The position numbers were made by a program, and so were the translations under genes. This document shows positions 1 through 64,000 of a stretch of 64,000 nt of DNA, piece after piece. The notes under the pieces were generated by a model. The model was not told where the DNA came from. It saw only the letters and a list, made by a program, of their open reading frames with translations, and searched no databases. The stretch covers positions 434,001-498,000 of the forward strand of contig NZ_FOAF01000002.1 in the NCBI RefSeq assembly GCF_900109575.1, read 5' to 3'. Source of the stretch: Olivibacter domesticus (GTDB taxonomy: Bacteria > Bacteroidota > Bacteroidia > Sphingobacteriales > Sphingobacteriaceae). Each line of letters starts with the position of its first letter. Positions within the stretch are counted from its first letter, which is position 1.

Positions 1-1365
1 GACCGAAAAAATGATAAAGTATCCCGCCTCAATTCCATGAAATCCCATAAAAGACATGTCCGTTTCCTTACTGTAATCAAATAACATTCCTGAGCACTTG
101 TTAATGAAGAAAGATCCAATTCCGCCCGCCATACCGCCGATTCCGGTGATGGTAGCGATAGCCTTTTTAGGGAACATGTCTCCAACAGTAGTAAAAATAT
201 TGGCCGACCACGCTTGATGCGCTGCTCCGGCAATACCTATAATAAGCACCGGCCACCAATAGCTGATATGGCCGAGTGGCTGTGCAAATAATGCTAATAA
301 GGGGAAAAAAGCAAATATTAACATAGAACGCATACGACCTGCGTAAGGATTCATTCCCTTCTTATCTACAAAATATGTGGGTAACCATCCTCCAATGATC
401 GAAAGAAGCGTAATCAAATAAAGCACAAAAAGAGGCAACGCGCTGTCTGTAGAATCCATTCCATAAACCGAACTTAGGTAAGCAGGTGTCCAGAAAAGAA
501 AGAACCACCAAACGCCATCCGTCATAAATTTACCAAAAGCAAAAGCCCAGGTTTGATTATATTTAAAACATTGCACAAAAGAAACTTTCGTAGTTGTTTC
601 CTCTTTGTAATCCACAAGTTTTCTATCATTTATCAAATCTTGCTGAATATAAGCAAGCTCCTCCTTACCTACTCTAGGATGTACCTCGGGCTTATGATAA
701 ATAAAAATCCAAAAACCCATCCATAGAAAACCCAATGCACCTATGATGATAAAAGACATTTCCCAACCGTAGGCTGCCGCAATAAAAGGTATTGTAACAG
801 GAGCAGCAAGAGCTCCTACGGTTGCCCCTGCATTGAAAATACTGGTAGCAAAAGCTCTATCTTTCTTTGGAAAGTATTCTGCAGTCGCTTTAATGGCAGC
901 TGGAAAATTACCTGCTTCACCAAGCGCCAAGACGAAACGAGCAAAAATAAAAAGCGCTACACTTACCGTTATAATGTTGGCGGTATTATCAACCATTGCT
1001 ATTGACTCCTTCGCTCCTTCAAACCCAACTAACCAATTACCTGTCAGCAAACCAGCCGTAGCAATACCACAAAAGGCATGTAAGCAAGCGCCAATAGACC
1101 AGATACCTATTGCCCAAAGAAATCCCTTTTTAGTATCGAGCCAATCAACAAATCTACCTGCAAATAAAAGCGAAATGGCATAAAAAATGGAAAATAAAGC
1201 GGTGATATTACCATAATCGTTGTTGGTCCAATGAAACTCCGGGGCAATAAAATCATTCCATGTTAAGGATAGGACTTGCCTATCCAAATAATTGATTGTA
1301 GTAGCAAAAAAAAGCAAGGAACAGATTGTCCATCTGTATTTACCAATAGTTTGTTTTTGGTTCAT
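1..1365 (-). CDS. exuT: MFS hexuronate transporter, ExuT-like (C-terminus cut by window edge)
   Basis: An open frame runs from an ATG at 1365 leftwards off the window, giving 455 codons without a stop. The translation begins MNQKQTIGKYRWTICSLLFF and contains INYLDRQVLS, the first-helix signature of the anion:cation symporter branch of the major facilitator superfamily, followed by many hydrophobic helices. ExuT-type members import galacturonate and glucuronate through the inner membrane. It lies next to uxaC, uxaA and uxaB on the same strand, which fits uptake of the hexuronates those enzymes use. A terminator-like hairpin separates it from uxaC, so it may have its own promoter; a palindrome sits 35 bases upstream of its start. 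The exact substrate is inferred from neighbours, and other acid sugars are possible. Confidence 0.88.
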   Translation of the reverse strand, partial: MNQKQTIGKYRWTICSLLFFATTINYLDRQVLSLTWNDFIAPEFHWTNNDYGNITALFSIFYAISLLFAGRFVDWLDTKKGFLWAIGIWSIGACLHAFCGIATAGLLTGNWLVGFEGAKESIAMVDNTANIITVSVALFIFARFVLALGEAGNFPAAIKATAEYFPKKDRAFATSIFNAGATVGALAAPVTIPFIAAAYGWEMSFIIIGALGFLWMGFWIFIYHKPEVHPRVGKEELAYIQQDLINDRKLVDYKEETTTKVSFVQCFKYNQTWAFAFGKFMTDGVWWFFLFWTPAYLSSVYGMDSTDSALPLFVLYLITLLSIIGGWLPTYFVDKKGMNPYAGRMRSMLIFAFFPLLALFAQPLGHISYWWPVLIIGIAGAAHQAWSANIFTTVGDMFPKKAIATITGIGGMAGGIGSFFINKCSGMLFDYSKETDMSFMGFHGIEAGYFIIFSV

Positions 1366-1399
1366 TATTTTTGGTTATATCATTTAATTAGGTTAATTT

Positions 1400-1411
1400 G
1401 AAAACGTTTGC
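1400..1411. promoter_or_regulatory. candidate LacI/GntR-type operator upstream of exuT
   Basis: GAAAACGTTTGC is a 12-base near-perfect palindrome centred on CG (only one symmetric pair mismatched), 35 bases upstream of the transporter ATG. Centre and size suit a LacI-family site, but it differs from the ACGCAATCG operators elsewhere in the window, so any binding protein would be a different one. This is a single occurrence and therefore weak. Confidence 0.3.
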
Positions 1412-1498
1412 ACATCTCCATAGATAATTTAAATTCACCTTTGAAATACAATGATATCAATTTTTAATCAATTTACCTTATTATTCTTATTTAAAGTC

Positions 1499-1526
1499 AA
1501 AAAGCAGACGGAGTCGTCTGCTTTTT
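1499..1526 (-). terminator. rho-independent terminator after uxaC
   Basis: Perfect 12-base arms (AAAAAGCAGACG / CGTCTGCTTTTT) with a 4-base loop begin 6 bases beyond the uxaC stop. On the minus strand the stem is followed by a T tract. It should end the uxaB-uxaA-uxaC transcript and, because the arms are A/T flanked, may act in both directions. Confidence 0.85.
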
Positions 1527-1532
1527 GAAAGC

Positions 1533-2939
1533 TTATTTCGGCCAGTTAAAATAGGCGCTAGCATTATTATAACAGATATCTTGGATCACTTTGCCTATCC
1601 AAGGTAGATTGTCTGGCAGTTCTCCTTTTTCAATTTCTTCACCAAAAAGGTTACATAAGATACGTCGGAAGTACTCATGTCTTGGATAGGATAAAAAGCT
1701 TCTGGAATCTGTCAACATCCCGACAAAATTGCTGATCAATCCCATATTAGACAAGGCATTCATTTGCCTAATCATACCATCTTTTTGATCTAGAAACCAC
1801 CAGCCCGATCCAAATTGAATTTTCCCTGAAGACGACCCATCATTAAAATTACCGATCATCGTGGCTATCAATTCGTTATCAGATGGGTTTAAATTATATA
1901 ATATTGTTTTAGCTAGTTTATCCTGGCTATCTAACTTATCTAAAAAACCTGCTAAGGCTTTGCCCTGTGAAAAATCACCAATAGAATCCCAACCAGTATC
2001 TGGGCCAAGCTTTTGCATCATCCTGGAATTATTATTGCGAAGTGCCCCTAGATGATATTGTTGTACCCACCCCTTTTCATGGTCCCATTCAGCAAAATAA
2101 GTCAACATAGCCGATCGGAACTGGTTATGTTCTTCGTCAGAAATCAATTTGCCTTCCAAAGCACTGGAAAAGGTTGTTCGTATATCCTCTAAACGGTACG
2201 AATCATTATAAATTTTTTCTAATCCGTGATCGGATACGCAACAACCATTTTCGGCAAAATAATCGTGCCTTGATTTTAAAGCATGCAAATAATCATCAAA
2301 ATTTTGAATACTTATTTTCGACACCTCCTCTAGCTTTCTAACATAACTTTTGAATTTTGAGAGTATTGATAAGTTCATTGCATTATCTGGTCGAAAGGCA
2401 GGTAACACTTTGATCTCAAAACCTTCACTTTTTAGTTGTTGATGATATATAAGCGAATCTGTTGGATCATCTGTTGTGCAAACAATCTTTACATTCATTT
2501 TCCTTAAAAGATTACGAACACTATAAGCAGGATCTTTAAGGAGTGCATTACATTGATCATAAATCCTATCTGCTGTTTCGGGACTCAATATTTCATTAAT
2601 ACCGAAATAACGCTTCAACTCTAAATGCGTCCAATGATATAGCGGATTCCTTAATGTATAAGGTACTGTTTCAGCCCATTTTAAGAATTTTTCGCGGTCA
2701 CTTTTCTCTCCCGTACAATAACTTTCATCAACACCATTCGTACGCATAGCACGCCATTTATAATGATCGCCATATAGCCAAACCTGCGTTATATTGTCAA
2801 ATTGTGCATCTTCCGCAATTTGTTGTGGAGATAGATGACAGTGATAATCAATAATTGGCATTTGCACAGCATAATCATGATATAAGGACTGTGCAGTGGT
2901 ACTTTCTAATAAAAAATTTTTATCTAAAAACGGTTTCAT
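1533..2939 (-). CDS. uxaC: glucuronate/galacturonate isomerase UxaC
   Basis: The 468-residue protein has the normal length of the uronate isomerase family (amidohydrolase fold). It carries the N-terminal metal site IDYHCHLSPQQIAED (H-x-H) and the usual GVDESYCTG and WDSIGDFSQG regions. UxaC interconverts D-galacturonate and D-tagaturonate (or glucuronate and fructuronate) in the cytoplasm, the first step after pectin monomers are imported. It is followed by a strong terminator and preceded by 356 bases of non-coding DNA before uxaA. With uxaA and uxaB on the same strand it forms the galacturonate branch of hexuronate catabolism. The assignment is firm; which epimer is preferred cannot be read from the sequence, but context favours galacturonate. 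Confidence 0.95.
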   Translation of the reverse strand: MKPFLDKNFLLESTTAQSLYHDYAVQMPIIDYHCHLSPQQIAEDAQFDNITQVWLYGDHYKWRAMRTNGVDESYCTGEKSDREKFLKWAETVPYTLRNPLYHWTHLELKRYFGINEILSPETADRIYDQCNALLKDPAYSVRNLLRKMNVKIVCTTDDPTDSLIYHQQLKSEGFEIKVLPAFRPDNAMNLSILSKFKSYVRKLEEVSKISIQNFDDYLHALKSRHDYFAENGCCVSDHGLEKIYNDSYRLEDIRTTFSSALEGKLISDEEHNQFRSAMLTYFAEWDHEKGWVQQYHLGALRNNNSRMMQKLGPDTGWDSIGDFSQGKALAGFLDKLDSQDKLAKTILYNLNPSDNELIATMIGNFNDGSSSGKIQFGSGWWFLDQKDGMIRQMNALSNMGLISNFVGMLTDSRSFLSYPRHEYFRRILCNLFGEEIEKGELPDNLPWIGKVIQDICYNNASAYFNWPK

Positions 2940-3295
2940 TCTTCTAATTATTTGTTTAATGGCTTTTTTATTTTTCTCTCGGTTTGCCCCAAAAGGAACA
3001 AAACCGAGGAAGATAGTGACGAGCTCCTATGAACACCTTCGAAAACAAACAAAAGGTGAATAACTCATGACTTCATAATTCTCGCTAAAAAGTTTTCCCT
3101 TAGCCATAATATGCAGCCGCTTCGCTTCCTCATATTATTCTCTCATCCCCTAAAAACTTTTTTTAACACACATCCGCCAGTGGTCGGACAAGTTCTTATG
3201 AGGTCGGTCTTGCTAGCGTAGTGTGATAATATCTCTTCTTGATAAATTAGTTGTTAACACCTCATAACTCGCAACTAACAACTAACAACTCACCA
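2940..3295. other. 356-base intergenic region between uxaA and uxaC
   Basis: No convincing gene on either strand. It holds a small inverted repeat near 2977-3016 (CTCGGTTT ... AAACCGAG), a short CACCTT/AAGGTG pair near 3040, and the string CTATGAACACCT near 3030, which recurs at about 58560 in another intergenic repeat. Next to the uxaA stop is a run of AACTAACAACT units (about 3270-3292), one of several such A/C/T-rich runs lying 3' of genes in this window. Confidence 0.5.
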
Positions 3296-4939
3296 TTACA
3301 AAGACACTCCCCTCTTCCATGGAATAAAATCGTCCTGATTAAGTTGGACAGCTTTGGGTATCACTTCTCCGCTGGCGGCTCGTATACAATATTCTAAAAT
3401 ATCTTCTCCCATTTGTTCGATCGTTTTCTCTCCAGCGATAATAGGTCCGCAGTCTATATCGATTATATCAGCCATACGCGAGGCTAACTGTGAATTTGTA
3501 GCAACTTTTATTACTGGGCAAACGGGGTTTCCTGTCGGCGTACCTAAACCGGTTGTAAACAAGATAAGTGTAGCACCACTCGCAGCCTTTCCCGTAGTTG
3601 CCTCTACATCGTTGCCCGGTGTACAAACTAAATTAAGTCCTGGTTTTACGGCTGGCTCGGTGTAATCCAATACATCCTCCACGGGCGCTGTTCCTCCTTT
3701 CTTCGCTGCCCCATTACTTTTTATGGCGTCTGTAATCAATCCGTCTTTGATATTTCCGGGAGATGGATTCATATGAAATCCAGAGCCTGCATTTTCGGCA
3801 GCTTCACTATAAGCTGTCATCAATTCAATGAATTTTTTAGCGGCCGCTTCATCTTTCGTGCGATCTATCAAATTCTGTTCAGCACCGCAAAGCTCCGGAA
3901 ACTCCGCCAACAGCACCTTTCCTCCGAGCGCCACGAGCAAATCCGAACAATAACCTACTGCTGGATTGGCAGAGATACCACTAAAGCCATCGCTTCCACC
4001 ACATTTAACGCCCAATGTTAGTTTAGTTAGGGAAGCTGGTTTACGGGTAAGCTTGTTGGCCTCTACTAGGCCGAGAAAAGTCTGTTTAATTGCGTCGGTA
4101 ATCATATCCTCTTCACTTTTTGACTGTTGCTGTTCAAAAATATGCAAGGGTTTATCGAATGTTGGATTACGTTCTTTTAAATCCCGAAGAAAATCTTGCA
4201 CCTGCAAGTTCTGACATCCTAAACTCAACACCGTTACACCGGCTACATTTGGATGATCAGCATAGGCTGCAAGCAATTTACTAAGTACAGCAGCATCTTG
4301 CCGAATACCTCCGCAACCACCTTGATGATTTAAAAACTTAATCCCATCCACATTTTCAAATAGACGATCAGTGGGCACCAGGGATTCTTGCACATGCAGA
4401 TCTAACGCCTCGATATCACCACTATTCTTGTACCACTCGCGTAAAAGTTTCGCCTTTTGCTTATACTTGTCGGTCACCGCATAGCCCAACTCATTGTGTA
4501 AGGCCTCTCTAATGACATCTAAATTTCTATTCTCGCAAAATACGGTTGGAATAAACAACCAATAATTTGCGGTGCCTACCGTTCCATTAGTTCTATGATA
4601 ACCTAAAAAGGTACGATCAATAAACCGAGATACATCAGGCGGTTGCCACTTATATTGAGATGGGCGGTAGGTATAAGGTGCTGCCGCATGCTTTAAATTC
4701 TCGGTGCTCATGCGTTCACCTACCTGTACATCATACTGTACTTTTCCCACCAACGTTCCATACATAAAAACCTCCTCTCCTCGCTTTAAAGGGACTAGAT
4801 AGAATTTATGTTTTGCAGGTATATCCTCCTTCAACACATAAACCTGCTCTTTATAATGAATATGTTCACCTTTCTGAAGGTCTTGTAAGGCTACCAATAC
4901 ATTATCATGTGGATGTATTTTTAAAACGCGCGCTCCCAT
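3296..4939 (-). CDS. uxaA: altronate dehydratase UxaA
   Basis: The 547-residue protein has the two-part UxaA layout: an N-terminal SAF domain (about residues 1-95, including ILKIHPHDNVLVALQDL) and a C-terminal altronate hydrolase/galactarate dehydratase catalytic domain with LGVKCGGSDGFSGISANPA and LAEFPELCGAEQ. UxaA dehydrates D-altronate to 2-keto-3-deoxygluconate in the cytoplasm using Fe/Mn. In many genomes the SAF and catalytic parts are split into two genes; here they are one chain, as usual for this protein. It starts 14 bases after the uxaB stop, so the two are surely co-transcribed. Paralogous galactarate dehydratase is the only realistic alternative, and the neighbours argue against it. 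Confidence 0.94.
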   Translation of the reverse strand: MGARVLKIHPHDNVLVALQDLQKGEHIHYKEQVYVLKEDIPAKHKFYLVPLKRGEEVFMYGTLVGKVQYDVQVGERMSTENLKHAAAPYTYRPSQYKWQPPDVSRFIDRTFLGYHRTNGTVGTANYWLFIPTVFCENRNLDVIREALHNELGYAVTDKYKQKAKLLREWYKNSGDIEALDLHVQESLVPTDRLFENVDGIKFLNHQGGCGGIRQDAAVLSKLLAAYADHPNVAGVTVLSLGCQNLQVQDFLRDLKERNPTFDKPLHIFEQQQSKSEEDMITDAIKQTFLGLVEANKLTRKPASLTKLTLGVKCGGSDGFSGISANPAVGYCSDLLVALGGKVLLAEFPELCGAEQNLIDRTKDEAAAKKFIELMTAYSEAAENAGSGFHMNPSPGNIKDGLITDAIKSNGAAKKGGTAPVEDVLDYTEPAVKPGLNLVCTPGNDVEATTGKAASGATLILFTTGLGTPTGNPVCPVIKVATNSQLASRMADIIDIDCGPIIAGEKTIEQMGEDILEYCIRAASGEVIPKAVQLNQDDFIPWKRGVSL

Positions 4940-4953
4940 CTTCTTTTTATAAC

Positions 4954-6495
4954 TTAAACTGACTGAATTTCTTTATTATTTACAACCTCGCTAATAACAT
5001 CCAATGCCTCTTTATTCATTAATGCATGCAAGTATTTTTTCACTTCACTTCCGAATGTTGGTAACGTTGACAAATTAACGTTCCACAAACGTTGGTTTTT
5101 TAACACATCATCTACCACTTGCTCAGGGGACTGCCTATTCCAAAGATTTTCAAAGATTTCTGCCGACTCATCATTAATGGCATAATAACCTCTATTGTTA
5201 ACATAACCTTTGTAAGTATTATCGATACTCTTTTTCCCCTTCATAAAGAGCAAATAAGCGGCAAAACCTAACGCCATATACTGCGAAGAAGCATTATGAC
5301 CTTTATAGTATCCTTTTAAGAGGGCAACATTTCGCATTTCCATCTTAGAAGTATAATTTAGGGTAATATTAATCCATTTATGATCTAAGGATTTATTACG
5401 GAATCTATCTAACACTTTTCCGGCAAAGACATCCGCCTCTTCTTTGGATATTTGGGAACCAACAACTGTAGGAACAATTTCCTGCATTAATAAATTAGTA
5501 ATAAAATGCTCCATTAACGGATTAGCCATAGCCTCTTTAACGGTTTCAAAACCTGCGAGAACGGCAAGTCCACAGGTAAACGTATGTGTGCCGTTCAATA
5601 GACGTAATTTGAGCTCTTTAAACTTACTTATGTCGCCTGTGATAACTAAACCCTCGTCAATCGTACTAAATGACAACACTTCTTTCACATAAGGGTCTTT
5701 CGCCTCAATAGCCCACAGGCGGAAAGGCTCAGCCATAATCATAAGCTCATCTTTATAGCCCAATTTTTTTTCCATGGATTGATGTTCCTCATAAGGCAGT
5801 TTCCCTGGAACAATACGGTCGACCAGCGAATTACAAAAATAATTCGCATCATTAAGCCAGCTTATGAATTTTTCTTCCGAAAGATGTTCGCTTGCTAATT
5901 GAAGCAGAATGTTTTTCAACTTTAATCCGTTATCGGATATAAGTTCGGTAGGTACCACCACCAACCCTGATGCCTTACTCCCTTCAAAATGTTTAAAACG
6001 TGCATATAAAAATGCAAGTAATTTCCCGGGGAAGGATGCAGGTGGCTGTGCTAAAATATTATCATTTTTATCATATACAATCCCTACCTCTGTTGTATTG
6101 GAGATAACAACCTTCATTTCAGGATCTAGCGCATATTGCATAATATCATGCCAATTGTCTTGCGCGGAAAGAACCTCTTTGATAGATGAATTCAATAGGT
6201 ATTCCTCTACGTCTTTTCCATCCTCTATTCCTTTTACACAAAGCGTATATAAACCGTCCTGTTCATTAAAACTGTCTGTTTTACCCGTACTGGTTGATTT
6301 CACCACTACAATCCTTCCATTGAAAATACCAGCTCTATTGGCTTTATCAATGAAATAATCAGGTAATCCTCTAAGTAATACACCTGTGCCGAACTGTATC
6401 ACCTTGACAGGTAACTCGTTCCAATTGGCTACAGGCCCTAGAACTTCTGCGGGTAACGAACCCGTTTGCAAAAATTTGTTATTTAAACGTTCCAT
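4954..6495 (-). CDS. uxaB: tagaturonate reductase UxaB (altronate oxidoreductase)
   Basis: Member of the long-chain mannitol dehydrogenase family. An N-terminal Rossmann segment has VKVIQFGTGVLLRGLPDYF, and the C-terminal catalytic region has KLRLLNGTHTFTCGLAVLAG, with the family's lysine and NGxH residues. It reduces D-tagaturonate to D-altronate with NADH between UxaC and UxaA. I chose the ATG at 6495, which gives 513 residues beginning MERLNNKF. The frame can be extended 12 codons to a TTG at 6531, but family members normally begin close to the nucleotide-binding strand. It is upstream of uxaA by 14 bases. About 150 bases separate it from the GH105 gene, so it may share that promoter or have its own. 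Confidence 0.93.
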   Translation of the reverse strand: MERLNNKFLQTGSLPAEVLGPVANWNELPVKVIQFGTGVLLRGLPDYFIDKANRAGIFNGRIVVVKSTSTGKTDSFNEQDGLYTLCVKGIEDGKDVEEYLLNSSIKEVLSAQDNWHDIMQYALDPEMKVVISNTTEVGIVYDKNDNILAQPPASFPGKLLAFLYARFKHFEGSKASGLVVVPTELISDNGLKLKNILLQLASEHLSEEKFISWLNDANYFCNSLVDRIVPGKLPYEEHQSMEKKLGYKDELMIMAEPFRLWAIEAKDPYVKEVLSFSTIDEGLVITGDISKFKELKLRLLNGTHTFTCGLAVLAGFETVKEAMANPLMEHFITNLLMQEIVPTVVGSQISKEEADVFAGKVLDRFRNKSLDHKWINITLNYTSKMEMRNVALLKGYYKGHNASSQYMALGFAAYLLFMKGKKSIDNTYKGYVNNRGYYAINDESAEIFENLWNRQSPEQVVDDVLKNQRLWNVNLSTLPTFGSEVKKYLHALMNKEALDVISEVVNNKEIQSV

Positions 6496-6596
6496 TCGTA
6501 TGCTGGTCTTATTTTTATCTATTACAATCAAGTGCAGGCCTAAATTCCAACTCCCCGTCCCATAGTATCGCTAACACTAATACCATGTCATTGTTA

Positions 6597-6648
6597 TTCT
6601 TTAACTACCTAACTATTTCCCTACTCAACGATTTTACTAATTCACTAA
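6597..6648. repeat. degenerate AACTATTT-type repeat run 3' of the GH105 gene
   Basis: The spacer holds imperfect units such as TTTAACTACCTAACTATTTC and CTACTCAACGATTTTAC directly 3' of the GH105 stop. The same A/C/T-rich word family recurs at about 15450, 49760, 55910 and 58480, always 3' of a minus-strand gene. Function unknown. Confidence 0.5.
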
Positions 6649-8550
6649 TCACTTAAGCAGCCACTTTACCCAATCATGAGCGGCTGGATAATTCTGAAAA
6701 TCAGCAGGCAATTTTCGCCCATCTAAATATTCATTATATATCCAGGGGTCGCCGAGCGCAAAAATCTTACCCATACCGTATTTAGCAGTTGCCATTACAT
6801 TTATATTGTTTACACCCAAAACAGGTATTGCGGGCGCATATACAGTAAGTGAGCTTATTTCTTTCAGGTATAATTTATACGGTTTACTAAATATATCGTT
6901 CCCTTGCGGAACAGAGACTGCCCCCTGTTCATAGTTATTGTTTTTTACAAGCAAGTTGTTGTCCTCCTTAAAATGAATTCCAAAGCGGTTTGCCAGTAGG
7001 TTGAAATGTTTAAATTCTGCATTTCCTGCGTCATTACCTAATAAAACTAAGGTTCCACCTTTTTTCACCCAACTCATGATCGCCTCAATTTCTGGTTCTT
7101 GTATATAAGATGGATTATCCGTTTCTTTTTCCGTATCTGGATCAACAATGATGTAGACATTCGCTTTACGTAGGTTTTCTTTGGTTGGCTTCGTATTTAG
7201 CGAATCCGTTTGAGCGCCATAGGACTGGAAAATATAGCCTAATAAAGAATACCCGCCATTATCCTGTTCTTCCCATGTATAATGATAGCGTTCCTGTTGT
7301 CCCAGCAAATTTTTTCTCTTTTCATTATTGTAATAGTAATCCAGTACTACCTTTTTTCCCTTAGCAAATTTGAGGTTCGGCAACATCTCCATTTCTACCG
7401 CGCATTGAATAAAAGCGCCTATACCTTTAGGGTCGTTCTGTATAACAGGTTCGCTCATATAGTATTCAAAACTACCGTCGCGATATGGGGTTCCGCCCAA
7501 TCCAGATACCTTAACAGTACCGTTAAGGTTAACACGTCCTTGACTATCTTCCTCAATAAATTCTTTCAGAATACCTTTATAACCACTCTCAGCGTTTTTT
7601 AAAAATTTGGAAGGTAAATAACCTAAGCGGACTCCTTTAGCCAGGGTATAAACAAGCATCGATGATGCAGACGCTTCCGGATAGTTTCCTTTCTTCTCTG
7701 GCATATCGGTAACCTGATACCACAATCCATTAGGCTGCTGTACCTTTGTCACCGCATCAGCATAGCGATTTAAGATGGCAATAATGGAATCTCTTCCGGC
7801 ATGATTTTTCGGAAAATAATCCAATACATCCACGAGGGCCATTCCATACCATCCAAGAGCACGACTCCAGAAATTAGGTGATCTCCCTGTGTTTTTATCC
7901 GCCCATTTTTGCTCCTTAGATTCGTCCCAGCCATGATATAATAAACCTGTTTTTTCATCTCTGGTATTCTTTTCAATCAATATAAATTGTTTACTGATAT
8001 CATCAAATGCTTCGGGCTCATTAAATAGTTTGGCATATTCAGCATAAAAAGGTTGGCCCATATATAATCCATCTAGCCAAACTTGATGTGTGTAGATTTT
8101 TTTATGCCAGAAGCTCCCTTGCTTCGTGCGCGGATGTGTATCAAGCTGCTTCCTTAGATGTTGAACTGCTTTTAGGTACTTTTCTTTTCCAGTTACCTGA
8201 TATAGAAATAGCAGGATCTTTCCATTATTAATGAAATCGATGTTATAATCATCCATTTTATAGGCGTTAATAGTCCCATCTTCCTGTACATAATGGTCCA
8301 TTTTATGCTGGATATAATCGAAGTATTGTTTATCTGCGGTATTTTTCCAAACCCCTTCTACCCCTTTTAAAATTACCCCCAAGTCATAGCTCCATTTAGC
8401 TTCCTGACCTTTATCAAGCGTAAATGCATCTGGCCATGAACGCATCGCCGTTTGCGTCATTAGCTCACTGTATTTTTTTTCCTGTGCCAGTGCCTGTAAA
8501 CTAATTAGGAAAGAACCGGTAATTAAAATATTTTTTAGTATTCTGTTCAT
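6649..8550 (-). CDS. GH105 unsaturated galacturonyl hydrolase fused to a DUF4350 domain
   Basis: The first ~400 residues are a GH105 (alpha/alpha)6 barrel. They include WPDAFTLDKGQ near the start, the catalytic-region motif WLDGLYMGQPFYAEYA (aspartate at about residue 160) and NFWSRALGWYGMALVDVLDY. GH105 enzymes remove the 4,5-unsaturated uronic acid left by pectin lyases. The last ~190 residues (ANVYIIVDPD, MSWVKKGGTLVLLGNDAG) look like DUF4350, a class-I glutamine-amidotransferase-like fold of unknown role. Start: the frame is open to 8592, overlapping GH28, but the ATG at 8550 opens a good signal peptide (MNRILKNILITGSFLISLQ, cleavage near ALAQ) and leaves a 7-base gap. The mature protein is probably periplasmic and co-transcribed with GH28. 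Confidence 0.93.
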   Translation of the reverse strand: MNRILKNILITGSFLISLQALAQEKKYSELMTQTAMRSWPDAFTLDKGQEAKWSYDLGVILKGVEGVWKNTADKQYFDYIQHKMDHYVQEDGTINAYKMDDYNIDFINNGKILLFLYQVTGKEKYLKAVQHLRKQLDTHPRTKQGSFWHKKIYTHQVWLDGLYMGQPFYAEYAKLFNEPEAFDDISKQFILIEKNTRDEKTGLLYHGWDESKEQKWADKNTGRSPNFWSRALGWYGMALVDVLDYFPKNHAGRDSIIAILNRYADAVTKVQQPNGLWYQVTDMPEKKGNYPEASASSMLVYTLAKGVRLGYLPSKFLKNAESGYKGILKEFIEEDSQGRVNLNGTVKVSGLGGTPYRDGSFEYYMSEPVIQNDPKGIGAFIQCAVEMEMLPNLKFAKGKKVVLDYYYNNEKRKNLLGQQERYHYTWEEQDNGGYSLLGYIFQSYGAQTDSLNTKPTKENLRKANVYIIVDPDTEKETDNPSYIQEPEIEAIMSWVKKGGTLVLLGNDAGNAEFKHFNLLANRFGIHFKEDNNLLVKNNNYEQGAVSVPQGNDIFSKPYKLYLKEISSLTVYAPAIPVLGVNNINVMATAKYGMGKIFALGDPWIYNEYLDGRKLPADFQNYPAAHDWVKWLLK

Positions 8551-8557
8551 TTGATCG

Positions 8558-10207
8558 TTACTTAAATGTAATGGTGTTTTTACTAGCGCCAAAGTCGGCC
8601 TTAACTGGTTCTTTCACGCGCTCTATATTTGTATTTCTTATACTAACAGCACCCATCCTATCACCTTGCACATGCAGCAGATTCGCTACCTTATCAAAAA
8701 CAAGGTTGTCGATTTCAATGTTTTTACTATTTAACAAATAAGCGAGCGATTTCTGTTTTCTTGTGGATAAGCTAATATCTTTCAACTTAATGCTGCTTGC
8801 TTCTTGAATATCAATACCTTCATCGGCATTTATCTTAAGTTTGGTAAGTTCGATATTTCTAATAGGCATTTCCGGCAAACCTCTTATAAACAGCGCTTTA
8901 GCCGCACCTTCACAAATTACATTATTTATATAAAAGTTTTTAAATTGGGGAGTTGCTTCGGTTACCGGTAACATTTCCACTTTAGGTGGTTCACGATGTT
9001 CTCCTGTTAGTGCAATAGGATCCTTTGCCTCATAATACATATCAAAAAGAATCGCTTCTCCGGGTATATCTTTCATATAAATATTATTGATATAGACATT
9101 TTCTACAACGCCCCCCCTACCTCTCGTGGTTTTAAAACGTAACCCGATATCTGTACCGATAAATGTACAATTATCAACATATAAATTCTTTGCCCCCCCA
9201 CTCATCTCGCTTCCTACTACAAAACCGCCATGTGCATGATAAACGGTGCAATTTCTCACCCATAAATCTTGTGTCGGCATTGCCCGTTCTCGACCTGCCT
9301 CATTTCTTCCACTTTTGATGCATATGGCATCGTCACCCACGTCAAATGTGCTATGCTCCAATAATACATTTTGGCATGATTCAATATCAATTCCATCACC
9401 ATTTTGAGAGTACCAAGGATTGCGTACATTAATATTCCGAACAGTAATATCACGGCTCATTAACGGATGGATATTCCAAGCTGGTGAGTTCTGAAATGTC
9501 ACACCTTCCAATAAAATACGCTGACATTTTTCAAGCAATATCAAGTTCGGTCTTAAATAATCTTTGACTCCTTGATAGAATTGTTCATTCTTTCCTTTCT
9601 CCACAAGCCCAGGGTCTTTAAAAGAAGCACCTTTCAATGAGCTTTCAGAAGGATACCAAATATCTTTCTTCTCATTTAAAACGCCACCGGAAGCAAGAAG
9701 TTTTTGCCATTGCGTTTCCGTCATCTTAGCTTTTTTTACCATTCGCCAAGCATCACCATTTCCATCAATAATCCCTTTTCCGGTAATGGCTATATTTTGT
9801 TGTTCAAAGGCCCATATAGGAGATTGGTTTCGCATCTGTGGGATACCCTCCCAACTTGTTTTCACTAATGGATATTGCGTAAAATCTTTCGTAAAAAGCA
9901 GCAATGCATTCGCTGCTAAATGTAGATTAACATTACTTTTTAATACGATAGGACCCGAAAGCCATACGCCTGCAGGTATCAACACCACACCGCCTCCTTT
10001 CGTATGAATATCATCAATGGCTTTATTAATGCTTTTCGTATTCAGCTGATGCCCTCCTGAAACAGCACCTAATGTTTCTATGGAAACGGTATCTTGTTTA
10101 AAAGTTGGTATTGGAATAGCTGCTTGCGGGGCAATTGATGCATTTTGCGCAGAAGCTGAAAAGGCAGATATTAATAGTAAAAGTGATGTGCTTAGTATCT
10201 TATTCAT
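8558..10207 (-). CDS. GH28 polygalacturonase
   Basis: The 549-residue (from 10207) secreted parallel beta-helix protein shows the four GH28 blocks. From this start they are NGDGIDIES (about residues 270-277, catalytic aspartate), VGDDAICIKSG (aspartate pair about 292-293), HAHGGFVVGSEMSGG (histidine about 326) and GLRFKTTRGRGG (Arg/Lys about 357-359). It hydrolyses alpha-1,4-galacturonan; exo- versus endo-action cannot be decided, though PUL-borne ones of this length are often exo-acting. Start: the open frame reaches 10330, but MNKILSTSLLLLISAFSASAQ at 10207 is a clean signal peptide, and the longer version would run through a palindromic operator. That operator (10296-10323) and a candidate promoter precede it, suggesting transcription separable from the upstream susCD genes. 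Confidence 0.94.
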   Translation of the reverse strand: MNKILSTSLLLLISAFSASAQNASIAPQAAIPIPTFKQDTVSIETLGAVSGGHQLNTKSINKAIDDIHTKGGGVVLIPAGVWLSGPIVLKSNVNLHLAANALLLFTKDFTQYPLVKTSWEGIPQMRNQSPIWAFEQQNIAITGKGIIDGNGDAWRMVKKAKMTETQWQKLLASGGVLNEKKDIWYPSESSLKGASFKDPGLVEKGKNEQFYQGVKDYLRPNLILLEKCQRILLEGVTFQNSPAWNIHPLMSRDITVRNINVRNPWYSQNGDGIDIESCQNVLLEHSTFDVGDDAICIKSGRNEAGRERAMPTQDLWVRNCTVYHAHGGFVVGSEMSGGAKNLYVDNCTFIGTDIGLRFKTTRGRGGVVENVYINNIYMKDIPGEAILFDMYYEAKDPIALTGEHREPPKVEMLPVTEATPQFKNFYINNVICEGAAKALFIRGLPEMPIRNIELTKLKINADEGIDIQEASSIKLKDISLSTRKQKSLAYLLNSKNIEIDNLVFDKVANLLHVQGDRMGAVSIRNTNIERVKEPVKADFGASKNTITFK

Positions 10208-10272
10208 TCGTATCATCAAGGTATTAAATTGGGATAAGCCTTTGCAATTGTAAGGCTCTCCATGAATGTTTT

Positions 10273-10323
10273 CAAACATTTGTACGTATTTATTTGCGCA
10301 ATCGTTATCGGTAACGATTGCGC
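10273..10323 (-). promoter_or_regulatory. pectin-regulon operator O1 with overlapping promoter, upstream of GH28
   Basis: 10296-10323 is a 28-base palindrome: left half GCGCAATCGTTATC, right half GGTAACGATTGCGC, with one symmetric pair mismatched at the centre. It is almost identical to the sites at 20323-20354 and 28987-29014. It begins 7 bases beyond the susD1 stop. On the minus strand the right arm supplies a TTG (10299-10301) followed after 18 bases by AATGTTTG (10273-10280), close to the Bacteroidota TTG-N19-TAnnTTTG promoter. A repressor bound here would cover the -33 element. The binding protein is inferred to be the LacI-family regulator at 29150. Confidence 0.8.
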
Positions 10324-10329
10324 TATTCA

Positions 10330-12012
10330 CTATTGCGCTTGATAGCCGGGATTTTGCTGAATTTCCGCTTCGTTTAAGTCAATTGCATCCTGTGGTATTG
10401 GCCTTAAAATTTTATCTCTTCCATCCAACCCTCTAAAGGCTTGGTCTACACCAATCTTTTTAATATCATAATTATATCTGCCACAGAACTCTTTGAGCTT
10501 GCCTGTTCTTCTAAGTTCCGGCCATCTTAAGTATTCACCGGCAAATTCTTTGGCACTTTCAATAAGGTAAGCGTTCAAAGCTTCGCTTTGATTAGCGGAA
10601 GCAGCAATATTCATCGTAGGCGATAAACGCGTTCCATCTTTTGTATTACCTGGTCTATCTAAAACAGCCTGCACATAATTTGCAGCGGTAGCAAAATCAT
10701 TCAATCCGATACTGGCTTCGGCATATATAAAATAAGTTTCTGCCAATCGGGCCAGCACTACATCTCTTACACTGGCTGTTTGTTGAAAGATAGTACGTGT
10801 AGATGGGCTATCAAACTTTTTGATAACCGGAGTGCTCATATCCGCATCATAAAATTCTCGGTAAGCCTCTTCATTGTATTTAAAGGGGTAATAGCGGAAA
10901 TTGCTCGCTATTTGTCCTTGACGTTGAGCCGCCCATGCAATCGAATCTGTACGGGTGTATTCCCTTCCCCATACCCTCGGGTAGTAAGCCCTTATAAGAA
11001 TTTTAGTTTTATCTTTACTCGCATCATAGTAGTCAAAGTATTGATCATAGATGGTCAACATAAAAGTGGCATCATATCTTGCATCTTTCTCATCATAAAA
11101 ATTATGCAAATTCCATGAGGGATATAATTGTGCACTCATATATTTATGGTTCAACTCAGAACCTCCTAAATACGGTCCGAAAATACCTTGCTGATTATTA
11201 CCATCCGTACTGGACGCGATTGACTGTAGATCATATTGCACGGCAAAAATAAACTCATCATTATTTTCATTAGTAGGACTCCAAAGTTGCTCAAATGGAA
11301 TGCTTATCGTTTTGCCGTTAATCGCGGCCAGTGCATAACTTTTTGCTTTTTCAAAATCTCCGCTTTGCTTGAGATCCCATCCCCTAGTTAAATAAACCTT
11401 GGCTAAATAATGATTCACCACCGTTTTATTTACGCGAGCACGCCCATCCCCAACCAGCGGAAGAGCTGCTTCCATTTCACTTATAATAAAGGCATAACAA
11501 TCTTCTAAACTACTTCTTGGCATATTAAGTTGCGCTTCAAAAGTAGCCTGCTGATTAATATAAACACCCCCAAATTGTTCAACCAAGAGAAAGTGGTAAA
11601 AGGCTCTTAAAAACCGGAGTTCAGCAAGATATATAGATTTCTTATCTGCCGCTATTTCTGCGATATCGCTGTAAAAAACCCCCATATTAATAGTTTGGAT
11701 AGCCTTATAACAATTCTGATAATAGGTCTTTACATAGGAATCAGTAGCATATAATTGTTCATACTCTTGAATTGAACGGTCGCCATTCCCTCTAGCTCGT
11801 TGATACATATCTGTACCTGCCACCAATAGCCAGGGCGTTAATCTAAAGGTTTCCCGTAACGACGAATAAGAGGCTGTTATCAAGGTTTCATACCCCGCTT
11901 CGGTCTTATAAAACTCTTCATTTGAAATCCCACCTTTATTATCCTCTTCCAAAAATTTCTTGCATCCGCTTAGCGATATTATAAGAAACAATAATATTAA
12001 AATTCGGTTCAT
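10330..12012 (-). CDS. susD: SusD-like glycan-binding lipoprotein (pair 1)
   Basis: The 560-residue protein opens with a lipoprotein signal (MNRILILLFLIISLSGC, lipobox LSGC) followed by KKFLEED, the usual SusD start. The N-terminal TPR-like SusD region (about residues 30-250) includes AELRFLRAFYHFLLVEQFGG. The C-terminal SusD/RagB region includes RLAETYFIYAEASIG and EFAGEYLRWPELRRTGKL. It sits on the outer surface as the lid and binding partner of SusC1. The ATG at 12012 is preferred over a TTG two codons earlier. The gene follows susC1 by 32 bases. Ligand is inferred to be a pectin oligosaccharide from the enzyme neighbours. Confidence 0.96.
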   Translation of the reverse strand: MNRILILLFLIISLSGCKKFLEEDNKGGISNEEFYKTEAGYETLITASYSSLRETFRLTPWLLVAGTDMYQRARGNGDRSIQEYEQLYATDSYVKTYYQNCYKAIQTINMGVFYSDIAEIAADKKSIYLAELRFLRAFYHFLLVEQFGGVYINQQATFEAQLNMPRSSLEDCYAFIISEMEAALPLVGDGRARVNKTVVNHYLAKVYLTRGWDLKQSGDFEKAKSYALAAINGKTISIPFEQLWSPTNENNDEFIFAVQYDLQSIASSTDGNNQQGIFGPYLGGSELNHKYMSAQLYPSWNLHNFYDEKDARYDATFMLTIYDQYFDYYDASKDKTKILIRAYYPRVWGREYTRTDSIAWAAQRQGQIASNFRYYPFKYNEEAYREFYDADMSTPVIKKFDSPSTRTIFQQTASVRDVVLARLAETYFIYAEASIGLNDFATAANYVQAVLDRPGNTKDGTRLSPTMNIAASANQSEALNAYLIESAKEFAGEYLRWPELRRTGKLKEFCGRYNYDIKKIGVDQAFRGLDGRDKILRPIPQDAIDLNEAEIQQNPGYQAQ

Positions 12013-12044
12013 GATCAATAATTATTTAGATATCTAATAATCAA

Positions 12045-15000
12045 CTAAAACTTAAGATTTACACCTAATTGGTAAGTAATCGTACTCGGGCCATTACCTT
12101 CCTGCAGTGATGTTGTAGCATATTCCGGATCCCAACCGTCATACTTGGTAAAGGTGAAAGGGTTGAGTACATTTAAATAAACGCGTAACTGACTGATTTT
12201 GGCTTTAGATAACAGCTTCGCTGGCAACGTATATCCCAAAATAATGTTCCTTATTTTCACAAAAGAGGCATCGGTATATTGGCCATTATTACCATAATAT
12301 GGACCAGCGTTGTTGATTGCAGGATATTTAGCATCCTCATTACCTGCTGCAGGAGACCAGGTAGCTGAAGGTGAGCCATCGGCTTTTGTTCCCCAATTAT
12401 TCCAATCATAACGATCAACACCAGCAGGTACGAAATAGTCAAATCCGATTTTCGGCCGCCCTCTTTGGGTATTACCAGGCCCGAATTCCTCTAAAAATCG
12501 ATCTTGTACAAAGATTCCCTGCCGGGTGAATATGTCGACCGATAAATCCCAATTTTTGTAATTAAAAGTGGAACGTAAATTGGCCGTCCAGTTTGGATTT
12601 GGACTTCCCAAAATTGTACGGTCATCTGCCGCCGTAATAACACCATCGTTATTGATATCCTGCACGCGTGCTTGCCCCGGTTGTTGCCCCCAGGCCGCGG
12701 CTTCTTGTGTTTCATTAGATTTCCAAACACCAATTACCCGATAATCGTAAACAACTTCAATAGGCTGTCCAATGAATCGTTTCTCGCCCATCACATCTTC
12801 TTTTCTGCCATACAGCGATTCAATGGCATTTTTATTATGGGCAAAATTCAAAGAAGTTGTCCACTGAAAATTTGGTGTGCGGATATTGGTTGAATTTAAA
12901 GCAATTTCAATACCTCGATTACTCACTGAACCAATATTATCTGTCATGGAAGCAACGCCCGACTCGATTGCTAATGACCTACTCATCAGCAATCCATCCG
13001 ACAGCTTATCGTATATATCTACCGATCCATAAAGTCTTTGGTTGAAAAATCCAAAATCAAGGCCAAAATTTAATTCACGTGTTTTTTCCCAAGTAATTAC
13101 TGGATTAACGGGATAGCCCGGTCTTAACCCGGAAACGGCACTCCCGTCTCCATAATCATACCATATCAGCTCATCTGTAATAGGCGTTTGAAGAGATCCG
13201 TAAGGATTAATACCATTGTTATTGCCTGAATAACCAAAACTAAAACGTGCTTTTAAATCGGAGAGCCAGTCAGCTTTCATAAACTCTTCTTCTGATAAAC
13301 GCCAACCCAATGCGAAGGAAGGGAAGGAGGCCCATTTATCTGCCAATTTAGAGCTTCCATCGTAACGGATGGTTCCAGTAACTAGGTATTTCCCTTTATA
13401 GTCATAGTTTACGCGTGCAGCATAAGAAATCAAGCCTGACTCATTATAGGAAGATAATGAATTTTCGCTATCTAGTTTACCAGTAAAAATATTATACCAT
13501 GCTGAATTATAGGGTAGATTTTGTGAAGCTGCCTGGATGCTTTCAAATCTTGTTTTATAAAAACTATTGATAAAGGTAGCATTTAGGTGGTGATCTTGAT
13601 TAAATGTTTTGGTATAGGTTATTTGATTATCCCAGGTATATTCTAAACTCTCATTATTTTGCTGATAGGCTTCACTTTGGTTTCTGTTTCCCGGTACGAC
13701 GCCATAATAGTGACCTATTCGCTCTCGTGTAAACCTGGGCATAATAGTGCTCTTAATCGCTAGGCCCTCAAATGGCGTAACTTGAGCATAGAAACTACCT
13801 AAAACATCGTATCGTCGGTCTTCCTGATTACCACTATTAATTTCGTTTAAAGGGTTTGGCGAGCTGGTAAAATTCCCACTACCTTGGATAGAAGTAGCAA
13901 TACCGGGCTGTTCAATTAAATTACCGTTTTCATCATGCGCCTTAAGTATTACCGGCATCCGCATAATATCCCGGTATCCATATTGACTACCCTGATTATT
14001 CACAGTATGAGACAAATTTATTGTTCCACCTGCAGAAAAGTATTTGGAGCCTCTATGGTCAATACTCAGCTTCATATTATAACGTTTCAAGTTTTCGCTG
14101 ATAAAGTTGCCTTGCTCATTTTGATAGCCGATACCTAGATTATAAGCCAGATCACTTGAACTTCCGCCGATATTAACAAAGTGGTTTTGCTGGTGACCAT
14201 CCTGCGTGCCTAAAGCTAACCAATCTTCATAATCTTCGTTATACAAGCGTTGCTCTAATAATGGGCTTCTTTGTAAAACGGAATTTTTATTTGCTGTTGT
14301 TAGTTCATATTGTTGTAAGTTGGTATTGTACGTGTAGTAGGCAGAAGTCCTAAAATCCACCCATTCTCTTCCATCCATAAAATCTGGGAGACGGGCTAGT
14401 TTTCGGATACCGTAAAAGCCGTCATAGCTCACTGACATTCGAGAACCATGGTTACTACCTGCATTTTTCGTACGCACAATTACCACCCCATTTGACCCTC
14501 GCGACCCATAAATGGCAGTGGAAGAAGCATCTCTCAATACGTCGATTTGTTCGATATCTGCAGGATTTAGAAAGTTAATATCCCCCATAACCACTCCATC
14601 CACCACATATAGCGGGCTTCCTCCGGCTAAAGAATTTTGCCCTCTAATCTGAATATTAAAACCTCCTCCAGGTTTGGTAGAATTAGAACTGATATCTACC
14701 CCTGGTACCGACCCTTGTAAAGCAGCCATCGCGGAAGTGGTTCCTCTGGCTTTCAAGGTCTCCGATGTTACAGATCCAACGGCTCCCGTAAGATCTCCCT
14801 TTTTCATCGTGCCATATCCTACAACTACCACTTCATCCAGCCCCTGCGCATCCTCCTCCAGTATAATATTCAGCTGCTGCTGATTGCTAAGAGGTACCTC
14901 TTGTGTCTTATAACCAATGGAGGTTATAACAAGTAATTGATTTTCCAGATTTGGGATCTTAAGATTAAAATTGCCCGACTCATTTGTGCTGGTAGTGGTG

Positions 15001-15143
15001 TTTGTTCCCTTTAACATCACCGTTACTCCCGGTAGGGGTTCTTTGGAAGCATTAGAAATCCTTCCAGAAATTTGCCGTGTTTGTGCTTTCAATGAAAAGG
15101 TGCATAGGAGCAGCACAAAAAGCATCCATAATTTTTTGGCCAT
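12045..15143 (-). CDS. susC: SusC-like TonB-dependent outer-membrane transporter (pair 1)
   Basis: The 1032-residue protein has the standard SusC layout: signal peptide (MAKKLWMLFVLLLCTFSLKA), a carboxypeptidase-like N-terminal domain (about 22-100), a plug with VVVVGYGTMKKGDLTGAVGS and SSTAIYGSRGSNGVVIV, and a 22-strand barrel ending in an aromatic C-terminus (QLGVNLKF). With SusD1 it imports oligosaccharides across the outer membrane using TonB energy. It is separated from the susD2 gene by 397 bases containing a terminator, so it needs its own promoter; a half-conserved copy of the pectin operator lies 130 bases upstream. Confidence 0.96.
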   Translation of the reverse strand: MAKKLWMLFVLLLCTFSLKAQTRQISGRISNASKEPLPGVTVMLKGTNTTTSTNESGNFNLKIPNLENQLLVITSIGYKTQEVPLSNQQQLNIILEEDAQGLDEVVVVGYGTMKKGDLTGAVGSVTSETLKARGTTSAMAALQGSVPGVDISSNSTKPGGGFNIQIRGQNSLAGGSPLYVVDGVVMGDINFLNPADIEQIDVLRDASSTAIYGSRGSNGVVIVRTKNAGSNHGSRMSVSYDGFYGIRKLARLPDFMDGREWVDFRTSAYYTYNTNLQQYELTTANKNSVLQRSPLLEQRLYNEDYEDWLALGTQDGHQQNHFVNIGGSSSDLAYNLGIGYQNEQGNFISENLKRYNMKLSIDHRGSKYFSAGGTINLSHTVNNQGSQYGYRDIMRMPVILKAHDENGNLIEQPGIATSIQGSGNFTSSPNPLNEINSGNQEDRRYDVLGSFYAQVTPFEGLAIKSTIMPRFTRERIGHYYGVVPGNRNQSEAYQQNNESLEYTWDNQITYTKTFNQDHHLNATFINSFYKTRFESIQAASQNLPYNSAWYNIFTGKLDSENSLSSYNESGLISYAARVNYDYKGKYLVTGTIRYDGSSKLADKWASFPSFALGWRLSEEEFMKADWLSDLKARFSFGYSGNNNGINPYGSLQTPITDELIWYDYGDGSAVSGLRPGYPVNPVITWEKTRELNFGLDFGFFNQRLYGSVDIYDKLSDGLLMSRSLAIESGVASMTDNIGSVSNRGIEIALNSTNIRTPNFQWTTSLNFAHNKNAIESLYGRKEDVMGEKRFIGQPIEVVYDYRVIGVWKSNETQEAAAWGQQPGQARVQDINNDGVITAADDRTILGSPNPNWTANLRSTFNYKNWDLSVDIFTRQGIFVQDRFLEEFGPGNTQRGRPKIGFDYFVPAGVDRYDWNNWGTKADGSPSATWSPAAGNEDAKYPAINNAGPYYGNNGQYTDASFVKIRNIILGYTLPAKLLSKAKISQLRVYLNVLNPFTFTKYDGWDPEYATTSLQEGNGPSTITYQLGVNLKF

Positions 15144-15271
15144 AGTTGGTTACAGTTAGTTGAAAATCGGTTTATTGCTTGGTTCAGTACTAAAAATATT
15201 TACTATTCAAAGCACAAGTGTCAATAATACATATATAGATGCGGATTATAAATACAAATCACTGTAAAAAA

Positions 15272-15296
15272 CTACGCAATCGTTTCCGAAAATGGT
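15272..15296 (-). promoter_or_regulatory. half-conserved pectin operator upstream of susC1
   Basis: CTACGCAATCGTT (15272-15284) is identical to the left arm of the operator at 20323, but the other arm (AAAATGGTTAAAC) has lost most of the symmetry. It is 130 bases upstream of the susC1 ATG. Because one half is exact it is more likely a weak or degenerated regulator site than chance. Confidence 0.55.
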
Positions 15297-15388
15297 TAAA
15301 CAAGAGTCAATCGGAATTCTTGTGGAGAGACAAGATGAATTATTGAAACATGAAGAGAGAATGGGGGAATAAATTGAGGTTAACAAAT

Positions 15389-15418
15389 AAAAAGAGACTG
15401 CCCTTTTGAGACAGTCTC
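15389..15418 (-). terminator. rho-independent terminator after susD2
   Basis: On the minus strand a 7-base stem, GAGACTG/CAGTCTC (15394-15400 with 15412-15418), is followed directly by TTTTT. It lies about 120 bases beyond the susD2 stop and splits the two SusC/SusD pairs into separate transcripts, or attenuates the downstream pair. Confidence 0.8.
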
Positions 15419-15443
15419 CGTATTAACAAAGCATGTTTATGTT

Positions 15444-15540
15444 ACTATTTTCCTACCTAACGATTCAACTATTTAACAAATCAACTATTTCCCCATTTAA
15501 CGATTTAACTATTTAACAAATTCACCTACTCAACTATTTA
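15444..15540. repeat. run of AACTATTTAAC-type degenerate repeats 3' of susD2
   Basis: Roughly 95 bases made of imperfect units, for example AACGATTCAACTATTTAAC, CAACTATTTCCCCATTTAAC and GATTTAACTATTTAACAAAT. Unit length drifts between about 11 and 24 bases, so it is not a strict tandem repeat. The run ends at the susD2 stop codon. Confidence 0.6.
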
Positions 15541-17205
15541 CTATTGATATCCTGGATTTTGTGTAAACTCACTTTTATTTGTTACTGCATCCAATTGATT
15601 TTGAGGGATGGGACGCAATAAATGATAGTCTCTAAAATAGGTATTCGCGTGCGGATTATACTTCTGTAGGTTTTCTTTCAATTTACCAGTACGCTTTAAA
15701 TCAAACCATCTAAGTTGCTCACCTGCAAACTCCCGGGCACGTTCTTCCAGTATAAAATCTAATGTTACATCCGAGGCTAGTATGTCCATTTCTTGTTTGT
15801 GCCCTTCGTTTGCGGCACGTTCTCGAATAGCATTCAGGTATGTCGCAGCTTCTATAGTATTCCCTAATTTAAAATCAGCTTCTGCTACAATCAGATACAT
15901 TTCCGCCAAGCGGATCACAAAGGCGTTTCTTACACTTTGTGCTTCATTTACACTACTTCTGGTATTGTCCATGAATTTCTTCATAGAAATATAACGCAAC
16001 CTGTTCTTCGATGATCCATCCGTATTATATATATCATTGTCATCATAAATGGTGTAATTCTTCGTAGCACGTTCTGCGGCAGGTACTGCGTACTTTGAAA
16101 TGAAAACGGCGGTATCCCCCACATTCATTCCTGGAGGTCTTGATGAGGCATTCGGTTGATTGCAAAGCCACACCTGTTGAAAAGACGCATCAAATCGGCT
16201 GTCAATTTGCTCATTAAAGAGATAAAGTAAATACCTGGATGGCTGATAGCGGTTAAAAGGTCTGCCATATTCCAAACTCCGTATCAAACCAGGCTGATCG
16301 TCATACTTCATAATAAATAATAGGTGTGCGCTATTAGATCCTCTATTATCGCCATCAGGATAAACATTATCATCCTGTTTATCGTTATCATTTAAATTAG
16401 CAGAATAATTGACGGCATATACTACTTCACTATTTTGCTGATTATCCATTTTCCATAAATCCGCATAATTGGGAAGCAGTGAAAACCCATAATTATCAAT
16501 CACCTTCTTCGCCAGCGAAGCGGCTTCGTCATTCATTCCACGGGTTAAATAAATCCGAGCTAGAAATGCCTCTGCGGCAGGCGTCGTAACTCTTCCATAT
16601 TCCGTTGTTGTAGGAGCTAAATTTTCAATGGCAAACTTCAGATCATCAATTATTAGTGTATAGATGTTCTCGACACTTGTTTTGTTGGCTTCCGTAATAA
16701 CACCCTTTGTTTCCTCTGTTGTTAGGTGTATATCACCCCAGGTCTCTACAATATGGTAATAATAAAATGCACGTAAAAAACGGAACTCGGCCGTCCGTTG
16801 CACCTGCAAGGCTTCATCCATCCCTGAATTACCTACTCTTGCAATCCCTGCATTACAAACATTAATGGCCTTATAAAAATTAGACCAAACTTCCTGTAAG
16901 GCACCATTGGTAGCTTGTAAATTCTGATAGGTCGTTAAATCCGGATAAACATCCCCTGCCCCATTCGTCCATAAATCTGTGCCCGTCTCACCCATATTAA
17001 ATCCTCTTTCCTTTCCATACCACCACCGCTGATAACTATAAGCAGCATTAACCAAGGTTTCAAATCCCTTGGGTGTAGTATAGAGTGTTTCGTCTGTAAT
17101 ACCACTTAAATTTTCTTCATCCAATACTTTTTTACAGGATGTTAAATTTGTCGCCAAGAGTACAGTTAAAAATAGAATTGCTTTATATTTAGTTGGAAAT
17201 TTCAT
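15541..17205 (-). CDS. susD: SusD-like glycan-binding lipoprotein (pair 2)
   Basis: The 554-residue protein has the lipobox LTSC at about residues 21-24 (MKFPTKYKAILFLTVLLATN before it), then KKVLDEENLSG. SusD-typical segments include TAEFRFLRAFYYYHIVETWG, VIRLAEMYLIVAEADFKLG and EFAGEQLRWFDLKRTGKLKE. It is the surface lipoprotein partner of SusC2, whose gene ends 12 bases upstream. It resembles SusD1 in layout, but the two are not close copies, so the pairs probably prefer different pectin fragments. A terminator 120 bases downstream ends this transcript. Confidence 0.96.
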   Translation of the reverse strand: MKFPTKYKAILFLTVLLATNLTSCKKVLDEENLSGITDETLYTTPKGFETLVNAAYSYQRWWYGKERGFNMGETGTDLWTNGAGDVYPDLTTYQNLQATNGALQEVWSNFYKAINVCNAGIARVGNSGMDEALQVQRTAEFRFLRAFYYYHIVETWGDIHLTTEETKGVITEANKTSVENIYTLIIDDLKFAIENLAPTTTEYGRVTTPAAEAFLARIYLTRGMNDEAASLAKKVIDNYGFSLLPNYADLWKMDNQQNSEVVYAVNYSANLNDNDKQDDNVYPDGDNRGSNSAHLLFIMKYDDQPGLIRSLEYGRPFNRYQPSRYLLYLFNEQIDSRFDASFQQVWLCNQPNASSRPPGMNVGDTAVFISKYAVPAAERATKNYTIYDDNDIYNTDGSSKNRLRYISMKKFMDNTRSSVNEAQSVRNAFVIRLAEMYLIVAEADFKLGNTIEAATYLNAIRERAANEGHKQEMDILASDVTLDFILEERAREFAGEQLRWFDLKRTGKLKENLQKYNPHANTYFRDYHLLRPIPQNQLDAVTNKSEFTQNPGYQ

Positions 17206-17217
17206 GATCTGCCTGAT

Positions 17218-20211
17218 TTAAAAATTAACATTGATACCTGCAACAATTAAACGCGTTAAGGGAGCTGATTCGCCACCACCACGTTCCGGATCATAGCCAT
17301 TGATTGTTTTGCTCCACATCGCTAAGTTCCTTCCCGAAACATACACTTTGAGTTTCGCCATCCCCCACTTCTCTGTAAGGGATGAGGGAAGCGTATAACC
17401 TAATGTCACATTTCGTAGCTTCACGAAAGATCCTTCGGTATAACCTAAGGTTGAAGTATAAAGCATGCTTGTTAAACTAAGATTTGCGTTGGGCCTTGGT
17501 CTTTCATTTGTTGGATTTTCGGGTGTCCAATAAGGAATATCAGCTGTACTATTACCATTTCCCTGTGGGTCGTACCTTGTTAAGTAATTAGCATTTATCA
17601 TTTGCCCTATTCTTGCAAAAATGTTGACGTTCAGGTCAAAATTTTTGTAAGAGAAATCATTGTTCCAGCCTAAACTCCATTTAGGCACTTGCGATCCTAC
17701 AACTACCCGGTCTCCATCTGCTGTAATGACACCATCACCATTCTGATCTTTCACTTTTATATCTCCCGGATGTTGACCAAATTGACTTGCCTGCTCTTCT
17801 TCTCCCAATTGCCAGATACCTAATTTTTCATAATCAAAGTAAGAGTTTACCGGATAACCTACTACCACATAGCGCGAATCTAAACTAATGATGTCTTGAT
17901 TATCAATCAGCTCCTTTATCTTTTCAATATTTTTCGTAAATGAAACCGTGCTATTCCATTTAAAATTATCTGTACTCACCGGCGTACCGTTTAGTGCCAC
18001 CTCTATTCCTTTATTCTCTGTCTTGCCAATATTTTGGGTTACAAAGGAATAACCCGACGTAGGGGGCAAAATTCTATCCAATAATAAATCGCTTGTGCTC
18101 GTGTGGTAAAGCTCCAACGTACCATTTAACCTTCCTTTAAATAATCCGAAATCTAAACCAATATTGGTATTAGCTGATTTTTCCCATCCCAATTGGGGGT
18201 TAGGTGAATTATTAGGAAATCCGTAGCCGGGAGCAGATGCGTCGCCATAAGCGAAAGGTATACGGGTCAGCGTACTTTGTGAGGAATACGCAACTACTGA
18301 AGAGTTTCCCGAAACGCCATAGCTGGCTCTTAATTTCAAGTCATTAAAAACCTGTTGTCCTTTCATAAAATCTTCATCAACTATTCGCCAGGCACCTGCC
18401 ACTGAAGGAAAGAAATCCCATTTATTCCCTACAGCTAGTTGACTGGCACCATCGGTTCTAGCAGTCAATGTTAACAGGTATTTCCCTTTGTACCCATAAT
18501 TTATCCTAGCAGCGTAAGAGAGCAGCTTCGTTTCGGTATACGCACTGGTGATCGCTAAATTTTGCGTATTCGATCCCAGGTTATAGAAGAAATTATTATC
18601 GAGTAATTGATTCTCTCCCTGTGCGGTCGCATTCTCCGCATCATTGTATAAGTATTCACTAATTCCTGTAATACCAAAATCGTGGTCCCCAAATGTTTTC
18701 TGATAATTCACAATAGCTTGCCAATTATACCCTAAACCATTGTTGGTAACATAAGTAGCACGAGAATTCGCACCATTTCTACGAATTGAATAAGATCCCT
18801 CGTACAGACCGTCGCGTAGATTGGATAAGTTTACGGCAAAATTACCACGGATACTTAAACCATCTAAAGGCTTAAACTCCGCAAAAACGGTAGGGAAAAC
18901 CCGCAACGTTTTAACATTATTTTTATAATTTCCCGGTTGCTCATCGGCCAAAGGATTAACAGAAGCTCCTTGATCTGGATAGATAATATAGTTACCATCA
19001 GCGTCGTAAGGGGTATTAAGCGGGTTGATCTTATTTGCCTGATTCAATGGATCTGCACGTTTGTTCTGATCATAATAGGTTAGTTGGGTCTGTGTTCCCA
19101 CTTTTAATGTATTAGTAACCTGGTAATCCAAGTTTAACCGAGCGGTGTACCGTCTTGCGTCATCCATTTTAAATAACCCTTGCTCATTGAAATAGTCAAG
19201 CGAGAAATAAGATTTCAATTTCTCCGTTCCGCCCGATATACTGAGCTGGTAGTCTTGCTGATGCCCGGAACCTAACATAAGAGTCGGATAATCTGTGTAA
19301 ACATTATTGGCAATAAAGTTTAGCTGATCATTATTAAAAATTTTTGGATCATCTGCAATACCATTCCATACTCCTGTAGTCCGATTTGCTTCTCTTCTTA
19401 AATCCACATATTCGTTTCCATTCATCACCCTGGGGTATCCAGCGGCTTTTTGCATGCCATAGTAAGCATTAAAAGACACTTTAGGTGTACCAGAAGCACC
19501 TCTTTTTGTTGTCACGATGATAACACCATTGGCACCCCTTGAACCGTAGATCGCCGTGGAGGAGGCATCCTTCAATACTTCCATACTTTCGATATCATTT
19601 GGATTAATATCCTGAATATTGGAGTATTGCATACCATCAACAATAAATAAGGGTCCATTTCCGGCAGTTATCGACCGATTTCCCCGAACGGTAATGCTCA
19701 CCCCTGAAGTTGCCGATCCACTCTGTCGAACAATATCCACACCAGGGGCCTTCCCTTGTACAGATTCCATCACATTGGTAGTAGGCAATTTGGTAAGCTC
19801 CTCTTTAGCAACCGACGTAACAGCACCTGTCAAATCTCTCTTTTTAACAGTTCCATAACCTATTACCACCACCTCATCTAAGTTGGTCGCATCTTCTTCC
19901 AATACCACATCCGCTATTCGTGCCTGTGTTCCCACAGTAACTTCTTTCGTTTTATAGCCTACATAGTTAAATACCAATACGGATCGATTGGATGATGGAA
20001 GCATTAAGCTGAATTCCCCATTTTCATTGGTACTGGTACCACTCTGGGTACCTTTAATTAATACACTTACCGCAATTAAAGGCTGCCCTTCCTTATCCAG
20101 CACTTTACCGGCAACCGTTTTGTTCTGCCCTTGAACCAAGCCTACACTTGCTCCTAATAGGTAAAAAAACAAAACAAAAATTCTCATGATCTTTTTAGGT
20201 ATCCATTTCAT
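17218..20211 (-). CDS. susC: SusC-like TonB-dependent outer-membrane transporter (pair 2)
   Basis: The 997-residue protein has a signal peptide (KIMRIFVLFFYLLGASVGL, cleavage near VQG), a carboxypeptidase-like regulatory domain (about 32-110), a plug with LDEVVVIGYGTVKKRDLTGA and SSTAIYGSRGANGVIIVTTK, and a barrel ending LIVAGINVNF. It forms the import channel with SusD2. Its start faces the divergent CE8 gene across a 208-base control region that carries both operator types of the window, which makes this the main promoter of the pectin locus. Confidence 0.96.
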   Translation of the reverse strand: MKWIPKKIMRIFVLFFYLLGASVGLVQGQNKTVAGKVLDKEGQPLIAVSVLIKGTQSGTSTNENGEFSLMLPSSNRSVLVFNYVGYKTKEVTVGTQARIADVVLEEDATNLDEVVVIGYGTVKKRDLTGAVTSVAKEELTKLPTTNVMESVQGKAPGVDIVRQSGSATSGVSITVRGNRSITAGNGPLFIVDGMQYSNIQDINPNDIESMEVLKDASSTAIYGSRGANGVIIVTTKRGASGTPKVSFNAYYGMQKAAGYPRVMNGNEYVDLRREANRTTGVWNGIADDPKIFNNDQLNFIANNVYTDYPTLMLGSGHQQDYQLSISGGTEKLKSYFSLDYFNEQGLFKMDDARRYTARLNLDYQVTNTLKVGTQTQLTYYDQNKRADPLNQANKINPLNTPYDADGNYIIYPDQGASVNPLADEQPGNYKNNVKTLRVFPTVFAEFKPLDGLSIRGNFAVNLSNLRDGLYEGSYSIRRNGANSRATYVTNNGLGYNWQAIVNYQKTFGDHDFGITGISEYLYNDAENATAQGENQLLDNNFFYNLGSNTQNLAITSAYTETKLLSYAARINYGYKGKYLLTLTARTDGASQLAVGNKWDFFPSVAGAWRIVDEDFMKGQQVFNDLKLRASYGVSGNSSVVAYSSQSTLTRIPFAYGDASAPGYGFPNNSPNPQLGWEKSANTNIGLDFGLFKGRLNGTLELYHTSTSDLLLDRILPPTSGYSFVTQNIGKTENKGIEVALNGTPVSTDNFKWNSTVSFTKNIEKIKELIDNQDIISLDSRYVVVGYPVNSYFDYEKLGIWQLGEEEQASQFGQHPGDIKVKDQNGDGVITADGDRVVVGSQVPKWSLGWNNDFSYKNFDLNVNIFARIGQMINANYLTRYDPQGNGNSTADIPYWTPENPTNERPRPNANLSLTSMLYTSTLGYTEGSFVKLRNVTLGYTLPSSLTEKWGMAKLKVYVSGRNLAMWSKTINGYDPERGGGESAPLTRLIVAGINVNF

Positions 20212-20296
20212 AATATTGATTAGCTAACAAATTTAATTTGGCTTATTTAGTATTGCTTGGCATCTGACTCAGCAATAATAAAATTATCCTTTTGTT

Positions 20297-20313
20297 TTTC
20301 CAACGTTGGCATA
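20297..20313 (-). promoter_or_regulatory. second shared palindromic site, upstream of susC2
   Basis: TTTCCAACGTTGGCATA, with the perfect core CCAACGTTGG (20300-20309), lies about 86 bases from the susC2 ATG. The same 17 bases occur at 26864-26880 at a similar distance from the GH95 start and in the same orientation. It differs from the ACGCAATCG operator 10 bases away, suggesting a second regulator acts here. Confidence 0.6.
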
Positions 20314-20322
20314 AATTTAAAT

Positions 20323-20354
20323 CTACGCAATCGTTATCGGTAACGATTGCGTAG
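20323..20354. promoter_or_regulatory. pectin-regulon operator O3 in the susC2/CE8 divergent promoter
   Basis: A 32-base palindrome (arms CTACGCAATCGTTA and TAACGATTGCGTAG around TCGG, so symmetric apart from the centre) sits between the divergent susC2 and pectin methylesterase genes. It matches O1 and O4 closely, and the size and CG centre fit a LacI-family dimer site. Placed here, one site could control both arms of the locus. Confidence 0.85.
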
Positions 20355-20419
20355 AAATTGTTTAGCGCTATTTCACCAATTCTATAAAATTCTAGTTAAT
20401 CTTGCTTTAAAACCAAATT

Positions 20420-21463
20420 ATGTTGCTAACCGATATGCCTTTCAATCACTATTTCAAACTAAAAAAAATACTTTATATAGGCCTTTTGTCACTTCTTATG
20501 TTGGTGAATAAATTTGCTTTGGGGCAAACAACTGTATATCCTCATAAATTTATTGTAAGCCAAGATGGTAAGGGAGATTTTAAAACAATTCAGGAGGCCA
20601 TTAACACGGTGCGTGACTTATCTCAACAGCAGGTATCTATACATATTAAAAAAGGTATATATCATGAGAAAATAGTCGTTCCCACCTGGAAAACAAATAT
20701 TTCTCTTATTGGTGAAGGCGCTGATGAAACCATCATTACGAATGCAGACTATTCTGGAAAACCATACATCGATACAGTAGATGCCTACGGCAAAAGCAAT
20801 TTCACTACCTATAACTCCTATACGGTTTTAATACAAGGCAATGACTTTACCGCCGAGGGCATAACCATTCAAAATACCGCGGGCCGCGTAGGTCAGGCGG
20901 TAGCATTACATGTCGAAGCAGATCGCGTCATCATTAAAGACTGCAAGTTATTGGGTAACCAAGACACCCTTTATACCGCTACAGAAAATAGCAGACAATA
21001 TTATCAGCATTGTTATATAGTGGGAACGACGGATTTTATATTTGGACAAGCTACTGCTGTTTTTCAAGATTGCACCATTAAAAGCCTATCCAACTCTTAC
21101 ATTACAGCGGCGTCTACTACTCCTAGACAAGCCTATGGTTTTGTTTTTATAAATTGTAAGCTCATTGCGCATGTAGATGCAAAGAAAGTATACTTAGGAA
21201 GACCTTGGCGGCCGCATGCAAAGACAGTCTTTATCAAGTGCATGATGGACAAACATATTGTTCCGCAAGGATGGGACAATTGGCGAAATCCAACGAATGA
21301 GCAAACAGCCTATTATGCCGAATACGAAAGCACTGGCCCGGGTTCAGATTCGTCACAGCGGGCAAATTGGAGCAAGCAACTTTCTCAAGAACAATTAAAA
21401 TTATATACACTTGATGAAATATTCAACAATAATGGTTCTTGGAACCCTACAATAAACCATTAA
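20420..21463 (+). CDS. CE8 pectin methylesterase
   Basis: The 347-residue secreted parallel beta-helix protein begins with a signal anchor region (LKKILYIGLLSLLMLVNKF, cleavage near ALGQ). CE8 marks: HKFIVSQDGKGDFKTIQEAI at the start of the helix, GNQDTLYT (first catalytic aspartate with its glutamine), GTTDFIFGQATAVFQDC (second aspartate) and LGRPWRPHAKTVFI (arginine/tryptophan site). It removes methyl esters from homogalacturonan so that PL10 and GH28 can act. It is the first gene of the rightward operon, 3 bases before GH43. The ATG at 20420 is used; an internal ATG at 20435 is also possible. Confidence 0.95.
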   Translation: MLLTDMPFNHYFKLKKILYIGLLSLLMLVNKFALGQTTVYPHKFIVSQDGKGDFKTIQEAINTVRDLSQQQVSIHIKKGIYHEKIVVPTWKTNISLIGEGADETIITNADYSGKPYIDTVDAYGKSNFTTYNSYTVLIQGNDFTAEGITIQNTAGRVGQAVALHVEADRVIIKDCKLLGNQDTLYTATENSRQYYQHCYIVGTTDFIFGQATAVFQDCTIKSLSNSYITAASTTPRQAYGFVFINCKLIAHVDAKKVYLGRPWRPHAKTVFIKCMMDKHIVPQGWDNWRNPTNEQTAYYAEYESTGPGSDSSQRANWSKQLSQEQLKLYTLDEIFNNNGSWNPTINH

Positions 21464-21466
21464 AAT

Positions 21467-23116
21467 ATGAACATGCAAAAACATTTATTATGCTCATTTC
21501 TACTCACCAGTAGTCTTATAAACCAACTAAACGCACAATTCCAGCAGGAAAAACCCTATGTTTCAAACGTTTGGGTAGCCGACCAAGGAGATGGAACTTA
21601 TAAAAACCCTGTTCTGGATGCCGATTATTCTGATCCAGATGTTATTCGGGTAGGCGACGATTTTTACATGACGGCGTCCAGTTTTGATGCCATCCCCGGT
21701 TTACCCATCCTGCATTCAAAGGACTTAGTTAATTGGCAAATTATTGGCCATGCACTGAGAAAACAGCCACCATTTGAACATTTTTCAAAAACCCAACATG
21801 GAAATGGCGTATGGGCACCTTCCATCCGTTATCATAAGGGTGAGTTTTATATTTATTATGGCGATCCAGACTTCGGAATCTATATGATAAAAACGAAGGA
21901 TCCGGCAGGGATATGGGATGATCCGATACTCGTTGAAGCCGGGAAAGGAATGATTGATGTATGCCCCTTGTGGGATGAAGATGGAAAGGCCTATATTACC
22001 TATGCCTATGCAGGAAGCAGGGCGGGTATTAAAAGCATTATAGCAATCAAAAAATTGAGTGCGGATGGTACAAAAACCTTGGATGAAGGTACCATTGTTT
22101 ATGACGGACATGCCTTAGACCCAACGATCGAAGGGCCTAAGTTTTACAAAAGAAATGGTTACTATTATATGATGGCCCCTGCGGGTGGTGTAGCTACTGG
22201 ATGGCAACTTGTATTGCGTTCCAAAAATATCTATGGGCCCTATGAAAGGCATGTTGCGATGGAACAGGGTAAAAGTTCAATTAACGGCCCGCACCAAGGG
22301 GGCTGGATCGATACACAGACGGGTGAAGATTGGTTTATGCATTTCCAAGATAAAGATGCCTACGGACGCGTTGTACACCTACAGCCCATGAAGTGGGTAA
22401 ACGATTGGCCCGTTATAGGTAAGGATGTAGCAGGAAAAGGCACGGGAGAACCTGTTTTAACACATAAAAAGCCGAATGTAGGCAAAACCTATCCAATCCA
22501 AACACCTGTTGAAAGTGATGAATTCAATGATCTAACACTTGGCAAACAATGGCAATGGCAGGCCAATCCAAAAGCCACCTGGGCGTTCCGTTATCCTGAA
22601 AAAGGTGTACTACGCTTATATACGCAACAGGTTCCTGATAGTGCTCGCAATCTATGGGACGTCCCTAATATCTTATTACAGAAGTTTCCAACAGAAGAGT
22701 TTGTGGCCACGACAAAAGTAACTTTTACGCCAAATGAAAAGATTCAAGATGAAAAAACAGGATTGATTATAATGGGTCAAAGTTATGCTCATCTGAGCTT
22801 TAAAAGTCAGAAAGATGGCATTTATTTGGTCTATGGAGAAGCAATCGATGCGCACAAAGGGGCAAAGGAAACCGAGGTGGTAATAACCAAATTAAATAAT
22901 AATACGCTATACCTCCGAGTAACTGTTAGTTCAGGAGCGCAATGCCAATTTAGCTATAGTGAAAATGGCAAAGAATTTAAGCGTGTCGATGCCGTATTTA
23001 AAGCAACACCGGGGCAATGGATTGGCGCTAAAGTTGGAATATTTAGTATACGTTCGACAAAAATTAACGATTCGGGCTGGGGGGACTACGATTGGTTTAG
23101 CGTAGCTAAGAAATAG
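21467..23116 (+). CDS. GH43 glycosidase with C-terminal beta-sandwich domain
   Basis: The 549-residue protein has a signal peptide (QKHLLCSFLLTSSLINQLNA) and a five-bladed propeller (about 45-320). The three GH43 acidic residues are visible in DADYSDPDVIRVGDDFYM (base), GMIDVCPLWDEDGKAYI (modulator) and PTIEGPKFYKRNGYYYM (acid). Residues about 345-549 form a lectin-like beta-sandwich of the kind found in beta-xylosidase-type GH43 enzymes. These act on arabinose, xylose or galactose side chains; the position between CE8 and PL10 suggests pectin side chains. The exact linkage is not predictable here. It is 3 bases from CE8 and 40 bases from PL10, hence one operon. Confidence 0.9.
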   Translation: MNMQKHLLCSFLLTSSLINQLNAQFQQEKPYVSNVWVADQGDGTYKNPVLDADYSDPDVIRVGDDFYMTASSFDAIPGLPILHSKDLVNWQIIGHALRKQPPFEHFSKTQHGNGVWAPSIRYHKGEFYIYYGDPDFGIYMIKTKDPAGIWDDPILVEAGKGMIDVCPLWDEDGKAYITYAYAGSRAGIKSIIAIKKLSADGTKTLDEGTIVYDGHALDPTIEGPKFYKRNGYYYMMAPAGGVATGWQLVLRSKNIYGPYERHVAMEQGKSSINGPHQGGWIDTQTGEDWFMHFQDKDAYGRVVHLQPMKWVNDWPVIGKDVAGKGTGEPVLTHKKPNVGKTYPIQTPVESDEFNDLTLGKQWQWQANPKATWAFRYPEKGVLRLYTQQVPDSARNLWDVPNILLQKFPTEEFVATTKVTFTPNEKIQDEKTGLIIMGQSYAHLSFKSQKDGIYLVYGEAIDAHKGAKETEVVITKLNNNTLYLRVTVSSGAQCQFSYSENGKEFKRVDAVFKATPGQWIGAKVGIFSIRSTKINDSGWGDYDWFSVAKK

Positions 23117-23156
23117 AAGCTCTTTGAAAACCTGATGCGTAATTAATTAAACGAAC

Positions 23157-24188
23157 ATGAAAAGATTTATTTATCTGTATATTGTTTTAGCACTTTTTTA
23201 TTCAGCGGAGTTGGTAGGACAAGAAACGCGGAACAAAGATGCTGTGGCAGAGAACATGCTGCTCCTACAGCGTAATTACGGAGGATGGTCGAAGTTTTTC
23301 AATAAAAAGAAGGTCGATTATTACAGGGCTTATAATTTAGCAGAAAGAAAGCTAGCAGAAGAGCAGAAGGGACTTGAAGATGCTACGATTGATAATAACG
23401 CCACAAGTAGCGAAATACGCTATCTAATAAAGGCATTCCATGAAACCAAAAATCAGCGGTATCTGACCGGTGCCAAGAATGGCGTTGATTACCTCCTTGA
23501 TGCGCAATATGCAAATGGAGGTTGGCCACAATATTATCCCGACACCCATCTTTATCGATCGCAGATAACTTACAATGATCGAGCAATGATTAATGTTCTA
23601 TTGATCATGCAGGATATTGTTAAAAGTCGGAATGGTTTTGATGTGCTAGCACCTTCCTATGTTGAGAAAGCAAAAAAAGTGCTTGAAAGAGGCCTTGAAT
23701 GTATCATACATACACAGGTAATCCTTGCTGGTAAAAAAACGATTTGGGCTGCACAGTATGATAAAGACAATCTTCAACCTGCGAAAGCAAGAGCTTACGA
23801 ATTACCATCTTTGGCGACAGCCGAATCTAGTGATATTTTACTTTTCTTGATGGAACAACCTGAGTCGGCAACTATTCAAGAGGCTGTTGAAGCAGGTGTT
23901 CAATGGTTTTCTGATCACAAATTAAAAGATAAAGAGGCCATTATTATAGACGATCCAAGGCAATCTAGCGGAAAAGACCGTGTCTTGATTGACAAACTAG
24001 GCACCGATAGTTGGGCACGTTTCTATGATCTAAATGAACAAGAGCCTTTATTTGTAGGACGAGACGGAAAACCTCATAAAACACTTTTTTCAATAGAAAA
24101 TGAACGTCGGATAGGTTATGCGTGGTATGGAAATTGGGGCAATAAAGTAGATAAAGCATATAAAAAATGGAAGTTGAATACGTTTTAA
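23157..24188 (+). CDS. pelA: PL10 pectate lyase
   Basis: The 343-residue protein carries the PL10 hallmarks in order: LLLQRNYGGWSKFF, the repeated (alpha/alpha) motif YANGGWPQYYPDT, SQITYNDRAMINVLLIMQDI (catalytic-site region), TIWAAQYDKDNLQPAKARAYE, and SWARFYDLNEQEPLFVGRDG followed by RRIGYAWYGNWG. PL10 enzymes cleave de-esterified homogalacturonan by calcium-assisted beta-elimination. A signal peptide (FIYLYIVLALFYSAELVGQ) predicts export. It is the last gene of the rightward operon, and its unsaturated products fit the GH105 enzyme in the leftward arm. Two consecutive stops (TAATAA) end it. Confidence 0.94.
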   Translation: MKRFIYLYIVLALFYSAELVGQETRNKDAVAENMLLLQRNYGGWSKFFNKKKVDYYRAYNLAERKLAEEQKGLEDATIDNNATSSEIRYLIKAFHETKNQRYLTGAKNGVDYLLDAQYANGGWPQYYPDTHLYRSQITYNDRAMINVLLIMQDIVKSRNGFDVLAPSYVEKAKKVLERGLECIIHTQVILAGKKTIWAAQYDKDNLQPAKARAYELPSLATAESSDILLFLMEQPESATIQEAVEAGVQWFSDHKLKDKEAIIIDDPRQSSGKDRVLIDKLGTDSWARFYDLNEQEPLFVGRDGKPHKTLFSIENERRIGYAWYGNWGNKVDKAYKKWKLNTF

Positions 24189-24316
24189 TAAGCACCGCCA
24201 ACTACTTTTTCCGAGGCGATATTTTTAGTAGAAAAGGCTTTTGCAGGTAGCCAATATGGTCTTGAGCGTTGGAAAAACGGCCTTGGAGGATATATAAACC
24301 GGCTTTCATTCCGATC

Positions 24317-26791
24317 TTACCTCAAGATGTCATAAGTCTTTCCTTTTTTGGTGGATAAATCATATTCTTCAAATTCTATGGGATTTGACGTTGATTGATT
24401 TACGCGACTAATCGGTTCTTTAATTTCTAATACTTTATATAATGGATTGGGATTTATGCCCACAGCCTGCTTCAATGAAAGTTGATCGTTCAACCTATTA
24501 TCTGCAACCCTGATCCTACAATTGCCACCAATACTAGCATGCACAACAAGCTTCTGTAATTTACCATCCTTCCATGCGATATCCACAATAAATCCACCAC
24601 GCGCTTTCAGTCCTTTTACCTCACCGGTATGCCATTGATCAGGCAAGGCCGGTAAAATGTGCAAGCTGCCATCGTGCGACTGGACGAGCATTTCGGCAAT
24701 TCCGGCCGTACAACCAAAATTCCCATCTATTTGAAAAGGAGGATGCGCATCTAAAAGATTAGCATAAGTACCACCAGCCTGTCCTGTCGTGTCATTTCCG
24801 GCTGGACTCAACTGATCGGCTATTAATTTATAGGCACGATTGCCATCTAATAATCGTGCCCACCAATTCACTTTCCAACCCATAGACCATCCCGTTGACT
24901 TATCACCTCGAAAAACGAGCGATTTCTTAGCGGCTTCAAAAAGAGCAGGATGTCGATTAGGCGATATTTGCGCCGAGGGGTATAAACCATACAAATGTGA
25001 TATATGCCGATGATGATCCTCCGCTCGATCCCGGTCTTCCATCCACTCCTGTAGCTGTCCAAGTTTGCCGACTTGCATGGGAGGCAAGCGTTTACGCTTG
25101 TTAACCACCGTATCTACAAAAGTTTCATCTTCTTGTAAGGTTCGTGCAGCTTCAATAAAATTCGAAAGAACATCAAAAACCAACTGATTATCCATGGTCG
25201 TACCAGCCGTAATGCCAACACCCGATTGATATGAATTCTCAGGCGACATAGAGGGCGCCACTACTAACCATTTATGTGTTGGTTCTTCCTGTAATACATC
25301 CACGTAAAATTGAGTTATTCCTTTTAATATCGGATAATATTTAGCTAAGAAAGCTTTATCCCCATTAAACAAATAGTGCTGCCAAATATGTTGTGAAAGC
25401 CATGCCCCACCCATTGGCCACATGCCGTAAAAACCACCATCGATAATACCGGTAACGCGCCAAAGGTCTGTATTGTGATGCATGTTCCAACCGCGCGCGC
25501 GGTAATAGTTCCACGCGCTTTCTTTTCCCGTTACTGATAAGTCTTTTAACATCGCAAACAGAGGCTCATGCATCTCGCTTAAATTAGTTACTTCTGCGGG
25601 CCAATAATTCATTTCGGTATTAATATTAACAGTATACTTACTGCTCCACGGTGGCGATAATTTATCATTCCAAATTCCTTGCAGATTCGCTGGCTGACTT
25701 CCCGGTCTGGAAGAAGAAATAAGCAAATACCTACCAAATTGAAAATATAGCGCCACTAGTTGCGGATCATCACCCAAGTGGAAGTCGGCTACGCGCTGGT
25801 CGGTGGGTTTATTAATAGCCGATGTTTGGCCAAGATCCAAAGATACGCGATCAAAATAACCTTTATAATCCTCCACGTGCTTTGTCTTGATAGCTTTGTA
25901 TTTTTTTCTCAAAGCTGCATCAAGGTAATCATCCGCTCGACGACGGGCGTCTCCGCTCAAATCATGATAATTATTAAAATTTGTTCCGATGGATATATAC
26001 AACACTAATTCATCTGCTTGATCTACTTTCAACATTTCGCCATCGGCCTGGAGCGTTCCACCCTTTATTTTAGGCTCTACTGCAATCGAGAATTTAACTT
26101 GACCTTTTTTATTCTGCTTATCGCCAGAAGTGCCGTCCACATAGATTCGATTACCAATAATATGTTGCTGATGTACAAGATGTGGCGTATTTAATTTTAA
26201 ATTACAACTTATACTTTTCGCTTTATCTGCCGTTAATCGCACGGCAATTACTTGATCAGATGCTGTAGCCAAATATTCCCTTGTATAAGTTACCTCTCCC
26301 ACTTGATAAGTAAGTGTCGACAAAGCATTCGCAATATCCAGTTCACGACGATAATTGTCGGCTTTTCCTTCGTGTAAAAAATCAATCCATAAATCACCCG
26401 CAGGTTGGTATGACATACCGTAATTATTATTAGCCTCCGGCGCTCTGGGCATTTCTTTATTCGAAAGATCTTGTGCTTCTTGATATTTACCTTCAAAAAG
26501 TAAACGACGGATTTCTTGCATTGTCGGATATAAATCTTTACTGCTGTTATTGCCCGGTCCACCCGTCCAAATAGTTTCTTCATTTAGCTGCAAATGGTCT
26601 CGCTCCACACCACCAAATAACATGGCGCCTAATCGCCCGTTACCGATTGGTAAGGCCTCGTTCCAGTTGGCTGCCGATTTAGCGTACCAGAGCGTATATA
26701 AATTCGGCTCCGCAGCGTAAACCGAAGAGATGACGGAAAACAATAAAGTTAAGACAAAGACACATTTTTTTACGGATGTTATTTGTATCAT
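24317..26791 (-). CDS. GH95 alpha-L-fucosidase / alpha-L-galactosidase (pectin locus copy)
   Basis: The 824-residue GH95 protein has a signal peptide (VFVLTLLFSVISSVYAAE). The N-terminal beta domain includes LPIGNGRLGAMLFGGVERD and LNEETIWTGGPG. The catalytic (alpha/alpha)6 barrel has VNINTEMNYWPAEVTNLSE (the paired asparagines of the family) and DAHPPFQIDGNFGCTAG (aspartate). GH95 releases alpha-1,2-linked L-fucose or L-galactose. In a pectin locus either is possible, since rhamnogalacturonan II carries both sugars. The gene converges with PL10 and is 390 bases downstream of the second CE8, with its own CCAACGTTGG site 76 bases upstream. Confidence 0.93.
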   Translation of the reverse strand: MIQITSVKKCVFVLTLLFSVISSVYAAEPNLYTLWYAKSAANWNEALPIGNGRLGAMLFGGVERDHLQLNEETIWTGGPGNNSSKDLYPTMQEIRRLLFEGKYQEAQDLSNKEMPRAPEANNNYGMSYQPAGDLWIDFLHEGKADNYRRELDIANALSTLTYQVGEVTYTREYLATASDQVIAVRLTADKAKSISCNLKLNTPHLVHQQHIIGNRIYVDGTSGDKQNKKGQVKFSIAVEPKIKGGTLQADGEMLKVDQADELVLYISIGTNFNNYHDLSGDARRRADDYLDAALRKKYKAIKTKHVEDYKGYFDRVSLDLGQTSAINKPTDQRVADFHLGDDPQLVALYFQFGRYLLISSSRPGSQPANLQGIWNDKLSPPWSSKYTVNINTEMNYWPAEVTNLSEMHEPLFAMLKDLSVTGKESAWNYYRARGWNMHHNTDLWRVTGIIDGGFYGMWPMGGAWLSQHIWQHYLFNGDKAFLAKYYPILKGITQFYVDVLQEEPTHKWLVVAPSMSPENSYQSGVGITAGTTMDNQLVFDVLSNFIEAARTLQEDETFVDTVVNKRKRLPPMQVGKLGQLQEWMEDRDRAEDHHRHISHLYGLYPSAQISPNRHPALFEAAKKSLVFRGDKSTGWSMGWKVNWWARLLDGNRAYKLIADQLSPAGNDTTGQAGGTYANLLDAHPPFQIDGNFGCTAGIAEMLVQSHDGSLHILPALPDQWHTGEVKGLKARGGFIVDIAWKDGKLQKLVVHASIGGNCRIRVADNRLNDQLSLKQAVGINPNPLYKVLEIKEPISRVNQSTSNPIEFEEYDLSTKKGKTYDILR

Positions 26792-27181
26792 AATAAGATG
26801 ATCTGACTAGTATAAAATTGGTTGTTTCATTTCTGAATTCAATTTTAATAAATATTTTCCATATTTCCAACGTTGGCATATCACTGCTTTCAATTGTGGT
26901 TTAGCATGGCTTCTGGTTGTTGATCACAACAATTTGAAAGGTATATACAACCTGCGTTTCATTCGAAAAGACGGAAAGGAAACAGGCTGGTGGAATAAAC
27001 TATTCAAAGTCTACATAAAAAAATTGTATAATGATGCTCCAATATGAGTCTTTACAAGCTAAACCCACGTCTCACCTACCCTTCACCTAGGTATTACATA
27101 CCTTTTTTAGTATATCTTCCGTAGCTAAAAGGTACATATTCGCTATATGTTCTGTACTTCATTAAAGCATTTCAGGAGCTA
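26792..27181. other. intergenic region with a regulatory palindrome and a possible gene fragment
   Basis: No intact gene. Next to the CCAACGTTGG site, a plus-strand frame without ATG stays open from 26811 to a TGA at 27045-27047. It reads in part IRKDGKETGWWNKLFKVYIK, which looks protein-like and may be the tail of a decayed gene; I do not recognise it. A weak hairpin, AGGTAT/ATACCT followed by T6, lies at 27089-27108. Confidence 0.35.
26864..26880 (-). promoter_or_regulatory. second shared palindromic site, upstream of the GH95 gene
   Basis: Exact 17-base copy (TTTCCAACGTTGGCATA) of the motif at 20297-20313, with core CCAACGTTGG at 26867-26876, 76 bases from the GH95 start. Shared position and orientation suggest co-regulation of GH95 and susC2. 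Confidence 0.6.
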
Positions 27182-28177
27182 TTAGATGCTTGTTGGGATG
27201 ATGAAAGGCAGCCAATCGCCCAATACCTGTTCCTTCGTATACAATTTAGCTTCTTCTCCATTCAGCGTTTTAGCCCATTTTACGCGTTTATTTTTATTTG
27301 CTCCCTTTCCCTTACTATTATATTCCGCATAAAAAACGGTCGACTCGTTTTCTTCTTTACCCCAGTTATTCCAGCCCTGCGGAATGATGTGATCACCCAT
27401 ATCACAATTTATGTAGACTACCTGGGCATAAGGCCGCCATGGCCTACCTAATGCTACCGATGCTTCGGAACTCTCCCCTGTTAGTTTACAATCAATAAAC
27501 ACATAACCATATTTTTTATGTTCGGGTGTTGAAGCGGCAGTCACGTACCCACCTTGCCCTTTACTATGTAATTCACAATTGACAAAAAGGGCTGTTGCCG
27601 CACCAAAAATAAAATCGACAGTCCCTTCGATATAACAGTTTTCGTAATATTGTAAGCTCTCCTTGCTTTTGTCGTCTTGGGGGCCTTTTGTGTATAAGGT
27701 GTCTTGAAAGCCTAAAAATCGACAGTTTTTGAAAGCCACTCGATTTCCCGTTATATTAACAGCAACAGCTTGTCCAACTGGTCCGGCCGAGTTAGCAAAC
27801 GTTAGATTTTCAGCGGTAACATGATCAGCCTCTACAAAAAACGACGAAGAGCCCGTGGTGCCATAATTATTACCTGTTTCAGGATTGGTTTTGCTGGCGA
27901 AGTTATCATAGGTCAGAATCGTTTTATTTGCGTCCTCTCCTATCAGTTTGACATGTTTTTCTGAAGATTTTAACCTGAGCTGCTCTTTATACACGCCCGG
28001 CTTAATAAAGATGGTGAGGATTGAAGACTCACTATCCTTAACTGCCTCCAGGGCCTTTTGAACAGAAGTATATTTACCAGAGCCATCCTGCGCAACAATA
28101 ATAGTGTCTCTATCGGCAGCTTTTAAACATGTCGCCCAAATTGTAAATAAACAAACATTTAAAAAGATACTTCTCAT
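27182..28177 (-). CDS. second CE8 pectin methylesterase
   Basis: The 331-residue beta-helix protein has a signal peptide (FLNVCLFTIWATCLKA). CE8 residues are in FLGFQDTLYTKGPQDD (glutamine-aspartate), YIEGTVDFIFGAATALFVNC (second catalytic aspartate) and VALGRPWRPYAQVVYI. It is clearly related to the other CE8 at 20420 but not a recent copy, so the pair may differ in block-wise action or tolerance of acetyl groups. It ends a short operon with the CE12-like esterase, whose gene stops 5 bases upstream, and its expression is probably driven from the operator at 28987. Confidence 0.94.
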   Translation of the reverse strand: MRSIFLNVCLFTIWATCLKAADRDTIIVAQDGSGKYTSVQKALEAVKDSESSILTIFIKPGVYKEQLRLKSSEKHVKLIGEDANKTILTYDNFASKTNPETGNNYGTTGSSSFFVEADHVTAENLTFANSAGPVGQAVAVNITGNRVAFKNCRFLGFQDTLYTKGPQDDKSKESLQYYENCYIEGTVDFIFGAATALFVNCELHSKGQGGYVTAASTPEHKKYGYVFIDCKLTGESSEASVALGRPWRPYAQVVYINCDMGDHIIPQGWNNWGKEENESTVFYAEYNSKGKGANKNKRVKWAKTLNGEEAKLYTKEQVLGDWLPFIIPTSI

Positions 28178-28182
28178 AAATT

Positions 28183-28920
28183 TCAGTTCAAATCTTCCGC
28201 TAGCGTTAACTTCAATTCTTTTAATCCTTGTACTGCAAGATCTGCTACGGCTCGCGCGCCTTCTACATTTAAATGTGTATTATCTTCAACGCCCTCTGGA
28301 TAGTTCTTATCCCCTGGCGCTAAATGAAGAAAAAGGCCTATTGATTCCCGCTCACCCATCCTTTCCAGAAGCTCTTTTGTTTTTGATGTTAGATCAATTA
28401 AAGGCACCTGCAAGCTGTCGGCCACAACTCTCATTGCTTCGGGATAGCCCTTATGTGTGTCTACTAATGTGCCCTTCTCAAAATGTCGGCGAACAATCGG
28501 TGTCAATAATACAGGTGTAACATGATGCGCTCTTGCCTTCGTAATAAACATAGTCAAGTTAGCTTTATATGCAGACAATGACGTGCCGACGGCGGGTTTA
28601 TCCACTTTTTCATCATTATGTCCAAATTGAATAAAAAGATAGTCGCCCGCATTCCAATGCTCGTAAATTTCCTTCCACCGCCCTTCATCAATAAAAGATC
28701 GTGTGCTTCGCCCATTTTTCGCCCTATTCTCTACGGTAATATTTTTCTTAAAAAGAGTAGCAAAAGGCACTCCCCAACCTGTTTCCGGAAATTTATTCTT
28801 TTCTTTTATGGCCATGGTGGAATCCCCCATCATCCATACAGTTTTTTGTTTAAATCGAGGAGCAAAAGCCATTAGCGATACTGCAGCTGTTAATGCAAGG
28901 AATGTTGGTTTCTTAAACAT
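28183..28920 (-). CDS. CE12-type SGNH/GDSL rhamnogalacturonan (pectin) acetylesterase
   Basis: The 245-residue SGNH hydrolase shows block I (TVWMMGDSTMAIKEKN, nucleophile serine in GDST), a glycine block (NGRSTRSFIDEGRW), block III (IQFGHNDEKVDK) and block V (EDNTHLNVEGARAVA, Asp-x-x-His). This layout is typical of CE12 acetylesterases such as RhgT. It removes acetyl groups from pectin backbones before lyase action. The frame opens at 28974, but the ATG at 28920 (MFKKPTFLALTAAVSLMAFA) starts a signal peptide and is preferred. It faces the LacI gene across a perfect palindromic operator. Confidence 0.92.
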   Translation of the reverse strand: MFKKPTFLALTAAVSLMAFAPRFKQKTVWMMGDSTMAIKEKNKFPETGWGVPFATLFKKNITVENRAKNGRSTRSFIDEGRWKEIYEHWNAGDYLFIQFGHNDEKVDKPAVGTSLSAYKANLTMFITKARAHHVTPVLLTPIVRRHFEKGTLVDTHKGYPEAMRVVADSLQVPLIDLTSKTKELLERMGERESIGLFLHLAPGDKNYPEGVEDNTHLNVEGARAVADLAVQGLKELKLTLAEDLN

Positions 28921-28986
28921 TGGATAGTTTTCTAGCAAGTTTACATATTTAGTTATTACGTCTATTAAGATCAAACGATAAAATTA

Positions 28987-29014
28987 ACGCAATCGATACC
29001 GGTATCGATTGCGT
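28987..29014. promoter_or_regulatory. pectin-regulon operator O4 between CE12 and lacI
   Basis: A perfect 28-base palindrome (half-site ACGCAATCGATACC and its exact complement) lies 66 bases upstream of the CE12 start and 135 bases upstream of the LacI-family gene. It is the most symmetric member of the ACGCAATCG set. Adjacency to the regulator gene is the main argument for autoregulation and for assigning all these sites to that protein. Confidence 0.88.
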
Positions 29015-29096
29015 CATCACTAATAATTAAACCCTTATCAAAAGTGCTTAGCTATAGCAGCTTAGCGGTAAAATATTGAAATGACAGTGATTGTAA

Positions 29097-29127
29097 TTGG
29101 ATATGAGGGCAATTTTACATAAGTTTG
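29097..29127 (+). promoter_or_regulatory. Bacteroidota-type promoter of the lacI gene
   Basis: TTG at 29097-29099, a 20-base spacer, then TAAGTTTG at 29120-29127, an exact TAnnTTTG -7 element. The start codon follows 22 bases later. Both spacing and sequence fit the primary sigma factor of the phylum. Confidence 0.65.
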
Positions 29128-29149
29128 GTATTTAAAAAACTAGCTAACT

Positions 29150-30178
29150 GTGTTCAAACCCATAACGATAAAAGATATTGCGCTAGCCCTAGATCTTTCT
29201 GCCTCAACTGTTTCCAGAGCGCTCAGCGACAGCTACGAGATTAATCCTGAAACAAAGAAGAGAGTACTAGAATATGCGGAGAAAAACAACTATAAAAGAA
29301 ACCCAATTGCGCTGAGCTTAAAACAACGGAAAAGCTATTCTATTGGTGTTATAGTCTGCGAAGTGGCCAATAGCTTTTTTTCGCAAGCAATTGATGGTAT
29401 AGAATCTATCGCTTATAAAAATGGCTATAATATTGTTATTAGTCAAAGCCATGATTCTTCTGATCAGGAAATTATGAATATCCAGCATCTTGCTAACAGG
29501 TCAGTAGACGGTATACTTATTTCACTTTCGGCAGAAACCACGAATTTCGATCATATTCAAAAATTACATGGTGCAGGCTTACCAATTGTTTTCTTCGACA
29601 GGATATATGATGGCTTAGCCACACATAAAGTCTCTTCCGACAACAAAAAAGGCGCTAAAATGGCCACTCAACACCTTATCAATAAAGGTTATCGAAAAAT
29701 TGCACATTTAGCAAATGCACCCCATCTTTCTATCACAAAAGAACGCCTTGCAGGGTATCAGGAAGCCTTAACGGAAAATGGATTTAAGGTAGATCCTTCA
29801 AACATCACCTATTGCCATCATGGTGGCAGCAGCCAAAAAGAAGTAGATACTGCCGTTCAATATTTTCTATCTATGAAAGATAAACCTGATGCCATTTTCG
29901 TTGCTAGTGACCGTTTGAGCATCGGCTGTTTAACTGCTCTTAAAAAATTTAGCGGGAACAATTATGATCCCGCAATCGCTGGTTTTTCAAACAGCGACGT
30001 GTTAGATTTATTTAAATCCGACTTCTCGAGCATTCGCCAGCCGGCCTTCGAGATGGGCAGGGTAGCCACAGATCTGCTTATCCAATTAATTGAAAGCAAA
30101 TATCCTGTGCATGAATATCAATCAGTTGTTTTGGGTACCGAATTAATCGAGCGAATTAAATCGAAACCTAGAAATTAA
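29150..30178 (+). CDS. LacI-family transcriptional regulator of the pectin locus
   Basis: The 342-residue protein has an N-terminal helix-turn-helix (ITIKDIALALDLSASTVSRA, residues about 5-24) and hinge (NPIALSLKQRKSYSIGV). A periplasmic-binding-protein-like sensor domain (about 62-335) contains VDGILISLSAE, HLINKGYRKIAHLA and DAIFVASDRLSIGCL. The start is a GTG at 29150; an in-frame TAG three codons upstream excludes a longer form. It is divergent from CE12 with a perfect palindrome between them, and near-identical palindromes precede GH28, susC2 and CE8. I infer that it controls the pectin regulon with a uronate or sugar-derived inducer; repression versus activation is unknown. Confidence 0.93.
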   Translation: MFKPITIKDIALALDLSASTVSRALSDSYEINPETKKRVLEYAEKNNYKRNPIALSLKQRKSYSIGVIVCEVANSFFSQAIDGIESIAYKNGYNIVISQSHDSSDQEIMNIQHLANRSVDGILISLSAETTNFDHIQKLHGAGLPIVFFDRIYDGLATHKVSSDNKKGAKMATQHLINKGYRKIAHLANAPHLSITKERLAGYQEALTENGFKVDPSNITYCHHGGSSQKEVDTAVQYFLSMKDKPDAIFVASDRLSIGCLTALKKFSGNNYDPAIAGFSNSDVLDLFKSDFSSIRQPAFEMGRVATDLLIQLIESKYPVHEYQSVVLGTELIERIKSKPRN

Positions 30179-30179
30179 A

Positions 30180-31151
30180 CTATATCAGATTTCCTTTTAT
30201 ATAATTAAAACTACTTCTTATGCTTTCATAATGATTACTCATATATATACCATCCTGCTCAACAAAGAAATGTTTTAATCCAGCCTCATCCGCTTTTTTA
30301 AAGATTGCTTTGTAATCTACACTTCCTGTGCCCACTTCAGCAAATTTGATATCCTTTAATATATCCATTGAGGGTAATGAGTCTTTCCCTTGTCCTACAA
30401 TAACTTCCGGCTTTGATTTGTCAATATCTTTTACATGCCACATTTCAAATCGCTTAGGATACTTACTAAATAATTCCAGTGGATGCGCTCCTGACTTTAT
30501 TGCCCAGAACATATCTAATTCGAAGGCTACCAGTTCGGGATCCGTATTGGATAATAATACATCATAGCCTGTTTTTTTGTCCTCACCATAACCTCTAAAT
30601 TCCCAGAAATGATTGTGATAGCCAATTTTCAAGCCGACACTTTTACAATATTCGCCCCCTTTATTTAATTGCTCGGCCATGAACTCAAAATCAGCTAGGG
30701 TGAGCTTATCAATTAACGTCATTGGGGGTACAGGAACGATCAAATAACGCTGACCAAGATTTACAGCAATCTCCGCTTGTTGCTTTAACTCATCATCTTG
30801 CCCCTTCCCCATGGTCAAGAAATTATTTAACTGATAGTGACCACTGTATGTCTTGAGATTATTCTCAGCTAAAAGATTTTTTAGTTCTGCAGTAGTTAAT
30901 CCCCAATATTTACCCGAGTTTTTTTCCGTTCCGTAATCATAAAAAGTTTCGACATGCCCATAACCTATATTGGCAATTTTCATGATCGTTTGCTTTGCAT
31001 TTGCCGCCAGTTCGTCGCGCATCGTATATAACTGTATGCCGATTTTCTCTTCTTGCGCACGTTTTGAACAAGCGGCTAATAAATTACTGCCAGCCACTAT
31101 TGAAGCCAAGGCAATGCTCGACTGCTTGATGAATTTTCTTCTTGGTACCAT
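30180..31151 (-). CDS. Tat-exported lipoprotein, sugar phosphate isomerase/epimerase-like TIM barrel
   Basis: From the ATG at 31151 the 323-residue protein starts MVPRRKFIKQSSIALASIVA, a twin-arginine signal, and continues to a lipobox-like LLAAC. The rest is a xylose-isomerase-like/AP-endonuclease-2 TIM barrel (IGIQLYTMRDEL, IGYHNHFWEFRGYG, VAFELDMFWAIKSGAHP, HVKDIDKS, FFVEQDG) with the usual metal-binding His/Glu/Asp residues. Such exported isomerases are frequent in Bacteroidota PULs, with few defined substrates. The frame extends to 31238, but those residues resemble no signal. It converges with lacI, stops one base apart, and a degenerate pectin operator lies about 110 bases upstream. 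Confidence 0.85.
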   Translation of the reverse strand: MVPRRKFIKQSSIALASIVAGSNLLAACSKRAQEEKIGIQLYTMRDELAANAKQTIMKIANIGYGHVETFYDYGTEKNSGKYWGLTTAELKNLLAENNLKTYSGHYQLNNFLTMGKGQDDELKQQAEIAVNLGQRYLIVPVPPMTLIDKLTLADFEFMAEQLNKGGEYCKSVGLKIGYHNHFWEFRGYGEDKKTGYDVLLSNTDPELVAFELDMFWAIKSGAHPLELFSKYPKRFEMWHVKDIDKSKPEVIVGQGKDSLPSMDILKDIKFAEVGTGSVDYKAIFKKADEAGLKHFFVEQDGIYMSNHYESIRSSFNYIKGNLI

Positions 31152-31258
31152 ATAGAATAAATAATGAAATATAATTAGCTCGTCTAATTTACACTTATTT
31201 GTTGTAACATCAAGTTTTATTGTTGTTAGTATCGACATGTGAGACAGGCAGTAAGACC

Positions 31259-31280
31259 TTAATCGTTATTGGTATCAGGA
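31259..31280 (-). promoter_or_regulatory. degenerate pectin operator upstream of the isomerase gene
   Basis: TTAATCGTTATTGGTATCAG matches the operator family in one half (AATCGTTAT) and in part of the other; on the minus strand GATACCAATAACGATT resembles the O4 sequence. It has lost the outer GCG bases. It may place the isomerase gene in the regulon weakly. Confidence 0.35.
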
Positions 31281-31346
31281 TACAAGACACAAGAATCAAG
31301 ACCGCTATTCATCACTCAAAACTCATCATTCATCACTTTCTGCATT

Positions 31347-31375
31347 TTGACATGTAGAAACAATATCCTACATTT
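31347..31375 (+). promoter_or_regulatory. Bacteroidota-type promoter of the ridA operon
   Basis: TTG (31347-31349), exactly 19 bases, then TACATTT (31369-31375), a good TAnnTTT -7 element, ending 26 bases before the ridA ATG. Confidence 0.6.
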
Positions 31376-31401
31376 ATCTTCTGACTAAAAACAAAAAGAA
31401 C

Positions 31402-31872
31402 ATGATTACAATTGATGCTGATAAAAATTTTGAAGCGCTAGGCTTAAATTTACCCCCTGCTCCCGCTCCTTTAGGTGTATACAAACCATACCTGATTGAT
31501 GGTAAATACTTATACTTATCCGGCCATGGTCCTGTTCAGGATGATAAGAGTTTAATTATAGGGAGAATTGGCGAAACGATTAATATGGATCAAGGCAAAC
31601 TCGCTGCTCAGCAAGTAGGGTTAACCATGCTTTCTACCATTAAAACCAATCTGGGTAGTTTAAACAAGATAAAACGGGTAATTAAAGTTTTGGGAATGGT
31701 AAATTGCACAAGCAACTTCGAAAAGCATCCTTATATTATTAATGGCTGCAGCGAGCTTTTTGCTAAAGTATGGGGTGAAGAGAATGGCATTGGGGTGCGT
31801 AGTGCTGTTGGAATGGGTAGTTTGCCTGATAACATCCCGGTAGAAGTTGAAGCGCTGTTTGAATTAGTATAA
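31402..31872 (+). CDS. RidA/YjgF-family enamine deaminase
   Basis: The 156-residue protein of the RidA fold (longer YjgF subgroup, about 150 residues) includes YLYLSGHGPVQDD near residue 40 and GMVNCTSNFEKHPYIINGCS in the second half, ending with GVRSAVGMGSLPDNIPVEVE. The family arginine of the active site is present in the VRSAVG strand. RidA proteins hydrolyse reactive enamine/imine intermediates such as 2-aminoacrylate released by PLP enzymes. The next gene, 12 bases downstream, is a PLP enzyme of the D-serine dehydratase type, so this gene fits as its detoxifying partner. Confidence 0.88.
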   Translation: MITIDADKNFEALGLNLPPAPAPLGVYKPYLIDGKYLYLSGHGPVQDDKSLIIGRIGETINMDQGKLAAQQVGLTMLSTIKTNLGSLNKIKRVIKVLGMVNCTSNFEKHPYIINGCSELFAKVWGEENGIGVRSAVGMGSLPDNIPVEVEALFELV

Positions 31873-31884
31873 AATTCCTCATAA

Positions 31885-33006
31885 ATGCCATACTCTAATC
31901 AACAAGATTGGTTCGTTATAAAAGACATCGATCAAATTACCAGCCCTTCTCTGGTTATTTATCCAGATCGTGTGACAGAAAATATTCAACGGTTAATTAA
32001 GATGTCGGACGCTGTCGAACGGTTACAACCTCATATTAAAACCTGTAAATCACCAGCCGCCATAAGGTTACTGCAAGCAGCAGGCATCTCGAAATTTAAG
32101 TGTGCCACCATCGCGGAAGCGGAATTATTGGGTATTTGTGAAGCGGCTGATGTTTTACTCGCCTACCAGCCGGTTGGACCTAATATTTTACGTTTCGTAA
32201 AACTGATGCTAACATTCCCGAAGACTAGTTTTTCTTGTTTGGTAGACAATTTGGAAATTGCTCTTTTGTTAAGCAAAATAGCACAAGAAAACAAGCTGAT
32301 AATCGCTGTTTATATTGACATTAATGTAGGAATGAATAGAACAGGTATTTTACCTGAACACGCCTATACGTTGATAAGCAATTGTCTTGCTCTGCCTAAT
32401 TTAAAACTGACGGGTTTACATTGTTATGATGGCCATATCCACGACAGCTCACTGGATGAAAGAAGAAGAAAATGTGAATCCTATACCGCGAAAATTGATC
32501 AGCTAAAAGCCTGGGCAGATCAACGGTATTCAAAAAATCTTTCCGTTATTGCTGGCGGCACGCCTACATTCCCAATACACATCAACAACAAAGATGTTGT
32601 ATGTAGCCCAGGAACCTTTATTTTTTGGGACAAGGGTTATCAGGAGTTATTTGCGGAGCAAGATTTTCTACCTGCTGCACTGGTGGTTACCCGTATCATC
32701 TCGATCATAGACGATAACAAACTTTGCCTAGATTTGGGTCATAAATCCATTGCCTCAGAAAACGAATTAACACGAAGGGCCTTTTTTCTAAATGCTCCTG
32801 ATGCCAGCGTTATTTCCCATAGCGAAGAACACCTCGTAATAGAAATTGCAGATGGCCACTCTTTTGCTTTGGGAGACGTTATTTATGCCTTACCCTACCA
32901 TATTTGCCCAACCGTAGCACTTTACGATAAGGCCTTTACAATCATTGATAATCACACAGATGGTGCCTGGAACATTACTGCCAGGCAACGAAAATTAACT
33001 ATTTAA
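31885..33006 (+). CDS. zinc/PLP-dependent D-serine dehydratase / D-threonine aldolase family enzyme
   Basis: The 373-residue fold-type III PLP enzyme has an N-terminal alanine-racemase-like barrel. The PLP lysine is in LQPHIKTCKSP (Lys at residue 52), and SVIAGGTPTFPIH is the phosphate-binding area. The C-terminal beta domain has YHICPTVALYD, where His and Cys (about 339 and 341) match the zinc ligands of eukaryotic-type D-serine dehydratase. The family also contains D-threonine aldolases, so the reaction could be deamination or retro-aldol cleavage of a D-hydroxy amino acid. It lies between ridA and an M19 dipeptidase, which argues for D-amino-acid breakdown. It is unrelated to the pectin genes. 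Confidence 0.87.
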   Translation: MPYSNQQDWFVIKDIDQITSPSLVIYPDRVTENIQRLIKMSDAVERLQPHIKTCKSPAAIRLLQAAGISKFKCATIAEAELLGICEAADVLLAYQPVGPNILRFVKLMLTFPKTSFSCLVDNLEIALLLSKIAQENKLIIAVYIDINVGMNRTGILPEHAYTLISNCLALPNLKLTGLHCYDGHIHDSSLDERRRKCESYTAKIDQLKAWADQRYSKNLSVIAGGTPTFPIHINNKDVVCSPGTFIFWDKGYQELFAEQDFLPAALVVTRIISIIDDNKLCLDLGHKSIASENELTRRAFFLNAPDASVISHSEEHLVIEIADGHSFALGDVIYALPYHICPTVALYDKAFTIIDNHTDGAWNITARQRKLTI

Positions 33007-33012
33007 TAAAAT

Positions 33013-34089
33013 ATGTTCTTAATAGATGCACACCTCGATTTAAGCATGAATGCGCTGGAATGGAACCGTGATTTAACGCGTCCGATCGCTGAGATAAATC
33101 GCCGGGAAGAAGGGTTAACGGACAAACCAGATCGCTCCAAGGGGGTCGTTTCTTTACCTGAACTGCGCAAAGGTAATATAGGTCTCGTGGTAGCTACGCA
33201 AATTGCACGTTACGTTGCTCCTAACAACCCATTGCCTGGATGGCATTCACCAGAGCAGGCCTGGGCACAGACACAAGGACAACTGGCTTGGTATAAAGCG
33301 ATGGAAGAGAGAGGAGAGATGATTCAAATTACAGATCTTCCCTCCTTAGAAGCACATATTCAATTATGGATGGATGATACCATTTCCTCCGACGCTAAAC
33401 CTATCGGTTATATTTTAAGTTTAGAAGGAGCTGACTCACTGGTTAATGTTGAACATCTAGATATAGCTTGGCAAAATGGTCTTCGTGCTGTTGGGCCAGC
33501 ACACTATGGCCCTGGCCGTTATGCCCAAGGAACGGATGCAACTGGATTTATGGGAACGGAGGGCCGTCGCCTTTTAAAGGAAATGGAAAGATTAAACATC
33601 ATTTTAGATACCACACACCTGTGCGACGATAGTTTTTGGGAAGCTCTTGACCATTTCAATGGCCCTTTATGGGCAAGCCATAACAACTGCAGAGCGTTGG
33701 TAAACCATAACAGGCAATTTAGTGATGAGCAGATCAAAGTGCTTATTGAGAGAGGTGCTGTGATCGGTGGCGCAATGGATGCCTGGATGATGGTTCCAAA
33801 TTGGCAGAGAGGCATATCCACCCCGCTAGAGATGCAATGCAACCTCGATGTACTCATCGATCATATGGATCATATCTGTCAACTGGCTGGCAATTGCCTA
33901 CATATTGGTATTGGCTCTGATTTAGATGGTGCATTTGGTAAAGAACAGTGTCCATATGACTTAAACACAATTAGTGATCTACAGTTGCTCAGTGGTAAGC
34001 TTATCGATAGAGGGTATTCTTCAACGGATGTTGCTAATATATTTCACGGAAATTGGCTCCGTTTTTTAAGAAAAGCTTGGAAAAACTAA
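33013..34089 (+). CDS. M19 membrane-dipeptidase-family peptidase
   Basis: The 358-residue amidohydrolase-fold protein has IDAHLDLSMNA at the N-terminus (His-x-Asp zinc ligands), the bridging glutamate in LSLEGADSL, histidines in TTHLCDDSFWEALDHF and WASHNNCRALVNH, and the aspartate in IGSDLDGAFG. These match renal dipeptidase. M19 members hydrolyse dipeptides, often with a C-terminal D-residue. No signal peptide is visible, so it is probably cytoplasmic. It is last in a three-gene operon, 6 bases after the PLP enzyme, and could feed D-amino acids to it (inference). Confidence 0.88.
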   Translation: MFLIDAHLDLSMNALEWNRDLTRPIAEINRREEGLTDKPDRSKGVVSLPELRKGNIGLVVATQIARYVAPNNPLPGWHSPEQAWAQTQGQLAWYKAMEERGEMIQITDLPSLEAHIQLWMDDTISSDAKPIGYILSLEGADSLVNVEHLDIAWQNGLRAVGPAHYGPGRYAQGTDATGFMGTEGRRLLKEMERLNIILDTTHLCDDSFWEALDHFNGPLWASHNNCRALVNHNRQFSDEQIKVLIERGAVIGGAMDAWMMVPNWQRGISTPLEMQCNLDVLIDHMDHICQLAGNCLHIGIGSDLDGAFGKEQCPYDLNTISDLQLLSGKLIDRGYSSTDVANIFHGNWLRFLRKAWKN

Positions 34090-34098
34090 CAGCTATCA

Positions 34099-34743
34099 TT
34101 ACGTTTGGGTAGGTATGTCAACAGAATCATTGACAACCTGCTCTTTTCTTTGATCTGACAGGTTTTTCCCTAATCTTATTAAACCTAACACAAGCACTAT
34201 CATTAGAAAGAAATGTAAATTCCCCCAAACATAAGCGAGCATGAGACTATAAAAAAATAATATGATAACATTTTTTCGGCCTTTTAATAAACTTTTACGA
34301 TAAATGCTATAAAGAGCTAGGGGTATAGCAACAAGCATAAAAACAACTAAGGAGTGATTTAAATAAGCACTAAATAGGTCCCACCTTTTTGATTGAATAA
34401 TCTTTCCATTCGTTACTTCTAATCCATAAAAGGTCTTCTCGTCGCCTCCTTTAGAAGCATAAGTAATTAAATAGGTGTATTCCTTTAGGTCATTTATGTG
34501 TGGACTTGGCAAATAATCTTTATTAACATATTGGTGGCTAACGATTGGCTGGTTTTTTAAGCTTAAGATCAATAGCTTTTCGTTTCCTTCATTGCTATAT
34601 TTCTGTTTGATCTCTATTACTTTACCTTCTATTTTTTTAAGAAACAAGTTAGGTACTAACACCTTCACAAGGCCGATACATAATACAACGACTATAATCG
34701 CTATGCCTATTCTAAACCACCTATTCTCGTTAGAAGCTATCAT
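34099..34743 (-). CDS. uncharacterised membrane protein
   Basis: The 214-residue protein was not recognised. It has an N-terminal transmembrane segment (IGIAIIVVVLCIGLVKVLVP), an extracytoplasmic region of about 100 residues rich in lysine and beta-strand-like sequence (VIEIKQKYSNEGNEKLLILS, TYLITYASKGGDEKTFYGLE), then two or three helices (SLVVFMLVAIPLALYSIY, VIILFFYSLMLAYVWGNL, FFLMIVLVLGLIRLG). The soluble part resembles DUF3592-type segments only in general pattern. It converges with the dipeptidase gene, 9 bases between stops. Confidence 0.7.
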   Translation of the reverse strand: MIASNENRWFRIGIAIIVVVLCIGLVKVLVPNLFLKKIEGKVIEIKQKYSNEGNEKLLILSLKNQPIVSHQYVNKDYLPSPHINDLKEYTYLITYASKGGDEKTFYGLEVTNGKIIQSKRWDLFSAYLNHSLVVFMLVAIPLALYSIYRKSLLKGRKNVIILFFYSLMLAYVWGNLHFFLMIVLVLGLIRLGKNLSDQRKEQVVNDSVDIPTQT

Positions 34744-34924
34744 AAGTAAATAATTGATTACCCCTTTTTACGTATAATTTCTCTTATACGTCTCACTGAC
34801 TGATAACACTAATATACAAACAATATTAGTGTTTAACTGTTTTTTAATTAGCCTTAAACAAAAAAGGTTCATCAAAATTAATTGATACAAGGCATACAAC
34901 AATTACGCAATAATACAGATAGAT

Positions 34925-35167
34925 ATGGTACACACAGATGAAACTTCCTTCGAGATCAATGTTAGTATCACAGGAAATTCAAGAAGGCTTATAGTAAGTC
35001 CTCGGGAAACAACAGATGGCGCGCCTTACTATGTGTGCCTTGAGAATCAGCACCAAATTGCTGAGGTTCGTAGAGAATCTAACGGTACTTGGGTTCAACT
35101 TTGGGGCAACTTGGACGACCAAAGTGTAAAAGTTATTGGGCAGGCTATTGAAGATAAGACCCCTTAG
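34925..35167 (+). CDS. small uncharacterised protein, 80 residues
   Basis: Not recognised. The 80-residue acidic protein has no signal or membrane segment. It has a tryptophan pair (GTWVQLWGNLDD) and pattern-like beta strands (SFEINVSITGNSRRLIVS, PYYVCLENQHQIAEV), which suggests a small folded beta domain. It stands alone, 181 bases from its upstream divergent neighbour, and converges with the 33-residue membrane ORF (stops 2 bases apart). Composition looks coding, so it is kept as a hypothetical gene. Confidence 0.6.
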   Translation: MVHTDETSFEINVSITGNSRRLIVSPRETTDGAPYYVCLENQHQIAEVRRESNGTWVQLWGNLDDQSVKVIGQAIEDKTP

Positions 35168-35169
35168 CC

Positions 35170-35271
35170 CTATTTTGCTATCACTTTCAAAAAAGCTTTA
35201 ATTACTATAAATACTCCTATCAAAAGCATCAAGCATATTGCAGTTAAAATAGCTATTAGATTAGTTAACAT
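35170..35271 (-). CDS. 33-residue single-helix membrane peptide overlapping the acyltransferase gene
   Basis: An ATG at 35271, inside the last codons of the upstream acyltransferase gene (ATATG context, 11-base overlap), opens a 33-codon frame. The peptide is one hydrophobic helix (LIAILTAICLMLLIGVFIVI) followed by a basic tail (KAFLKVIAK), with the charge pattern of a small inner-membrane protein. Overlap suggests translational coupling. Too short for standard gene callers; coding status rests on the helix, the overlap and the short distance to the next stop. Confidence 0.5.
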   Translation of the reverse strand: MLTNLIAILTAICLMLLIGVFIVIKAFLKVIAK

Positions 35272-36127
35272 ATGATTCGGTATACCACCTACGATGTGAC
35301 CAGAGCCATAACTCGGGCCTATTGTTGATTACTTTTTCCAATTCCTGAAAATATCTTTTCGAAATAAATAAATGTTCTTCTTTGCTTGCATCTACTGTAA
35401 TAAGCTGAAAATCGTAAACATAATGATTTCTTCTTGTCCTTTCTATATCCAAAAACAGCACTGGACATGCTTTCATGCGAGCGATTCGTTCGCCACCAAT
35501 CTGGATATATGTTTTCTGATTTAAAAACTCCAGGCTATGTTTTTCTAACGCTGGTCGTTGATCACCAATAATGATAAACAATGCAGGTTTTTCTCTCTTC
35601 TCTCTGATTACTTTATGCCATTCATCTTTACAAACCAATTTTAAACCAAATTTCTTCCTTAAACGAAGCATGTTATCGTGGAGAAATTTATTTTTTAAGG
35701 GAGCGTAAATAGCTATTATCTCATAATTGCAAACAGCAGGCAGTGTATTGACATATTCCCAATTACCGTAATGCGCCAACATAAGAATGACATCTTTTTT
35801 CTTCTCAAACAACTCGTTTAATAATTGTAAGTTTTTGTATTGTACGATACTTCCAATAGATGAATAGCCTAAGTTTGAAGCCATGAAAGGTTCAACGAGC
35901 AAATCACAAATATGTCGGTAGTAGCCTCTTATTAGCTGTTGCTCTCTTTTTAAGGAAATGCCTTGAAATGATTGCCTAAGATTAATCGAGATAACCTGTT
36001 TTCTATAAGCTTTAACATACGCAACATAAAGGTACAGCATGGTAGCCAGCAGCCTATAAAACGTTACGATAAGCGTAAACCTATAACGTAAAATTCGTAA
36101 TGAAATTAAATTGATCACAGCAAACAT
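35261..36127 (-). CDS. LpxL/HtrB-family lipid A acyltransferase
   Basis: The 288-residue protein of the lysophospholipid acyltransferase superfamily has an N-terminal membrane segment (FTLIVTFYRLLATMLYLYVA) and LMLAHYGNWEYVN, giving the Bacteroidota form HxxxxE of the active-site motif (His119, Glu124). It also has APLKNKFLHDNMLRLRKKFG and the DQRPALEK and WLWSHRRW regions found across the family. It probably transfers a secondary acyl chain to lipid A on the inner leaflet. The gene is outside both carbohydrate loci. Confidence 0.86.
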   Translation of the reverse strand: MFAVINLISLRILRYRFTLIVTFYRLLATMLYLYVAYVKAYRKQVISINLRQSFQGISLKREQQLIRGYYRHICDLLVEPFMASNLGYSSIGSIVQYKNLQLLNELFEKKKDVILMLAHYGNWEYVNTLPAVCNYEIIAIYAPLKNKFLHDNMLRLRKKFGLKLVCKDEWHKVIREKREKPALFIIIGDQRPALEKHSLEFLNQKTYIQIGGERIARMKACPVLFLDIERTRRNHYVYDFQLITVDASKEEHLFISKRYFQELEKVINNRPELWLWSHRRWYTESYVN

Positions 36128-36285
36128 AATAAATACATTTACTGATATGACAACTACTTTCGATGATCCCCCTATTAAATAATTTAATAGGCCCTCTCAA
36201 TAATTGTTTATGAAAACCAAATTCACTAAGTTTAAATACAAAATTATTTAGTGGGAGAACAATTTAGACAATAAAGAATAAAGGA

Positions 36286-36747
36286 ATGAAAGATCAACAC
36301 AATACATACATATTCAGACACATCAGAACAGCTATTCTCGCCTTCACGGAAGCATTAACATTAAAGCAACTAAATGAAATACCAACTGGATTTAACAACA
36401 ATATCATTTGGAATTTGGGACATTTAGTAGCGACCGATCAACGTATCTTATACATAAGATCTGGGCTTCAACCTCCTGTTTCGAGTGAATTTATAGGGAA
36501 GTATCAAAAAGGCACTAAACCGGAGTTTTTAATAGAAGAGAAAGAAGCCATAGAAATTAAAAGGCTTTTATTATGGAGCGTAGATCGGTTGGAAGAAGAC
36601 TATAACAACAAAATATTCGTTAATTATGAGGAATGGACTACTCCATATGGCAACACCATTTCTACATTTGAAGAGGCATTGGCATTTTTACCTTTTCATG
36701 AAGGCCTTCATAGAGGCGCTATAATTGCTCTTAAAAGGCACTTATAA
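36286..36747 (+). CDS. DinB-family four-helix protein
   Basis: The 153-residue protein is predicted to form the DinB/YfiT four-helix bundle. NIIWNLGHLVATDQRILYI carries the first metal-binding histidine, and LPFHEGLHRGAIIALKRHL the closing HxxxH pair. Functions of the family range from thiol transferases to damage-induced proteins, and none can be assigned. It is followed 37 bases later by an AraC regulator on the same strand. Confidence 0.82.
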   Translation: MKDQHNTYIFRHIRTAILAFTEALTLKQLNEIPTGFNNNIIWNLGHLVATDQRILYIRSGLQPPVSSEFIGKYQKGTKPEFLIEEKEAIEIKRLLLWSVDRLEEDYNNKIFVNYEEWTTPYGNTISTFEEALAFLPFHEGLHRGAIIALKRHL

Positions 36748-36784
36748 CGTTACCTCCTTGGATTGAATTTTACAACTCGTAATC

Positions 36785-37699
36785 ATGAACAAAGCAGAGA
36801 GCATACAAGATTTTTACAATAGAAATCCAAGGGCAAACCCTTTCGGCCTGTCGGCCAATAATGCCAATGGCTTAGGACATTTCAATGTTTTTACGCGCGA
36901 AAATTGCTTTAAGTCGACTCCCTACTCACGGCGCGACTTTTATAAAATATCCTTGATAATAGGAACGGGCAGGTTATACTACGCAGATAAATGGGTAGAC
37001 ATAGACCGGCCTGCTTTGCTATTTTCCAATCCCTCTACACCCTATTCCTGGGAGGCTATAAGTGATAAGCAGGAAGGTTATTTTTGCCTTTTCACAAGCT
37101 CTTTTCTACAGTCAGATAACCAGCATTTCTTGCTCCATCAACTCCCTCTCTTTAAAATCGGTGGAGATTTTCTCTTTTTTACAAACGATAGTCAATGCAA
37201 AATTATTAGCGACATATTTGAAAAAATGATGGTGGAGATAGCAACATCCTATGCTCACAAATATGAATTGCTTCGCAATTATTTACATTTGATCATCCAT
37301 GAAGCAATGAAAATGCAACCCGCTGAAACCTATCAACCGCACTCTTCTGCTTCAAGAGTATGCGATTTGTTTCTTGACCTTTTAGAGCGGCAATTCCCAA
37401 TAGATAACCAGGAAAGGACCCTACAACTCCGAACAGCACAAGATTATGCAAATATTCTAGCTGTTCACGCGAATCATTTGAATCGCTCTATTAAAGAAAC
37501 TACAGGCAAAACTACCACACAACATATTGCAGAAAGACTTATCAAAGAAGCAAAGGCCCTTTTATTACACTCGGATTGGACAATATCCGAGATTGCCTAC
37601 AGTTTAGGTTTTTCTTATCCACCTTACTTCAACAATTTTTTCAGAAAACAAACTAAGATGACACCTGGAATTTTTAGAGAGCAATATATACATGTGTGA
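36785..37699 (+). CDS. AraC-family transcriptional regulator
   Basis: The 304-residue protein has an N-terminal cupin-like sensing domain (about 30-170, with RDFYKISLIIGTGRLYYADK) and a C-terminal double helix-turn-helix (about 205-304): YANILAVHANHLNRSIKETT, then WTISEIAYSLGFSYPPYFNN and FFRKQTKMTPGIFREQ. It precedes the aldo/keto reductase by 165 bases on the same strand, the common arrangement where such regulators control a nearby oxidoreductase. The effector is unknown. Confidence 0.92.
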   Translation: MNKAESIQDFYNRNPRANPFGLSANNANGLGHFNVFTRENCFKSTPYSRRDFYKISLIIGTGRLYYADKWVDIDRPALLFSNPSTPYSWEAISDKQEGYFCLFTSSFLQSDNQHFLLHQLPLFKIGGDFLFFTNDSQCKIISDIFEKMMVEIATSYAHKYELLRNYLHLIIHEAMKMQPAETYQPHSSASRVCDLFLDLLERQFPIDNQERTLQLRTAQDYANILAVHANHLNRSIKETTGKTTTQHIAERLIKEAKALLLHSDWTISEIAYSLGFSYPPYFNNFFRKQTKMTPGIFREQYIHV

Positions 37700-37863
37700 A
37701 TTTTATAATAACCCGTTTGATTATTGTAGATAAATCATGGGATCTACACCTTAATTTTGATAAAAATAGAAAGATATGAACCAACATGAAATAAGATCAT
37801 CGTTAACCACATAGGGGTATGATGTGCTATTCATCAAAGGCTCTATCTGAAAAAAACAAGGAG

Positions 37864-38865
37864 ATGAAATACAGAAATTTAAGCAACACAACAGAAAAGC
37901 TATCAGCTGTAGGGTTAGGATGTATGGGCATGAGTTTTGCCTATGGTCCAACGGATGATACAGAGAGCATTGCCACGCTTCATAAAGCACTTGACCTGGG
38001 TATTAACTTTTGGGATACAGCAGATATGTATGCCAATGGATTAAATGAAGAGCTTATATCAAAGGTTCTTGTGCCCAATAGAGATAAGATTTTTATCGCA
38101 ACAAAATTTGGTTTCCGTTTTAAAGACAATATCGCTGGCCCGAGCAATGCTTCAGGAACTTATTTCGATGGATCGCCTGCATGGATAAAAATAGCGATCG
38201 AAAACAGTTTAAAAAGGCTAAAAATAGACACAATCGATTTATATTATGCCCATCGGGTTGACCCAAACGTTCCTATCGAGGAAACGGTTGGCGCAATGGC
38301 CGAGCTCGTAAAAGAAGGTAAAGTGCGTTATTTAGGATTAAGTGAGGCTTCTGCAAGTTCACTGAGAAAAGCTTACGCAGTGCATCCTATTGCAGCGTTA
38401 CAGAGTGAATATTCTCTTTTAACGAGAGATGTTGAAGGCGAAATCTTGGAAACTGTAAGATCCTTAAATGTATCGTTAGTTCCCTACTCTCCGCTAGCAC
38501 GCGGTCTTGTTACGAATACATTAGACGTAAATAGTCTAGCAGACACAGATTTCAGAAAAACATTACCTAGGTACAGCGGAGAGAATCTAGCAAATAATCA
38601 ATCGTTGGCAGCAGCATTTGCTGCAATAGCCGCTGAAAAGAATGCGACACCTGCCCAACTGGCCTTGGCTTGGGTCTTAGCCCAAGGGGACGATATTATT
38701 CCAATCCCTGGTACCAAAAAGAGAAAGTACTTAGAAGAAAATGCCAAGGCAGTAGACGTCGAGCTTTCCCAAATAGATCTCGAAGAAATACAAAAATTAA
38801 TTAAAAAATATCCAAATACGGGCGCGCGTTATACTGAAGGTGCTTTAAAGCTCGTGAATAACTAA
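37864..38865 (+). CDS. aldo/keto reductase
   Basis: From the ATG at 37864 the 333-residue protein begins MKYRNLSNTTEKLSAVGLGC, as AKR13-like members do. The catalytic tetrad is visible: Asp and Tyr in NFWDTADMYANG, Lys in FIATKFGFRF and His in LYYAHRVDPN. NADPH site regions include IPIPGTKKRKYLEENAKA. It reduces aldehydes or ketones in the cytoplasm; the substrate is unknown. The frame can be extended 15 codons to 37819, but the shorter start aligns with the family. A perfect hairpin follows its stop. Confidence 0.9.
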   Translation: MKYRNLSNTTEKLSAVGLGCMGMSFAYGPTDDTESIATLHKALDLGINFWDTADMYANGLNEELISKVLVPNRDKIFIATKFGFRFKDNIAGPSNASGTYFDGSPAWIKIAIENSLKRLKIDTIDLYYAHRVDPNVPIEETVGAMAELVKEGKVRYLGLSEASASSLRKAYAVHPIAALQSEYSLLTRDVEGEILETVRSLNVSLVPYSPLARGLVTNTLDVNSLADTDFRKTLPRYSGENLANNQSLAAAFAAIAAEKNATPAQLALAWVLAQGDDIIPIPGTKKRKYLEENAKAVDVELSQIDLEEIQKLIKKYPNTGARYTEGALKLVNN

Positions 38866-38868
38866 TCA

Positions 38869-38902
38869 ATTTGTAGGAGGTGAAATTTCACCTCCTACAA
38901 AT
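38869..38902. terminator. perfect 34-base inverted repeat after the aldo/keto reductase
   Basis: Arms of 17 bases (ATTTGTAGGAGGTGAAA and its exact complement) with no loop bases begin 4 bases after the reductase stop. The stem is GC-rich at its centre and A/T-rich at the ends. It is a likely factor-independent terminator, though a true T tract is short. Confidence 0.65.
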
Positions 38903-39137
38903 ACGTTATATAAGATTAAATATCAGCTCGTTAAACCAGTCCAAACATCGCTTATACATTTGTTAGTGAACAAATTTAGTGGATGGAGCTAAAATGTTTG
39001 TTTCAACAGGTGTTCAGGAGTCCCCTCTGGTCGGTTTTGGGTATCTTTTTGCGAAAACCTCGAGCCAGCGGGCGAGAAGCTTAAATACCTTAACTGACAA
39101 GTGATGAAAAAAACACACCTCATTGGCAGTGTTAGTG

Positions 39138-42100
39138 CTAATTATTATAAATTTCCGGTAAGCTCGTATGTATATACTCCTTAGGTGATACTTTATAAAA
39201 GGCTTTGAATGATTTACTGAAGTATTTTGGATCGTTAAATCCAACTCTATAAGCAATTTCACTGATGCTCAGCTCATTACTGCTTTTAAGTAATTGTGAA
39301 GCTTTCCTCAATCTAATAAGTTTAATAAACTCAATCAGGTTCAACCCAGTGAGTTGTTTCAGTTTTCTATAAAGTACTGTGCGGCTAACACCAACCTCAC
39401 GAGCCAAAATGTTTACATTAAATTCTTCATTTGCTAAATTTGTTTCCACAATTTTTATTACCTCATCCAAAAAAGAGTTTGTTTTCACTACTTCCTCGTC
39501 TTTCTGTGGCTCCAAAAGATATTCACGGATAAACTTTTCCATAAACCGCTTTCTAGCCTCCAAAATATTCGCTATCTTTAAACATAGCACATCAAAATTA
39601 AATGGTTTGGTAATGTAATCATCACTCCCTTTTTCAAGCGCATTTCTCACATAGGGGATAGCAGTACGTGCAGTAAGCAAAAGTACCGGAATGTGATTGG
39701 TTTCCCTATTTGATTTTATTTTTTCCAGCAACTCTATCCCATCGCACCGTGGCATCATGACGTCACTAAGTACAATGTCCGGTTGCACGCTTTCAATAAT
39801 TTCCCACGCTTCTATTCCATCAACCGCCTCCAATACTATGTATTTACTTATTAAACCCTCCAACACAAACTTTCTTAGGTCTGCATTGTCCTCCACTATC
39901 AAAATGGTAGGTTTGTTGCCATCAATATGTGGCGTTTCCTGGTTGGCGTCATTCTGCTCATGCGATTTCACTTCGGATACTGTTTCCCGATTGTACGTAT
40001 ACCCTATTGTATCAATAGCTTCCGCTAAAAGATGAGGTTCCTTAACATGAGTATTTCCAAGCGGTAATTCTATGGTAAAACAGGTATTAAAACAATTGGA
40101 CTCATCCGCTAAATTACTCTTTACAAATATTTTCCCCTGATGTGTTTTAACTAAACTTTCGGATAACGCTAAACCAATACCAGATCCTATATTGTGCTGA
40201 TCTTCATAATGGTTATTCAATTGATAGAACTGATTAAAAATATTATGTAGATCGTGATCAGGAATACCACATCCGGTATCTTCTATGTTTATATAAAAAC
40301 TTCCTGCCGGATAATCTAAGGAAGGATCGTTCACTTTAATACTTAGTTTAATTTTACCGCCATCGGGTGTAAACTTAAAGGCATTATATAGTAAATTGGA
40401 CAATACTTTTTCCATCTGTTCTTCATCAATCCATACCTTTAAATGAACGTTATTTTGCACATCAACGATTAACTCTATATCCTTTTTCTGCGCATAATAT
40501 TCAAAGTTATCGATAATGGTGGTTAAGTATTGAAGAATACGCACAGACGACACCTGAAGTGTTAAATTTCCACTTTCTTGTTTTCTAAAGTCCAATAACT
40601 GGTTAACCAGACTTAATAGCCTGTCTGCATTTTTTTTAGCATTACTTAACAAAGGTTTAAAGTGGTCTTGTACTTCACGCTCATTTAACAAACGCTCAAT
40701 AGGGCCTAATATTAAGGTCAAAGGTGTTCTAAATTCATGTGAGATATTAGTAAAAAAGTTCAATTTGGCTTCATGTACTTCTTGCTGTTTTTCTAAAGCC
40801 AGATGTTCTATTAATAAATCTTGTTTTAGTTTATTTCTAGTTTTAAAAAAACGCACTAACAAATAAGCTATTATAGCACCAAAAATTAGGTATAAACTGT
40901 AGGCCCACCAAGTCTTCCACGGTGGAGGAAGGATATGGATTTTTAAAATTGCTGGTTTCCTGCTCCAAATACCATCGTTATTTGCACCTTTTACCATAAA
41001 GGTATATGTACCAGGATCTAAATTGGTATAGGTTGCGGAAGGCGTGTTCACATAGTTCCATTCTTCATCGAATCCTTTAAGCAAGTAAGCATATCTATTC
41101 TTTTCTGGAAGAATATAGTTTAATGCTGCAAATGCTATGGTAAAAACATGTTGCTTGTAATTAAGTGTAAGTTCTTTTGTTAGCGAAATATCTTTTTCTA
41201 ATACTTCGCCTTTAGCTGGATATTTTTTTTTATTAAAAAGCTTAAAATCTGTAAAAATCACAGGTGGCTCGTAATTATTTATCCGCATACTATCAGGATT
41301 AAATAAGGTGAACCCTAAAGAGCTACCAAAGACGAAACTACCATTTGCCATCTTATGGTGCGCTCCAAAAATAAATTCATCACCCACCAAACCGTCTACA
41401 CTTGTATAGTTTCGAATAAAACCGGTACGAGGATTAAACTTCGATATCCCAGCATTTGTACTTAACCAAAGGTTATTCGTTTTGTCTTCGATAATCCCAA
41501 AAATATTGTTTCCCGGCAAGCCATCGTTTTCGTTATAATGGGTAAAATTTCCCGTACGGTGATCATATTTATTCAAGCCATCTTTATAGGTACCTATCCA
41601 AATATTTTTGTTATTGTCTTCATAAATGCTGATAATTAAATTCCCACTAATTGATTGAAGATTTCCAGGTTCCTTTTTAAAGAATTCAAATTTATTGCTG
41701 CCCTTCCGTTTTAAATTGAGTCCATTCTGCGTACCAACCCATAAGTTGTTTTGCGAGTCTTCATATATAACACGAATTTGATTACCAGTTATTCCTCCAT
41801 TTTCTTCGGCATACAAATCAAATGTTTGCGCATTACTGTTACGGCGTTTCACATTTAATCCGCCACCATAGGTTCCTATCCAAAGGTCGCCATTTTTGTC
41901 TTCCAATAGCGCGTAAACACTATTGTTCGCAAGCGATCTACTGTCTTTTGGATTGTTCGTTATATGTTCAAATCTGTTTGATCCTTTTCTCAATAGGTCT
42001 AATCCACCTTGGTAAGTGCCAACCCATAAATCTCCCTCTCTATCTAGGCAAAGGGATTTCACATTATTATGATTTAAACAGGAAGGGTCATTCTGACGAT

Positions 42101-43349
42101 GTAAAAAGCTTTTAAAAGTCCCATTCCGTATATCAAAATAATTGAGCCCACCTCCCTCAGTTCCTATCCACAAATTACCTTTTTCATCTTCTTCGAAAGA
42201 ACTAACAACATTATAACTCAAGGCATTGTGCTGAAATTTATGTGTAAAATTTTTAAAATTCGGAATATCAGTGTCAATTATACTTACTCCACCGAAATAC
42301 GTCCCTATCCAAATAGAACCTCTTTTATCTTGGAAAATTGGTCGCACTGAATTATTGCTAAGACTATGTTCATTGTTATCACTAGCAAGAAAAGTCTGAA
42401 ATTTACCCTTATCATATAAGCTCAGTCCATTAAAGGTACCTATCCATAAGCGTCCTTTCCTATCTTTTAAAAGGGAGCGAATGTCATTGCTGGGAAGTGC
42501 ATGAGGAACATTTTCCGTATGTACCATATTTGAGTAAGTACCCGTCTGCTTATTAAGTATAAAGATTCCCTTATGTTTTGTTCCCACCCAAAATGTGTTC
42601 TTGCTTATTTCAGCGATGGTGGTAATTCCGTGATTATTAGGTGATACATCCTGAATATCGCTAAAGTAGTGGTTCAAAATCCGCAGCTTACTACTTTGCT
42701 TAGGTTGATAAATTGCCTGTATCAGGCCCTCGTCGGTACAAATCCAAAAGTTAAAGTCACTATCTTCATGCAAATACCTAATATTTTTGAAGTTTTGAGT
42801 ACGCTCGCCGGTTTTAATTTGAAGTGTATTAAATATTAATTCCGCAGTAATCGTTTGCTCTTTTGATTCCTTTATTCGAAATAATCCCTGGTTGGTTGCA
42901 ATCCATATTTTACCATAATGATCTTCCATGATGGCGTGAACGGCAGGCTCTACCTCAGAGGTTGATGTTTCAAAATTGGCGAGCTGTATACGTTGAAAAT
43001 TATCAAAAGCTCTATTATATAGATTTAAGCCACTACCGGTTCCAACCCAAAGTCTGTCTTTACTATCTTGAACAATCGATTGGACAAAATTATCACTGAG
43101 AGATGTGCTATCGTCTGGTTTATTTCGATAGACTTTAAATTTTTGAGCGTCATATTTATTTAAGCCATCTCTTGTACCTATCCATATTAAACCTTTATAA
43201 TCTTGATTAATGGCAAATACACTACCTTGCGACAAACCTTCTGTTACGTCCAGGTGAATAAACTTGACGTTATTAGATTGTGCAAAAGTTGAAAATACGA
43301 TAGCGCTAAATAAAAGAAATAGACAAACCTTACAGCGGTACAACATCAT
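39138..43349 (-). CDS. hybrid two-component system regulator (HTCS) of the second PUL
   Basis: The 1403-residue one-protein sensor has a signal peptide (LFLLFSAIVFSTFAQ) and about 13 periplasmic beta-propeller repeats of the type VYALLEDKNGDLWIGTYGGG (to ~740), then a Y_Y_Y domain (GANNDGIWSRKPAILKIHI). A membrane helix follows at 815-836, histidine kinase with NISHEFRTPLTL (His871), HATPase (about 920-1090, GSGIGLALSESLV), receiver (about 1146-1265, Asp1196 in IVLSDVMMPRCDG) and AraC helix-turn-helix (1293-1403). HTCS proteins bind a breakdown product in the periplasm and switch on the adjacent PUL. It is the last gene of the leftward cluster, 68 bases after the beta-helix gene. Confidence 0.96.
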   Translation of the reverse strand: MMLYRCKVCLFLLFSAIVFSTFAQSNNVKFIHLDVTEGLSQGSVFAINQDYKGLIWIGTRDGLNKYDAQKFKVYRNKPDDSTSLSDNFVQSIVQDSKDRLWVGTGSGLNLYNRAFDNFQRIQLANFETSTSEVEPAVHAIMEDHYGKIWIATNQGLFRIKESKEQTITAELIFNTLQIKTGERTQNFKNIRYLHEDSDFNFWICTDEGLIQAIYQPKQSSKLRILNHYFSDIQDVSPNNHGITTIAEISKNTFWVGTKHKGIFILNKQTGTYSNMVHTENVPHALPSNDIRSLLKDRKGRLWIGTFNGLSLYDKGKFQTFLASDNNEHSLSNNSVRPIFQDKRGSIWIGTYFGGVSIIDTDIPNFKNFTHKFQHNALSYNVVSSFEEDEKGNLWIGTEGGGLNYFDIRNGTFKSFLHRQNDPSCLNHNNVKSLCLDREGDLWVGTYQGGLDLLRKGSNRFEHITNNPKDSRSLANNSVYALLEDKNGDLWIGTYGGGLNVKRRNSNAQTFDLYAEENGGITGNQIRVIYEDSQNNLWVGTQNGLNLKRKGSNKFEFFKKEPGNLQSISGNLIISIYEDNNKNIWIGTYKDGLNKYDHRTGNFTHYNENDGLPGNNIFGIIEDKTNNLWLSTNAGISKFNPRTGFIRNYTSVDGLVGDEFIFGAHHKMANGSFVFGSSLGFTLFNPDSMRINNYEPPVIFTDFKLFNKKKYPAKGEVLEKDISLTKELTLNYKQHVFTIAFAALNYILPEKNRYAYLLKGFDEEWNYVNTPSATYTNLDPGTYTFMVKGANNDGIWSRKPAILKIHILPPPWKTWWAYSLYLIFGAIIAYLLVRFFKTRNKLKQDLLIEHLALEKQQEVHEAKLNFFTNISHEFRTPLTLILGPIERLLNEREVQDHFKPLLSNAKKNADRLLSLVNQLLDFRKQESGNLTLQVSSVRILQYLTTIIDNFEYYAQKKDIELIVDVQNNVHLKVWIDEEQMEKVLSNLLYNAFKFTPDGGKIKLSIKVNDPSLDYPAGSFYINIEDTGCGIPDHDLHNIFNQFYQLNNHYEDQHNIGSGIGLALSESLVKTHQGKIFVKSNLADESNCFNTCFTIELPLGNTHVKEPHLLAEAIDTIGYTYNRETVSEVKSHEQNDANQETPHIDGNKPTILIVEDNADLRKFVLEGLISKYIVLEAVDGIEAWEIIESVQPDIVLSDVMMPRCDGIELLEKIKSNRETNHIPVLLLTARTAIPYVRNALEKGSDDYITKPFNFDVLCLKIANILEARKRFMEKFIREYLLEPQKDEEVVKTNSFLDEVIKIVETNLANEEFNVNILAREVGVSRTVLYRKLKQLTGLNLIEFIKLIRLRKASQLLKSSNELSISEIAYRVGFNDPKYFSKSFKAFYKVSPKEYIHTSLPEIYNN

Positions 43350-43417
43350 AACGTTTATAATAATTAGGTACCTAAAGGTAAAATAAATATGTCATTAATA
43401 AAAGGTCAATTAGATAG

Positions 43418-44950
43418 CTAATTTAGCTTATCTGCTTGGTTCAGTCTCAATTTCAATTGTGCTTCAAATAATGATTGAGGACTGGCTTGTATTCCTTGGA
43501 GCTGATTTATTCCCTCATCTTCAAAAGTAATTTGACGATCAGCTTTAAAGCCCACAAAAACTGGCTTAGCAAAGGTATGGTTCCGCCTTCGATTAACATC
43601 CCAAAACTTATAATGAAAATCAAACGTAGATTGATGTTTGAAATTCCAGAAAACCAAATACTTTCCATGATGTGGTAAGCCGGGCAATGGTCCTCCAATG
43701 TTTTTAAAAATGCCCCCAGTGGTATTATCGAATAGTGTTGCATAGGGCTGTCCGGAATGACTATCAATATTTTGGTCGGGTTGCATGATACAATTAGTGA
43801 TTACCGTTCCCACTCCCCCATAACCTGTTCCCGGGCCGTGATGATTCCCTGCTTCAAAACGGCAATTATTTATCAATACGCCGTAACCTCCACGTGCATG
43901 AACAGAGCTATGCCCTTTTTTACCTGTGAATACAACATTATCTACACTAACTTTATAACCTGCACGAATGAAAATACCCTCGTTCATATTGTTAAACACA
44001 CAATTTTTGATCCAACTATCGGTTACATATTCCATAGAAACTCCGCACCAACCGCTGTCGTGAATTGCATTCTTATGATGTTCAAACTGCTCTGGGTATT
44101 GATTCCAATTCCCAGAAAACATAATATCTTCTATACCACATTCGCTAATTGCCGTAAATGAATGCAGTTCAAAATCCGCATCTTTTATTCGTATAATATC
44201 TAGATGAATTGGATTTTTGAATTTCACGCGTTTCCCTTCAATCTTTTCGATCGTATGTATTTCAGCAATTCTCATCCCTCCTTTTTCCCCAAACAATCTC
44301 GTCCATTCATCTGCTAAGGGAAGATCGCCGAAATAATGTCTCGTATATGTTTCACTTTGATGGCTTAATACGACCTGTTTCCCGATTTCTAAACGACTTA
44401 AATCATCTACTTCTACCCAAAAACTTTCCCTTAAAGCATCTGCTTTTATTGTAGCGATTTTTTTTTGCCCAGGGGAGATAGGACTGAAATGAAATTGTCT
44501 TTTACCTATGCGCATGCTGTCCATCAGGATCTCTGTCCCTCCTTTGCCAGCCCCACTTCCTTTTAATATGATATTGCTACTGGAGATCTCGATACTTTTG
44601 CTATTATCACTATCTGGACTAATATTATATCTTCCTTTGGGGAAGAATATCACTCCTCCACCAGCCATTTGAGCGGCGTCTATTGCTTTTTGTATAGCTA
44701 AGTCATCGTATTTACCATCGTCGGGCAAAGCGCCATAGTCAAGCACGTTAAAATAACGAATTTCCGAAACATCGGGTAATGGTTTTTCAGAAAAATGATA
44801 ACCAGCAAAAGAGAAATCAGGTAAAAAAGGAGTTTCTCCTTTTGCCTTTGCCGCTACATAGTCGTTCCAAAGCGGCGCTAGCGTTTGAGCGTAAATATTG
44901 CAATTCAGTAGCGCTAATTTTAAACAAAAAAGGCAGATAAAAATCTTCAT
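43418..44950 (-). CDS. secreted parallel beta-helix protein, candidate polysaccharide lyase
   Basis: The 510-residue protein has a signal peptide (FICLFCLKLALLNCNIYAQ). The pectate-lyase-superfamily opening NVLDYGALPDDGKYDDLAIQ (about residue 68) continues as a right-handed helix with GIEDIMFSGNWNQYPEQFEH, GIFIRAGYKVSVDNVVFTG and HHGPGTGYGGVGTVITN. It resembles the DUF4955-type pectate-lyase-like proteins of Bacteroidota, for which I know no established reaction. Conserved-looking His, Arg and Asp residues cluster in the central coils. It follows the GH88-beta-helix fusion by 22 bases and resembles that protein's C-terminal half in layout, so the two probably act on the same glycan. Confidence 0.75.
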   Translation of the reverse strand: MKIFICLFCLKLALLNCNIYAQTLAPLWNDYVAAKAKGETPFLPDFSFAGYHFSEKPLPDVSEIRYFNVLDYGALPDDGKYDDLAIQKAIDAAQMAGGGVIFFPKGRYNISPDSDNSKSIEISSSNIILKGSGAGKGGTEILMDSMRIGKRQFHFSPISPGQKKIATIKADALRESFWVEVDDLSRLEIGKQVVLSHQSETYTRHYFGDLPLADEWTRLFGEKGGMRIAEIHTIEKIEGKRVKFKNPIHLDIIRIKDADFELHSFTAISECGIEDIMFSGNWNQYPEQFEHHKNAIHDSGWCGVSMEYVTDSWIKNCVFNNMNEGIFIRAGYKVSVDNVVFTGKKGHSSVHARGGYGVLINNCRFEAGNHHGPGTGYGGVGTVITNCIMQPDQNIDSHSGQPYATLFDNTTGGIFKNIGGPLPGLPHHGKYLVFWNFKHQSTFDFHYKFWDVNRRRNHTFAKPVFVGFKADRQITFEDEGINQLQGIQASPQSLFEAQLKLRLNQADKLN

Positions 44951-44972
44951 AAAACATCCTTATTTATAATTG

Positions 44973-47672
44973 CTATTTATTTGATCGCACTTGGGCTTCG
45001 TATAAAGAAGGTATCTCTAATTTTTCCGCGTTATGGCCTTCCCATACTCCGTCAGGCCTTTCTGAAAGTCTGCCCTCGTATTTCCCCCCTTTTAAACCAA
45101 TGCTATAATTTTTGCCTGCGCCCCAAGGATTTTGTACAGCAGCTCTTTTAACAGTGCTCGCCCAGATTATTTGCGTTACACCAGCCCAACCATGACCGCT
45201 ACCCCAATTCCCTCTATCTTGCACATTGATTTCTCCATCTGTAGTGATATTGTCGTAGAGTGTACCTACCGCCCAACGATGGTGTGGCCCGATATCAGCA
45301 TGTGTTCGTTCCGCTTTACAGTTATAAAAAACGTTAGGTCCCAGCACCCGAGCACCTGTAACGTAATCATGCCGTCCCTCCGTAGCAAACAAATTCATAA
45401 ATAGATTTAGCTGTCCGTTATTATTAAAAGAATATCTTCTACCTCCTGTAATGATGGATTTTGCGTCCAAACAGCTTGAATTTAATACGCTTATTTGTTT
45501 CGCCCCACTTTCTAAACTAACTGCAGCATATCCAAAATATTTAGCGGTTATATTGCGGATCCAAGCGTTTTCTATTTTATCGAAACTAACAGCTATCCAT
45601 CCATGATCTTCATCTTCTTCACCTACATAATCTGATTCAAACAGTATATTTTCAATGCCCACCTCCTTGATTCTTCCATCAAAGCTATAATGATAGATTG
45701 CTCCCCCGCCAAATCGTTTATCCATTGCCATTAAAATAGGATTATCGAGAAAAACTTTATTACCTTCTATTTTAGTTATGGTTCTCTCGAATTTCAGGTC
45801 ATATTCGGCCGCTTTCCATTGCTTCGTACCTTCTCTTGCTACAATTTTATCCATGTGTATAGCGCGGATCCAGGTTTCTGTACCGGGCCTAAGTAAGATA
45901 ATTTTATCCCCCTCTTTAAACGCCTTCGTAGAAGCGATACTAAACGAATGAGCACCTACAGGTACGTAATCATCTGTAATTTCTTGCTTACTGTCTAATT
46001 CTTCTTGCATCACACCCTTTCCTGAAGCGATGATAAGTGATCTTTTTCCCTTACCAGATGCTATGAGCTTAGTGCCTCGATCACCATTCTCTTCTCCTTT
46101 CAAAACAATTCCACTGGCGTTGATTTTTATTGTTCCCGGAATGTTATATACCCCCTTTTTTAAAAGTATAGCTCCCCTAAAACCTTTATTATCGGGCCTC
46201 ATAGCAGACACTTTATCAATAGCCTCCTGGATCTGCTGCGGATCTTTCCCCTCTTTGGAAGGGTATAGTGTAATTTTCACAGAAACATCAGGGATTTCAT
46301 TTCTACCCTGATGATAACCCACTCGGCTAAAATCTGGTATTGTATTCCCTTTTTCATCGGCAAAATATAATAGCTCTCCTGCCGGACTAAGCTTTACATA
46401 ACGTGAAGTAACAAACCCGTCATTTAACTTTTTTCTTCTCTGCAATGCCTCCAAAAAATAATAATCTGCATAGCTGAGCGGCTTATCCACTTCCGTTCCA
46501 GAAGGTTTGGAACCCGTGCTATGCAATAAGATAAAGCCTTTATTTTCACCTTTTCTGGCCAGATAATGCTGTGATAGACTATTTATTATTTTATCTGCCC
46601 GTTGAAGATACAGCTCCTTTTCTTTGCTAAAAGTGCTTAACTCATACAAAGCTGAAGCAATCACCGTTGCAGCAGAAACATCACGCGGTTCATTGGGAAT
46701 CTCCGGTGCATTGAAATCCCAATAGGGTACTCCATCGGCAGGCATATTGGGATGGTTAAACAGCCACTTTGCTACCCGATCTGCTTGATTCAAATAACGC
46801 AGATCACCCGTTTCACGGTAGCACATCGTATAACCATATAGTGCCCATGCTTGTCCGCGCGACCAAGTCGATTCATCTTGATAACCTTGATGAGTGTTCC
46901 TCTTCCTTACCGCACCCGTATTAGGATTGTAATCGATTACATGATAGGTACTGTAATCAGCCCGAAAATGGTTCTTCATGGTGGTGTTGGCATGGCTAAC
47001 AGCTATTTTATAAAAGGAAGAGTCGCCCGTTAGTTTTGTGGCCTCGAATAACAACTCTAGGTTAAGCATATTATCGATAATAACAGGAAAATCCCATTTG
47101 TCGCTATTGTGGTCCCATGACCTTATGCAACCAACGGTTGGATTAAACCGAGTAGACAATGTTTTTGCAGCTTGTATAAGAATCTTTCTGTAATTGGTAT
47201 CACTGCTCAATCGATAACCATTCCCTACACTGCAATAGATCTTAAAGCCCATGTCATGGGTTTTACCATTGTATTGTTCGTCTTGTATCAAAGCCGTATA
47301 TTTTCTTGCAGCCTGCTCCCAAGTTGAATCTTTTGTGTGCGCATATAAATACCACAGCACACCGGGAAAAAAGCCGCTTGTCCAATCACTTCTTTTTACG
47401 GCTATTAGTTTATCGTTCTCATTTAGTGATCTAGGTGATACGAATGATGAATCTATATTACGAACCGCATTTATTTCAGACAACATCAATTTTGACTGAG
47501 TCGCTGCAAGTTCCCAAACGTTATCTTCCTGAAAAGTTGACTGTGCGGCGCTCATTTGTATGCACGTAAACAAAATGATACAGATGATTGAAAATATTTT
47601 TTTATGGAAGTGAATCTTTTTGTCCTTTCCATTGCGACAGCTATCGCTTTTATTGATGAAAGCTGGGTTCAT
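44973..47672 (-). CDS. GH88 unsaturated glucuronyl hydrolase fused to a parallel beta-helix domain
   Basis: The 899-residue protein has an N-terminal extension and signal (KIFSIICIILFTCIQMSAAQ). Residues about 48-415 are a GH88 (alpha/alpha)6 barrel. The two catalytic aspartates stand in GKTHDMGFKI (Asp140) and PVIIDNMLNLEL (Asp200); the 60-residue spacing equals that of unsaturated glucuronyl hydrolase. WSRGQAWALYGYTM follows. Residues about 455-899 form a pectate-lyase-like beta-helix (RGAILLKKGVYNIPGTIKIN, ENAWIRNITAKYFGYAAVSL, HHRWAVGTLYDNITTDGEIN). A lyase-like and an unsaturated-sugar hydrolase in one chain suggest cleavage followed by end trimming. The catalytic role of the helix half is inference. 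Confidence 0.85.
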   Translation of the reverse strand: MNPAFINKSDSCRNGKDKKIHFHKKIFSIICIILFTCIQMSAAQSTFQEDNVWELAATQSKLMLSEINAVRNIDSSFVSPRSLNENDKLIAVKRSDWTSGFFPGVLWYLYAHTKDSTWEQAARKYTALIQDEQYNGKTHDMGFKIYCSVGNGYRLSSDTNYRKILIQAAKTLSTRFNPTVGCIRSWDHNSDKWDFPVIIDNMLNLELLFEATKLTGDSSFYKIAVSHANTTMKNHFRADYSTYHVIDYNPNTGAVRKRNTHQGYQDESTWSRGQAWALYGYTMCYRETGDLRYLNQADRVAKWLFNHPNMPADGVPYWDFNAPEIPNEPRDVSAATVIASALYELSTFSKEKELYLQRADKIINSLSQHYLARKGENKGFILLHSTGSKPSGTEVDKPLSYADYYFLEALQRRKKLNDGFVTSRYVKLSPAGELLYFADEKGNTIPDFSRVGYHQGRNEIPDVSVKITLYPSKEGKDPQQIQEAIDKVSAMRPDNKGFRGAILLKKGVYNIPGTIKINASGIVLKGEENGDRGTKLIASGKGKRSLIIASGKGVMQEELDSKQEITDDYVPVGAHSFSIASTKAFKEGDKIILLRPGTETWIRAIHMDKIVAREGTKQWKAAEYDLKFERTITKIEGNKVFLDNPILMAMDKRFGGGAIYHYSFDGRIKEVGIENILFESDYVGEEDEDHGWIAVSFDKIENAWIRNITAKYFGYAAVSLESGAKQISVLNSSCLDAKSIITGGRRYSFNNNGQLNLFMNLFATEGRHDYVTGARVLGPNVFYNCKAERTHADIGPHHRWAVGTLYDNITTDGEINVQDRGNWGSGHGWAGVTQIIWASTVKRAAVQNPWGAGKNYSIGLKGGKYEGRLSERPDGVWEGHNAEKLEIPSLYEAQVRSNK

Positions 47673-47683
47673 AAATAAAAAAA

Positions 47684-49573
47684 TTAAGGAGTGATAGGGA
47701 TTAATTGGATTTCAAATAATTTCATAAGCTCATCGCCTTTTATATCATCCGCTCTCAGGATGATTTCTGTTGATTCTTCGTCTAACGCAACTTCGCCGAG
47801 CTCTTCTAATACAAATGGCTTATTTGGTGGATTCTCTTTTGTGAGCGCCTTTATAACCTTATCATTTATTTTAAATGCATAGTTATTGCCTACACCTTCC
47901 GCCACGTATTTAATAGATATTTTAAACTTAGTAGGTTTTAGTACACGCACCCGCCATTGTATTTCTTGCTGTGTACTTTTCCAGCCTTCTACATAATATC
48001 TATTTGATTTCCCGTCACCATATTTAAATCCGTCCCCTATTAACGTTGCATCAAAAGATAAGAGCCGATTAATATTTGTAGACGACAACAGTCGAACGGA
48101 ATCGGCCAATACAACGGTATCTTCCATTTCAATTACCACAACCGTATTAACGGGATCTTGCCCATCCAATGGTGTTTCAATACGTACATCTTCTTGCGTA
48201 ATTCTTTCATTGCGTAAAGATTTTTGTTGTGAGTCATTTAATAAATAAACCTTACGTATGGCATTTTTCAAACCGCCAACGATCAGCCTTCCATCTCTTG
48301 GCCATTCGAAAACATGTAAGTAAAGCTTGTTGGCATGCTGTGTGCTCACGCCCCAAGATTGTAGAGACAACGGGGTAGGTTTCGTATCAAAAATACTCTC
48401 CTTATTCTTATCCATCCATAAACCAATGCTATCTAATATTTTCGTATCTTTTGGATCAAAGGCACCATCCCCCATGGGGCCAATATTCATAAGAAGATTT
48501 CCACCTTTCGAGGCTGCTTTTGCAAGCAATTGAATAAAGAAAGATGCAGGCTTGTGGCTATGATCATATTTTGAATATCCATAAGATTCGTTTGTGGTTG
48601 GTATAGCTTCCCAATCACCTTTAACAGGAAAAAATTCTGCAGGCCTGTCAGCCGTATTTTGATAATCGCCAAAATTACCTTGGGCGCTACGTGCCAACCT
48701 ACCATTCACCACTACATTGGCATCTACTGCTCTGATCGCTTTTAATATGCGTAAATTCTCTGAAAAAGGCAATTTGTGGGGTGTATCGAACCAAAGTATA
48801 TCGGGATGGTACTTTTTCAGTAGTTCCTGTATTTGCGGTATTGACTTTTCATTTACGTATTTTACCGCTTTAGGAAGCCATTCTGGATGGTCATCATACC
48901 AATTGGCTCCTCCTATTAGCTTGTCGCCTCCTGGATTATCATATTCCCAATCATTCCCTGGCGCATCCGGATGTTCCCAATCAAAAGCATGCGAATAATA
49001 AAAGCCGAATTTCATATCGTGTTTCCTGCATGCATCTGCAAGCTCCTTCATTGGGTCTCTCTTAAAGGGTGTTTGCTTGATGATATTGAAAGCTGAAAAA
49101 TCGGTATCATACATTGCAAAACCATCGTGGTGTTTAGCAGTAATAATAAAATAATTCATCCCAGCTTTTTTAGCCGCTAACACCCATTCTTCTGCATCAA
49201 ACTTGCTTGGATTAAATTGAGCCGCAAGCTTCAAATAGTCTTCGCGACTTATTTTTTCTTTTCGCATCAAATGTTCCGCATATCCACCCACTTCTTTTCC
49301 TTTCCACTCCCCACCCGCCAACGAGTATACTCCCCAATGGATAAACATCCCGAACTTGGCTTCCCTCCACCAAACGATACGCTGATCATGCGACTGCATA
49401 GAGGTCGTCCACCATCCGTCTTTCGCCTCCCGTATGGCTACCAAATCTCTTTCTTTTGGGTCATTGTACATCTTTGCTCCTTCATCACCGACATCCTGTG
49501 CGTACAATCCTGTATTTAGTATCCAAGAAAAACTAAGTAACAGAAGGAGTATGATGTATTTTCTTTTTTTCAT
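47684..49573 (-). CDS. GH29 alpha-L-fucosidase (long form)
   Basis: The 629-residue GH29 protein has a signal peptide (YIILLLLLSFSWILNTGLYA) and a catalytic barrel (about 65-430) with WWREAKFGMFIHWGVYSLAGG, YFIITAKHHDGFAMYDTDFS and HPDILWFDTPHKL, where the aspartate is the expected nucleophile. The C-terminal ~200 residues are beta-rich (MEDTVVLADSVRLLSSTNIN), probably accessory domains. It removes alpha-L-fucose. The gene is 11 bases before the GH88 fusion and shares its transcript. A second, shorter GH29 lies at the other end of the cluster. Confidence 0.93.
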   Translation of the reverse strand: MKKRKYIILLLLLSFSWILNTGLYAQDVGDEGAKMYNDPKERDLVAIREAKDGWWTTSMQSHDQRIVWWREAKFGMFIHWGVYSLAGGEWKGKEVGGYAEHLMRKEKISREDYLKLAAQFNPSKFDAEEWVLAAKKAGMNYFIITAKHHDGFAMYDTDFSAFNIIKQTPFKRDPMKELADACRKHDMKFGFYYSHAFDWEHPDAPGNDWEYDNPGGDKLIGGANWYDDHPEWLPKAVKYVNEKSIPQIQELLKKYHPDILWFDTPHKLPFSENLRILKAIRAVDANVVVNGRLARSAQGNFGDYQNTADRPAEFFPVKGDWEAIPTTNESYGYSKYDHSHKPASFFIQLLAKAASKGGNLLMNIGPMGDGAFDPKDTKILDSIGLWMDKNKESIFDTKPTPLSLQSWGVSTQHANKLYLHVFEWPRDGRLIVGGLKNAIRKVYLLNDSQQKSLRNERITQEDVRIETPLDGQDPVNTVVVIEMEDTVVLADSVRLLSSTNINRLLSFDATLIGDGFKYGDGKSNRYYVEGWKSTQQEIQWRVRVLKPTKFKISIKYVAEGVGNNYAFKINDKVIKALTKENPPNKPFVLEELGEVALDEESTEIILRADDIKGDELMKLFEIQLIPITP

Positions 49574-49660
49574 CCGTTTAAATTTGTTTATTCACCACTT
49601 GTTCGTCTTCAACGGCGTTCATGCTGCCTTCGGCGGTTTTAGTGGCGATGAAGCTTATCA

Positions 49661-49695
49661 GATTTATGCATACCCCTGTGTGGTTTGCATAAATC
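49661..49695. repeat. inverted repeat upstream of the GH29 gene
   Basis: Fourteen-base arms with one mismatch (GATTTATGCATACC and GGTTTGCATAAATC) around a 7-base loop, 88 bases upstream of the GH29 start in a 223-base gap. It could be an operator or a terminator for the preceding lyase gene. No T run follows on the minus strand, so regulation is slightly favoured. Confidence 0.4.
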
Positions 49696-49796
49696 ATGAT
49701 GGTTTCATTGTCTGATTTTATAAAATTGGCTAATTATTGAATCATCGACTTGACTGCTGTTCCTAATCAACTACTCAACGTTTTAACTACTCCTAC

Positions 49797-50981
49797 TCAA
49801 AACCAAATAATAGGATTTCTAATAGGCAAGTTTCTGATAAGCTCTTCTATTTGCGGCTTGTGATCCAACTTAAGCCACACATCGAACCATTCTTTCTGTT
49901 TATATGCACTTGCAGAAAACAATAAGGAAGGTTGTGCAACAGGCCAATTATCCCAATACATCACATCTTTTGGGTAGGGCCAGTTCGCTTTGTTTTCAAC
50001 ATACGGAAACATAAATTCCATTCCTTTTTTAATAGAACGGCCATCAACGAGCTGAAAATTCCATAAATTATCTTCTGGCGTAGAAAGTATTTGACAGAGC
50101 ATAACCATAGCATCTAAGTTAAACAACGAATAACCGTAGGGCTTTGTACGTTTTAGCTCTCTTGGAAAAGCACCGTCCTTATCCATCTGATTGGGCAACA
50201 ACACTTCTTTATATCGCTCACGACAAAAATTAAGTAACTTCTCATCCCCTGTGAGTTTAGCAAACGACGCCACTTGCATGGTCCAGCACGTACCATGATT
50301 GTTTTCGGCATTCATTTCATCCAGACCATAGGGATGTGTTGTTAACCACTTAAGATAAGAAGAGAACCATCCCTTGATTTGTGTAAATAAGGTTACAGGA
50401 AAAGCAACTGAGCTCTTCATTACCAAAATACCTTGGGCAACCTCCATCAAGTGAATGGTATCAATAATGCCAATACCTCTGCCAGTAAATCTTCCCTTAA
50501 TGGCTTGTGCATACAAGAGATTTGGGTGCATCAGTGTTTGGGGATTTACAAACCAAGCTTCTAAATGTGTTAACGCCTGTTTAATATATTTTTCATCGCT
50601 AGTGAGTTTATATGCTGCAGCCAAGGCCCCTATGATCTGACTGAAACGTATCATTGCCCGACGGTGTGCCACGAAATTAGCTGGATTGGTCATGCCATCT
50701 TTTTGCACATAAGGTCCATTGGGATTCACTGGATCAGGCCACCAATAATCGCCTTCGGAAAAAAAGTCATGTTTACCCCCGGCACTTCGTGGTGATGTTT
50801 CGGCTGTAACCGTAATAGGTTGCTGTTGCATTGCCCATTGAGCTTGTTGTAAAATTTGCTTGCCTAAAATTTGCGCTGCTTGTTTTTCATAGGATATATC
50901 CACGGCCAAATCTGTCCAAGAAATACAAAAGATAGCCAACAGTAGGCATACATATGTTATATAGTGATTAAATCTCCTCAT
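49797..50981 (-). CDS. alginate-lyase-superfamily enzyme, PL38/PL5-like
   Basis: The 394-residue secreted protein has a signal region (YITYVCLLLAIFCISWTDLA) and an (alpha/alpha) barrel. EGDYWWPDPVNPNGPYVQKD opens the domain, LYAQAIKGRFTGRGIGIIDT follows, and NAENNHGTCWTMQV carries the Asn-Asn-His active-site pattern of PL5-type alginate lyases. Family PL38 members of this length degrade glucuronan (beta-1,4-glucuronic acid); alginate is the other option. Its unsaturated products would suit the neighbouring GH88. Its start overlaps the GH31 stop by 4 bases (ATGA), so translation is coupled. Confidence 0.85.
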   Translation of the reverse strand: MRRFNHYITYVCLLLAIFCISWTDLAVDISYEKQAAQILGKQILQQAQWAMQQQPITVTAETSPRSAGGKHDFFSEGDYWWPDPVNPNGPYVQKDGMTNPANFVAHRRAMIRFSQIIGALAAAYKLTSDEKYIKQALTHLEAWFVNPQTLMHPNLLYAQAIKGRFTGRGIGIIDTIHLMEVAQGILVMKSSVAFPVTLFTQIKGWFSSYLKWLTTHPYGLDEMNAENNHGTCWTMQVASFAKLTGDEKLLNFCRERYKEVLLPNQMDKDGAFPRELKRTKPYGYSLFNLDAMVMLCQILSTPEDNLWNFQLVDGRSIKKGMEFMFPYVENKANWPYPKDVMYWDNWPVAQPSLLFSASAYKQKEWFDVWLKLDHKPQIEELIRNLPIRNPIIWF

Positions 50982-53131
50982 GGCCTCGTCATAAATGTGA
51001 ATGTTACCTTTTCGATCGTATTGGGCTTCCCTTTTTCAGGCGGGGAAATTGTTCCTTCCAGTTTACCATCTTTTCCTTTTGCTACTTTTATGTCCCTAAA
51101 ACTGTATTGTCCATTCTCATAATTAAAGGTTTCTCCGTCATCATCATATAGTTTATATGATCCCGGTTTTTCTCCATAATATCGAATTTCTATTGGTACC
51201 TTCTCTCCCACCTTTGGTGCATGTAAGCGAGCGGGCATTAAGGGCACTATTCCACCATCTTTTACATAAACCGGAATTTTATCTAAACCGGGTGTGACCG
51301 TAAGAACCTCACCATCACCAACATATTTACCCGTATAGAAATCGTACCATTTACCTTTAGGTAGGATAACCTGACGAGTGGCCTGCCCGGTGAACAAAGG
51401 CGCTACCAATAGATTTTCTCCAGCCATATATTGATCCTTAACTTCTCTGTTCACTGCTTCCACATATGGATTTTTTTCTAAATCAATTGTTTCTACCGCT
51501 TTGGATGCATTGACAGAAAATCCATCTTCCAAATTCATTGCCCTGAATGGCGGTGTTCCTTCAAAATGATATTTTGCAAATTCACTGTACCAATAAGGCA
51601 TCATCCGCATACGTAAAAGTGCTGTCTCTTTTACCTGCTTTTCTACCTCCGGAAACGACCAGGGCTTTGTGCCGCTTGCCCAAGCATTAATCATCGCCAT
51701 CGGAGAGAATATGTTCGATTGAAAGCGCCTCAACCATTCCTCACCTGTTTTAGAGGCTCTTACTTCTGGTGTCCACAGTACGCCCGCAAAGCCGCTATTG
51801 ATCAGTGCCGTAATAAAATCTTCGTGTTTATAGTAATCATTATAAATCACATAAGGAAAAGAAACACCACCCGCATTCGAACCACGCACTAAACCGTAGG
51901 TTCTGGTATTTGAGCGCCGATACATCTCAGTGCTATAACGCTGTACAAGCAAGCCATAGGTTTGGCGCATTTGCTCGCCCGTGATGCCCGACGGAAATGT
52001 AGCAACGTCAGGCCATAAGTATTGATCACCACCATCCACCTCATCAATTTTGTAACCACTTATTCCAATGTCCACTTGATCTTTTTTTAATTGAGAAAAT
52101 AGAATATCCCGGGCCTGAGCTGTATTCAGATCTGGAACGAGACCAACCCATACCGTGTGTGAACCTGTGAAAGGCGCGATACGTTGGAATATGGATGCGG
52201 CTGGTGATACATAAGGATTGGTCCATAGATTCAGTCGTATTCCTTTTTTCAACAAACCTTGCACAAATTCTTCAGGTTTTGGAAAACGCTCTTTATCCCA
52301 TTCAAAGGTACAAGGGTACGATTTACTTTGCCAACCGGGTTCAAGGCCAACAAAATCGAGGGGATATCCTTTTTCTTCAAAAAGATTTACCTCTTCTTCT
52401 ACTTCTTGTGCATTGTATAAACGCTGAACCCTTTGTGTAAAACCAAGACCCCAGCGAGGAGGGAGTACCCCACCTCCGTTAAACAGATTAAATCTGCGTA
52501 CGGCATCGATAGGTTTAGGGCCACCAAAAATATACAGCTCTACTCCTTCTGTCGGCACCAGTATTTCTACCGCATCTGAATAAGGTCTGGAAGTCCACGA
52601 TTTATCGATATTTCGATCTTTCGCTTCAGGTGGGTTTTTACTATCCTTCCTTGCTGCAGATCCTGCATAAACATCCAAATACCTAGCCGAGTTAATAAAA
52701 ACGCCATAACCATTTGAGGAAATATAAAAAGGGGTTGGTGCATGCGTTCTACCGTTATCGCTTCCACCGTAATGATCAACATGAAGCCTCATAATTCTCC
52801 CTCGCTGATGCACAGTCTGAAAATTTAGACCGAAACCATACAGCTGTTCTTTTTTGTCGAGCGGGAAACGTAGATAGGTTTTCCCGTCAACCAATTTCAC
52901 CTCTATTTCATTTTCGGATAATGGAAATGTTGTCCTTCCCAATTGTTGAAGAGATTGCTCCCGTGGTTTAGCTCCAGCGGCTGATAGTAAATTATAAGCT
53001 TCCGGTGTGCCTACTATGGCTTTCCACACACCGGGTTGGATTTCTGTCCATTGGATTTTTTGGCAAAACCCAAACTGCACTGTTAATATCCCTATAGATA
53101 ACATTAACAAACAGTATCGTAATTTCATCAT
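50978..53131 (-). CDS. GH31 alpha-glycosidase
   Basis: The 717-residue GH31 protein has a signal peptide (YCLLMLSIGILTVQFGFCQ), an N-terminal beta-sandwich (QLYGFGLNFQTVHQRGRIM) and a catalytic barrel with PPRWGLGFTQRVQRLYNAQE and ISGYKIDEVDGGDQYLWPD (nucleophile aspartate). The predicted acid/base aspartate is in YVIYNDYYKHEDFI, a setting unlike the common WSGDN. GH31 covers alpha-glucosidases, alpha-xylosidases and alpha-galactosidases; I cannot choose. It is translationally coupled to the downstream lyase and 79 bases after GH95. Confidence 0.92.
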   Translation of the reverse strand: MMKLRYCLLMLSIGILTVQFGFCQKIQWTEIQPGVWKAIVGTPEAYNLLSAAGAKPREQSLQQLGRTTFPLSENEIEVKLVDGKTYLRFPLDKKEQLYGFGLNFQTVHQRGRIMRLHVDHYGGSDNGRTHAPTPFYISSNGYGVFINSARYLDVYAGSAARKDSKNPPEAKDRNIDKSWTSRPYSDAVEILVPTEGVELYIFGGPKPIDAVRRFNLFNGGGVLPPRWGLGFTQRVQRLYNAQEVEEEVNLFEEKGYPLDFVGLEPGWQSKSYPCTFEWDKERFPKPEEFVQGLLKKGIRLNLWTNPYVSPAASIFQRIAPFTGSHTVWVGLVPDLNTAQARDILFSQLKKDQVDIGISGYKIDEVDGGDQYLWPDVATFPSGITGEQMRQTYGLLVQRYSTEMYRRSNTRTYGLVRGSNAGGVSFPYVIYNDYYKHEDFITALINSGFAGVLWTPEVRASKTGEEWLRRFQSNIFSPMAMINAWASGTKPWSFPEVEKQVKETALLRMRMMPYWYSEFAKYHFEGTPPFRAMNLEDGFSVNASKAVETIDLEKNPYVEAVNREVKDQYMAGENLLVAPLFTGQATRQVILPKGKWYDFYTGKYVGDGEVLTVTPGLDKIPVYVKDGGIVPLMPARLHAPKVGEKVPIEIRYYGEKPGSYKLYDDDGETFNYENGQYSFRDIKVAKGKDGKLEGTISPPEKGKPNTIEKVTFTFMTRP

Positions 53132-53210
53132 TGTTTATGTTTTTTATTGGTTAAACAAGGTTACAAACACCCTTAAACTTTGTTTATATAAACAGCTGTC
53201 CGCTCCTCGT

Positions 53211-55781
53211 TTATAAAGGAACAATCGTATAGCGTTTTCCCTTTTCCGTTTGAAAATCTAACACATAGGTATCTTTAATATTTAATTTTTGTAGAGATGC
53301 CGTTCCATTCCGCTTATACAATAATTCCTCCGGCTCTTGTGTGAGGACATTCCCATTATTCCCTTGTGCTGTTTTTGTGGTAATTTCTACCACTTTTACA
53401 GGGATAGGTGTTCGAAGCCTACAATTTCCTCCTACATTCGCCTCTATAGTCGCGTTTCGTAGATTCCCCTGATTCCAATCTATATCGACTGTAAAATTCC
53501 CGCGTGCTTTAATACCCTTTATGGAGCCAGTTGGCCAGGCATCTGGCAATGCAGGAAGTAATTGAATTTCGCCGGCATGGCTTTGAAGGAGCATTTCGGT
53601 CATACCTGCTGTAGCGCCAAAATTGCCATCTATCTGAAAAGGTGGATGTGCATCAAACAGATTCGGATAGGCGCCTCCTCCACTCATTTGCTCCTTTTCA
53701 AGTTTAGGGTCTATATACCTTAATGCATCTTTTAGTATTTTGTAGGCATGGTTACCATCTTGCAAGCGCGCCCACCAGTTAGTTTTCCACGCCATAGACC
53801 AACCGGTACTCACATCACCTCTATGAATAAGCGATTGCTTTGCGGCCGCAGCTAGTTCAGGTGTGTGTTTAACTGATATTTGATTACCTGGATATAGGCC
53901 AAAGAGCTGCGAAATATGTCGATGTTGATCTTTTGGATCATCCCAGTCTTGATACCATTCCTGTAGCTGGCCATATTGACCAATTTGATAAGGATATAGG
54001 CGAGCCTTTGCTTTTTCTAACTTCGCCCTGAAGGCACCATCGATATTTAAAATAGTCGAGGTTTTTATACAAGCAGTAAACAATTCCCGGATGATAGCCA
54101 TATCCATGGTTGTAGCCATACTTAATTGGTATTCCTTTCCTTTTATCTTTACGGTATTTTCAGGCGAGGTAGCCGGGTTTGTAATGAGGTAATTGCTATT
54201 TGGATCGTCAATAAGCCAAGACAACATGAACTCGGCGGCACCTTTCATCAAAGGATACGCTTCCTCTTTTAGAAAAACCTGATCACCCGTAAAAAGATAA
54301 TGTTCCCATAAATGTGAACAGAACCATGCCCCTGCCATGGGCCAAGCCGACCAACGTGGCATTCCCTTCGGGTCCCATTCATAACCTCCTGGGGGTGATG
54401 TTTTCGCCCATAGATCCGAATTATGATGTGTAACCCACCCTTTTTGGATATTATAATTTACTTTAGCCGTTATTGCTCCATTAATAGCCAATTCATTCAT
54501 GAAATCGAACAATGGCTGGTGGCATTCCGATAAATTGGTGTTTTCTGCCAACCAATAATTCATCTCTGTATTGATATTCGTTGTATAATTGCTTCCCCAA
54601 GGTGGTTGTACTTTGTCATTCCAAATACCTTGCAAGTTCGCAGGGCGGCTTCCTGGTCTAGAACTGGAAATAAGCAAATAACGGCCAAATTGATAGTACA
54701 AAGCTTGAAGTGCATTGTCAGTTTTACCAAAAGCTAACCGGAGCATGCGTTCATTTATAGGAAGTTTTAATGCTTCGACATCGGTACCAAGGTCAATGGA
54801 AACGCGTTGAAATAAGGATGTATAATCTTCCACATGCGTCCTTTTAAGATCTTCGTATTGTTGGCTCATCACTTTATTCATCAGTGATGTAGCCTCCATA
54901 GCAGGATCTTTGCCCGCTAGACCCGGCGATTTATCAAAGCCATTAAAGCTGGTAGCTTCTGTAAGGAATAAGGTAACTGTGCTTGCATCGGTAACGACCA
55001 ATTTATCGGCTGAAGCATGTACCTTTCCGCCTGCTGCTTTTACCCTTAAGTGAACTTCAAAATTCATTCCTTCTCCTGTCAAATCTTTATCATATACAAT
55101 TTGATTAGACTCATAATCGCGGTTAGCAACAAATTTCGGTGCTTTTCCACGGAGCACTAAGTAATTGTCTTCAACTGATTTTGTTTGATATTTTAATTTA
55201 CTAGTAAGTGAGGCTTTAAAACGAATAGCATGTGGTTTATCAGCGGTAATCTTTATCGCCATTACCTTATCAGGCCAACTGGTAAATGTTTCGCGTGTAT
55301 AAGTAACTCCTTTATAGGTGTATTTTACTGTGGATGTTGCATTTTGAAGATTTAAATCTCGCTTGTAGTAAGTCGTAGTAGTATCTTGTCGGCCGAAATC
55401 AAGCAGTAGGTCTCCTAAGGGCAGGTACCTGGCCGAATAGGGTCCTTGCATTTTTTTCCATAAAGCAGCAGCTTTTTCGTAGTCACCATTGAACATGGCT
55501 TTCCTTACTTCGGGAAGCACTTTAGGCCCATTATCGTTATTACCAGGATTTGGAAAGCCTGACCATAAGGTATTGTCATTAAGTTGATAGCGTTCTATAT
55601 TTATTCCGCCAAATACCATAGCTCCAGTTTTAGCATTCCCTAGTGGTAGTGCTTCCTCCCATATGGAAGCTGGTTTTGTATACCAGAGTGTAAGACGATC
55701 GTCCTGCTTCTGACCTCTGACTGTTAAGGCCAGCAAAAGGCAGCATAGGAGCATAAAAAGAGATGTTTTAAATTTATTCAT
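53211..55781 (-). CDS. GH95 alpha-L-fucosidase / alpha-L-galactosidase (second PUL copy)
   Basis: The 856-residue GH95 protein has a signal peptide (TSLFMLLCCLLLALTVRGQ), LPLGNAKTGAMVFGGINIER, NYTTNINTEMNYWLAENTNL (asparagine pair) and DAHPPFQIDGNFGATAGMTE. It shares the family core with the GH95 at 24317, but the insert PGGYEWDPKGMPRWSAWPM near the active-site entrance differs, so substrate preference may differ. It removes terminal L-fucose or L-galactose. In this cluster it accompanies two GH29 fucosidases, which suggests fucose in more than one linkage. Confidence 0.93.
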   Translation of the reverse strand: MNKFKTSLFMLLCCLLLALTVRGQKQDDRLTLWYTKPASIWEEALPLGNAKTGAMVFGGINIERYQLNDNTLWSGFPNPGNNDNGPKVLPEVRKAMFNGDYEKAAALWKKMQGPYSARYLPLGDLLLDFGRQDTTTTYYKRDLNLQNATSTVKYTYKGVTYTRETFTSWPDKVMAIKITADKPHAIRFKASLTSKLKYQTKSVEDNYLVLRGKAPKFVANRDYESNQIVYDKDLTGEGMNFEVHLRVKAAGGKVHASADKLVVTDASTVTLFLTEATSFNGFDKSPGLAGKDPAMEATSLMNKVMSQQYEDLKRTHVEDYTSLFQRVSIDLGTDVEALKLPINERMLRLAFGKTDNALQALYYQFGRYLLISSSRPGSRPANLQGIWNDKVQPPWGSNYTTNINTEMNYWLAENTNLSECHQPLFDFMNELAINGAITAKVNYNIQKGWVTHHNSDLWAKTSPPGGYEWDPKGMPRWSAWPMAGAWFCSHLWEHYLFTGDQVFLKEEAYPLMKGAAEFMLSWLIDDPNSNYLITNPATSPENTVKIKGKEYQLSMATTMDMAIIRELFTACIKTSTILNIDGAFRAKLEKAKARLYPYQIGQYGQLQEWYQDWDDPKDQHRHISQLFGLYPGNQISVKHTPELAAAAKQSLIHRGDVSTGWSMAWKTNWWARLQDGNHAYKILKDALRYIDPKLEKEQMSGGGAYPNLFDAHPPFQIDGNFGATAGMTEMLLQSHAGEIQLLPALPDAWPTGSIKGIKARGNFTVDIDWNQGNLRNATIEANVGGNCRLRTPIPVKVVEITTKTAQGNNGNVLTQEPEELLYKRNGTASLQKLNIKDTYVLDFQTEKGKRYTIVPL

Positions 55782-55833
55782 TTTAATTGCTTTTTCTTAG
55801 CATTCAATTTTTCTGTATCAATTATTCCTAAGC

Positions 55834-55980
55834 ACGTCACCCCGAGCAACATCGAGGAGTATTATTTACCATCTTGGCCGAGTAATGCTTTGCGATATTT
55901 CGACTCCACTATTCAACTACTCATCAACTTAACTATTTAACTAATCAACAACTTAACTACCCAACCATTCAACAACTCAG
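55834..55980. repeat. REP-like element followed by AACTATTTAAC repeat run
   Basis: CGTCACCCCGAGC...CATCGAGGAG (55834-55859) resembles the short dispersed 'GTCA..GAG' elements common between Bacteroidota genes. After it, about 55910-55980 is a run of degenerate units such as CAACTTAACTATTTAACTAA, ending at the GH2 stop codon. Confidence 0.5.
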
Positions 55981-58449
55981 CTACTCCAACATTACAAAAG
56001 CTGTCTTCAATTCGTCTGATTTTGCACTTACTACACATTTATTTCCTGTTAATTTAACCTTAATAATTGCTCTTCCATTGTAGGCTTGCACTTTGCGGGA
56101 TCCGTCAGAAGTACCTTGATCTGCTATTAATATACCATCGCCTGCTGCCGAGAAATTTACCCAATTCTGCGCATCTAAGCACTTTACCCCTTTAGCATCT
56201 AAGAAAGAGACTTGAATAGTTGCCACATCATCTTGCTGATGAATTTTTTCGAAGATCATTTTCTGCGGCTTGCCCCATTTTGCAGTTTGATAAACCTGAT
56301 TGATTTCATCTGTTAATACTTTCCCCCCAATTTTTGTCATTGCCTTTATTTGATTTGTTCCCTCTTTAAGTTTTACCATCCAACGTAATCCAGCAGCTGG
56401 AAAATCCTGACTATTTCTTTTCTTTGTACCATAATTTTCACCGTTGACAATGAGTGTTACTTCCTCTGCATTTGAGTATACTTTTATCATCTTTTCTTCT
56501 TCCTTTTCTCCCCATCTAATCGGCCAGGAATGTCCATAGATATGTACCATCGGTGTGTTTGTCCAATATGATTGAAACACATAGTATGCTTCCTTTTTGT
56601 TAAGGTTACGTTCTACTACTCCCTTTTGATTCACGTAGGGTACCGGATTATCTGGCCTAACGGGTGTAGAAAAATCTTTAAAAGGCCAATAGGCGGAACC
56701 GGTAAGCCAAGGCATTGTTTCTTGTTCCTTTAAATGCCAATCGATCAAATTACAGATGTAGCTCTCGCTCCAGTCACCATCTTTTGAAACCCTCGCGGCA
56801 CCACCAAATAATGAAGCATCACCCGAGCGTTCATCCGTACCTTTGCCACCGGTCACCTCCGCTAATATCTTATCAGGATTTTCAGCATGCCTTCTTGCAT
56901 GGCTATCCCCTCCCCATTCTACATGCAAAAAGTGGTTCACCTTTTTCATTTCGTCTTCTGACGATTGTTTATAATCGGTGTACAAGCCCCTGTACCAGCC
57001 AGCCCAAATAGAAGGCGAATAGACATCCACGATGTCTTTACAAAAATCACATCTTCTGATAGCCGTTTTTCTCGATGAATCCAGTTGATGAGAAAGATCA
57101 TTTAATTCCATCATAAAATCCCTGATCTTCTCTTTATCAAAAACAGAGAAATCACCGGGCCAATCATTTTCATTACCTAATCCCCATATAATAATTGCTG
57201 GATGATTATAATGCTGCTCAATCATGTTGGTTAACATCCTTCTTGCCTGTTCTTTATAAACATCTCCTCCTATTCCGCCGCGGCACCAGGGGATTTCCTC
57301 CCAAACCAATATTCCAAGGCTATCACAGGCATTTAACACCACCCGCGACTGCTGATAATGTCCCAAACGAATGAAGTTAACACCCATTTGTTTCATCATA
57401 TCCATCTCCTTAAGAATCATGGCATCTGACATCGCCGCTCCTACACCTGCATGATCTTCGTGCCGATGCGTGCCGCGTAACAGTAAGCGCTTGCCGTTTA
57501 GTAAAAACGGTCCTTTTTCTTTGAACTCAAAATGGCGAAAGCCAATTTTTGTAGTACTTACATACGGTTCATCGGCGTTATTTAAGGTCAGAACGAGTGT
57601 ATACAAATCAGGTTTATCAGGACTCCATAATTGAGGTTTTTTAACTAGCAATGCCTCTATATTAATTTCACTGGCCGAAATAGAAGGTGTTTCCTCAAGA
57701 TTTGCTACTTCCCTTCCCTTTGGATCCAAAAGCTTTACCGACAGCTTTCCTATCTTTTCTGATGTGTGATTTAAAAGTCGTGTTTTTATAGCGATTTTCC
57801 CTTCTTTTCCTTTTTCATCTACTTCAGTATGAGCAAAGACCTTGTCGATCGACAAAGCCGGAATATATTGTAAATTAAGGTGACGATAGATTCCACCATA
57901 AAGATTAAAATCAGCTAGATCTGAGGGGATCATTTCCAAATCCCTAGAATTGTCCGCACGAATAGAAATAGGCACTTCTCCCTTAAATTGTTCTTTGCAG
58001 ATGGAAGTCTCCTTAAATGCTTTTACCGCATCCGTAATATCTATTGTCCATTCGTCATACCCGCCCACATGCTCGCCAACTTTTGTGGTATACACATAAA
58101 CAGCTGTTTTCTGACCAGCTCCTTCAAAATGAAGCAAGGTACGACCCTTATTATAAGGATTCTCAATCGATAAATTTTTACGATACCAACCTGGTCCCTG
58201 ATAATAGTTCACATCCGGGTCTACCGCATCCGTTGCGTTAAAACAATGAGGAAGATCAACGGTCTCCCATAACGGAACGGATTCTGGATCACCTTTTCCT
58301 ACCGGCCTAACGGCTTCCCAAATACCACCTAAATCGCTTTTTAAAAATTCCCATTTTTTGTCGATACGGCTAGCCTGTTGCCCCTGCGAGGTGCAAAAAG
58401 TTCCTATTAAAAAGAATGTATATAGTAAATAATATTTAAATATAACCAT
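55981..58449 (-). CDS. GH2 beta-glycosidase (beta-galactosidase/beta-glucuronidase type)
   Basis: The 822-residue GH2 protein has a signal peptide (FKYYLLYTFFLIGTFCTSQ), a sugar-binding jelly roll (about 28-200), an immunoglobulin-like domain (205-305) and a TIM barrel (310-600). The acid/base glutamate is Glu427 in IIWGLGNENDWPG, and the nucleophile is Glu511 in FLHVEWGGDSHAR. Two C-terminal beta domains include VTLIVNGENYGTKK. GH2 members cleave beta-galactosides, beta-glucuronides or beta-mannosides; with GH88 and a PL38-like lyase nearby, beta-glucuronic acid is a fair guess but not proven. Confidence 0.92.
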   Translation of the reverse strand: MVIFKYYLLYTFFLIGTFCTSQGQQASRIDKKWEFLKSDLGGIWEAVRPVGKGDPESVPLWETVDLPHCFNATDAVDPDVNYYQGPGWYRKNLSIENPYNKGRTLLHFEGAGQKTAVYVYTTKVGEHVGGYDEWTIDITDAVKAFKETSICKEQFKGEVPISIRADNSRDLEMIPSDLADFNLYGGIYRHLNLQYIPALSIDKVFAHTEVDEKGKEGKIAIKTRLLNHTSEKIGKLSVKLLDPKGREVANLEETPSISASEINIEALLVKKPQLWSPDKPDLYTLVLTLNNADEPYVSTTKIGFRHFEFKEKGPFLLNGKRLLLRGTHRHEDHAGVGAAMSDAMILKEMDMMKQMGVNFIRLGHYQQSRVVLNACDSLGILVWEEIPWCRGGIGGDVYKEQARRMLTNMIEQHYNHPAIIIWGLGNENDWPGDFSVFDKEKIRDFMMELNDLSHQLDSSRKTAIRRCDFCKDIVDVYSPSIWAGWYRGLYTDYKQSSEDEMKKVNHFLHVEWGGDSHARRHAENPDKILAEVTGGKGTDERSGDASLFGGAARVSKDGDWSESYICNLIDWHLKEQETMPWLTGSAYWPFKDFSTPVRPDNPVPYVNQKGVVERNLNKKEAYYVFQSYWTNTPMVHIYGHSWPIRWGEKEEEKMIKVYSNAEEVTLIVNGENYGTKKRNSQDFPAAGLRWMVKLKEGTNQIKAMTKIGGKVLTDEINQVYQTAKWGKPQKMIFEKIHQQDDVATIQVSFLDAKGVKCLDAQNWVNFSAAGDGILIADQGTSDGSRKVQAYNGRAIIKVKLTGNKCVVSAKSDELKTAFVMLE

Positions 58450-58479
58450 AACGTAACTGTTATTGGCTGATTCACTTTG

Positions 58480-58604
58480 CAGCTCAACGACTTCAACTAT
58501 TTAACAAATAACAAATTCAGTATAGATCACCACGTCGTTCCTCCTCGTGATGACGACGCTATGAACACCTCTACAACTATTTCCCTACTCAGCTATTTAA
58601 CGAC
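58480..58604. repeat. repeat-rich spacer with a palindromic REP-like element
   Basis: 58525-58557 contains GATCACCACGTCGTTCCTCC followed by TCGTGATGACGACG, the complement of the widespread Bacteroidota 'CGTCAT.GCGAGGAGGAACGACG' repeat, foldable through ATCAC/GTGAT and CGTCGT/ACGACG arms. It is flanked by AACTATTTAAC-type words, and the string CTATGAACACCT is shared with the spacer near 3030. Confidence 0.6.
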
Positions 58605-60059
58605 TCAATCCAGCGCCCCGCTTTTCATTTGCTTTTTCGGTACTGCATGATTTGCTTCCGCTATTTTTCCTTTCAGTTCGAGCTTAATCACGCTCGCAAT
58701 CTTATCCGGTGCATTCGCAGGTAACTCAAGTGAAAATCCTTCCTTCGTATTGATCCCTTTCAATTTTTGATCAGTAGCTAAAAGTTTCGCTGAAGAAATT
58801 TTATTGGTAATACCGGGAATAGATAGCTTCCCATCGGCTGGCCAATCAAATACTGATAAATAAAGTATGGTATTGTCGCCCGCTGCTTTCATCGTGCATC
58901 TACCCCAAGTAAGAGGTGTTAAGGGACTAGCTTTTGTAGTATAAATAGCTTCACTGTTTACCTTCATCCAATCACCAATTTGCTTCAATCTTTCTATGCT
59001 TTGCTCGGGGAACGTGCCATCCGGTTTCGGACCTACGTTCAAGAGATAATTGCCTCCTTTAGAAGCGATGTCAATCAGATTTCTTATTAATGTCTCGGTA
59101 GATTTCCATTTATTGTCAGACGTACGATAACCCCATGTACCATTCATCGTCATACAAGTCTCCCAATATTTTCCATCTAATTCACTCAAATCCGGTATTT
59201 TCTGTTCAGGTGTTTTAGTATCGCCAGGGAAGTTGGGACGTTTTAGCCGATCATTGGTGATGATATCCGGTTGCAATTTCAATTGTGCTTGCAGCTTCAT
59301 CGCTGCTTGATCCGTCATATTCGTTGGCGTATCCCACCAAAGTACGGCAATGTCGCCATAATTTGTCATAAGCTCCTTTACTTGTGGCACAGAAACGCGA
59401 TCAATGTATTCATCAAAAGTACTCGTTTCCTGTGCGGGATCCCAGTGCCCCTTATGCGCTAGGGTATATGCATCTATTCGTGCGGAATCAGGATTCGGCC
59501 AACCCTCTCGCATCTCCTTTCGTGCTGCCGATCCTCCTGGATTATTCCAATCTTGCGCTTGGGAATAATAAAAACCGAGCTTGATTCCATATTTTCTACA
59601 GGCCTCTGCCAATGGTTTTAATAAATCTTTTCCATGAGGAGTAGCATCTACCACATTCCATTTGCTAGCGGCTGATTTAAAAAGCGCAAATCCATCATGA
59701 TGTTTGGCGGTGATAATAAGATACTTCATACCCGCTTCTTTAGCCATTCGTACCCATTCATCGGGATCATAATTTATCGGATTGAATTCTTTTGCCATAT
59801 CCTGATATTCAGAAACCGGTATTTTAGATCGGTTCATTATCCATTCTGCTCCCCCTCTTGCTTGCTCATGTCCCTTATAAACACCTGCAAACTGGGCGTA
59901 AACACCCCAGTGGATAAACATACCGAAGCGTGCTTCTGTCCACCACTTCATTCGTTCATTATCCTTCTCAGTCCGCTTTTGTGCATGGGCTAGTCCCGTA
60001 GAAAGTATGATGCAAATAAGCACCCAATATACCCGTCGTAGTTGCTGAAAGCTTTTCAT
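58605..60059 (-). CDS. GH29 alpha-L-fucosidase (short form)
   Basis: The 484-residue GH29 protein has a signal peptide (RVYWVLICIILSTGLAHAQ), MKWWTEARFGMFIHWGVYAQ, YLIITAKHHDGFALFKSAAS and DIAVLWWDTPTNM with the expected nucleophile aspartate. It lacks the long C-terminal extension of the GH29 at 47684; the last ~120 residues form a single beta domain. It is the first intact enzyme gene after the broken SusC/SusD pair (28 bases from the susD remnant), so its transcription probably starts at the susC promoter. Confidence 0.93.
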   Translation of the reverse strand: MKSFQQLRRVYWVLICIILSTGLAHAQKRTEKDNERMKWWTEARFGMFIHWGVYAQFAGVYKGHEQARGGAEWIMNRSKIPVSEYQDMAKEFNPINYDPDEWVRMAKEAGMKYLIITAKHHDGFALFKSAASKWNVVDATPHGKDLLKPLAEACRKYGIKLGFYYSQAQDWNNPGGSAARKEMREGWPNPDSARIDAYTLAHKGHWDPAQETSTFDEYIDRVSVPQVKELMTNYGDIAVLWWDTPTNMTDQAAMKLQAQLKLQPDIITNDRLKRPNFPGDTKTPEQKIPDLSELDGKYWETCMTMNGTWGYRTSDNKWKSTETLIRNLIDIASKGGNYLLNVGPKPDGTFPEQSIERLKQIGDWMKVNSEAIYTTKASPLTPLTWGRCTMKAAGDNTILYLSVFDWPADGKLSIPGITNKISSAKLLATDQKLKGINTKEGFSLELPANAPDKIASVIKLELKGKIAEANHAVPKKQMKSGALD

Positions 60060-60087
60060 ATATATTGATTAAAATTATTCAACTAAA

Positions 60088-60663
60088 TTAAAATCCTGGT
60101 GTTTGCTTATAGCCTTCATTTCCCAGACTTTTTGCAATGTCTACTTCCGACTGCGGCACTGGCCACAAAGTATCTCGCGCTTGAAATAAACGTGATGCAC
60201 CGTCAGGATCCTGTGTATTATCCATTACTTCTTTAACAATACCCCATCGCTTTAAGTCAAAATACCGTTGGCCTTCTAATGCTAATTCTACTCTCCTTTC
60301 CTGCCGTATCAGTCGCTGCATCTCTTCCTGCCCATATCCATCATTTAAACTAAGAGCAGGCATATTTACATCTGCTCTTGATCTTACCTGATTAATCGCA
60401 TCCACGACAGATTGATCAGGACCTGATACTTCATTTCTTGCTTCCGCATACATTAACAACACATCTGCATATCGTAAAAATACCCAATCCTGATCACTTT
60501 GCGTAGCGTAACTGGTAGGCCATTTCGTTTCATTGATATACTTTCTTGGTAAATATCCTCCTAATACATTTTCAAAAACAGGGTCAAAGGCAGAAGAAGC
60601 ATCTGTTCCACGCCAAACGCCTTCGTAGATAATAGATGCTTTAAGCCTGGGATCCCTATTTGA
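60088..60663 (-). pseudogene. susD: C-terminal fragment of a SusD gene
   Basis: A 191-codon frame reads NRDPRLKASIIYEGVWRG, KYINETKWPTSYATQSDQDW, FLRYADVLLMYAEARNEVSG, RVELALEGQRYFDLKRWGIV and ends QTPGF. These are the standard last third of a SusD protein. The expected signal peptide, lipobox and first ~300 residues are missing. The frame starts at a stop codon within the preceding susC fragment, one base out of its phase. It cannot make a functional lid protein. It is 28 bases upstream of GH29 and co-directional, so it marks where an intact susCD pair once opened this PUL. Confidence 0.9.
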
Positions 60664-60941
60664 TCAACAGGTACTTCTTGACTAGCCATTCCAATCTGAC
60701 TAAATATGAGTATGTCGCTCGATGTCGCCTGAACTTGGAACAAGCCATTAACATCGGTAGTAGTACCTTGTCGTTTTCCTTTTACCCGTACACTCACACC
60801 GGGTGCAGTTTCCCCATTAGTAGTCGTTACCTTTCCAGATATATGTATGACTTCTTGTGCTAAAACGACGGTAAAAAAACAACTACTGAAACTTAAAAAA
60901 AAAGCTATGATATATAGCCCAAAAACAAATTTCCCTTTCAT
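60660..60941 (-). pseudogene. susC: N-terminal fragment of a SusC gene
   Basis: An ATG at 60941 starts a signal peptide (FGLYIIAFFLSFSSCFF ending VVLAQ) and a carboxypeptidase-like regulatory domain (ISGKVTTTNGETAPGVSVRV, TTTDVNGLFQV, DILIFSQIGMASQEV). At about residue 94 the similarity stops and the DNA continues as the susD fragment in another frame. The nominal frame runs on 32 meaningless codons to a stop at 60561. Plug and barrel, some 900 residues, are absent. A single deletion joining susC codon ~94 to the middle of susD explains both fragments. Confidence 0.9.
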
Positions 60942-60972
60942 CTTAAAAGTTTATGCGGTTAGCCATTATTAG

Positions 60973-61037
60973 GTTAATGGGACAAAAATCACAATCCACA
61001 GCAAATTTTAAGGGTATTTTTTGGTCTTTCTAGGGGT
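60973..61037 (-). promoter_or_regulatory. control-region repeat A, upstream of the broken susC
   Basis: About 65 bases (GTTAATGGGACAAAAATCAC through ATTTTTTGGTCTTTCTAGG) recur at 63936-64000 in the same orientation with about eight substitutions and one indel. Copy A starts 32 bases upstream of the susC remnant. Likely promoter and/or HTCS binding region of the second PUL. The rest of this 320-base spacer (to 61261) shows no gene. Confidence 0.6.
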
Positions 61038-61261
61038 AGAAAATGGTTTATGGGTTATTCTGACTCTATTTTTAGGTCAATGGATAAATTCAGCCTTTAC
61101 TTACTGTAATCCTTTATCGCTTTTGTTAATTAGGTATTATCCAACATAACAATAGATAGCACAATTTCTCTTTTAAAAGGTCTTACTTTTCGTATCATCC
61201 TACTCTTTGCTGAAAGAGAGGGTCAACATATCACTTATAATAACGTGTTAGTTTTACTGAA

Positions 61262-63643
61262 TTATAAGGTTTCAATATTCATTTCTGCTAATTTTTCAAA
61301 AACAGCATCACTTATAGCACTTTTAGGCGTATCGGTGTTGTTCAGATTGCACCAGAAGAATATTTTCGCGCTAGACCATTTACCGTTTACGGGACTAATG
61401 ATCACACTCGGTGTTTTACGTTTAAATACATGGTCGTTGGCAAGGATAATCTCTTTTATCATCGAGATCACCTCTTCCTTATCAAAAGGTTTTGCGATGG
61501 TAATGGTCAAATTAACCCTAATATTATTATTACTCAAGGTCCAATTGATGATATTATTAGAAAGAATATCGCCATTCGGTATAATAATTTCAGCACCATC
61601 ATCACTTAATAATGTGCTTGATCGGATCCCAATCTCCTTCACTTTTCCTTTTCTATTCCCGAGCTCAACTACATCACCAATACGGATTGTTCTATCAAAA
61701 ATTAAAATAATGCCTGATACAAAGTTGCTCACAATACCTTGTAGTCCAAGTCCAATTCCAACACCTAAGGCACCTAAAACTACCGTAATTTTATCTATGG
61801 GAAGACCAGACGCTGCCACAGCCAACAGAAAACCCGCTATAAGCAGCACCAATCGGGTGATTAATAAGCGAGAGTGTTCTGCATTCGCGTTCTCAATGGT
61901 ATCATCCCCTGTTTCTCCAAAGAAATAAGCAATGTACTTTTGTAGAAAATTAGCCACCCAGATAATTCCTAAAAAGAGTAAAATCCCTCCAAATGTAAAG
62001 GTGAAGCTGCCTATTTTTCTCGCTGTACTAAGAAAAGATCCAACAGCATTACTTAGCAAATCATACACATCAAGATGCGCTGTTAGGAGAATAATCCAAA
62101 TAAACACGGCTACATAGGTTATAATTTTTGAAAAATCTTTCGCAATAGTTTCCCATTCAAAATGATCAGGATAATTTTTTCGCATCCTGCTGCCCTTAAT
62201 CTGTAAAAGAAAGGCTTCTATTATCAGCTGTAACAACACAATCAATGAAACAGTATGTAGTAAAGCATATACGCCTGTGGTATAAAATATTTGCATAAGT
62301 GTTGTTCGACCGAACAGATTGGCTAATATCGCCAGACCGTTGAATAACATATATAAGGTTCCTGCGATTAATAATATGCTATATTTACCAGCAATAGGTT
62401 TTAGTTTCCTTAAGGCAAATACAGCAAAAGCAGTTGAAATTAAATTAATGAACAGTATAAACCAACGCTGCGCATGCGGTGAAATACCAATAAGCCTCAC
62501 GAACGATAAAGCAACAAATAAGAGAACGAAAACAGCCCATAGGATTAAGGGTTCTCTAGGGATACGTTTAAAGAACAAACCGGTGAGTACCAAGAGTAGT
62601 AAAAACTGGGTCAGTTCAATATAAAGTGCCGGCGCATGTAGATCGAAGACAGGCGCCATTGTAAAGATTAAAACAAGTGATGCCAGTATTGGAACAGGGC
62701 TAATTAATTTTAAATCCAAATCCTCCAAAATAGTCATTTTACCTTTATTCTTAAGGCTTCTGAAATTGTAAAAAATCCAGATAAAAAAAAGTGTTCCGAA
62801 AAAAAGCAGTAAAACTCTGTTACTCCGAGTATTATTAAAATAGTATTGATTGATTTGCTGTTCACTATCGAGCATTTGGTTGAACTCGGGATATTTTAAA
62901 TCAGTAGCCGACGATCTCTTTTCCCAGAGATATCTTTTTTCCTTCAGAAAGGCTTTAGGGCCAATAGATTTTAGCTGCACATTTGTTTGATATAGCAACT
63001 CTTGTACAGACAATGCATTTTCTGCCACATGTGCCCTCAGCTCATTAAGAGTTACCGTTGTACTTTTAATAAGGCTATCAGAGCCCATCCTTTTAATGCG
63101 TAAATCTTTCAGTTGGGTGCTAAAAGAATCGCGTAACGCTTTCGTTGTGAAAATTTGCCGTATAATAGAATCTTTCCGCAGCGCTGCGATTTCTTTTTTC
63201 ATGTCATCCAAGCTTTTATCATAAGATAAAATGACTTCATTATATATATCTTCATTGTCTGTCATTTCATCTAACAACGTGCGAAACATTTGCAAGTTCT
63301 GCAAATTAAAGGTACTTACGTTAAGAGATAATCGCTGTTTTAAAAGATTAATGGTTGAATCGTCCGACTTTAACTTGTTATTTATTTCGGGAATCCGTGT
63401 AAAGGAAGAAGTTACTGTTGGTACCTTATTTAAAGTCTGATAAACTCGTTCCAATCCTTCCAGATAATCACCCGTAGAAAGCATATTGGTATCGGCCAAT
63501 AGCGATTGATCGTATCCAGAACGCCCATTTCTTAGTTTAGATTGTGCATTCACCGAAAATGTTAAGTGAATAAACAATAAAAATAAACAAATGCTATAAG
63601 CTCCCTGGAAGCCCCTATAAGCTATTTGATTGGCTATATTCAT
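61262..63643 (-). CDS. MscS-family mechanosensitive channel, large multi-helix type
   Basis: The 793-residue protein has a signal peptide, a periplasmic helical region (about 35-270, LKDLRIKRMGSDSLIKSTTV), roughly eleven membrane helices (about 275-620) and a C-terminal MscS domain. The domain has the pore-lining glycine/alanine helix VVLGALGVGIGLGLQGIVSN, then ILIFDRTIRIGDVVELGNRK and GIRSSTLLSDDGAEIIIPNG. Such channels release solutes on osmotic downshock. It lies between the two copies of the PUL control-region repeat and has no evident link to glycan use. Confidence 0.93.
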   Translation of the reverse strand: MNIANQIAYRGFQGAYSICLFLLFIHLTFSVNAQSKLRNGRSGYDQSLLADTNMLSTGDYLEGLERVYQTLNKVPTVTSSFTRIPEINNKLKSDDSTINLLKQRLSLNVSTFNLQNLQMFRTLLDEMTDNEDIYNEVILSYDKSLDDMKKEIAALRKDSIIRQIFTTKALRDSFSTQLKDLRIKRMGSDSLIKSTTVTLNELRAHVAENALSVQELLYQTNVQLKSIGPKAFLKEKRYLWEKRSSATDLKYPEFNQMLDSEQQINQYYFNNTRSNRVLLLFFGTLFFIWIFYNFRSLKNKGKMTILEDLDLKLISPVPILASLVLIFTMAPVFDLHAPALYIELTQFLLLLVLTGLFFKRIPREPLILWAVFVLLFVALSFVRLIGISPHAQRWFILFINLISTAFAVFALRKLKPIAGKYSILLIAGTLYMLFNGLAILANLFGRTTLMQIFYTTGVYALLHTVSLIVLLQLIIEAFLLQIKGSRMRKNYPDHFEWETIAKDFSKIITYVAVFIWIILLTAHLDVYDLLSNAVGSFLSTARKIGSFTFTFGGILLFLGIIWVANFLQKYIAYFFGETGDDTIENANAEHSRLLITRLVLLIAGFLLAVAASGLPIDKITVVLGALGVGIGLGLQGIVSNFVSGIILIFDRTIRIGDVVELGNRKGKVKEIGIRSSTLLSDDGAEIIIPNGDILSNNIINWTLSNNNIRVNLTITIAKPFDKEEVISMIKEIILANDHVFKRKTPSVIISPVNGKWSSAKIFFWCNLNNTDTPKSAISDAVFEKLAEMNIETL

Positions 63644-63728
63644 ATTTTAAATAGAAGACAATATTACATAACACAAATTTATAATTTATATTATCAACCA
63701 TTTAAAATATTCAACAGTATAGCGTAGC

Positions 63729-63925
63729 GTCTTTAATCGCTCAGTAAATGACTTACACTCGCTGATTAAAGATGCTTATCCCTGATTAAGACAGACATGC
63801 TTCTACAGCATAAGGTGACATCTTAATCAGGGATTTTATCTTTTGGATTCTATGTAATAAAATCAGTAGTTTTTTTGGTATCATAGTCTCTAACAGCGTT
63901 CTATTAGTACCAAAAAACTACTGAA
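63729..63925. repeat. cluster of three stem-loops in a gene-free region
   Basis: Three inverted repeats follow one another: TCTTTAATC/GATTAAAGA (63730-63772); TCCCTGATTAAGA/TCTTAATCAGGGA (63779-63833, perfect 13-base arms enclosing ATGCT/AGCAT); and CAGTAGTTTTTT-type arms (63864-63886 with 63901-63923). The first two share the word CTGATTAA. No coding frame is convincing from 63644 to the window end. It may be a terminator array, a structured RNA or a mobile-element remnant. Confidence 0.5.
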
Positions 63926-63935
63926 ACTTTAAAAA

Positions 63936-64000
63936 GTTAATGGAACAAAAATCACAATATACAACAATTTTAAGAGCATTTTTTGGTCTTTATAGGTGCA
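63936..64000 (-). promoter_or_regulatory. control-region repeat B at the right window edge
   Basis: Second copy of the ~65-base element at 60973-61037 (GTTAATGGAACAAAAATCAC through TTTTTTGGTCTTTATAGG). No susC-like start lies to its left; stem-loops and then the MscS gene follow. It may be the remains of another PUL promoter or the start of a further PUL gene group beyond the edge. Confidence 0.6.

Follow-up and report, generated by a model that had tools for sequence, protein, structure and literature searches.

The window, as the whole stretch of 64,000 nucleotides analysed here is called (G000:C12:434001-498000), belongs to Olivibacter domesticus and contains a PUL formed by an enzyme operon with an HTCS regulator and, at its head, the remnants of one susC and one susD gene (Table 1). 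The eight enzyme genes and the regulator lie on one strand, a co-directional CAZyme operon with its dedicated regulator. The adjacent intact susC-susD pair of a PUL is missing, both genes being truncated and no second pair being present in the operon. An earlier note on this DNA had called the nine downstream genes intact, and the eight enzymes and the HTCS are indeed all open with their domains present. Judged from the enzyme families, the substrate would be a fucose- and uronate-containing glycan.

Table 1. Features of the PUL and of its head, in positions of the window
Feature	Position	Strand	Evidence
HTCS hybrid two-component regulator, 1403 aa, intact	39138..43349	-	domain match
DUF4955 / pectate-lyase-like protein, 510 aa, intact	43418..44950	-	domain match
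GH88-like protein with second C-terminal part, 899 aa, intact	44973..47672	-	domain match and relatives
Second GH29-type fucosidase, 629 aa, intact	47684..49573	-	domain match
Alginate-lyase-family protein (PF05426), 394 aa, intact	49797..50981	-	domain match
GH31, 717 aa, intact	50978..53131	-	domain match
GH95, 856 aa, intact	53211..55781	-	domain match
GH2 glycosidase, 822 aa, intact	55981..58449	-	domain match
Alpha-L-fucosidase GH29, 484 aa, intact	58605..60059	-	domain match
susD 3' remnant, 190 codons and stop, no start or lipobox	60088..60661	-	domain match, O. jilunii comparison
Deletion junction	60659..60665	-	alignment to relatives; microhomology of a few A/T bases possible
susC 5' remnant, ~93 codons, signal peptide and CarboxypepD_reg_2	60663..60941	-	translation, domain match, O. 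jilunii comparison
Retained promoter region 5' of susC	60942..61062	-	80% identity over 105 bp to the stretch ahead of the intact O. jilunii susC; Sphingobacterium heads aligned
Second promoter-region copy, no susC behind	63936..64000	-	84% over 76 columns

The product of 60941-60663 begins with a signal peptide, recognised by eye, and the 126-aa fusion ORF to which it belongs (P0001) matches CarboxypepD_reg_2 in residues 34-94 (E 3.5e-13). CarboxypepD_reg models were its sole matches in the domain search, which found no plug or beta-barrel domain of a SusC/TonB-dependent transporter. The susC frame stops at 60561. The SusD C-terminus is read from 60661 in a different frame, out of frame with susC; its 190 aa match PF07980 positions 78-296 (E 3.2e-40) and are 86% identical to residues 331-522 of the SusD of Olivibacter jilunii. 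As a SusD lipoprotein this remnant is incomplete, with start and lipobox absent and only the said part of PF07980 covered. Domains and alignment agree with the earlier description of a susC start to about codon 94 fused out of frame to a susD end. An independent function of the 126-aa fusion protein is hardly credible: signal peptide and domain match are retained, but the final ~30 residues are an out-of-frame reading of susD and the protein is absent from every relative examined; its conservation there would, by the earlier note, have spoken against the loss reading.

The intact form of the locus is found in O. jilunii P8502 (G001, loci L033/L029), where a whole susC (1029 aa) and a whole susD (522 aa) occupy the equivalent position ahead of the orthologous fucosidase; the remaining three genomes of the genus gave no fucosidase match at E 1e-100. 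Homology to O. jilunii ends at window positions 60685/60661, corresponding to G001 C7 155921/152078 with 3842 bp between them. Measured on the O. jilunii genes, ~3.82 kb is missing, beginning at about codon 93 of susC and ending at about codon 332 of susD; this length falls within the 3.5-4 kb that had been estimated. A single deletion, proposed in the same place as the origin of the fusion, is supported by the intact and collinear pair of O. jilunii. Collinear intact orthologues, as expected for a deletion-derived pseudogene pair, are present in O. jilunii and in 18 Sphingobacterium genomes (SusD and fucosidase coordinates). Among the papers returned by word searches of the literature, none describes this susC-susD deletion in its title or abstract opening.

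The PUL of O. jilunii differs at its other end as well. Compared with window 43418-47672, O. jilunii L032:17860-19222 has no DUF4955 gene, and its GH88 protein is missing the C-terminal half found in the fusion (418 aa in O. jilunii vs 899 aa in O. domesticus); this sister species has lost another part of the PUL.

In the O. jilunii pair, the sequences around the two breakpoints have at most 9 bp in common. Direct or tandem repeats were considered as cause of the deletion and rejected, none being found, and the joining seems to have occurred without a long repeat. The junction sits within a 947 kb contig and its DNA is not repeated at length elsewhere in the O. domesticus genome (next best match 40 bp at 90%), which together with the at most 9 bp common to the breakpoint regions makes a repeat-driven misassembly unlikely. 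The assembly has 23 contigs and 4.17% contamination, which would favour an assembly error, the real chromosome carrying an intact pair; however, no repeat joins the breakpoints and the remainder of the pair is on no contig, and we regard such an error as very unlikely.

The promoter region of susC was retained. Its second copy, which is decayed, extends 9 bases beyond the window end (to L027:9009); its neighbours are an MscS-type channel gene (61262-63643) on one side and the last part of a SusCD-fasciclin cluster on the other. A promoter-region copy thus stands on either side of the MscS gene; in O. jilunii this gene is ~30 kb from the PUL.

No stop or frameshift was found in the 190 + 91 remnant codons compared. 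Amino-acid changes were counted, the synonymous distance between O. domesticus and O. jilunii being not computable for dN/dS, at sites invariant in the Sphingobacterium outgroup and as private to one or the other species. The susD tail has 7 changes in O. domesticus vs 2 in O. jilunii, the susC start 8 vs 4, and four enzymes 64 vs 59. The fragments together (15 vs 6) do not differ significantly from the enzymes (Fisher p = 0.15), and their point estimate leans to mild decay. Set against the divergence of the two species the deletion looks young, because stops and frameshifts are absent and the fragments have no significant excess of changes. The intact enzymes are as yet uninformative on continued use, and a young deletion would also fit a dying locus whose enzymes had too little time to decay.

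The fates considered in the earlier note were a borrowed importer, small products entering through other porins and a new inactivation; the first and the last stand. By pattern match, a lipobox is absent from 8/8 operon enzymes. The enzymes are therefore probably periplasmic and would need delivery across the outer membrane by an importer, and the entry of small products through other porins is disfavoured, as the operon, with no lipobox among its enzymes, has no obvious surface enzyme to make such products. The GH95 of O. jilunii matches the lipobox pattern.

A substitute importer was searched for in the O. domesticus genome, which contains 202 SusC-like matching stretches; among those listed, all but the fragment belong to open frames 992 aa or longer. 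Among the matches listed no close copy of the lost pair was found: the best-scoring SusCs (46% and 45%) are outside the pectin pairs of the window, and the best-scoring SusDs besides the remnant reach 40% and 42%. Relocation of the lost pair elsewhere in the genome was rejected on these identities. The SusCs of the two pectin pairs, one of which the earlier note had suggested as a possible donor, are 33-34% identical to the O. jilunii SusC orthologue. The pair at 64.9-69.4 kb, numbered onward beyond the window (L027:9891-14427), was tried as counterpart of a pair of Sphingobacterium puteale described below (pair A) and rejected, with 33% and 25%. Inspection of the genes around the paralogous pairs pointed to no clear donor candidate. 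Candidate substitute pairs are many in O. domesticus and none is singled out.

In Sphingobacterium the fucosidase was identified in 20/93 genomes (E 1e-200), and by coordinates the orthologous SusD stands immediately ahead of it in 18 of these 20, the exceptions being S. puteale and S. paludis; a nineteenth genome of the SusD search (G195) has a 44% paralogue only. SusC is 1029 aa long in 11/11 measured loci. Tandem pairs, A then B, precede the fucosidase in six loci (L038, L039, L047, L051, L052 and L056). S. puteale (L045) has kept pair A, which is 96.8-98.3% identical to pair A of the sister loci L038 and L051; pair B, the orthologous one, is gone: homology to L051 ends at L045:9926 and restarts at 9940 (L051 5613 and 9955), and the susC remnant has a frameshift in its signal peptide. 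A complete lack of importer in this species was rejected, tandem pair A being retained. As a separate observation, the GH95 of S. multivorum (L042:14013-15530) is open for 511 aa only vs ~856 in relatives, possibly by a frameshift.

In a triple with L038 and L051, the S. puteale branch had a dN/dS of 0.073 over five enzymes (3459 codons; bootstrap 0.063-0.084), and the sister branches 0.083 and 0.076. The S. puteale remnant gave an imprecise 0.41 (bootstrap 0.14-1.17), on which rests the ~0.36-0.41 expected of the enzymes if neutral since the loss. The dN/dS of the enzymes matches the sister branches and is below the neutral expectation, so they remained in use, a single pair still being present. 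The remnant changed at 10/51 sites vs 23/2271 in the enzymes (p 7e-10), a faster-evolving domain being set here against slow enzymes; the fairer within-gene test against sister L038 gave 10 vs 1 (p = 0.012). S. puteale is an inexact parallel, as it keeps a second tandem pair that the O. domesticus operon is without: its enzymes are under purifying selection after loss of the orthologous pair, yet with another pair alongside. The two separate deletions (O. domesticus 60663 and S. puteale L045:9926) cut susC at codons ~93 and ~105, both just 5' of what we take to be the TonB-box region; with two events the near coincidence may be chance.

For the exchange of importers, the loci taken were the best 80 of 306 and not a random census. 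The fucosidase had no orthologous SusCD adjoining in 28 loci, of which 20 were located and 19 extended (S. puteale was left out). All of these but S. paludis (18/19) have a same-strand SusCD pair upstream, at the head of the cluster. The head SusC of these loci is 26-30% identical to that of O. jilunii in 17 genomes and 43% in one, whereas their fucosidases are 69-75% identical to the one in the window. Pedobacter and Niabella clusters seemed to be without SusCD altogether with 10 kb flanks, which was rejected when longer flanks revealed the pair in 18/19 genomes. Over the 40 examined genomes with an orthologous fucosidase (O. domesticus, O. jilunii, 20 Sphingobacterium and 18 others), a SusCD pair was found at the cluster head in 38, the pair being counted from SusD alone in Sphingobacterium beyond the 11 measured loci. 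Among related genera, importer loss and exchange are recurrent for this enzyme cluster.

The rarity of clusters with no pair at the head is one of the points that make a new inactivation quite possible, though we do not think it probable; the importer would be gone and unreplaced, and the enzymes and regulator would be intact only because the deletion is recent. The pair is absent from the cluster head in O. domesticus and S. paludis alone among the 40 genomes, and of the genes tested for within 10 kb, S. paludis has only the fucosidase, GH2 and GH95; in the 6.7 kb ahead of its fucosidase no convincing susC, susD or promoter remnant was found (best match E 0.014, 29% over SusC 40-111, about L083:6967-7170). 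The lack of any SusCD in the operon, the modest identity of the best-scoring SusC paralogues listed and the lean of the fragment changes point the same way. On the other hand, all nine genes are intact, the four enzymes change no faster than those of O. jilunii, and redundancy of SusCD is documented in Bacteroides thetaiotaomicron (PMC7825182).

We rather favour the view that an exchangeable importer was lost recently, that the loss is tolerated and that another SusCD pair provides the supply. The PUL would have lost its own importer through one ~3.82 kb deletion that left promoter region and enzyme operon in place, so transcription from the susC promoter could continue through the dead fragments into the enzyme genes, although ~470 nt of untranslated susD could exert polarity on them. 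With susCD removed and promoter and enzymes intact, the enzymes must be fed by another importer or head for loss. The loss would be tolerated since the importer is an exchangeable part, and another of the many SusCD pairs most likely feeds oligosaccharides to the probably periplasmic enzymes.

A broader and more speculative reading is that SusCD heads are plug-in modules, the enzyme cluster being inherited whole while its head is repeatedly swapped, doubled or cut and the enzymes are fed from elsewhere. Equally tentatively, cuts at susC codons ~93 and ~105 might spare promoter, leader and N-terminal domain and so keep the enzymes on. If true, headless PULs would be a recurrent, selectable state and not a dying one. 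PUL annotation presumes that the enzymes and the importer of a single locus act jointly. Among the related genomes the pair is variously present, doubled, swapped, deleted beside a remaining second pair or deleted with no other remaining, a natural series by which importer redundancy becomes testable.

The locus resembles the Sus-like PULs with HTCS of Bacteroidota in its enzyme operon, its 3' HTCS and the susC promoter region at its head, and differs from them in that the defining SusCD pair is deleted. A close case is S. puteale, where the same pair was deleted, susC was cut at about codon 105 and promoter region and enzymes were kept; there, however, a second tandem pair was left, the remnant is decayed and frameshifted, and the cluster, as in Sphingobacterium generally, is without GH31 and the second GH29. 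The laminarin PUL of an NS4 MAG is an example of a PUL or CAZyme cluster without susCD (PMC10108472); it shares with O. domesticus the grouped enzyme genes and the absent pair, whereas the O. domesticus remnants reveal how and where the pair went. In B. thetaiotaomicron, deletion of the susCD of one mannan PUL left growth and uptake unimpeded, and import was wholly lost only in a triple susCD deletion (PMC7825182). The likeness is that one PUL's enzymes can be supplied through a pair encoded in a different PUL; the difference is that those deletions were engineered and followed by growth and uptake assays, whereas in O. domesticus the deletion is natural and the supply is presumed.
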